DNA of 31,406 nucleotides from a virus (IMGVR_UViG_3300031602_000018:1-31406); one strand, 5' to 3'. Counted from the first letter of the stretch, positions 1-31,406 are shown. Translations and numbers: made by a program. The notes: generated by a model not told the origin, from the letters alone.

Positions 1-1
1 C

Positions 2-502
2 TCTGGTTCTGCATTATACGGAGAAGCAATAGAGAATATGCCCCTATTAGAGGCCTTTCCTGATGAAACTCAAGTAATGAAATACAAACTTACAACACTA
101 CCTAGAGGTACATCTAAACTTCCAGTATTGGATATTGGATTCTCTTCTATTAGTTTAAAACAAGGGGCTTCTCTAGCAATTACTCCTCAAACATTAAACT
201 TCGGTGGAGCAACATCAACGTTTGAAGCTTCAGGATACACTGCTACTATAGCAGATATTAGAGTTTTAAATACCTTTGGAGGAGTAGGGATCAATACAGA
301 AGAAGCAGAAGCACTTAACACAACTACAACAATTGGTACTAACGTATCTAAAGGTGTAATTGGAACTACAGTAAACTTAACTGCTACAACTGTAAACACT
401 TTATTCGGATCAACTATTATTCTACAGACTACTTTAACAGTAATAGGTAGAGACTCCGGAGCAAGATTAACTATTCCTGTAACTATTACTAAATCTAATT
501 AA
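2..502 (+). CDS. C-terminal part of a beta-rich phage structural protein (5' truncated)
   Basis: The frame is open from base 2 through the stop at 500-502, so the gene begins upstream of the window. The first internal ATG (base 38) has no start context and is probably not the true start. The visible 166 residues are Thr/Ser/Val-rich with alternating hydrophobic residues, suggesting an Ig-like beta-sandwich. Phrases such as SISLKQGASLAITP, near-repeats of NTTTT and a terminal RDSGARLTIPVTI resemble C-terminal domains I recall from marine T4-like structural proteins. It lies two bases upstream of the next structural gene, which supports a baseplate or tail-fibre role. The exact T4 equivalent cannot be given because the N-terminus is missing. 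Confidence 0.7.
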   Translation, partial: SGSALYGEAIENMPLLEAFPDETQVMKYKLTTLPRGTSKLPVLDIGFSSISLKQGASLAITPQTLNFGGATSTFEASGYTATIADIRVLNTFGGVGINTEEAEALNTTTTIGTNVSKGVIGTTVNLTATTVNTLFGSTIILQTTLTVIGRDSGARLTIPVTITKSN

Positions 503-504
503 TT

Positions 505-1569
505 ATGTCATTTAAAAGATTCGACCAAGAAGACGTAGTAGTAAGTGCAGAGTCCATATCAACTCCATGTTGGTCAGGGAACAAAACTACACTAAACTCT
601 TTCTTTACCTCCTCAGTACAAGTAGGTGGTGCAACAGGAGATTTCTACTACAACATTTATCAAACAGGCTCAGGGCATCCTTCATCAAGAACCCAATTCT
701 CTTTATCTTACGGTAACAAAGAAGGTAAAGGTAGTATACGATACAATCCAAACGTAACAGTTAAGTCACCAACATCAACAATATACGGTCAGTATAGAAG
801 TTTAATACTTGGAGACGAAGAAAAAAACTTTGTTTTTGGAGGAGTAGCATCTGATTCATTCTATGCAATTTCAATAGATAGAGCTAGATATAAAGAAAAA
901 CTACTTCCAGGTACTTTAGACTTAGTTGTAGCTCACTCAGGGAGTAAATTATCTACAGGAGCAGGTTCCTCAATAACCTCTCGTACACTTACAGACAATA
1001 GTTTAGTTAGCAGTACAGTAACCTTTACCGACGCAGGAAGAGTATACGAACTAGTTTCTGGTTCATTAGGAAATGTACACACTAGTCTTAACGCTAACGG
1101 GTATACTTCTAATAATGGTTCATACGGTAAATTATTACCGGATTTAGGTATTGCATTAATAAATGTAGCAGCCTTAGATGCACCAATAGCTCAAGGAGGA
1201 GTTAACTTTAACTCAAATCAAACAGCAAATCAGTTGACCCACTCAGGAAGTGCAACAAATCTTAACAGAGGATTTGACCTTCTTAAAAGAGGTTCTAAAT
1301 TTAGAATTCAATCAGAAGAAACTATCTCTTCAAACTTTATATTCGTAAGGGCTAGAAACTCTGAATTTAATTACTCAACAAATCCTTCATTAATTACTGG
1401 ATCAGGAGAACTAAGGCACAACGTAATGGTTAATTCACCACAGTCATATATTACGACTGTAGGATTATACAACGACAATAATGACTTATTAGCTACAGCT
1501 AAACTATCTAGACCACTAATTAAAGATTTTACAAAAGAGGCGTTAGTACGAATTAAGTTAGACTATTAA
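505..1569 (+). CDS. Phage structural (tail/baseplate-associated) protein, paralogue A
   Basis: This 354-aa protein is Ser/Thr/Asn-rich, with no signal peptide or membrane segment. Its C-terminal ~90 residues carry RARNSEFNYSTNPSL, then SYITTVGLYNDNNDLLATAK and a terminal KLDY. I associate this block with conserved structural proteins of marine T4-like phages. The next gene has the same C-terminal architecture (VKDSELNHTYNQSAL, YITTVGMYNDSNELIAVAK) and a similar N-terminus (KRFDQEDVVVS versus KKLNRQDVYVS), so the two are paralogues. It follows the previous stop after two bases, which implies co-transcription. The structural assignment is by context and resemblance; no enzymatic motif is visible. 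Confidence 0.75.
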   Translation: MSFKRFDQEDVVVSAESISTPCWSGNKTTLNSFFTSSVQVGGATGDFYYNIYQTGSGHPSSRTQFSLSYGNKEGKGSIRYNPNVTVKSPTSTIYGQYRSLILGDEEKNFVFGGVASDSFYAISIDRARYKEKLLPGTLDLVVAHSGSKLSTGAGSSITSRTLTDNSLVSSTVTFTDAGRVYELVSGSLGNVHTSLNANGYTSNNGSYGKLLPDLGIALINVAALDAPIAQGGVNFNSNQTANQLTHSGSATNLNRGFDLLKRGSKFRIQSEETISSNFIFVRARNSEFNYSTNPSLITGSGELRHNVMVNSPQSYITTVGLYNDNNDLLATAKLSRPLIKDFTKEALVRIKLDY

Positions 1570-1572
1570 TGA

Positions 1573-2592
1573 ATGAGCGCTTACAAAAAGTTAAACAGAC
1601 AAGATGTATATGTATCTGACTACTCTGCTAAAAAGCAATGGGTAGCAAGTGGAAGTGCATTAGTCAATTATAAGATAGAGACCTTAAGAGGTTTCTCTGG
1701 ATCCACACCCGGATACCCTTACCCATTAGATTATAGAAATAATCAATATGAAAAAATTGTATTTGATAGTATAAACAATATGTACTATGCAGATGGAATT
1801 GGTAACGGACTGACATCAGGATCTAGAAATCTAGCGTTGCAAACTAGTTTAACAATAAGTGGTGCAAGAGATATTAAATCAGAAGTAGGAGTATTATCTA
1901 TTCCTAGGGATGTAGTAGGTACACATATAGAACCTCATACATTTGTATATGTACCACAAGTAGAAGCGGTAGATAATTACATAGTAGACGGCTACTCTCA
2001 AGATAGAATGTCTGGGGAAGATTTATATACAGAAAAAGCTGGCTACCAATACGGAGCTAACCCTATTGATACAGGAGACTATATAACAGATGAAAAAGGA
2101 TACATAGACGAATCATCAGGTGAATATATAGATTTAGATAAAGGACAGCAAAGAGTAGAGATAATTGACGATGGAAACGGTTCGTTAATTTATTCTGGAT
2201 CCGACAGAAGCTATACACAACCAGCTAAGGTTATTGGTGATATTATATACAATCACGGCTTAGCTATAATAACAGATAAAGACGTTGCAAGATATCTAAG
2301 CACTTATTCTAGACATAAGTTGCGATGGAAATCAAATCAACCTATTTATACATATAATGTACATTGTAAGGTTAAAGATTCTGAACTGAATCATACCTAC
2401 AACCAATCAGCATTAACAGGATCATTTGGTCAAAAAGCTGATAATATAAGTGGAAGTAATTTTACACCGTATATAACAACAGTCGGAATGTATAATGACT
2501 CTAATGAATTAATAGCAGTAGCTAAGACTAATCATCCAATTCAAAAGACTCAAAACACAGATATGACATTTGTAGTAAAAATAGATATATAA
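1573..2592 (+). CDS. Phage structural (tail/baseplate-associated) protein, paralogue B
   Basis: This 339-aa protein is a paralogue of the preceding gene: similar N-terminus and the same C-terminal block ending in YITTVGMYNDSNELIAVAK and a short KIDI tail. The central part (residues ~60-220) differs and is rich in Tyr, Asp and Gly, for example a stretch with repeated YID/YIT/YTE elements around residues 155-190. This suggests a conserved assembly domain with a variable centre. The start ATG lies three bases after the upstream stop; an out-of-frame ATG overlaps that stop at 1569. It is probably a virion protein next to the tail fibres. Confidence 0.75.
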   Translation: MSAYKKLNRQDVYVSDYSAKKQWVASGSALVNYKIETLRGFSGSTPGYPYPLDYRNNQYEKIVFDSINNMYYADGIGNGLTSGSRNLALQTSLTISGARDIKSEVGVLSIPRDVVGTHIEPHTFVYVPQVEAVDNYIVDGYSQDRMSGEDLYTEKAGYQYGANPIDTGDYITDEKGYIDESSGEYIDLDKGQQRVEIIDDGNGSLIYSGSDRSYTQPAKVIGDIIYNHGLAIITDKDVARYLSTYSRHKLRWKSNQPIYTYNVHCKVKDSELNHTYNQSALTGSFGQKADNISGSNFTPYITTVGMYNDSNELIAVAKTNHPIQKTQNTDMTFVVKIDI

Positions 2593-2593
2593 A

Positions 2594-3232
2594 ATGGCTA
2601 TAAAATTTAGAGCAAATAAAACACAAGCGTTAACATACGCAGAGATGGATACCAACTTAGGTAGCTATTTCTATTCAAGCTCGTTATCTGGCACTAACCT
2701 GTATTTACATTATACAGGAAGCCAAAACGTTCCAATCAATCAATCATCACATATTGTACCATTAACTGCAGGACAAGTTCAAGGACCTATCTACAGTGTA
2801 CAGTATAATGAGAATGGAGGAGCGTCTGGATCATCAGCATTTATTCATAGTGGATCTAGTGTAGGGATTAATACCACAGTAGCAGACTTAACACATGCTT
2901 TAGAAGTTTCAGGAAGCATTAGAGCTTCAGGAGCCCTACTTTCTAATTCAGATGAAAGACTAAAGGAAAATATTTATGCTATAGATAATCCGTTAAATAA
3001 ACTTAAACAAATACAAGGAGTATACTTTAATTGGATAGGCAAAGAAGATAGAGAAGTTGGATTTATAGCACAACAAGTACAAAAAGTACTTCCAGAAGTT
3101 GTCGTTGAAGATAAAAAATCTTATCTTTCTGTAGACTACAGTAAGGTTGTTCCTTTGCTAGTAGGTGCTATACAAGAGCAAAATGATCTTATTAAAGGCT
3201 TACAGTATAGAATAAACAAATTAGAAAAATAA
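2594..3232 (+). CDS. Short tail fibre protein with C-terminal S74 intramolecular chaperone
   Basis: This 212-aa protein begins MAIKFRANKTQALTYAEMD, an N-terminal motif shared with the next gene and recalled from marine T4-like fibre proteins; it probably attaches the fibre. The C-terminal ~95 residues are an S74 peptidase/chaperone domain: SDERLKENI at residues 119-127, the GFIAQQVQKVLPEVV helix, a VDYSKVVPLLVGAIQ segment and a coiled-coil end. S74 domains drive trimerisation and then self-cleave using a Ser-Lys dyad, here expected at S119 and K124. The stop overlaps the next start by one base (TAATG). The fibre part between anchor and chaperone is only ~90 residues. Confidence 0.88.
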   Translation: MAIKFRANKTQALTYAEMDTNLGSYFYSSSLSGTNLYLHYTGSQNVPINQSSHIVPLTAGQVQGPIYSVQYNENGGASGSSAFIHSGSSVGINTTVADLTHALEVSGSIRASGALLSNSDERLKENIYAIDNPLNKLKQIQGVYFNWIGKEDREVGFIAQQVQKVLPEVVVEDKKSYLSVDYSKVVPLLVGAIQEQNDLIKGLQYRINKLEK

Positions 3233-5205
3233 TGGGATTAATATTTAGAGCACAGAAAGGATCTGCACTAACTCATACAGAGCTAGATAATAACTTTAGA
3301 GAAGCATTTGTATCTGCATCAGTAGAAGGTACAGACTTATCATTGTTTACCTCAGCAGCTTTGAACAACGAGTATGTTCTACCTATGCCTGCTCCTAATG
3401 GATTCGATTACCATATACAGTTTAAAAAAGGTAACGAAATATCAGGTTCAGAAGTATCATTTTCTTCTTCAGCTGATTTCAAATACGATTTCAGAACCTC
3501 TCATTTAAAGAATACAGGTTCATTTACTAACTTAGGGGATGCTACAGTAGACGGTAACTTAGTTGTTACAGGAGTATTAACAGCACAAGAACTAAGAACA
3601 GAATTTAATAACGCATCAGTAGTATTTGACTCTGGCTCTACCAAGTTTGGAAACTCAGCAGATGATAAGCATAGCTTTACAGGAAGCCTAGTTGTAGTAG
3701 GAAGTATTACAGGATCAGATGCAACGATTGATACTTGGGGAAGTATATCAGGATCATTAGCATCTAATCTTACAACAACAATAGCATACTCTGCATCTAT
3801 TGCCTCAGCCTTAGACACAGAAATTACAGCACTATCTAGCTCAGCAGCATCAGCACTTACAACAACAAGTGGATCTATATCTACAGACGTAACTGCTCTA
3901 TCATCCTCTTTAGCACTTAGAATTAGCAATGGGGATACTGCAGTCAACAATAACGTTACAGCACTATCTAGCTCAGCATCAGATGAAAGAGATAGAAGAA
4001 TTACTGCTCTTACAAATACAGTAACAGCCAACTACCTACTAAATACAACAGATACTCTAGTAGGAGACTTAACAGTAACAGGTAATATAAATGCACAAGA
4101 AATCAATACTACGTATATTTCTTCTTCAATACTATTCAACTCAGGTTCTAATATCTTTGGAGATTCAAATACTGATAAGCACATATTTACAGGTAGTATT
4201 GATGCTACTAGTATTGTTAAGTCAACAGATGTTAATATAACAGGTTTCACCTCTGTATCGTCATCACTTGCCTCTCTAACAACCGACCTAGGTAACGTAT
4301 CAACATCTTACCCGGACATTACTAATAAACCAGCCGGTATCATAAGCTCATCAGTCTTTAGTTCACCTAGTCAAGGTACAGCTAAACTAACCAGCAATGC
4401 AGCAGCTACTACTATAGATTTAGGATTAGACTCTTCTGATTCACCAACATTTACTGATTTAACATTAAATGGATTTACATCTGTATCTTCATCCTTAGCA
4501 GCACTAACTGCTGGTACTATAACAATAGGAAACGATGTAGACAATAGAGTATTAACTGCTAATGGAAACAGTACATTAAATGGAGAAGGTAATTTAACAT
4601 TTGACGGAACTAACTTAATAATAGGTGGATCTCAAATATCTGATTACACCTCAGCTAAAACAGATGTAACCGGACTTACAGGAGGTACTACTAACGGTAC
4701 ATTAATACAAGGAAAAGAACTAGGTCATTTAGTTTTAGGTATTAGAGGAAATGCTACTGATGATACATTTAGTATTCTATCTGGAGATGGAGACTTCTAT
4801 TCAAACAGTACATACGATAAATTAGCTTTTCAAGTAAAAGCAAACGGAACAACTATAATAGGAGGAGGAACAACCATAAACGGTAACTTATTAGTAACCG
4901 GAGATGTTACAGCATACCACTCCTCAGATAAAAGATTAAAGGATAATATATCACCAATTCCTTGGGCAGTAGATAAAGTAAAAGCTCTTGGAGGATATAG
5001 TTTTGATTGGAATGATAAATCAGAACATGAAGGTCACGACATTGGGGTAATAGCTCAAGAGGTAGAAGAAGTTCTACCAGAATTAGTTGTGACTAGAGAA
5101 GACGGCTACAAAGCTGTTAGTTACGAAAAAATTGTCGCGTTATTAATTGAGGCGATCAAAGATCAACAGTTACAAATCGATGCGTTAAAATCTAACCAGC
5201 GCTAG
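3232..5205 (+). CDS. Long tail fibre protein with repeated modules and C-terminal S74 chaperone
   Basis: This 657-aa protein starts MGLIFRAQKGSALTHTELDNN, the same attachment motif as its upstream neighbour. The middle holds two related modules: GNLVVTGVLTAQELRTEFNN with DSGSTKFGNSADDKHSFTGS, and GDLTVTGNINAQEINTTYIS with NSGSNIFGDSNTDKHIFTGS. Between them are Ala/Ser/Thr repeats (TALSSSA) typical of trimeric fibre shafts. The S74 domain spans about residues 562-650, with SSDKRLKDNI (S565, K570), IGVIAQEVEEVLPELVV and a final helix. It should fold as a trimer and release its chaperone by self-cleavage. It is probably a receptor-binding or host-range determinant. The reverse-strand open frame here is a by-product of the repetitive composition. 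Confidence 0.88.
   Translation: MGLIFRAQKGSALTHTELDNNFREAFVSASVEGTDLSLFTSAALNNEYVLPMPAPNGFDYHIQFKKGNEISGSEVSFSSSADFKYDFRTSHLKNTGSFTNLGDATVDGNLVVTGVLTAQELRTEFNNASVVFDSGSTKFGNSADDKHSFTGSLVVVGSITGSDATIDTWGSISGSLASNLTTTIAYSASIASALDTEITALSSSAASALTTTSGSISTDVTALSSSLALRISNGDTAVNNNVTALSSSASDERDRRITALTNTVTANYLLNTTDTLVGDLTVTGNINAQEINTTYISSSILFNSGSNIFGDSNTDKHIFTGSIDATSIVKSTDVNITGFTSVSSSLASLTTDLGNVSTSYPDITNKPAGIISSSVFSSPSQGTAKLTSNAAATTIDLGLDSSDSPTFTDLTLNGFTSVSSSLAALTAGTITIGNDVDNRVLTANGNSTLNGEGNLTFDGTNLIIGGSQISDYTSAKTDVTGLTGGTTNGTLIQGKELGHLVLGIRGNATDDTFSILSGDGDFYSNSTYDKLAFQVKANGTTIIGGGTTINGNLLVTGDVTAYHSSDKRLKDNISPIPWAVDKVKALGGYSFDWNDKSEHEGHDIGVIAQEVEEVLPELVVTREDGYKAVSYEKIVALLIEAIKDQQLQIDALKSNQR
3824..3978 (+). 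repeat. Direct repeat pair inside the tail fibre gene
   Basis: A 23-base sequence beginning TTACAGCACTATCTAGCTC occurs at 3824-3846 and again at 3956-3978, 132 bases apart and in the same reading frame (TALSSSA). It encodes repeats of the Ser/Ala-rich shaft. Near-identical DNA repeats like this permit in-frame expansion or contraction of the fibre by recombination. Confidence 0.8.
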
Positions 5206-5220
5206 ACAAAAATCAAAAAT

Positions 5221-5700
5221 ATGGAAATGACATTACCGAATTGGTTACACCAAGGGAGAATGGTCACAGATATTTCGGACATGCCAGAGGGTACGTTCGG
5301 GTTCATCTATGAAACAAAACACATTCCCTCAGGTATTAAATACATTGGAAAGAAAGTACTTTTCTTTGAACGTAATAAAAGATTAGGAAAAAGAGCATTA
5401 GAAGCATTAAGATTAGAAAGAAAAGAAAAAGGGATAGGAGGTAGAACTCCTGCTAAGCAAAAGATAATTACTGAATCCGATTGGAAAGATTATTACGGAT
5501 CTCATAAGGACATATTAAAATTAGTTAAAGAAGGTGACGTAAGAGACTTTACTAGAACAATCCTACAATTTGTTCCTACAAAAAAGCTTCTTACTTATTT
5601 CGAGTGTAAACATCTGTTTATTAGAGAAGCACTAGAGACTCAAGACGTATATATTAATGATAACGTCTTAGGTAAATTTTATAGAAAAGATTTTAAATAG
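5221..5700 (+). CDS. GIY-YIG-like endonuclease (Seg/homing type)
   Basis: This 159-aa protein shows the layout of phage GIY-YIG nucleases. GFIYETKHIPSGIKYIGKK (residues ~27-45) supplies the two short motifs (FIY and YIG). A basic helix follows with several Arg (RNKRLGKRALEALRLERK). SDWKDYYGSHKDI is the typical W-x-x-Y-Y-G-S element, FECKHLFIREAL supplies the conserved Glu, and NDNVLGKFYRKDF closes the protein. Small stand-alone nucleases of this kind occur in T4-like phages, either as free-standing homing endonucleases or as domesticated genes. It sits in a short gap between the fibre and glycosyltransferase genes, a position consistent with an inserted mobile gene. The sequence before the ATG is A-rich without a Shine-Dalgarno motif. 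Confidence 0.75.
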   Translation: MEMTLPNWLHQGRMVTDISDMPEGTFGFIYETKHIPSGIKYIGKKVLFFERNKRLGKRALEALRLERKEKGIGGRTPAKQKIITESDWKDYYGSHKDILKLVKEGDVRDFTRTILQFVPTKKLLTYFECKHLFIREALETQDVYINDNVLGKFYRKDFK

Positions 5701-5723
5701 TGAATAACTTGCCTCCATAAAGT

Positions 5724-5750
5724 ATTTTTCGTATATTTAATGTATAAATT
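5724..5750 (+). promoter_or_regulatory. Candidate promoter upstream of the glycosyltransferase cassette
   Basis: ATTTTTCGTATATTTA at 5724-5739 recurs exactly at 12094-12109, before the lipoprotein gene, and in near form at 16601-16616. Here it is followed by TATAAATT at 5743-5750, close to the T4 late-promoter core TATAAATA, ending 17 bases before the TTG start. The 67-base gap is among the largest in the window. Promoter function is inferred from recurrence and position. Confidence 0.45.
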
Positions 5751-5767
5751 TAAAAGATACACATCTA

Positions 5768-7333
5768 TTGAAGACATTTATAATCACACTATTACAGAAT
5801 AATAACTCAGTTGAATCAGCAAAAAGAGCAAGACAATCAGCAGTAGATGTAGGTTATAGAGAGTCAATTGAAACATTTGAAGCTATAACCCCTGACCTAT
5901 GGGAAGAGATTCTACCCTATGACAATAACTTTGATAATTATGCAAGACCAGACAATGTTGGAGCATGCTTTGCTTCACACTATCTTCTCTGGCAAAAATG
6001 TATTGAGCTAGGAGAGCCTATTTTAATTTTAGAACATGATGCAATATTTGTAGATAACATACCAGATATAGATTTTGATATGTGTGTTAATTTCGGTAGA
6101 CCCAGCTACATAAGACCGTATGAAATGACATATAAGGAGCCAATAGAAGGACTACAGTCAACCATACAGCATCATTTCTTAGGTCACCATGCTTATGCTA
6201 TTAAACCACAAGCAGCTAAAATACTATGTAATGATGTTAAATATAGAGAGCTATCGCCAAACGATATATGGATGAATCTAGCCACTTACCCCTGGTTACA
6301 GGAGTATATACCTTATCCAATAGTAGCCGATACTTTATTCTCTACTATCCAAACATCTTTAGATGAAGCTACTCCCGTAATTAAAAAATTTGCTGAGGTT
6401 ACTAAACCAAACAGTCCGGAACGAGCTTATGTAGAAAAATATTTTCCTCAAGTACTAACTCCTCAATCACAGAGACATATAGAAGCTGTACCGAGGAAAG
6501 AGAACTTTGTTGAAATAAGACCAGGATACCTGCAGGATGATATCTATACATGGATGCAAAAACCTATCGAGAATAATAAATACCTTATAGTAAGTTGGCG
6601 ACTGTCCGGATCAGAATTTGGTAAAGAAGTATTAAGAGAGAATTTTCCTGAAGTAGTCTCTCAAGACCTCTGGGCAAAAACTCATACTACTTTAGGAGAA
6701 AATATTACTAAACCTTTCATCGAGAAAGCTAAAACTAAAGTATTTGTAATAATTACAGATCCTAGAGAAATAGCAATGAATTTAATATACTTCGATAACC
6801 GAATACATCTGCATGATATAGATTATGAAAATGTATTTTTTGATACTTTTAAATCTGTTAAGTTTTTAAACGAAATAGCTCAAAAACAATTAAACTTAAT
6901 CAGCCACTACAGAGAGGTCTTTGGAGATAATTGTGCCGTATTAAGATACGAAGATGCAGTACATAATCAAGAAGCTTTTTTAGAACACGCTTCTAATGTA
7001 CTAGGAGTTGCCCCTTTAGGTATTGACGATGCTAAAAAGTATAAACGTTCAATATATAAGAATGTAGGAGATTTCGCACAATTTTTTGATAAAGAAATAT
7101 TAGATAAACATTCTGAAGACTACCAATGGTTCTACGACGAATACGGGTATGGAAAACAAGGGTTACAGCACCTTAGATATGACTGGCACAGTGGTAGTTC
7201 TTCTTATTTCGAAGCAACAGACAACTATAAAGATATGTTAAAACGAAACGGTGTGAGACTAATTAATGACTGCTGCTTTACCTATCCAGATAAGGGACTG
7301 TATAATAGAACAAAAAATATAAATGGATTCTAA
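5768..7333 (+). CDS. Bifunctional GT25-like glycosyltransferase / sulfotransferase-like protein
   Basis: This 521-aa protein has two recognisable halves. Residues 1-~200 resemble family 25 (LPS-type) glycosyltransferases: N-terminal strand KTFIITLLQNNNS, a GACFASHYLLWQKC segment, and an acidic LEHDA motif (E89, D91) where the family has EDD. Residues ~271-450 resemble sulfotransferases: YLIVSWRLSGSEFGKE in the place of the PAPS 5'-phosphosulfate loop, FVIITDPREIAMN as the 3'-phosphate strand, and VLRYEDAVHNQEAFLEH. The start is a TTG; it is preferred because the glycosyltransferase first strand begins immediately after it. The last 11 bases overlap the next gene. It probably glycosylates and/or sulfates a virion or cell-surface polymer; the substrate is unknown. 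Confidence 0.72.
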   Translation: MKTFIITLLQNNNSVESAKRARQSAVDVGYRESIETFEAITPDLWEEILPYDNNFDNYARPDNVGACFASHYLLWQKCIELGEPILILEHDAIFVDNIPDIDFDMCVNFGRPSYIRPYEMTYKEPIEGLQSTIQHHFLGHHAYAIKPQAAKILCNDVKYRELSPNDIWMNLATYPWLQEYIPYPIVADTLFSTIQTSLDEATPVIKKFAEVTKPNSPERAYVEKYFPQVLTPQSQRHIEAVPRKENFVEIRPGYLQDDIYTWMQKPIENNKYLIVSWRLSGSEFGKEVLRENFPEVVSQDLWAKTHTTLGENITKPFIEKAKTKVFVIITDPREIAMNLIYFDNRIHLHDIDYENVFFDTFKSVKFLNEIAQKQLNLISHYREVFGDNCAVLRYEDAVHNQEAFLEHASNVLGVAPLGIDDAKKYKRSIYKNVGDFAQFFDKEILDKHSEDYQWFYDEYGYGKQGLQHLRYDWHSGSSSYFEATDNYKDMLKRNGVRLINDCCFTYPDKGLYNRTKNINGF

Positions 7334-8903
7334 AAAAAATGTTATAGTAGTCTCTGCTAGAAGAAGCGGAACACATTTACTTACAGATTTAGTAGTAAAT
7401 AATTTCGGGTACGAAAGCATCAACTACAACTATATTGACTACACTGGGTTTACTCCTGAAAATTTTAGTGAGTTTGAAACAGCTATGAACGAGGGTAGTT
7501 ACTCTTATAAACAGCCTTATGTCAATCATCCAAAGGTTACTTGGACTCATGCACATGACTATAAAGATTATTTAAAATATAAACACAGCAAAGAAACTAA
7601 CACCCAACTTGATAGATTCTTCTCAGAATCTAAAATTATTATTATCTATAGAGATATTAGAGACATAATAAATTCATGCTACCATAGACCAAGATATAAA
7701 GACAATTACAGCTCCTTCACAGACTTCTACGATAACTACGATATGGATGGTTATGAATTAATTGACCAACAATATGACAACTTATCTGAACTATTAATAC
7801 AGTACTATAAGAATTGGTTCTCTGTATATATGAGCAAAGAGCTTTTAGGTCTCGATATAGAGTTAATATCTTTTAAAGAAGTAATTAATGAATATGAAGC
7901 ATCAGTATATAAGATTGGAAAATTTTTAGAGCAGCCAATAAATACTAGCTTACCAGTTGTAGATGTTAGATTAAAATCTATTTCTGAGAAAAGCAAAGAT
8001 GTTATTTATACAGATAATGACTTTAGAAAAGGAAAGGTAGGAGATTGGGTTAATGGAATTGGAAAAGAATTAGGGGATGCAATAGGTAAACAATATTATA
8101 CTGATTTAGGTGCAGGTTTCGATTGTTTTACAAATGATATAAAAATACATAAATATCATACACCAGAAAGAAATAGATTTGAACTAGGATATAAAGATTG
8201 GCCTTCTATAGAAAAAGAGATTGATGAAGAACTAAAGCAGTATGATAGTAGATATAAACTTGATAAAAGCTGTCAGTCCATTATAGAAAATAGATATACG
8301 AATGCAATTGAAACAGCAACTGATTTTAGATATACCCACAAAGTATTCTATTTTGAAGATAACTTATTAAAATTTATATATCCATGCAAAGCAAGTTTAG
8401 ATAAGAACATATTTAAACATACAGTACCTGTGGCTTCTAAAGAGCTCCTATTAACAATTTATAAAACAGATAAATTTCTATACGAAAATGGAATAACTCC
8501 AAAACTCTTCCATGCTGGTGTATATAAAGGAGTCTTATATGCTATACAAGAAAAATATCCAATGGGTGATGTAATCTCTGAAAAATATAAACTTCATCCT
8601 ATATGGGGAGATTGGAAATGGGTTGTAGATTTAGATTTATATGTAAAGCTACTAAGACATTTTACCGTAGCATTTAAAAACAACATACTATTAACTGATA
8701 TATTTAACGTATATAATTGTGCAATCGACAATGATGGAAATGTAAAGTACTTTGACCTTGACGGAATCAAACAATACACCACACATAAAGAAATGATCAA
8801 CTCAGAAGAGTTTACTAATGTAATGGGCACATTAAAGGAAATAGACAATTACCACATTAAAAAATTCAACTATAGTTTATTAAAAGAATTAATAGTAATA
8901 TGA
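7323..8903 (+). CDS. Sulfotransferase fused to a kinase-like domain
   Basis: This 526-aa protein opens with NVIVVSARRSGTHLLTDL, a clear PAPS 5'-phosphosulfate-binding loop (S15-G-T-H18). IIIIYRDIRDIINSCYH follows, matching the 3'-phosphate-binding strand, then a helical region with VYKIGKFLEQPI as expected for sulfotransferases. From about residue 335 the sequence changes character: KVFYFEDNLLKFIYP, GVLYAIQEKYPMGD and a C-terminal FNVYNCAIDNDGNVKYFDLDG (N462/N465, D478/D480). This order resembles a small-molecule or protein kinase fold with Asn and Asp as metal ligands. It overlaps both neighbours (11 and 4 bases), so the three genes are probably translated together. The kinase-like half is a weaker call than the sulfotransferase half. 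Confidence 0.72.
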   Translation: MDSKKNVIVVSARRSGTHLLTDLVVNNFGYESINYNYIDYTGFTPENFSEFETAMNEGSYSYKQPYVNHPKVTWTHAHDYKDYLKYKHSKETNTQLDRFFSESKIIIIYRDIRDIINSCYHRPRYKDNYSSFTDFYDNYDMDGYELIDQQYDNLSELLIQYYKNWFSVYMSKELLGLDIELISFKEVINEYEASVYKIGKFLEQPINTSLPVVDVRLKSISEKSKDVIYTDNDFRKGKVGDWVNGIGKELGDAIGKQYYTDLGAGFDCFTNDIKIHKYHTPERNRFELGYKDWPSIEKEIDEELKQYDSRYKLDKSCQSIIENRYTNAIETATDFRYTHKVFYFEDNLLKFIYPCKASLDKNIFKHTVPVASKELLLTIYKTDKFLYENGITPKLFHAGVYKGVLYAIQEKYPMGDVISEKYKLHPIWGDWKWVVDLDLYVKLLRHFTVAFKNNILLTDIFNVYNCAIDNDGNVKYFDLDGIKQYTTHKEMINSEEFTNVMGTLKEIDNYHIKKFNYSLLKELIVI

Positions 8904-9835
8904 AACTAACTAAAAATACACTAGGGAGTAAGATAAAAGAGGTTAAATTTAATCTTCAAAACTTTGGAGCAGATACTATTTACGTAATACATGACATTAA
9001 AAAACCTCAACGCCGTATAGATTTTGAACATGCCTGGAGCCACTTCTCTGGTTTTAAATACGAATACATAGATGCAGTTACACCAGATGACTTCAACCTT
9101 AAAGAGCTTATTGAGAATGAAAGCGTAGGAGAATTTTCTCTCGGAAAAGAGTTTCATGACTCAGTAGATTTATGTTTAACTAAAAATATACTTGCTATAG
9201 CTTTTTCTCACCTTAGAGCTTATCGAGCATGTAATACGTTAGAAAAAGGAGATAGGTTTCTTATATTAGAAGATGATGCAAGACCAACCGTAGGGCTAAT
9301 GAACAGTATATATACAGGAGAATATAAAAAATTTATAGACGGAATTAAAAAGAGAACATTTGATTGGATATTCATAGGCACTGCTAATAGTATAATAAAA
9401 GGACAAGACTATAATAAGTTTTTAAAAAGACCGGAGAACTTTACAGGGTTAGCAGCACATGCTGTATTATATACTAGAGATTCAATAAATAGGTTAGTAG
9501 ATAACCATAGCACAGTAAAGATGGCTGCAGATTTTTTACTTCACCATTTAAACAGTAACACAACGTTTCCTAATGTGTATTCCCCATATGTATCTTGGAT
9601 TAGTCAAGTACATACTCAACTAGAGAATAATATATTAGATCCAAATAATCCCGACTATGAATACTCAACCGGGTCTCAAGTTAATCCCCTAGTTGATAAA
9701 GTATTAGAAGGTCATCCGCATTTAGCAAAAGAATTAGTTCCTTATATACATCTAGATTATTTTGAAAAAAAGAACCACGCAGGACCCTTAATAAAAATTA
9801 AATGGATAACACCAGTAAATAAGCTCCTGCAATAA
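8900..9835 (+). CDS. GT25-like glycosyltransferase
   Basis: This 311-aa protein begins about residue 27 with IYVIHDIKKPQRRIDFEHAW, the first strand and basic patch of GT25 enzymes. YIDAVTPDDF, then SHLRAYRACNTLEKGDRFLILEDDARP follow, with the canonical Glu-Asp-Asp motif at residues 124-126. FDWIFIGTANSI and a later GLAAHAVLYTRDSINRLVD also fit the family (GTxAYxIS-like segment). It is closely related in plan to the N-terminal half of the first cassette gene, suggesting duplication within the cassette. It overlaps the preceding gene by four bases (ATGA). The likely role is sugar transfer to a cell-surface or virion glycan. Confidence 0.8.
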   Translation: MKLTKNTLGSKIKEVKFNLQNFGADTIYVIHDIKKPQRRIDFEHAWSHFSGFKYEYIDAVTPDDFNLKELIENESVGEFSLGKEFHDSVDLCLTKNILAIAFSHLRAYRACNTLEKGDRFLILEDDARPTVGLMNSIYTGEYKKFIDGIKKRTFDWIFIGTANSIIKGQDYNKFLKRPENFTGLAAHAVLYTRDSINRLVDNHSTVKMAADFLLHHLNSNTTFPNVYSPYVSWISQVHTQLENNILDPNNPDYEYSTGSQVNPLVDKVLEGHPHLAKELVPYIHLDYFEKKNHAGPLIKIKWITPVNKLLQ

Positions 9836-9842
9836 ATTGAGC

Positions 9843-9850
9843 TATTTATA
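9843..9850 (+). promoter_or_regulatory. Candidate promoter box TATTTATA before the mini-kinase gene
   Basis: TATTTATA lies 14 bases before the preferred ATG at 9865, the same spacing as the copy before the lipoprotein gene. The box runs directly into an ATG at 9850; using that codon would give an 8-residue larger protein with no leader sequence upstream. The later ATG is preferred for that reason and because it begins MKLTSIILYE. Confidence 0.45.
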
Positions 9851-9864
9851 TGAAAGATAATAAA

Positions 9865-10308
9865 ATGAAATTAACAAGCATAATTCTATATGAAGGTATA
9901 GAATACGATCCAGCATTCAACAAACTAGTTGATGCTATCAAAGATGCTGGAGGTATATATAAAGGTTCAGGCGATTACGGATCGGTTTACTTTTTAAAAG
10001 GTAAGGCTGTTAAAGTAACAACAGATGGAGACGAATTAGATCATGCTGAAATAATTAAAGGTAAAAAGACAAATAATTTTGTACATATATTTGATGTTAT
10101 AAGACATGACGACCGTTTAGGAGTAATAACAATGGAGATACTTTCAGAGCTAGATAACCCAGAAGCAGAGATAACAGAAGAATTTATCACAGCCCTAGAA
10201 GCAGAAGCTAATAGACTAGGAATACCAGCAGATGAATTAGACCTTACTCATGATGGTAACTTTATGAAGCATCCAAAATCTGGCAAGCTAAAACATATTG
10301 ACGTATAG
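9865..10308 (+). CDS. Minimal kinase-like protein with N-terminal capsid-targeting-like leader
   Basis: Taking the ATG at 9865 gives 147 aa starting MKLTSIILYE. This leader ends in L-Y-E at residues 8-10, matching the T4 capsid-targeting pattern cut by gp21 after (I/L)-x-E. The remainder has the order of kinase motifs in miniature: glycine loop GSGDYGSVYF (G34-V41), AVKV lysine K50, acidic helix with E57/E62, hinge-like VITMEIL, then LTHDGNFMKHPKSG (H129, D130, N132) and a final HIDV with D146 in the DFG/metal position. The protein ends right there, so there is no activation segment or C-lobe. Kinases truncated this way may still bind ATP. The function is inferred from motif order only; a pseudokinase is possible. 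Confidence 0.6.
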   Translation: MKLTSIILYEGIEYDPAFNKLVDAIKDAGGIYKGSGDYGSVYFLKGKAVKVTTDGDELDHAEIIKGKKTNNFVHIFDVIRHDDRLGVITMEILSELDNPEAEITEEFITALEAEANRLGIPADELDLTHDGNFMKHPKSGKLKHIDV

Positions 10309-10329
10309 TAGGTTTATAACTTTATTGTT

Positions 10330-10342
10330 CTTATATTATAAG
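10330..10342 (+). promoter_or_regulatory. 13-base palindrome/A+T box upstream of the primase gene
   Basis: CTTATATTATAAG is a perfect inverted repeat (6-1-6) in the 54-base gap before the primase ATG at 10363. The preceding TTGTTCTTATATTATA loosely resembles the TTTTCGTTATATTTATA element found at 16603-16618. It could be a promoter -10 region or an operator. Nothing else is recognisable in the gap. Confidence 0.3.
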
Positions 10343-10362
10343 ATAATAGTTACGGACAATAT

Positions 10363-11289
10363 ATGGATTATACATTTTTACTAGGGACCCTAGAGAATAT
10401 ACTAGGCAAGAGTCACAAGAGAGCCCGAGGCAATCATGCATTTAATTGCCCTTTTTGTAATCATAGAAAGCCTAAATTAGAGATAAACATGGCTACTAAT
10501 GAAGAAGGAAAGAACTTCTGGGAGTGCTGGGTATGTCAAGCTAGAGGTACTACAATACGGTCTCTTTTATTTCAATTAAAAACACCAACAGATCAAGCAT
10601 CGGAAGTAATGAAATACTTACCGAAAGGATCTAGTTATAATTATACACCCACAGAATCAGTACAACTACCAAAAGAGTTCCAGTTATTATATGAAGCTAC
10701 AACTACATCAATAACAGCAAACAAAATAAGAAAATACTTATATGAAAGAGGACTTACCGACAATGATTTTATTAAATATGGTATTGGATACTGTACAAGT
10801 GGAGACTATGGAGGACGAATTATTGTCCCAAGTTATAATGCATCCAACCAACTCAATTTTTTTGTTGCAAGAAGTCATGATGGAAACTACTTTAAATATA
10901 AAAACCCTGAAGCTTCGAAAGATATAATATTCTTTGAAAACCTCATTAACTGGAAGCAGCCCGTAGTACTATGTGAAGGAGTGTTTGATGCAATGGCAAT
11001 AAGAAGAAATGCTATACCCATATTAGGAAAAGCAATAAGTGATGAATTACAGAAGAAACTATTAAAGAGCTCAGTACAAGACATATACATTGCATTAGAT
11101 AGTGATGCAGTTAAGAAAGCTATTGAATATACAGAAAAGTTTATTAATTTAGGTAAACGGGTCTACCTAGTCAACCTTAAAGAGAAAGATCCTAGTGAGA
11201 TGGGTTTCAATGCATTCACTCACTTAATACAGACAGCAGAAGAGGTAACACTAAATACTCTGATGCGTTACAAACTAGAATCAATATGA
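10363..11289 (+). CDS. DnaG/gp61-type DNA primase
   Basis: This 308-aa protein has an N-terminal zinc-finger domain (FNCPFCNHRKP with C29, C32, H34, and WECWVCQARG with C55, C58). A TOPRIM catalytic core follows: VVLCEGVFDAMAIRR (E205, D209) and IYIALDSDAVKKA (D246, D248). The linker IKYGIGYCTSGDYGGRIIVPSY is the primase N-core element that contacts template. At ~310 aa it is about the size of T4 gp61 and much shorter than cellular DnaG, lacking the helicase-binding C-terminus. It synthesises RNA primers for lagging-strand replication, normally with a phage helicase not seen in this window. The stop overlaps the next ATG by four bases. Confidence 0.92.
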   Translation: MDYTFLLGTLENILGKSHKRARGNHAFNCPFCNHRKPKLEINMATNEEGKNFWECWVCQARGTTIRSLLFQLKTPTDQASEVMKYLPKGSSYNYTPTESVQLPKEFQLLYEATTTSITANKIRKYLYERGLTDNDFIKYGIGYCTSGDYGGRIIVPSYNASNQLNFFVARSHDGNYFKYKNPEASKDIIFFENLINWKQPVVLCEGVFDAMAIRRNAIPILGKAISDELQKKLLKSSVQDIYIALDSDAVKKAIEYTEKFINLGKRVYLVNLKEKDPSEMGFNAFTHLIQTAEEVTLNTLMRYKLESI

Positions 11290-12068
11290 TTAGACAAGGT
11301 ACCAACATTCTCAAAGAGAATGCAAAGAAAAGATTAGATTTTAATCCGGAACTAAAGCAGATTAATTTCTTAGATAGAAGAGTTTACAAGAGAGGCGAAG
11401 GAGTGTTTTACCCGTCCGTAACAACCATACTCCAGTATATGCCCAAGAATAAGTTTTTTGACAATTGGTTAAAAGATGTTGGGCATAACGCCGATCTTAT
11501 TATGAGAAAAGCAGGTAAAGAAGGTACACAGGTTCATGAAGCAGCAGAAAGATTAGTATTAGGAGAAGAAATATCATGGATGGATGACTACGGAAATGCT
11601 AAATACTCTCAATTAGTATGGTCGATGATATTAAAATTCGCAGACTTTTGGAAAACTCATAAGCCTGAACTAATCTCTACAGAACAATTTATATGGTCAG
11701 ATGAACATAAGTATGCTGGGACAGCAGATCTTGTAGTAAAGATGGACGGTGAAGTTTGGTTATTAGACCTAAAGACTTCTAATAATCTACACAGGTCATA
11801 TGATTTACAATTAGCAGCTTATGCTAAAGGTATGGAAGAAGTTAGAGGGCAGAAAATTGAACGTACAGGTATAATCTGGTTAAAAGCTCAGTCTAGAGGC
11901 CCGTCTAAACAAAAAGGAGTGTACCAAGGTAAAGGATGGAAGATTAAAACTATTGATAAGATAGAAGAAAACTTTGAATTGTTCCAAACTATATATAAAT
12001 TATACAAGTTAGATCACCCTACAACAGAGCCGTTATACCACTCATATCCTACTACTATCAAAATATAA
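11286..12068 (+). CDS. PD-(D/E)XK nuclease, RecB/Cas4-like
   Basis: This 260-aa protein carries the RecB-type nuclease motifs in order: EGTQVHEAAERL (H84), STEQFIWSDE (E133), YAGTADLVVKMDG (D148), VWLLDLKTS (D161-x-K163) and YDLQLAAYA (Q175, Y179). These form the metal site of the PD-(D/E)XK fold and the Q-x-x-x-Y motif typical of RecB/Cas4-like nucleases. There are no four-cysteine Fe-S ligands as in classical Cas4, so it is better read as a phage recombination/replication exonuclease. It is translationally coupled to the primase, which supports a DNA-replication or recombination role. Confidence 0.88.
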   Translation: MIRQGTNILKENAKKRLDFNPELKQINFLDRRVYKRGEGVFYPSVTTILQYMPKNKFFDNWLKDVGHNADLIMRKAGKEGTQVHEAAERLVLGEEISWMDDYGNAKYSQLVWSMILKFADFWKTHKPELISTEQFIWSDEHKYAGTADLVVKMDGEVWLLDLKTSNNLHRSYDLQLAAYAKGMEEVRGQKIERTGIIWLKAQSRGPSKQKGVYQGKGWKIKTIDKIEENFELFQTIYKLYKLDHPTTEPLYHSYPTTIKI

Positions 12069-12093
12069 AGGTGTAAATTAGGATTTGATGAGG

Positions 12094-12111
12094 ATTTTTC
12101 GTATATTTATA
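12094..12111 (+). promoter_or_regulatory. Candidate promoter upstream of the lipoprotein gene
   Basis: ATTTTTCGTATATTTATA occupies 12094-12111. Its first 16 bases are identical to 5724-5739. It contains the TATTTATA box at 12104-12111, ending 14 bases before the ATG at 12126. The 57-base gap has no other visible element and no Shine-Dalgarno sequence. Confidence 0.5.
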
Positions 12112-12125
12112 TATAAAGCAAATAT

Positions 12126-13046
12126 ATGAAGTTACAATTTAGATTATTAGTAGTAGTAGTAGTATTAACGTTATTGACTGGATGCGGTTCATTTAAAGTA
12201 TCTACATTAAACTATGACCCAATCTATGATGGAAAAGGAAATGAAATTAAAATTAATGTTGTTAGTAATGAGTTCGAATTAGAAAGTTTACTCAGAAACG
12301 ACTTTAACTTTAGATACAACTTCGGACAGTACGCTAAAATACAACCTTATGGTTCATTTATAAACAATAGGTATTTTAGGAACTTTAGAAGAGCAAATGG
12401 TTATCCGTTCTATGCATCATTCAGGAACCAAGACCAGTTCTGGGATGCTTGGATATGGGACTACCCTTTTTATAATAATAGTTCATTCGGTATGGGCTGG
12501 TCTTATAGTTGGAATAACAGAAGATGGTCATCTAACCAATGGGGCAATCCTTATGGTTGGAATAACTATTATGGATGGGGCAACGGATATAACCACTACA
12601 ACAATTGGAATAACCGAGCTAATTATAATAATAGAAGGAACATTTCTTATATTAATGGAAGAAGAGGTTCTACTGTATCTACCGGCACCGTAGGAAGTAC
12701 CGTAGTTAATATAAGACCAAGAATAGAAAGTAGCATAGATAAAGCTACTAGACAACTTAGAGATAAGAATATAGAAGTAAGAGTAATAAATAACCCGAAT
12801 AATAATGATCAAACTATCAGACTTAATACTAGAAGCAACACCAGGTCGTCCGAAAGCGGTAATAATGGCGGGAGGAGCAGGGTCAGGCAAAACATACCTC
12901 CTACAACAGTTATCCCTAGACAGTCTAGAACAATTCAACCCCGACAAGTACATAGAAGACCCAGCACATCAGTACCACAACAACCTAGGAGCAGCAGCCA
13001 AACAAACAACAAAGGACGTACAAGCAGCAGCAGTAAACAAAACTAG
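12126..13046 (+). CDS. Trp/Tyr/Asn-rich phage lipoprotein; 3' end overlaps the next gene by 242 bases
   Basis: This 306-aa protein starts MKLQFRLLVVVVVLTLLTGC, a basic N-terminus plus hydrophobic core and lipobox LTGC (C20), so it should be a lipid-anchored envelope protein made during infection. Residues ~100-170 are extraordinarily rich in W, Y, N, G and F (repeats like YGWNNYYGWGN). The C-terminal ~80 residues are a basic Arg/Ser/Gln/Pro/Thr low-complexity tail. I associate lipoproteins with this YDPIYDGKG opening and aromatic middle with Bacteroidota and their phages. The last 242 bases are shared with the kinase gene in another frame. Phage lipoproteins often block superinfection; that role is possible but not shown. 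Whether the full overlapping tail is made depends on the codon-bias evidence reported separately. Confidence 0.78.
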   Translation: MKLQFRLLVVVVVLTLLTGCGSFKVSTLNYDPIYDGKGNEIKINVVSNEFELESLLRNDFNFRYNFGQYAKIQPYGSFINNRYFRNFRRANGYPFYASFRNQDQFWDAWIWDYPFYNNSSFGMGWSYSWNNRRWSSNQWGNPYGWNNYYGWGNGYNHYNNWNNRANYNNRRNISYINGRRGSTVSTGTVGSTVVNIRPRIESSIDKATRQLRDKNIEVRVINNPNNNDQTIRLNTRSNTRSSESGNNGGRSRVRQNIPPTTVIPRQSRTIQPRQVHRRPSTSVPQQPRSSSQTNNKGRTSSSSKQN

Positions 13047-13746
13047 CTTTGTTTGGGATACTACAGCATCAGGAGTTGGATTTGATAAGACATTAGTACA
13101 GCTACTAGAAGCTAAGTTCGACATTTACATGGTGATGGTGTATTCTCATCCAATGATATCTTACATAAGTAATTTTGCAAGAGGAAGAAATGTACCAAGA
13201 ACTGCAGTATTCTCTACTTGGAGAAACGCTTACCAGAAGATAGGAGAGTTTAATCAAAAACTTAATGGGCAGATGTCTATATTTGTTAACGACTTTGGCG
13301 GTAAGTATGATGAACCAATTGAAGCATTTAATGCAGCAGCAAAGAAAGGTACTTCCGGAATTAAAGAATACTTAAATAAATATAACCAAGAAAACGGTAT
13401 AGGAGGATCATCCTTCTTTAAACCAGTAGTAATGGATAAAACAACAGAAGAGGAATTTATTAAACACGTTGGCAGTGTACAGTGGGATAAAGAGAATCGC
13501 TCAGAAGACAAAGCCATTAAAAATACATTCATAAAGTTTTACGAAAAGAACGGAGTAGGTCCAGGAGCAGACAAATTAGAAGCCGCAGTTACTAAATATA
13601 GAGACGGAAAAGTTAAACAAGACGCTAAAGATGCAGAAATATTAGATAATATTGCTGAAATGATTTACAGTCCTCTTTTTCAAGAAAAACTACAACATTC
13701 TACTCCTCAGGAGATAGATTCTAAATTACAATCTTTCTTAGCATGA
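12805..13746 (+). CDS. Zeta-toxin-like P-loop kinase with capsid-targeting-like leader
   Basis: This 313-aa protein starts MIKLSDLILE|A, with I-L-E at residues 8-10, the position of the gp21 cleavage motif in T4 internal proteins. A Walker A loop follows at once: AVIMAGGAGSGKTYLL (residues 23-30). FNPDKYIED (D47) and SFVWDTTASG (D85) fit the zeta-toxin/polynucleotide-kinase group, as does ARGRNVPRTAVFSTWRNAY, a basic phosphate-binding region. Zeta enzymes phosphorylate UDP-amino sugars; relatives phosphorylate nucleic-acid ends or small molecules. The first 80 codons overlap the lipoprotein gene in another frame. The stop overlaps the next ATG by four bases, so it is coupled to the nucleotidyltransferase. 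The substrate is unknown. Confidence 0.8.
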   Translation: MIKLSDLILEATPGRPKAVIMAGGAGSGKTYLLQQLSLDSLEQFNPDKYIEDPAHQYHNNLGAAAKQTTKDVQAAAVNKTSFVWDTTASGVGFDKTLVQLLEAKFDIYMVMVYSHPMISYISNFARGRNVPRTAVFSTWRNAYQKIGEFNQKLNGQMSIFVNDFGGKYDEPIEAFNAAAKKGTSGIKEYLNKYNQENGIGGSSFFKPVVMDKTTEEEFIKHVGSVQWDKENRSEDKAIKNTFIKFYEKNGVGPGADKLEAAVTKYRDGKVKQDAKDAEILDNIAEMIYSPLFQEKLQHSTPQEIDSKLQSFLA

Positions 13747-15488
13747 TAGCATTATATCCCGGAGCTTTTAAACCACCTCATAGAGGACACTTTAACGTCG
13801 TTAAGTCTTTACTTGATGGATCTTATAGTGGAGCAATATACGACAAAGATAACTATAAAGAAAAAGGTACAGACATACTTGGTGGCTCTGATGGTGAAAA
13901 ACCTGAGATTGATAAGGTTATTGTATTTGTAGGAGGAGGGGAGAGAAACGGTATAACAAAGGATGAGGCGATGTCTATATGGAAAATATATGGACAGAAA
14001 TTAGGTAATGTAGAGATACTAGACGGAGAGAAGAATCCAATGTTTGCAGCAAAAGATTATGCACAAGCTAACCCGGATACTGCCTTCGCAGCAATTACCG
14101 GAATAAGAGGAGATGCAGACTTCGTAGACTTACGAAGAATTACTACATTTAAAAATGCTCCTAATGTTAAAGGTTTAGCATTCGCAGCAGCACCAGACAG
14201 TAAAGTAAGAGCAACTGACTTTAGAAAAAGTATTTTAGATGGTAATTTAGATCAAATTATAGACTTTTTTCCTAAAGAATTAGGAAGAGAGGAAATATTA
14301 GACATACTTACAGGATTAAAAGATAAAATTGTAGCAGAAGTAATAGCTAGTAACATAGGAGGATACTTAACAGAATGGTTTGCCAAAGAAGAAATAGAAA
14401 GACCAGAAGGGATTCCACCAGAAACTACAAAAGAAAATAGACCAAGCTATACAGAACATATTGGCTCTATTATTGAGTATATGCTTGATACTGGTATGAA
14501 TATACAACCTTTACCGGAAATTAAAGTTAGAGAGGATGAAGAGAATGCTAAAAAATTCTTCGGTAAGACTGCTTATTACGACCCTAACAGTAAAGAAATT
14601 GTACTTTATGCTACGGGAAGACATCCTAAAGATATATGTAGATCCTTTGCTCATGAAATGGTTCACCATATTCAGAACATAGAAGGAAGGTTACATAATG
14701 TTCAAACACAAGATACTACTAGTGATTCTGCTTTAATGGATTTAGAAAAAGAAGCTTATACAGTAGGTAACATTACATTCAGAAATTGGGAAGACGATCT
14801 TAAAAAACGTCATAATACAAAAGACGAAAAAAAAAAGGTAATGGCAGAAGGGAAGTACGACAAGATAGCTAATACTCTTTCAGCCGTAGCATTTGAGACG
14901 TATAAAAAAGCATATGATGCAGGCAAAAAAGAAATTAGCATAACCTTTAGAGTAGGTAATCCAGAACACGATGAGGTAGATATCCCATCTTTACAGTTCG
15001 AATTTGACTTAGAAATATACGGAGAATTCACAGAAGACACTTATAAGGTAGATGGAGGAGCAAATGCTGGATTTGATAACGAAGGAGATGAGATACAACC
15101 TATGATTAGTTTGAAGTTTCAAATTCCTACAAAACCTGATTGGCAAGAAATATCTTTTGACTTAAAAGACGTAGTAAGACATGAATTAGAGCACTTAACT
15201 CAAGACGGTGAAAATACTAGACCCGGTAAGTACATAGAAGATGATGCAATAGTGAGAGGCTTAATTGATATGGATCTAATGGATAAAGACGAGTACTACA
15301 ACCTACCAAAAGAGGTAGATGCTATGATACACGGCATGTACTTTAAAGCTAAGAAATCTAAAACACCATTTACGGATGTAGTACAAGATTATTTCGAAAA
15401 AGCTGGCGTAGAGTTGGAGAATAGAAAGAAAATTCGTATCTTATGGAATAAACGCCTACCTAAATTAGGCATAAAACAAAGGTTATAA
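13743..15488 (+). CDS. Nucleotidyltransferase fused to two zincin-like (HExxH) segments
   Basis: In this 581-aa protein, residues 1-~190 form an HxGH-type nucleotidyltransferase: IALYPGAFKPPHRGHFN (H13-R-G-H16), KVIVFVGGG, then PDSKVRATDFRK in place of the ISxTxxR motif. This superfamily moves AMP or CMP onto phosphorylated small molecules (NMN, phosphopantetheine, glycerol-phosphate). A second part has SFAHEMVHHIQNIEG (H304, E305, H308), a zinc-protease-type helix followed by ...DLEKEAYTVGN. A third part has VVRHELEHLTQDGE (H480, E481, H484), again HExxH. The junction around residues 360-370 (KKKVMAEGKYDK) separates the two. The start overlaps the kinase stop and the end overlaps the phosphatase start by one base. 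Metal-dependent peptidase activity is inferred from the motifs alone. Confidence 0.72.
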   Translation: MIALYPGAFKPPHRGHFNVVKSLLDGSYSGAIYDKDNYKEKGTDILGGSDGEKPEIDKVIVFVGGGERNGITKDEAMSIWKIYGQKLGNVEILDGEKNPMFAAKDYAQANPDTAFAAITGIRGDADFVDLRRITTFKNAPNVKGLAFAAAPDSKVRATDFRKSILDGNLDQIIDFFPKELGREEILDILTGLKDKIVAEVIASNIGGYLTEWFAKEEIERPEGIPPETTKENRPSYTEHIGSIIEYMLDTGMNIQPLPEIKVREDEENAKKFFGKTAYYDPNSKEIVLYATGRHPKDICRSFAHEMVHHIQNIEGRLHNVQTQDTTSDSALMDLEKEAYTVGNITFRNWEDDLKKRHNTKDEKKKVMAEGKYDKIANTLSAVAFETYKKAYDAGKKEISITFRVGNPEHDEVDIPSLQFEFDLEIYGEFTEDTYKVDGGANAGFDNEGDEIQPMISLKFQIPTKPDWQEISFDLKDVVRHELEHLTQDGENTRPGKYIEDDAIVRGLIDMDLMDKDEYYNLPKEVDAMIHGMYFKAKKSKTPFTDVVQDYFEKAGVELENRKKIRILWNKRLPKLGIKQRL

Positions 15489-16027
15489 TGAGCAAAGTAA
15501 AATTAGTAGAACTTCTAAGTGAAGAAGAAAAGAAAGACATCTCACAGTATAAGATTTATTGTGATATGGATGGAGTATTAACAGACTTCGAAGAACGGTT
15601 TGACCACTTTACTGGTATGCACCCACAAGAATATGAAAAAAAATACGGTACTCCTGCTTTTTGGAACTTAATAGACGTAAAAATAGGATTAAGATTTTGG
15701 GCGGATATGAATTGGATGCCAGAAGGACAAAAACTCTGGAGTTTTATATCTAAATATAACCCTGATTTACTTACATCTCCATCTAGAGATAATACATCTA
15801 GATTAGGGAAAAATACTTGGGTCAAGAATAATATAGCATCCAGCCCTAAAGTAATATTTGCGTACTCTAAGTCAAAGCAGAAGTATGCAAATGAAAATAG
15901 TATATTAATAGACGATAAGCCTTCCAATATAGAGGAATGGACTGAATCTGGTGGAATAGCAATTAGATGTAAAAATGGCAACGTCACTGATGTAATAAGA
16001 AAATTAAAAGAACTTGGTTATGAGTAA
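15488..16027 (+). CDS. HAD-family phosphatase / 5'(3')-nucleotidase-like, with [L]xE leader
   Basis: This 179-aa protein has HAD motif I YCDMDGVLTDF (nucleophile D26, acid D28), motif II LLTSPS (T96/S97), basic residues around K108-K113, and motif IV ILIDDKPSNIEEW (D142, D143). The size, the tryptophan-rich cap (FWADMNWMPEG) and DMDGVLTDF fit the phage and bacterial 5'(3')-deoxyribonucleotidase group. That would place it in nucleotide salvage or dephosphorylation. The N-terminus MSKVKLVELLSEEE precedes the fold and contains L-V-E and L-S-E, compatible with a capsid-targeting leader, although weaker than in the other candidates. The ATG overlaps the preceding stop (TAATG), and the end overlaps the next gene by eight bases. 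Confidence 0.8.
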   Translation: MSKVKLVELLSEEEKKDISQYKIYCDMDGVLTDFEERFDHFTGMHPQEYEKKYGTPAFWNLIDVKIGLRFWADMNWMPEGQKLWSFISKYNPDLLTSPSRDNTSRLGKNTWVKNNIASSPKVIFAYSKSKQKYANENSILIDDKPSNIEEWTESGGIAIRCKNGNVTDVIRKLKELGYE

Positions 16028-16601
16028 AGAAACTTTACTAAAAAAAGAATTTAAAGAAGCCGATGTACAGAGAGTAAGGAATTTAGTTAATAAAGACTTT
16101 ACAGGCAAGACTAAGGATCAAGTAGGATATAAAAAAATATCGCTAAGACATAAAGAAGGAGATATCTGGGAAGAATCAGGTAAGAAGTGGACTATAATAA
16201 ACGGCCTAAAGCAGAATATTACTAAATTCGATGGGATAAAAGAATTAGCTAAATTTCCAATTGCATGCCCTAAATGCAAAATGGCTATGAAAAAGCGTTT
16301 AGATAAAAAAATGTACTATATTCATGGCTTCTGTTTTGATTGTACTATAGATTATGAAGCAGGATTAAAAACAGCTGGCCTATATGATGCGTATGAAAAG
16401 AAAATGCTATCAGGAAACATATCTACATTTATTGTAGACATGGAAGCATGGGTATTAGAGTCTTTAGAGAACGATTCTTCTTTTGTAACCGAACATGGTG
16501 ATCAAGAGGGATGGAATAAATTATCTAAAAGCTATAAGGATAAGATTAAAGATGATCTTAAAGAATATGTTAAAATTTTAAAAACTCATATAGAAGAGTA
16601 A
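16020..16601 (+). CDS. Zinc-ribbon protein of unknown function
   Basis: This is 193 aa from the ATG at 16020; a TTG six bases earlier would add only two residues. IACPKCKMAMKKR (C83, C86) and YYIHGFCFDCTIDYE (H102, C105, C108) make a four-Cys zinc-binding site. The preceding segment GDIWEESGKKWTIINGLKQN is a compact beta-hairpin region that I recall beside this zinc site in other marine phage proteins. The C-terminus is charged and helical. No enzymatic motif is visible. It is translationally coupled to the phosphatase gene and ends the tightly packed block that begins with the lipoprotein. Nucleic-acid binding is plausible but not shown. Confidence 0.7.
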   Translation: MSKETLLKKEFKEADVQRVRNLVNKDFTGKTKDQVGYKKISLRHKEGDIWEESGKKWTIINGLKQNITKFDGIKELAKFPIACPKCKMAMKKRLDKKMYYIHGFCFDCTIDYEAGLKTAGLYDAYEKKMLSGNISTFIVDMEAWVLESLENDSSFVTEHGDQEGWNKLSKSYKDKIKDDLKEYVKILKTHIEE

Positions 16602-16618
16602 TTTTCGTTATATTTATA
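16601..16618 (+). promoter_or_regulatory. Candidate promoter upstream of the one-TM protein gene
   Basis: ATTTTCGTTATATTTATA at 16601-16618 matches the element at 12094-12111 with small changes and ends in TATTTATA. It starts on the last base of the preceding stop codon. The next ATG is at 16656, 37 bases further on, so the leader would be longer than for most other copies. Nothing else is recognisable in the gap. Confidence 0.45.
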
Positions 16619-16655
16619 CTTAGCTAATAGTACCAACTATAATTAAATATTAAAG

Positions 16656-17012
16656 ATGACTCAAAAAGAATTACTTTCCAATGTTCTCAATGAAATTAAG
16701 CATATTAAAACAAATATGCCTAATGGTGAATTAAAGCAACTAATGAAAGACGTAGAGAGCATGAAAGATAGTATGTCAGACCTTAAGTATACACTTCTTA
16801 ACCCAGATGATGGAGTTGTAGTTAATACTAATAAGAACACAGAGTTCAGACATGAAATGCAAGGAAACAGTAAAGAATACCAAAAGAAAATGTTAGACGT
16901 CCAAGAACTTAAGTCTTGGAGAGCAGGAGTTAATAAAGCACTTTGGATAATTTTTGGTATACTTGCAGGAGTAATAATCAGAATGTTGATGATGCACAAA
17001 GGTATTGGATAG
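16656..17012 (+). CDS. Coiled-coil protein with one C-terminal membrane segment (holin-like)
   Basis: In this 118-aa protein, residues 1-~50 are predicted helical with heptad-like spacing (ELLSNVLNEIKHIKTN, LKQLMKDVESMKDSM). A short charged linker, a second helix, and SWRAGVNKALWIIFGILAGVIIRMLMM (membrane span ~95-112) follow. A coiled coil, then a single C-terminal span and a few polar residues, is the plan of XhlA-type holin-associated proteins. The spacing to the next gene is zero bases. No lysin is seen nearby, so the holin role is tentative; another inner-membrane protein is equally possible. L-N-E occurs at residues 11-13, but the helix continues through it, so I do not count it as a leader. 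Confidence 0.6.
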   Translation: MTQKELLSNVLNEIKHIKTNMPNGELKQLMKDVESMKDSMSDLKYTLLNPDDGVVVNTNKNTEFRHEMQGNSKEYQKKMLDVQELKSWRAGVNKALWIIFGILAGVIIRMLMMHKGIG

Positions 17013-17360
17013 ATGAAAAAACAACTTATAGTAGAAATAATAAAAAAAGCAGTAAAAGAGGCAATGAAAAAACGCCTTAAAAAAGAAGGTGTATCTAGTA
17101 AAATAGAATGCCAAAATTGCTCTTGGAGTTGGGAAAAGAAAGACGGAGGTAAAGACCCACGTAACTGTCATAAGTGCGGACATACAAACACATTACAAGC
17201 TCTTGAAGGAGTTCACGACCCAGTTAAACCAGGTATTCTAAAAAACAGATTAGGAGAATTATCTTGTACGAAAGTACGAAAAGCTAAAGCAGGAACTAAA
17301 GATAAAGGTTCACATTTTGCGAAAGCTTGCCAAAGGTATTTAAACTACCACTGTCAATAG
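17013..17360 (+). CDS. Small zinc-ribbon protein with basic N-terminus
   Basis: In this 115-aa protein, the N-terminal ~25 residues are a strongly basic amphipathic helix (VEIIKKAVKEAMKKRLKK). A zinc ribbon follows, IECQNCSWSW (C33, C36) and RNCHKCGHTN (C52, C55). After it comes VKPGILKNRLGELSC and a Cys/Lys-rich end (KACQRYLNYHC) that could hold a second metal. The start includes I-V-E at residues 6-8, so a capsid-targeting leader is conceivable but less clear than in the main set. The ATG directly follows the preceding stop. The function is unknown; nucleic-acid binding fits the composition. Confidence 0.7.
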   Translation: MKKQLIVEIIKKAVKEAMKKRLKKEGVSSKIECQNCSWSWEKKDGGKDPRNCHKCGHTNTLQALEGVHDPVKPGILKNRLGELSCTKVRKAKAGTKDKGSHFAKACQRYLNYHCQ

Positions 17361-17382
17361 TTAATATTTGGGATTAAAAACC

Positions 17383-17390
17383 TATTTATA
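17383..17390 (+). promoter_or_regulatory. Candidate promoter box TATTTATA before the giant internal-protein candidate
   Basis: The octamer TATTTATA lies in the 70-base gap (17361-17430), the longest in the window, with 40 bases to the preferred ATG. A TTG-initiated frame beginning at 17368 would run across this box; that extension is rejected in favour of the ATG at 17431. Confidence 0.4.
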
Positions 17391-17430
17391 TAAAAGCGTA
17401 AACTCGATTTTACCACGAAATAATAGTAAT

Positions 17431-20400
17431 ATGACATACGAAGAAATACAAACACGGTTAACTAAGTGTCAAACAGCACTTGAAACCCTTAATAATGTCC
17501 ATGCAGGAGGTAGTATACCAGCAGCTCAAGCAGCAACTATTCAGCAACTACATACATTAGAAGAAAGCCTAAAGAATAAACTTACCTTAATTAAAGAAGA
17601 AGAATCCGGAACCATCTTTACCGATGACGAAGGAGAAGCTTTGCAACTATCCAAAAAAGGAGCGAATGTTAAGTTAACAAAAGAAAACGATCGTCTTATA
17701 AAGAACAAAGGAATAGAGTTTGATCTTGCAAGTACTAAACTAATTGCCAAGCTTACAGGTAAAGCAGTTATTATTGCTTTAAAGAAAGCAGGTGATGCAA
17801 TACAAAGTATAAAAGCAGTAGAAATAGAAGCTATGTCTTTCGATGTAGATGTAGATTATAAAGACAATAATCATGGAGACGTATTTTCTTTCCATATACA
17901 AAATAATAAATTAGTATTAGCTGATTTTTCGTTTACTAAGCCTCTAGTTGAAGTAGGAGTTAAACCTTCTGGGGAACCAATAGTTAACGTAGACGTTTTA
18001 GCTAATGAATTACTTAAACACTTCCAATCATTATCAGAACAAGAAGAAGGCTTAAATGAAGCAGATAATTATTACATTGAAGTTTCAGTTCGTACAGCAA
18101 AAGTAGCTCTAGAAGTTCTACATGATTCATTTAGAAATCAATTTGAAACTAACGGCAGCAACTATTATATATTTAAAGATGAAGAAACTGCAATAGGAGC
18201 ACAAGAAGCATTAGAATTTGCAAAGGTAGAGATTGAAGACCATAATTTAGAAGAAGGAGAAAGATTACGAGAAGGAGAAGGAGATGATAAACACTATATT
18301 AAAGTAGCATCATCTGATTATAAAGCAGCAATGGCTGTCTTAGATGAAAATATTGATCCAACTTACGTTAAAATGGACGTAGTTGATAATGATGGTGCAG
18401 GTAATGTTATAATATACTTTATATTTAAACATGAAAGTGGTTTTGATGATATGTACGACGACTCAGAGAACCAAGATTCTGAGTTCTACCAAGAACCAGA
18501 TGAAGACCCTAATGCATTTCTGTACGATTTGATTATGGATTTAGCTGCTAGAGGAGTACACATAGTTGATTCAAGCCATGATCACGATATGGATGAAGCA
18601 GCAGACAATAGCGATTGGGCTATGAAGATTCGTAATATTAATCAACACGGTAGAAGTATGAAGCAAGTTGATAAACTTAAAAAATCTTCTCCGTCAATCA
18701 ATCCTGACTATAAAAAGAGTTCTAGTTTGTCCCCTAAGAAAAGAGAGATTATACACAGACTTAAAGCTAAAAGAAGTCAAGTGATGAGAGACATGGAGCA
18801 AGAGGCAGAACCAACAGGAGGTCCTATCTCAGATAAGTATGGAGATATATTAAATAAGATTGACAATGCTATTGAAAAAGCATCAGGACAAAAGCAAATG
18901 AGCTATGATGATGCTATAAGAGAAAAGAAGAAACCAGGTTTATGGGCTAACATCAATGCTAAGAAGAAAAGAGGTGCAAAAGCTTCTCATGGTAATTCTA
19001 ATGCTCATAAAGATGCCGTAGCAGCAGGTAATGCTATGAAAGAAGGAAGAGGAGATTTAGATCAAATCGTAAGAGTAATTACTGATATGGCCGCAGAAGA
19101 CGGAACTACAACAAAAGAAGCAGCATTAGAAGTAATAGAAGCAATTAGAGATGCATACATGATAGATGCATATGACGAAGGAGTTGTAAACGAAAACCTT
19201 AACCCAGAAGTATCTAAAAAAGTTAATCAGTTTATTAAAGCAATGGCTAAGAGATACGGGTATGACGAACAAGATGCTGTTTTCGCTATCAAGCAAGCTC
19301 TAAGGTTAAGAGGAATGGGCAAAGAAGATGCAGCAGAATTAGATGAAAATAAAGTTCTAAAAGAATTTACAGATCAAAGATTTAAAGGATCAGAAATAAT
19401 TGATATGGCTAATAAGAATGCACCGGATATGTTCGGTAAGCAGATCTTTGCAGACCTACTACCTAAAGGGATGGCTAGTGAAAACGCTGCTATTGAAGCT
19501 TTAAAAGCTCATGATAAGAGTCCTTTAAAACATAGAATGGGAATATATGCTCCAATGTTTGTACACGTTCAATATCATAATTTAGAGCATGAAGGTGAAC
19601 AGTACCAAATGCATCAAACACAATACTATAACAGTAACTTTAAAGACAACGATCCAGACTTTAATCCTAAAGTGTCTAGAATTACTTTATTTAAAGACCC
19701 AGACGGTGAGGATACTACCTTAGGAACGATATTAGTTAAGACTGATGAATACGTACAAGATTTAAATGTACTACCGGGACTAGGGAAAAGAGTTTCTGAA
19801 GCAACTAGACAAGATTTAGGAACGTCTTCATCAGTATCAAAACGTAGAGCAGGAGCTGAATTAAAACAAAAATTAAAAGGTTCACGTTCTGATGGAATGG
19901 GTAAGTATGATGCTAATATCTACGGATTGGATTCAGATGGTAAAAGAGTTGAATTAATAAGTTTAAACGATTTAAATAAATTCACAAGGTTTGAACTTGA
20001 TTCTGATTTAAAAGTAAAGAAAACTATAAATGAATACGGAAGTAGCGATATAGATGAACTTGTTGGAGCTATAGGATATAGAGCTTTAGAACATTTTTTT
20101 GAAGACAATCCTGGAGCACATCAAGAACTAGACGAATGGTTAAGAACAGTGCCAGAATTTGCAAGCAAAATAGAAGATCAATTTGAAGATGACTATAGTC
20201 CCTCTATGGATAGGATGTTAGATGCTATTGGATATGATGATTTTGATCAATTCTTTGACGATAATCCTGGAGGAGTAGAAATAATAGCAGACTGGATTAT
20301 ATCTATACCAGAATTTGTTAAAAAATTAGCAAACGAATATACTACAGATGAATTAGAAAACTTTGGTCTGCACGATGTAGATGGATATGATGCAGAAGAT

Positions 20401-20880
20401 GAAGATATAGAAGAAGCAGAATTACCTAAGAAATTTAACAGCGGTAAATATTCGGTTGCTAAATTACAAAAAGCACATGATGTTATAACAGGCGTTATGA
20501 AAGATTTAGCTAAGAAATATAAAGCAGGAGATAAATCAGTAGTATCTCAACTTAAAGACTTAACTAAACAAAAGAAGCATGTAGAGTCTTTATTAGATGC
20601 AAAAGTAGGACAGACACATAAGAACATGGATATCACTACAGAAGCTGGACCTGGATTCGCTCACGATTGTGCTGCTAAGGTAGTACATGAAGCATACGGT
20701 AAAGGAACTTGCATTCCAGAAAAACATACCCTAGTTAAAGAAGGTAAGAAGTATGTAGTTACCCATTATGATGTTTTATTTGAAAATGGAAAAACAGTAG
20801 AAAATATACCAGTCAAGGAGTTAGATATTAAAACGACTAACGAACATTGGCATAAAGGATACAAAAAGAAAAAGAAGTAA
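17431..20880 (+). CDS. Giant acidic multi-module protein, candidate capsid-internal polyprotein
   Basis: From the ATG at 17431 this is 1149 aa, starting MTYEEIQTRLTK. It is strongly acidic and modular. Two related alpha/beta units begin NYYIEVSVRTAKVALEVL and HYIKVASSDYKAAMAVL. A basic section (~400-520) includes KKPGLWANINAKKKRG, like the DUF5872-type motif I recall. A tandem repeat near 873-970 has GYRALEHFFEDNPGAHQ and GYDDFDQFFDDNPGGVE. The C-terminal helical and beta modules end FENGKTVENIPVKELD. [L/I]-x-E sites sit at the junctions: LNE 208-210, LRE 279-281, LDE 637-639, LKE 643-645, INE 866-868, IEE 993-995. It lies upstream of the terminase and prohead genes. I do not recognise a specific family for the whole protein. 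Virion or internal-protein status is an inference. Confidence 0.7.
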   Translation: MTYEEIQTRLTKCQTALETLNNVHAGGSIPAAQAATIQQLHTLEESLKNKLTLIKEEESGTIFTDDEGEALQLSKKGANVKLTKENDRLIKNKGIEFDLASTKLIAKLTGKAVIIALKKAGDAIQSIKAVEIEAMSFDVDVDYKDNNHGDVFSFHIQNNKLVLADFSFTKPLVEVGVKPSGEPIVNVDVLANELLKHFQSLSEQEEGLNEADNYYIEVSVRTAKVALEVLHDSFRNQFETNGSNYYIFKDEETAIGAQEALEFAKVEIEDHNLEEGERLREGEGDDKHYIKVASSDYKAAMAVLDENIDPTYVKMDVVDNDGAGNVIIYFIFKHESGFDDMYDDSENQDSEFYQEPDEDPNAFLYDLIMDLAARGVHIVDSSHDHDMDEAADNSDWAMKIRNINQHGRSMKQVDKLKKSSPSINPDYKKSSSLSPKKREIIHRLKAKRSQVMRDMEQEAEPTGGPISDKYGDILNKIDNAIEKASGQKQMSYDDAIREKKKPGLWANINAKKKRGAKASHGNSNAHKDAVAAGNAMKEGRGDLDQIVRVITDMAAEDGTTTKEAALEVIEAIRDAYMIDAYDEGVVNENLNPEVSKKVNQFIKAMAKRYGYDEQDAVFAIKQALRLRGMGKEDAAELDENKVLKEFTDQRFKGSEIIDMANKNAPDMFGKQIFADLLPKGMASENAAIEALKAHDKSPLKHRMGIYAPMFVHVQYHNLEHEGEQYQMHQTQYYNSNFKDNDPDFNPKVSRITLFKDPDGEDTTLGTILVKTDEYVQDLNVLPGLGKRVSEATRQDLGTSSSVSKRRAGAELKQKLKGSRSDGMGKYDANIYGLDSDGKRVELISLNDLNKFTRFELDSDLKVKKTINEYGSSDIDELVGAIGYRALEHFFEDNPGAHQELDEWLRTVPEFASKIEDQFEDDYSPSMDRMLDAIGYDDFDQFFDDNPGGVEIIADWIISIPEFVKKLANEYTTDELENFGLHDVDGYDAEDEDIEEAELPKKFNSGKYSVAKLQKAHDVITGVMKDLAKKYKAGDKSVVSQLKDLTKQKKHVESLLDAKVGQTHKNMDITTEAGPGFAHDCAAKVVHEAYGKGTCIPEKHTLVKEGKKYVVTHYDVLFENGKTVENIPVKELDIKTTNEHWHKGYKKKKK
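20040..20346 (+). repeat. Tandem ~50-residue protein repeat within the giant gene
   Basis: Two adjacent units share DELVGAIGYRALEHFFEDNP / DRMLDAIGYDDFDQFFDDNP, followed by (G)-x-x-x-E-(L/I)-x-x-W-(L/I)-x-x-(V/I)-PEF. The DNA has diverged, so this is an old duplication rather than a recent slippage. Each unit looks like a small helical module. The block follows I-N-E at residues 866-868 and is followed by I-E-E at 993-995. Confidence 0.75.
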
Positions 20881-20883
20881 GAT

Positions 20884-22209
20884 ATGAATATAGAAGATAT
20901 AAAGAACGTAATTCTAGAAGCATTCGGAGAAGTAAGAGAAGAGAAAGAAACAGCAGATTCACCGGATACTCATAAGATTACAGATTTACCTAAATCCTTG
21001 CAGAAATCAATCACTGCAAGATACGGAGTAGGGAAATATCCTGAACGAGATTTTCTATCAAGTGATATGAAAACCTTATTCAGAACTATAAGTGTAGATA
21101 AGAACACAGGATCAGTAGGCCATAAAATAATCTCTCTTCCTTCTTTTAACGGACTATATAAAGATTACTCAGACATAATCGCTGATTTAAAAGAACTAAT
21201 GCGCTCTCCTGATATACAAAGAGATCAAAAAGCAAAAGACTTATTTGAGCTTATCAGAACTAACTTTAGAAAACTACAATCTTACTTAAGAACTGAAAGA
21301 CCAGAACAATACGAACTTATGAGAATGAGACGTAGTATGGAAGAAGCAGTTACTGGACTTAAAAGACTAAAATATGATAATCTAAATGAAGCTAAACAAG
21401 ACATATACGATAAATTTTTAGATAACCCATCTTCGCCAAAAGGTAGAGCAAAGGCATTGATATTAAAGTTTACAAAAGAATATGGAGATGATGCTTCATC
21501 AATGGCTGTAGATAGATTCGCTAGTAAAAACAACCTAAAACCTGAAGAAAAGTACATATTAAAATATATTACTAAAAACGATATTAAAATATCTTCACAA
21601 TCAGGAGGACCAGAATTCTCAGCAGTAAGTGAAGCAGCATACTTAAAAGAGCTTGAAAAAGAAGAACCGGCACCAGAAGAACCAGCAGACATGGACGCTC
21701 CAAAAGAGACAGTCCTAGAAGATGCTACTGATACCATCTTAGGTAAGTTTCCAACACTATCTAAAGCAATCATTAAATTACAAACTAAGCAATTTAGAGA
21801 ATTTGTTGACACAGTGGATTGGGTATCACCAAGACCATCATCATTCAGGGTTAACCTTAAAAATGGACAACACTACATCCTAAAATGGACTGGTACCGGT
21901 TTTGAAGCTCAAATAATGGGAAAGAGGTACTACATTGATAAAATAGACGATTACCAACAGGCATTAGATAAAATGACTAGACTCTATCAAGAAGGTCCAA
22001 TGTCAGGAGCAGGGGAAGCAGAAGCAGAAGACACCGGAGGTGGCGGAGGCGGAGGCGGGGACTTTCCTGGAGGAGAAGGTGGAGCCGAAGGCGGTGAAGA
22101 AGGAGAAGCAGGAGCAGAAATACCAGCAGGAGATGATGCACCAGCAGAACCAGCAGATTTAGGAGGAGAAGAAATAGACTTTGAAGACGGAGCAGAACCA
22201 GAAGCATAA
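20884..22209 (+). CDS. Acidic protein with capsid-targeting-like leader and Gly/Glu/Ala-rich tail
   Basis: This 441-aa protein starts MNIEDIKNVILE|AFGE, with I-L-E at residues 10-12. The body (residues ~40-230) is charged and helical (MRMRRSMEEAVTGLKRL, a basic KGRAKALILKFTKEYGDD segment). Residues ~300-370 form a compact beta region (SSFRVNLKNGQHYILKWTG, AQIMGKRYYID) that may be a small domain. The last ~70 residues are low-complexity Gly, Glu, Ala and Pro with a local run of GC-rich glycine codons. I recognise no enzyme. The acid-rich composition and the position two genes upstream of the terminase fit a prohead core or internal protein. It is separated from its neighbour by three bases. 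Confidence 0.68.
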   Translation: MNIEDIKNVILEAFGEVREEKETADSPDTHKITDLPKSLQKSITARYGVGKYPERDFLSSDMKTLFRTISVDKNTGSVGHKIISLPSFNGLYKDYSDIIADLKELMRSPDIQRDQKAKDLFELIRTNFRKLQSYLRTERPEQYELMRMRRSMEEAVTGLKRLKYDNLNEAKQDIYDKFLDNPSSPKGRAKALILKFTKEYGDDASSMAVDRFASKNNLKPEEKYILKYITKNDIKISSQSGGPEFSAVSEAAYLKELEKEEPAPEEPADMDAPKETVLEDATDTILGKFPTLSKAIIKLQTKQFREFVDTVDWVSPRPSSFRVNLKNGQHYILKWTGTGFEAQIMGKRYYIDKIDDYQQALDKMTRLYQEGPMSGAGEAEAEDTGGGGGGGGDFPGGEGGAEGGEEGEAGAEIPAGDDAPAEPADLGGEEIDFEDGAEPEA

Positions 22210-22219
22210 TAATAAAGAT

Positions 22220-22654
22220 ATGAAAGATAATTTTAACCTTAAGAGTTTTTTAACAGAGAATAACCTTACTGCTAATACTAGGAAAGGATTAAATGAAGAA
22301 GAAGGTGTTCCACATTATACTAAAGACGGTAAAGAATGGAAAGGTAAACTACATAAGATGCCTGACGGTTCACTAATGTCAGGTAAACCCCATGATGAAG
22401 GTGGAAGTGGTCCTAATGGTGAAAGTGAAAAACTATACCATAAAGAAGACTTGAAAGAACAAGAAGATTGGCAAGGAAAAGAATGGAAAAATAGAAAACT
22501 TTTAATTGAAGTAGTAGAAGGTCTTCAAAGAGAGCTAGAAGAAATAGAGGATGTTAAACTATGGGATGACCAAACATCAAATGACTGGTGTCATGATGCA
22601 ATTGAACAACTAACAGCAGCAGCACAAAGCATAATAGGAGAAAGAAAAGAGTAA
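22220..22654 (+). CDS. Small phage protein with [L]xE leader, unknown function
   Basis: From the ATG at 22220 this is 144 aa, beginning MKDNFNLKSFLTE|N, with L-T-E at residues 11-13. An upstream ATG at 22181 would overlap the previous gene and place the leader internally, so it is not preferred. The next segment YTKDGKEWKGKLHKMPDGS with SGKPHDEGGSGPNGESEKLYH looks like a small basic/Gly-rich beta unit seen, from memory, in other marine phage proteins. A helical C-terminus follows (LLIEVVEGLQRELEEIE and a Trp/Cys segment). No function is recognised. The clean leader supports capsid localisation. Confidence 0.62.
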   Translation: MKDNFNLKSFLTENNLTANTRKGLNEEEGVPHYTKDGKEWKGKLHKMPDGSLMSGKPHDEGGSGPNGESEKLYHKEDLKEQEDWQGKEWKNRKLLIEVVEGLQRELEEIEDVKLWDDQTSNDWCHDAIEQLTAAAQSIIGERKE

Positions 22655-22658
22655 TTAT

Positions 22659-23780
22659 ATGAGTCTTATAGATAAAGTTTTACTAGAATGGTCATACAGA
22701 ACCGAAAAAGGATATCCAGACATTAATAGTGTTAAGGATATTGCTCTGTTTGAATCTATTTTTGGTTTTAATTTAATAAACGAAGCAAAGCACCCATTTG
22801 AATACCTTTCTAAAGAAGCACAAGCACTCGGTAAAGAGTTAATACTAAAGCTTAACTTAGATGATGATGAGATAATAGCTCATGCTAAAAATCGTATTAT
22901 CGTATATACAGATAAGAAGAGATCAGATATTTTCGTAGCACTTCAAAATTTAGGTTATGAAAAAGACCAGATTACAGGTTCAAGTGGTGGAGGGTTTAGA
23001 ACACCAGAGGGGATAGAAATCATACATAAGAATCAAACCTCAGTAGGAGATGCAGGCTTAGATAACGAGGCTATTGTAGTTGCTAAAATAAACGAATTAA
23101 TTAACGTTCATGGAGGTCCTATAAATGTAACAATAAAACCATCTCAAGGAAATATAGTTTTCCAATATCCTAATGTTGAAAGTGCAGTATCTGTAGGAAG
23201 AGAAACCGGAGATAATAAAAAAGCAGACATTAGACTTTATAATAGCTCTGGAGAAATTCCTATATCAATAAAAAAGGACGGCCCATTTAGATGGTCATCA
23301 GCAATGACAACTCATAGGGACGTATTCGATAACGTACTATTACCGGGTATGGGAGAAGGCACAGAAGATTTAAAGCTAGTACAGGATGAAAATAATCCAA
23401 AGCTATTAAATATGATAAACCCTAAAAATAATAAACCTTACGGAAGTATATACGTACTAAATGCCCCAGGTATGGGTTACGATGCATTAGCATTCGGATC
23501 AGATAAAGCAGTAGTAGTCAAAAGAACATTCACAGAATTAGACTTTAAATTTGATAAAGACACATTAACTATTACATCATCTAGAAACTACGAAAAAGAT
23601 GAAGATTTCGATAAAGAAGATAAGCCAATTATTCGATTTGAAAGAAATGCATCAAAAGCAACAAATACAGAAGGACACGCAGGAAGAGGTATTACAATTA
23701 GAACCGTACCAATAAAAGGCTTTTTAAGTACTACTTCAAGAGCAAACGTTTTAAAACTAGATTATAAGGATCTAAAATAA
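22659..23780 (+). CDS. Putative PD-(D/E)XK-type nuclease with capsid-targeting-like leader
   Basis: This 373-aa protein starts MSLIDKVLLE|W, with L-L-E at residues 8-10; a second site FNLINE|A lies at 40-42. The middle has GLDNEAIVVAKINELI, then KKADIRLYNSSGEIPISIKKDGP. This is the D...(x)-x-K arrangement of the PD-(D/E)XK fold, resembling the ISxKDG element I recall from marine phage nucleases. The N-terminal module (IIAHAKNRIIVYTDKKRS with GFRTPEGIEIIHK) is separate. The gene ends three bases before the terminase. A nuclease that travels in the capsid could act on host DNA after injection. The fold assignment is moderate: the acidic residue normally preceding x-K is not canonical (I-S-I-K). 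Confidence 0.5.
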   Translation: MSLIDKVLLEWSYRTEKGYPDINSVKDIALFESIFGFNLINEAKHPFEYLSKEAQALGKELILKLNLDDDEIIAHAKNRIIVYTDKKRSDIFVALQNLGYEKDQITGSSGGGFRTPEGIEIIHKNQTSVGDAGLDNEAIVVAKINELINVHGGPINVTIKPSQGNIVFQYPNVESAVSVGRETGDNKKADIRLYNSSGEIPISIKKDGPFRWSSAMTTHRDVFDNVLLPGMGEGTEDLKLVQDENNPKLLNMINPKNNKPYGSIYVLNAPGMGYDALAFGSDKAVVVKRTFTELDFKFDKDTLTITSSRNYEKDEDFDKEDKPIIRFERNASKATNTEGHAGRGITIRTVPIKGFLSTTSRANVLKLDYKDLK

Positions 23781-23783
23781 GTT

Positions 23784-25358
23784 ATGGCACAAGACATAAA
23801 GAAGATAATAGCACAGGAATATATTAAGTGTGCGAAGGATCCGGAATACTTTATGAAAAAGTATTGCTACATCCAGCACCCCACTAGAGGACGTATATTG
23901 TTTAATTTATACCCTTTTCAAGGAAAAGTACTTCATTTATTTAGAGACAATCAATTTCTTATTGTTTTAAAATCTAGACAGCTAGGTATATCTACTTTAG
24001 CAGCTGGATATTCTCTATGGTTAATGTTATTTCATAAAGATAAAAACGTTTTAGCATTAGCTACTACACAAGCAACAGCCCGTAACTTAGTTACAAAGAC
24101 GATGTTTATGTACGACCAGCTACCTAAATGGTTAAAACTACCGGCATTAGAGAAAAACAAATTATCACTAAGATTATCTAATGGGTCTAAAATTACAGCT
24201 AAATCATCTAATGCAGATGCAGCTCGTTCTGAAGCAGTATCGTTACTGTTAATTGATGAAGCAGCATTTATAGATAATATTGACGAAACATTCGCAGCAG
24301 CACAACAAACATTAGCTACAGGTGGACAGTGTATGTCATTATCAACCCCTAACGGAATTGGTAACTGGTTTCACCAGACATGGGAAAAAGCAGAAACAGC
24401 AGAGAATTCTTTCGTAGCTGTAAGACTACCTTGGACAGTACATCCTGAAAGAGATCAGAAATGGAGAGATCAACAAGATGCTGATTTAGGACCTAGAATG
24501 GCAGGACAGGAATGTGACTGTGATTTCTTAGCTTCCGGAGATACAGTATTTGAACCAGACGACATGATGTTCATAGAACAGAGTTATATCAAAGACCCTA
24601 TGGAAAGAAGAGGAGTTGACGGTAACTTATGGGTATGGGAAGGAGTTGACTATAATAAATCATATATGGTAGTAGCGGATGTTGCTAGAGGAGACTCTGC
24701 AGATTACTCTGCATTTCATGTATTTGATATAGAAACTTGTACTCAAGTAGCAGAATACAAAGGTAAACTTTCACCTAAAGACTACGGTAACGTACTAGTA
24801 GGGATTGCCTCAGAATATAACGACGCTCTGTTAGTTGTAGAAAATGCTAACATAGGTTGGGCAACCATCGAACAAGTGATGGAGAGAGAGTATAAGAACC
24901 TATATTACAGTTCTACAGGCAATATGGAGACAGTAGAATCTTATATGTCTAAGTACGAAAGAGATAAACTTGTACCTGGATTCACTATGTCGGTAAGAAC
25001 TAGACCATTAGTTATTGCTAAGATGATCGAATACGTTAGGGAGAAGGCAGTTACTATACAGTCTAAGAGACTCGTAGCTGAAATGAGAGTATTCGTATGG
25101 AAGAACGGTAAACCTCAAGCACAGGTGAACTACAACGATGATTTACTTATAGCATGTGCAACTGCACTATATGTTAGAGATACGGCATTAAGAATGAGAC
25201 AGCAGGGTATGGACTTAGCTAGAGCACAGTTATCCTCTTTTCATAACCTAAACTCTAAAAACCCAGCAATACTAAAAAATGTTGGTAATATGCAAAATAA
25301 TCCGTATATTGTTAATAATGGACATACTGAAGAAGATATATCCTGGTTACTAAACTAA
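23784..25358 (+). CDS. terL: Large terminase subunit (T4 gp17-like)
   Basis: This 524-aa protein is the packaging motor ATPase/nuclease. The ATPase half has the terminase-type Walker A KSRQLGIST (K63-T71), Walker B LLLIDEAAF (D158, E159) and coupling motif SLSTPNG. The RNase H-like nuclease half has VVADVARGDSADYSAFHV (D299), LLVVENANIGW (E353) and YNDDLLIACATALY (D452/D453). The N-terminal DPEYFMKKYCYIQHP is typical of T4-like terminases. The length is somewhat shorter than T4 gp17. It moves DNA into proheads through the portal encoded next and cuts concatemers. A small terminase is not recognisable in the window. Confidence 0.96.
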   Translation: MAQDIKKIIAQEYIKCAKDPEYFMKKYCYIQHPTRGRILFNLYPFQGKVLHLFRDNQFLIVLKSRQLGISTLAAGYSLWLMLFHKDKNVLALATTQATARNLVTKTMFMYDQLPKWLKLPALEKNKLSLRLSNGSKITAKSSNADAARSEAVSLLLIDEAAFIDNIDETFAAAQQTLATGGQCMSLSTPNGIGNWFHQTWEKAETAENSFVAVRLPWTVHPERDQKWRDQQDADLGPRMAGQECDCDFLASGDTVFEPDDMMFIEQSYIKDPMERRGVDGNLWVWEGVDYNKSYMVVADVARGDSADYSAFHVFDIETCTQVAEYKGKLSPKDYGNVLVGIASEYNDALLVVENANIGWATIEQVMEREYKNLYYSSTGNMETVESYMSKYERDKLVPGFTMSVRTRPLVIAKMIEYVREKAVTIQSKRLVAEMRVFVWKNGKPQAQVNYNDDLLIACATALYVRDTALRMRQQGMDLARAQLSSFHNLNSKNPAILKNVGNMQNNPYIVNNGHTEEDISWLLN

Positions 25359-25361
25359 TAC

Positions 25362-25369
25362 TATTTATA
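25362..25369 (+). promoter_or_regulatory. Candidate promoter box TATTTATA before the portal gene
   Basis: The octamer lies 15 bases before the portal ATG, in a 26-base gap, immediately after the terminase stop. The spacing equals that of the copies before the mini-kinase, lipoprotein and 284-aa genes (14-16 bases). Confidence 0.45.
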
Positions 25370-25384
25370 AAAAACGAACACTAG

Positions 25385-27301
25385 ATGGCTGATAAAACTC
25401 TTTTCGGTAGGTTAACAAGGCTCTTTGCAACAGACGTAGTAATACGTAATGTTGGGGGAAAAGAATTAAAAGTTACCGATATAAACAAAATACAACAGAC
25501 TGGTAAGTTTGAGACTAATTCTCTACTTGACAGATTTACTAGACTATATCAGTACAATAAGTCTAATATGTTTAGTGCTAATCTAAACTACCAGACCTTA
25601 CGTATTCAACTATATGCAGATTATGAAGCAATGGACAGCGATCCTATTATAGCTTCAGCATTAGATATTATAGCTGATGAAGCAACAGTAAAAAACGACT
25701 TCGGAGAAATACTCGGGATTAAATCCTCAGACGAAAACATACAGAGGGTACTTTATAACTTATTCTACGATGTAATGAACATTGAGTTTAACTTATGGTC
25801 TTGGGCACGTAATATGTGTAAATATGGAGATTTCTTTTTAAAGTTAGAAATAGCAGAGAAATTTGGAGTGTATAATGTACTTCCGTATACAGTTTACCAT
25901 ATAGCTAGAAAAGAAGGACTAGATCCTGAAAATCCTAGTAAAGTAATATTTGAACTAAATCCTGACGGTATAGGAGCATCATCTGATACTTCCTACCTAC
26001 CTAACCAGAAAAGTTCTGCTATTACTTTAGAGAATTACGAAATGGCTCATTTTAGATTAATATCAGATACTCACTATTTACCGTACGGAAGATCTTATCT
26101 AGAGCCAGCTCGTAAGATATTTAAACAAACAACACTAATGGAAGATGCGATGTTAATACACCGTATAATGAGAGCACCTGAAAAGAGAATGTTCTATGTT
26201 AATGTTGGATCTATACCTCCTAATGAAGTAGAGCAGTTTATGCAAAAGACTGTTAATACTATGAAAAAAACTCCTTATGTTGATCCTCAAACAGGTCAAT
26301 ATAACTTGAAGTTTAATATGCAGAATATGATGGAAGATTATTACCTACCAGTAAGAGGGGGTGATACATCAACTAGAATAGAAACTACTAAAGGATTAGA
26401 ATACGACGGTACTAACGATGTACAGTACTTACAAGCTAAGTTATTTGCAGCATTAAAAATACCTAAAGCATACTTCGGATATGAAGGAGACTTAAGCGGT
26501 AAAGCAACTTTAGCAGCAGAAGATATAAGATTTGCAAGAACAGTTGAAAGAATTCAAAAGATATTAGAATCTGAATTAACTAAAATTGCACTAGTACATT
26601 TATATACACAAGGATTTACAGGAGAAAGTTTAACTAACTTTGAACTTAAGTTAACTACTCCTTCTATTATATTTGAACAAGAGAAAGTAGCATTATTAAA
26701 AGAGAAGATAGATCTAGCATCACAAATGCAAGAAACTAAACTATTCTCCTCAGACTATATTTACGAAAATATATTCGATTTATCAGAAGATGCTTATATG
26801 GAAATGAGAGATCTAGTACTTGAGGATACTAAAAGAGGATTTAGAAGAGCACAAATCGAAGCCGAAGGTAACGATCCAGCTAAATCCGGTATGACTTACG
26901 GTACACCACATGATTTAGCTTCTATGTACGGTAGACGATCAGTATCTACTCCAAAAGGAGGAGGTCAAGATGAGCTACCAGCAGGATATGCTGAAGTTAA
27001 AGACGATGAACCTATATCAGACTGGGGACAACCTGGACCTGAAGGTGGCAGACCTAAAGAAAAGTCTTCTGTATATGGTACTACTAAAGCAATGGGCGGC
27101 AGAGACCCACTAGGTAGCCACGGAATGCATGGTGGATTTCCAAGCGATAATGAAAATATAAGTGAGGTAAGGACTTCCAAAGCTAAGCTTGAGTATCTCA
27201 GGAATGAAGAGATGTTAAAGCACATTGTATTTACTAAAAACAGCGATTCAACCGATGGAGACTTGTTAAAGGAGGAAAACATAAAAGATTTAGGTAAGTA
27301 G
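25385..27301 (+). CDS. 20: Portal vertex protein (T4 gp20-like)
   Basis: This 638-aa protein matches the T4-type portal family by MDSDPIIASALDIIADEAT, the WSWARNMCKYGDFFLKLEI segment, the later YLPYGRSYLEPARKIFKQ region and MRAPEKRMFYVNVGSIP. The portal forms a dodecameric ring at one prohead vertex, nucleates shell assembly and is the docking site for the terminase motor encoded just upstream. It is longer than T4 gp20 (about 520 aa). The extra length is mostly a Gly/Pro/Ser-rich C-terminal extension (residues ~515-610) and a charged end (LLKEENIKDLGK). Confidence 0.95.
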   Translation: MADKTLFGRLTRLFATDVVIRNVGGKELKVTDINKIQQTGKFETNSLLDRFTRLYQYNKSNMFSANLNYQTLRIQLYADYEAMDSDPIIASALDIIADEATVKNDFGEILGIKSSDENIQRVLYNLFYDVMNIEFNLWSWARNMCKYGDFFLKLEIAEKFGVYNVLPYTVYHIARKEGLDPENPSKVIFELNPDGIGASSDTSYLPNQKSSAITLENYEMAHFRLISDTHYLPYGRSYLEPARKIFKQTTLMEDAMLIHRIMRAPEKRMFYVNVGSIPPNEVEQFMQKTVNTMKKTPYVDPQTGQYNLKFNMQNMMEDYYLPVRGGDTSTRIETTKGLEYDGTNDVQYLQAKLFAALKIPKAYFGYEGDLSGKATLAAEDIRFARTVERIQKILESELTKIALVHLYTQGFTGESLTNFELKLTTPSIIFEQEKVALLKEKIDLASQMQETKLFSSDYIYENIFDLSEDAYMEMRDLVLEDTKRGFRRAQIEAEGNDPAKSGMTYGTPHDLASMYGRRSVSTPKGGGQDELPAGYAEVKDDEPISDWGQPGPEGGRPKEKSSVYGTTKAMGGRDPLGSHGMHGGFPSDNENISEVRTSKAKLEYLRNEEMLKHIVFTKNSDSTDGDLLKEENIKDLGK

Positions 27302-27305
27302 CCCA

Positions 27306-27313
27306 TATTTATA
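27306..27313 (+). promoter_or_regulatory. Candidate promoter box TATTTATA before the 284-aa prohead-region gene
   Basis: The octamer lies 16 bases before the ATG, in the 28-base gap after the portal stop. It is one of six perfect copies located in intergenic gaps. Confidence 0.42.
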
Positions 27314-27329
27314 ATAGTAAACGTATAGA

Positions 27330-28184
27330 ATGAAGATAAAACACTCTAAGTATAAAAATACCGGACTAATATTCGAATTATTAGTTAAGCAGATTGCTGC
27401 GGATACTTTGTCAAAGAAGGATTCACCAGCCGTATCTATTATAAAGAAGTACTTTACCGGGAAAACATCATTAGCTGCTGAGTTTAAACTTTACGAATTT
27501 GTAATCAATTCTAAAGGTATTAATCAAAAAAGAGCAGAGACAATTCTTACTTCTATTTCAGAAGTAGCTAGAAAGATATCTCAAGCTAGTTTAAAGAAAC
27601 AAAAGTATGACCTTATTTCTACTATTAAAGAAAGCTACGATGTAGAAGAGTTCTTTAGCATACAAGTTAGAAACTATAAACCATTAGCTGCTTTATATTG
27701 TTTGTTTGAGTCTTATAATTCAACTAAGGTATTAGACCCTAAGTCTTTAGTAGATAATAAGATGACTATATTAGAACACCTTACTGATAATTCTCAAGAT
27801 AAGAACAAAGTAAAAGATTCACTTATAGAAGAATACTCAGGATACGATAAAGATCTAAAACTACTTACATTTAAAATACTATTAGAGAAATTCAACGATA
27901 ACTATAAAGACCTACTTCCAGAACAAAAAAATATCCTTAGGGAATTTATTACGTCTGTAAACTCAACAGCAAGATTGAGAAACGTAGTTAATGAAGAGCT
28001 TACAAAAATTTCTAAAATAGTAAATACTTTATCTAAGAACATTAAAGACGAAGTAGTAAAAATAAAATTAGCAGAAGTATCAAAGAGTATAGTTATACTT
28101 AATAAAAAAGAAACTGTAAAAGATACTCATTTAGTTAATCTTATGCAGTATTACGATTTAGTTAACGAGTTAAGAAGCTTATGA
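27330..28184 (+). CDS. Conserved T4-like prohead-region protein, helical, unknown function
   Basis: This 284-aa protein begins MKIKHSKYKNTGLIFELLVKQ, a start I recall in a conserved but uncharacterised gene next to the portal in marine T4-like phages. It is almost entirely helical and highly charged, with many Lys and Leu/Ile. There is no signal peptide, membrane span or enzymatic motif. In T4 the space between genes 20 and 21 holds prohead core proteins gp67 and gp68, so a core/assembly role is likely by position. The stop overlaps the next small gene by four bases (ATGA). Confidence 0.72.
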   Translation: MKIKHSKYKNTGLIFELLVKQIAADTLSKKDSPAVSIIKKYFTGKTSLAAEFKLYEFVINSKGINQKRAETILTSISEVARKISQASLKKQKYDLISTIKESYDVEEFFSIQVRNYKPLAALYCLFESYNSTKVLDPKSLVDNKMTILEHLTDNSQDKNKVKDSLIEEYSGYDKDLKLLTFKILLEKFNDNYKDLLPEQKNILREFITSVNSTARLRNVVNEELTKISKIVNTLSKNIKDEVVKIKLAEVSKSIVILNKKETVKDTHLVNLMQYYDLVNELRSL

Positions 28185-28357
28185 AAAGATCAGACCTTAC
28201 AAGATTAGTTAAAGAGGTAATGAAAGAGGCTAATGTAACAGGAGGTACAGCTACGTTTACACCTGGTACAGGAGAACAGTTCGCTACTCCTAATTTTCTA
28301 GGTAAAGCTACTAAGGCAAAAAAGATATTAAAAAAACAAGGATATAAAGAAATATAG
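28181..28357 (+). CDS. 58-aa prohead-region protein, [x]KEA leader
   Basis: This small gene fits exactly between its neighbours: the ATG overlaps the previous stop, and TAG at 28355-28357 is three bases before the next ATG. The protein starts MKRSDLTRLVKEVMKEA, an amphipathic basic helix. TGGTATFTPGTGEQFATPNF follows, a Gly/Thr-rich segment I recall in small marine phage proteins, then a basic end (KKILKKQGYKE). The tight coupling and clean frame support a real gene despite its size. Its place matches T4 genes 67/68. Cleavage at MKE|A would be close to, but not exactly, the (I/L)-x-E rule. Confidence 0.72.
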   Translation: MKRSDLTRLVKEVMKEANVTGGTATFTPGTGEQFATPNFLGKATKAKKILKKQGYKEI

Positions 28358-28360
28358 TCA

Positions 28361-30529
28361 ATGAGAACAGCAACCGAAAAATATAATGCAGTCCTAGAGG
28401 GCACTTTGAGCAAACAAGTATTTGTTCAACAGATGAGAAGTGAATTTCCACAATTCATTACTAATGTAAATGCATATCCAGATACTGTACAAATTCTTAA
28501 AAACAAAGGAATGATTTATGAGGCTATAAAAGCTCCAGCTAAATCAATTGAACAGTTAGAAGCTAACTTTAATATTAATATAGTCGAAAGAGGTATTGAT
28601 ATGGAATTAGAAGCTAAAGGAATTGATCCAACTACAAACGTTAATAAGGAAGATTACTTAGCAGCTAAGAAGATTGTTATATCTAACTTAATGAAAGATC
28701 AGCTTCACTACCTTAATATAGTAGCAGGAGAAGATAATAATGTAGACAAGCACGATAAAGCAGTTGAAGTTAAAAGAGGAGAGAAGCAAGTAGATGGATT
28801 TAACGGTTTAAAGAATGCAACACTAAAAGAAGGTGTTTATACAGAAGATGCAGAAGAAGATGCTAAAAATGATATGGATAATGCTACAGGATGGCACGAT
28901 GATCCTAGAAAGGATGAAGGCTCAGAAGAAGCAGTAGATCCAGCAGTTTACGGAGACATTGGAGCAGCATACTTGGCAGGATTTAACAAAGAACACTCTT
29001 TAAGCTTAGACCAATTAGAAGAATTAGGACGTAAGATTGTTAAACAAATCTATAAAGGAGATATTGAAGCAGCAAAAGCTAAACACCTTTCAGAACAAGA
29101 CGCTATGTACGCACCCGATGATGATGAATTTGAAGCAGAGCAATGTGCACACAGAGCAAAAGAAATTGGGCACTTATTTAAAGGGTATGATGACCAAGTG
29201 ATATATGATTTTGTAAAAACACACAGACAAGATATTAGAGGAGCTTCAGATGAAGAAATCCAAAATGAATTTGAAGAATTTATATCTGTCAACTATGAAT
29301 CTGGAGCAGACATGCAAGAAAACGAAGTAGAAGAAGCAATGTCAGACGAATTTATGGATGATGTTAAATCTTACGGTAAAGACGAACAAATTAAACCTTA
29401 TAAAATAGGAGATAAATTCTCAGTAGATTTTGACTATGAAGGAATGCTTAAAACAGGCCTTAAAGTTAGAATTAATACTCCATTAAAGACTATGCAAGCT
29501 ATCTTTGATTCTTTCGAAGATGTAAACTACCATAGTGAAGGAATGCACTTATCATACGTAATAGATGCAGTAGAAGAAGGAGATAGAGAAGAAGCATTAG
29601 ATAGTCTTAAGAAATTCAGAGGAGCTATTAGTAAAACACTAACTAACATTGCTGAAGGAGTATTTCCAATAAGAGAAGCAGAAGAAGGATACGTTAAGAG
29701 AGAAAAAAGAGTAGAGGGATTATATGAAGCTCGTAGAAAAAAAATACAAGGTGGTAAAATAGTCACAGAAAATGATTATGAAACTGGCGGGTATGTAGAG
29801 TCTATGGGTCCTCAATTTGATAAAGCAGTAGACTTAGTAGTTTCTGAGTTTGGAGAATGGAAAGCTGGTCCAATGACAGAGCCAGGAATGATACCTCATG
29901 CTAAATCAGACGTTATAGCTTATATAGATCAAAAACTTGAAGCTTCCTTACAAGAAGAGAAAGGTACAGATCATGATAACGATGGAGATATAGACGGAGA
30001 CGATTATAAGGCTGCAAAAGACATAGCAATTAAAAAAGCATTAAAAGAGAATGTTAAAGGCATGATCGTTAATATGCTTAAAGAAGCTACTATCAATGAA
30101 GCTGCTACTGCTAAATTAGCAGAATGGGGAGAATCTTATGAAGGCTTTGAAGGTATTAAACCAGTAGTGAATGAACTGGAAAATCTTGTAACAGAGATAG
30201 AATCTTTCTATGATAAGATGAGAGGAAAGATCCAAGGAGCATTTGCTAAGACAGCAGAATTTAGAAACGAAGAGGGATTAAAGATTGGAGCATTTATCGC
30301 ACCATCATTAGAAGCAGCATTTAGAAAAGATCTAGCTCCAGTAGTAAAACAAGGGCTTACTAAGAATGTGGACTTACCTAAAGTACGTACAATATCTAAA
30401 GCAGAAATTGATGCTAATAATAACGGTACAAAACCATTAGGAGAAGAAGAAATGTATGAAACTCCTAAACAAAGTGTTTTTTCACCTAACATCAATGAAA
30501 GAAAGACTAAGTACACTAAAAGAAAATAA
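28361..30529 (+). CDS. Large acidic prohead core/scaffold candidate with EF-hand-like loop
   Basis: This 722-aa protein starts MRTATEKYNAVLEGTLSK, then FVQQMRSEFPQFI with NAYPDTVQILKNKGMIYEA. I recall this conserved N-terminal block from marine T4-like phages. The body is very acidic with long helices. It includes a module at ~320-440 (KIGDKFSVDFDYEGMLKTGLKVRI) and DHDNDGDIDGDDYKAAKD at residues 537-554, whose D-x-D-x-D-G spacing resembles a calcium-binding EF-hand/dockerin loop. Multiple E-A and [L/I]-x-E sites could be cut by the protease encoded just downstream. It sits directly before the gp21-type protease, where T4 has core proteins. It is probably a scaffold/core protein, but no exact T4 homologue is claimed. 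Confidence 0.7.
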   Translation: MRTATEKYNAVLEGTLSKQVFVQQMRSEFPQFITNVNAYPDTVQILKNKGMIYEAIKAPAKSIEQLEANFNINIVERGIDMELEAKGIDPTTNVNKEDYLAAKKIVISNLMKDQLHYLNIVAGEDNNVDKHDKAVEVKRGEKQVDGFNGLKNATLKEGVYTEDAEEDAKNDMDNATGWHDDPRKDEGSEEAVDPAVYGDIGAAYLAGFNKEHSLSLDQLEELGRKIVKQIYKGDIEAAKAKHLSEQDAMYAPDDDEFEAEQCAHRAKEIGHLFKGYDDQVIYDFVKTHRQDIRGASDEEIQNEFEEFISVNYESGADMQENEVEEAMSDEFMDDVKSYGKDEQIKPYKIGDKFSVDFDYEGMLKTGLKVRINTPLKTMQAIFDSFEDVNYHSEGMHLSYVIDAVEEGDREEALDSLKKFRGAISKTLTNIAEGVFPIREAEEGYVKREKRVEGLYEARRKKIQGGKIVTENDYETGGYVESMGPQFDKAVDLVVSEFGEWKAGPMTEPGMIPHAKSDVIAYIDQKLEASLQEEKGTDHDNDGDIDGDDYKAAKDIAIKKALKENVKGMIVNMLKEATINEAATAKLAEWGESYEGFEGIKPVVNELENLVTEIESFYDKMRGKIQGAFAKTAEFRNEEGLKIGAFIAPSLEAAFRKDLAPVVKQGLTKNVDLPKVRTISKAEIDANNNGTKPLGEEEMYETPKQSVFSPNINERKTKYTKRK

Positions 30530-30532
30530 AAC

Positions 30533-31111
30533 ATGGCACAATTACTAGTAGATGTAACACCGTTTAAGTCCGTACTTAAAGAAGCGAAAGGGAGACCTGG
30601 AGTTTTTGAAGTAGAAGGAGTTATGCAAAGAGCAAAAGCACAGAACCAGAATGGTAGAGTATATGCTAAGCCAATTTTAGAAAGAGAATCTAAGAAATAC
30701 ACAGAAGAATTTGTTAAAAACGGGAATGCTTTTGGTGAATTAGATCATCCAGAATCTCCTGTAGTGTCATTAAAGAATGCTTCTCACATAGTCAAAGACT
30801 TATGGTGGGATGGAGATGATTTGATGGGAAGAGTAGAACTACTTAATACTCCATCAGGAAATATAGTAAAAGAAATAATTAAGGCTGGTCATACTATAGG
30901 GATATCCTCTAGAGGAACAGGATCAGTACAGCAGACAAACGAAGGTACTTTAGAAGTACAAAACGATTTTGAATTAGTTTGTTGGGATTTCGTATCTAAT
31001 CCTTCTACACATGGTGCATTTATGAACCCAGTTGCATTATCAGAAAGTAAATTAAGACCTGCTAAATACAGCAACTTAAATTTAATAATTAACGATATAT
31101 TGAGAGCATAA
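30533..31111 (+). CDS. 21: Prohead maturation protease (T4 gp21-like, S80 family)
   Basis: This 192-aa protein has the catalytic layout of phage prohead proteases: NAFGELDHPESPVVSL (His72), IGISSRGTGSVQ (Ser125/126) and LVCWDFVSNPSTHGAF (Asp152). KAQNQNGRVYAKPILERE and LWWDGDDLMGRVELLNTPSG are family landmarks. T4 gp21 degrades the scaffold and trims capsid and internal proteins after (I/L)-x-E, which is the motif ending the leaders found elsewhere in this window. An L-K-E|A at residues 15-17 might be a self-processing site. It is smaller than the T4 zymogen (about 212 aa). The stop overlaps the next ATG by one base (TAATG). Confidence 0.93.
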   Translation: MAQLLVDVTPFKSVLKEAKGRPGVFEVEGVMQRAKAQNQNGRVYAKPILERESKKYTEEFVKNGNAFGELDHPESPVVSLKNASHIVKDLWWDGDDLMGRVELLNTPSGNIVKEIIKAGHTIGISSRGTGSVQQTNEGTLEVQNDFELVCWDFVSNPSTHGAFMNPVALSESKLRPAKYSNLNLIINDILRA

Positions 31112-31406
31112 TGAAATTATCCAAAATAATCTTAGAGAATTACGATGATGATAGTTTATTTACTTTTGGCTATGATCTACAAGACATAGGTAATGTAGAG
31201 AACTATTTAAAAGCGAATTACGAAAAAGGAATAGATTATGAACTACACATAGGTAGAGGAGATGACTTACCAAACGCTGTTACCCTACTTAATCCGGATA
31301 TGGAAGATGATGTAGAACTTGGTAACTTATTAGACGCTGCAAAAGATACTGACGAATCAGATTATGAATCATATAGAAGAGAAGAAGATGATTACGCTAA
31401 TAATGA
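31111..31406 (+). CDS. Acidic protein with capsid-targeting-like leader (3' truncated by window end)
   Basis: The frame is open from the ATG, which overlaps the gp21 stop, to the end of the window, giving 98 complete codons. It starts MKLSKIILE|NYDDD, with I-L-E at residues 7-9, nearly the same leader as MKLTSIILYE and MIKLSDLILE. The rest visible is strikingly acidic (YEKGIDYELHIG, NPDMEDDVELGNLLD, RREEDDYANN). In T4 the scaffold gene 22 follows gene 21, so a scaffold is possible. The leader argues equally for an internal protein. Its full length and function cannot be judged. Confidence 0.7.
   Translation, partial: MKLSKIILENYDDDSLFTFGYDLQDIGNVENYLKANYEKGIDYELHIGRGDDLPNAVTLLNPDMEDDVELGNLLDAAKDTDESDYESYRREEDDYANN

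Follow-up and report, generated by a model that had tools for sequence, protein, structure and literature searches.

Three overlapping genes on the forward strand occupy positions 5768-9835 of the window, by which we mean the whole 31.4-kb virus record analyzed here. The first gene, g1 (5768-7333, 521 aa), begins with a TTG start codon and overlaps g2 (7323-8903, 526 aa) by 11 bases, and g2 in turn overlaps g3 (8900-9835, 311 aa) by 4 bases, so that the three overlapping frames described in the initial annotation are present with the same boundaries. Based on Pfam, profile and structure matches, we divided their products into a GT25 glycosyltransferase domain (g1N, residues 1-240 of g1, 5768-6487), a sulfotransferase-fold domain without PAPS-binding residues (g1C, 6488-7333), a PAPS-type sulfotransferase domain (N-terminal part of g2, 7323-8147), a protein-kinase-like domain (C-terminal part of g2, 8223-8903) and a second GT25-type glycosyltransferase (g3), which agrees with the gene content first proposed, namely GT25 plus sulfotransferase-like, sulfotransferase plus kinase-like, and GT25. 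Upstream lie two fibre genes whose ends carry S74 chaperones (2594-5205), followed by a SegE-like GIY-YIG gene (5221-5700, forward strand; PF19835, 80 bits) that is kept in relatives and stands outside the cassette. Downstream, after a small gene that we call g4 (9850-10308, forward strand), comes a DNA primase (10363-11289, forward strand; phrog_47, 157 bits). The cassette thus does sit between fibre and replication genes, as had been noted.

At 77% identity for TerL and 64% for the primase, the window resembles Flavobacterium phage vB_FspM_immuto (genus Immutovirus, Baltic Sea), which shares the gene order around this region: fibres, a SegE-like gene (annotated there as NAD synthetase), variable genes, primase and exonuclease. 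The window phage is a marine one and, by sequence comparison, is Immutovirus-like, T4-type and related to this Flavobacterium phage; given the matching gene order its host is probably a flavobacterium. No RNA families or tRNAs were found in the window. Base composition was considered as a sign of foreign origin and proved not diagnostic, the cassette having a GC content of 28-35% with g2 slightly low.

The cassette genes are not chance reading frames, because other contigs carry them too, at about 40-97% identity and with low dN/dS. Against relatives at 40-65% identity, we obtained values of about 0.06-0.22 for g1N, g1C, both parts of g2 and g3; these are rough, as synonymous sites are near saturation in distant pairs, and at that resolution they indicate purifying selection.

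We assign g1N to GT25 on a Pfam match above cut-off (PF01755, 45.2 bits against a cut-off of 24) together with the fold of its predicted model, which matches a GT25 beta-1,4-galactosyltransferase (8xkd) with a Z score of 16.9 and COLGALT1 with 13.5. By itself, g3 gives no Pfam match; six of the eight aligned g3 members match PF01755, the profile matches mimivirus R655 (9crz, E = 4e-6) and COLGALT1 with E values ranging from 4e-6 to 6e-5, and an EDDAR motif (residues 124-128) is invariant among the aligned members. Both proteins therefore resemble the known family (LPS GT25 enzymes, COLGALT1 and mimivirus R655), g1N in fold and Pfam score and g3 in profile match and motif, whereas g1N of the window lineage differs from known GT25s in being fused to g1C. 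The nearest match to g1N among sequenced phages, at about 30% identity, is phrog_61, the GT25 regions of 2OG-Fe(II) oxygenase proteins of Synechococcus phages; these too come from marine phages, yet they are accompanied by an oxygenase annotation and not by a sulfotransferase. GT25 domains are likewise found in T4-like cyanophages within proteins annotated as 2OG oxygenases. Collagen-like Gly-X-Y repeats were considered as GT25 targets and rejected, since no run of at least seven occurs in any locus examined.

Sulfotransferases hold PAPS with a 5' basic residue and with an Arg and a Ser that contact the 3'-phosphate. The N-terminal part of g2 scores 43.7 bits against Sulfotransfer_1 (PF00685, cut-off 22), all 11 aligned members match that profile, and the PAPS residues R14-S15-G16-T17, R110 and S118 are invariant in these 11 proteins (52-95% identity), within the motifs ARRSGTHLL (5' loop) and YRDIRDIINS (3' motif). 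The predicted model matches the SULT fold with a Z score of about 10, albeit as a low-confidence model (pLDDT 59), and the closest solved structures are small-molecule SULTs. By score and residues we thus classify this part as a canonical PAPS-type sulfotransferase domain, which shares the 5' loop, the 3'-phosphate Arg and Ser and the fold match with Sulfotransfer_1 proteins and SULTs but differs from them in its fused kinase-like domain. That C-terminal domain gives a weak and partial match to the FAM69/DIPK kinase-like family (PIP49_C; 4 of 11 members, best E = 9e-4), with which it shares the kinase-type Lys, Asp, Asn and Asp: K350, D459, N465, D478 and D480 are invariant in the 11 aligned proteins. 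Structure searches with g2 returned lists filled by matches to the sulfotransferase domain and not to the kinase-like domain. An APS kinase that makes PAPS was considered for this domain and rejected, as no P-loop motif was seen in the g2 translation.

The model of g1C (pLDDT 74) clearly adopts a sulfotransferase fold. Its best solved match is tyrosylprotein sulfotransferase-2 (3ap2; Z 14.7, rmsd 4.2, 197 residues aligned), followed by SULTs with Z scores of about 12, while the Pfam sulfotransferase score of 14.3 bits falls below the cut-off of 22. The g1C profile matches the g2 sulfotransferase domain with an E value of 1e-6, and we used this alignment to place the PAPS positions. In all aligned relatives, the 5' basic residue is replaced by Leu or Met, the 3'-phosphate Arg by Thr or Ser, and the Ser by Asn, giving the motifs VSWR(L/M)(S/A)GSE and (T/S)DPR(E/D)xxxN. 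Because the 5' Lys/Arg and the 3'-phosphate Arg and Ser are all replaced, we do not file g1C as a PAPS sulfotransferase, and it differs in the same residues from TPST1 and TPST2, the closest solved folds. Other positions are retained, among them the K-[ST]-H Lys and His and a (R/K)YED motif; in relatives at 40-50% identity the Trp, this Lys and His and the Tyr-Glu-Asp are invariant, as is Gly-Ser-Glu in four divergent members. Judged from this sequence pattern, g1C may be either a conserved partner domain or the user of a donor other than PAPS. The initial annotation had regarded loss of PAPS-loop residues despite conservation as evidence against its proposal; such loss is found in g1C, while g2 keeps these residues.

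Relatives of g2 were found at 20 viral loci, comprising 17 other viral contigs and three near copies of the window. They are absent from 50,697 sequenced phages, from PHROGs and from NCBIfam, and g2 thus stands as a family of its own. A cellular origin gained no support from two pattern scans of bacterial genomes, which returned no relative; with the few short patterns used, this does not prove absence. At every g2 locus, g1C lies directly upstream of g2. The GT25s are optional, the g1C-g2 pair occurring without g1N in L105, L106, L107, L114 and L116. A single fused gene encodes GT25 and g1C in the window lineage, L100-L103 and L113, and L104, L108-L111 and L115 have a gene for each; fusion in two lineages with separate genes elsewhere fits the expectation for functionally linked proteins.

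The cassette fills a slot between the SegE-like gene (left border) and the primase (right border) that measures about 1.4 to 6 kb and changes in content among the 69 loci surveyed with both borders, some of which are near copies of each other. In some relatives it holds, as well as small genes, another GT25, an Asp/Asn beta-hydroxylase or genes with weak matches to 2OG-oxygenase, DUF6734 or methyltransferase families, and in immuto eight small hypothetical genes take the place of the cassette. The comparison of gene presence and absence suggested at the outset thus returns a variable slot, optional GT25s and a constant g1C-g2 pair. On a 128-kb contig the cassette lies at a different locus, inside a glycosyltransferase island with no recognised fibre gene adjoining. 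We rejected the idea that this contig is an unrelated phage, because its TerL is 56% identical to that of the window, which makes it a more distant relative. A nucleotide-sugar dehydrogenase and a WecB-type epimerase are encoded on the L092 contig, another relative, so this phage group does produce sugar precursors.

The presence of the GT25s follows the fibre. Complete fibA proteins are 66-73% identical to that of the window in GT25-bearing phages and at most 53% in others, while the primase is 70-76% identical in nearly all phages compared. In the tree built from fibA, the seven GT25 rows group into a single, fully supported clade; in the primase tree, the lineage of the window sits on a long branch away from the other GT25 phages. 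The fibre block and the GT25s therefore travel together, in a sample of about five GT25-bearing lineages, and plain linkage of neighbouring genes could also produce the association. The g1C-g2 pair is less tied to the fibre, since L105 and L114 carry the pair alongside another type of fibre.

We found no APS-kinase gene in a 57.8-kb sister contig or in a 94-kb contig that carries only the pair, both of them fragments, so the host would be the source of PAPS; none was found in 12 further relatives either. The 128-kb relative and the L092 contig do contain APS-kinase-like genes, which score 74 and 58 bits against an equivalog cut-off of 139 and are located close to a nucleotidyltransferase-like gene, so another nucleotide may be their substrate. 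With scores this far below the cut-off, and with PF01507 (PAPS reductase/CysD type) looked for and absent, we rejected a phage-encoded supply of PAPS.

Our leading interpretation, held tentatively, is that the cassette is a swappable tailoring set that acts inside the infected cell, most likely on tail-fibre or adhesin proteins of the phage itself. In the order of steps we envisage, the two GT25 enzymes would put a sugar, galactose-like by family, on the acceptor; the g2 sulfotransferase domain would next move sulfate to it from host PAPS; and the kinase-like domain of g2 would probably phosphorylate the same or a neighbouring acceptor. The role of g1C would be to assist g2, either as a partner that presents the acceptor or dimerises, or through the use of a non-PAPS donor. 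Swaps of the cassette would then alter the contact between fibre and host. The modification of a surface that was proposed initially is supported by the variable slot, the other modifying genes found there in relatives and the way in which GT25 presence tracks the fibre allele, while the suggested mimicry of marine sulfated polysaccharides found no support in this analysis. A stronger version, in which g1C is tied to g2 in an obligate two-protein machine that adds sulfate and phosphate, or a group from another donor, to adhesins, strikes us as rather unlikely; if true, virions would be post-translationally modified in a new way.

We lean towards the fibre over the host surface as the target because of the position of the slot, its content in relatives and the co-variation with the fibre, with the host envelope as a close rival. 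The same enzymes could instead modify a host surface glycan (LPS or capsule) and remodel the envelope of the infected cell, for instance to block superinfection or to keep progeny from binding to debris, in the manner of serotype-converting phages, and we consider this a serious though less probable possibility. It would suit a family that includes LPS glycosyltransferases (as the name of PF01755 reflects), the occurrence of the g1C-g2 pair with more than one fibre type, the glycosyltransferase island around the cassette of the 128-kb relative and the two sugar genes of the L092 contig. However, GT25 presence tracks the fibre clade, the cassette brings no flippase or polymerase gene, and a T4-like, presumably lytic phage would gain less from such remodelling than a prophage.

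Two further readings deny the cassette a surface target or a joint function. Enzymes directed at a small molecule or at host metabolism, in an auxiliary metabolic role, seem improbable to us: the small-molecule SULTs nearest to the g2 domain would fit, as would the sulfotransferases reported from glacier-ice viruses, which are listed as auxiliary metabolic genes (PMC8290583), yet the GT25s and several slot neighbours are of macromolecule-modifying types, and g1C is nearest to protein tyrosine sulfotransferases in a cassette linked to the fibre allele. Least probable of all, in our estimate, is that g1C is a dead pseudoenzyme domain in a moron mosaic whose genes do not work together. The loss of all three canonical PAPS-gripping residues and the gain and loss of cassette genes would be expected then; against this, the replacements and the invariant residues of g1C are kept at 40-50% identity with low dN/dS, and the order and the adjacency to g2 do not vary.

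The view that sulfotransferases are rare in phages holds for the g2 family, but sulfotransferases had already been reported in phages (PMC8290583 and PMC10580990). The latter describes sulfotransferases in OM43 phages and in Synechococcus phage S-SRM01 and calls their role unclear. Those genes likewise encode a phage-borne sulfotransferase domain of unclear role, but they belong to Sulfotransfer_3, and the passages of that report consulted here make no mention of a paired degenerate domain or of a kinase fusion (PMC10580990). Here the sulfotransferase is fused to a kinase-like domain, is encoded with linked glycosyltransferases and a fixed partner domain, and has a swappable location on the fibre side. 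The novelty lies in the sulfotransferase-kinase fusion, in the degenerate partner that always goes with it and in the swappable cassette on the fibre side, and the paired g1C-g2 architecture is absent from the databases that we searched. If the fibre is the target, sulfated or phosphorylated glycans are predicted on virion fibres, and the PAPS residues that g1C has consistently lost offer a handle on the choice between a pseudoenzyme partner and an altered donor.

The small gene that follows the cassette, g4, encodes a 152-aa mini protein kinase-like product that matches phrog_15752 (E = 7e-5), a T7 0.7-type kinase. It is optional in relatives, its cluster being present in 18 slot loci, and we regard it as a candidate injected protein. 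A comparison of g2 in the window and in the near copy L004 shows differences that cluster in a short patch around residues 245-270, a pattern suggestive of local recombination.

A hydrophobic-x-x-hydrophobic-hydrophobic-x-Glu motif at the N-terminus is common to many late-region proteins of the window, and likewise of the related viral locus L017; in both it begins 21-25% of ORFs, compared with 1% of internal stretches. Motif-bearing proteins in the window are encoded at 12805-13746, 15488-16027, 20884-22209, 22220-22654 and 22659-23780. The motif resembles the T4 capsid-targeting sequence, and by this analogy many proteins of this phage group may be packed into the capsid and injected. The gene at 12805-13746 encodes a zeta-toxin-like ATPase (PF06414, 35.8 bits against a cut-off of 22.3), has the capsid-targeting-like N-terminus, and is a candidate for injection into the bacterial host. 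Perhaps the mini protein kinase-like protein g4 (9850-10308) also belongs to the packed and injected set, its motif having a spacing one residue longer.

At the left border of the variable slot, Pfam assigns the gene at 5221-5700 a SegE GIY-YIG endonuclease domain with 80 bits, whereas its annotation in Flavobacterium phage vB_FspM_immuto and in phrog_447 is NAD synthetase. This adjoining homing-type nuclease may drive exchange of the slot. In the related locus L111 (2802-4912), the fibre genes are separated from the SegE-like gene by three additional genes, one with a weak DUF6734 match.

In two other relatives, a divergent gene of APS-kinase-like type lies close to or adjoins a small nucleotidyltransferase-like gene (4743-5216 with 6024-6377 in L125; 7032-7460 with 7450-7800 in L126). 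A possible role of these genes is to provide PAPS or a different 3'-phosphorylated nucleotide as donor. L126, which lacks the cassette, has a sugar island at 3250-11925, where genes for a nucleotide-sugar dehydrogenase and a WecB-type epimerase accompany glycosyltransferase-like ones.
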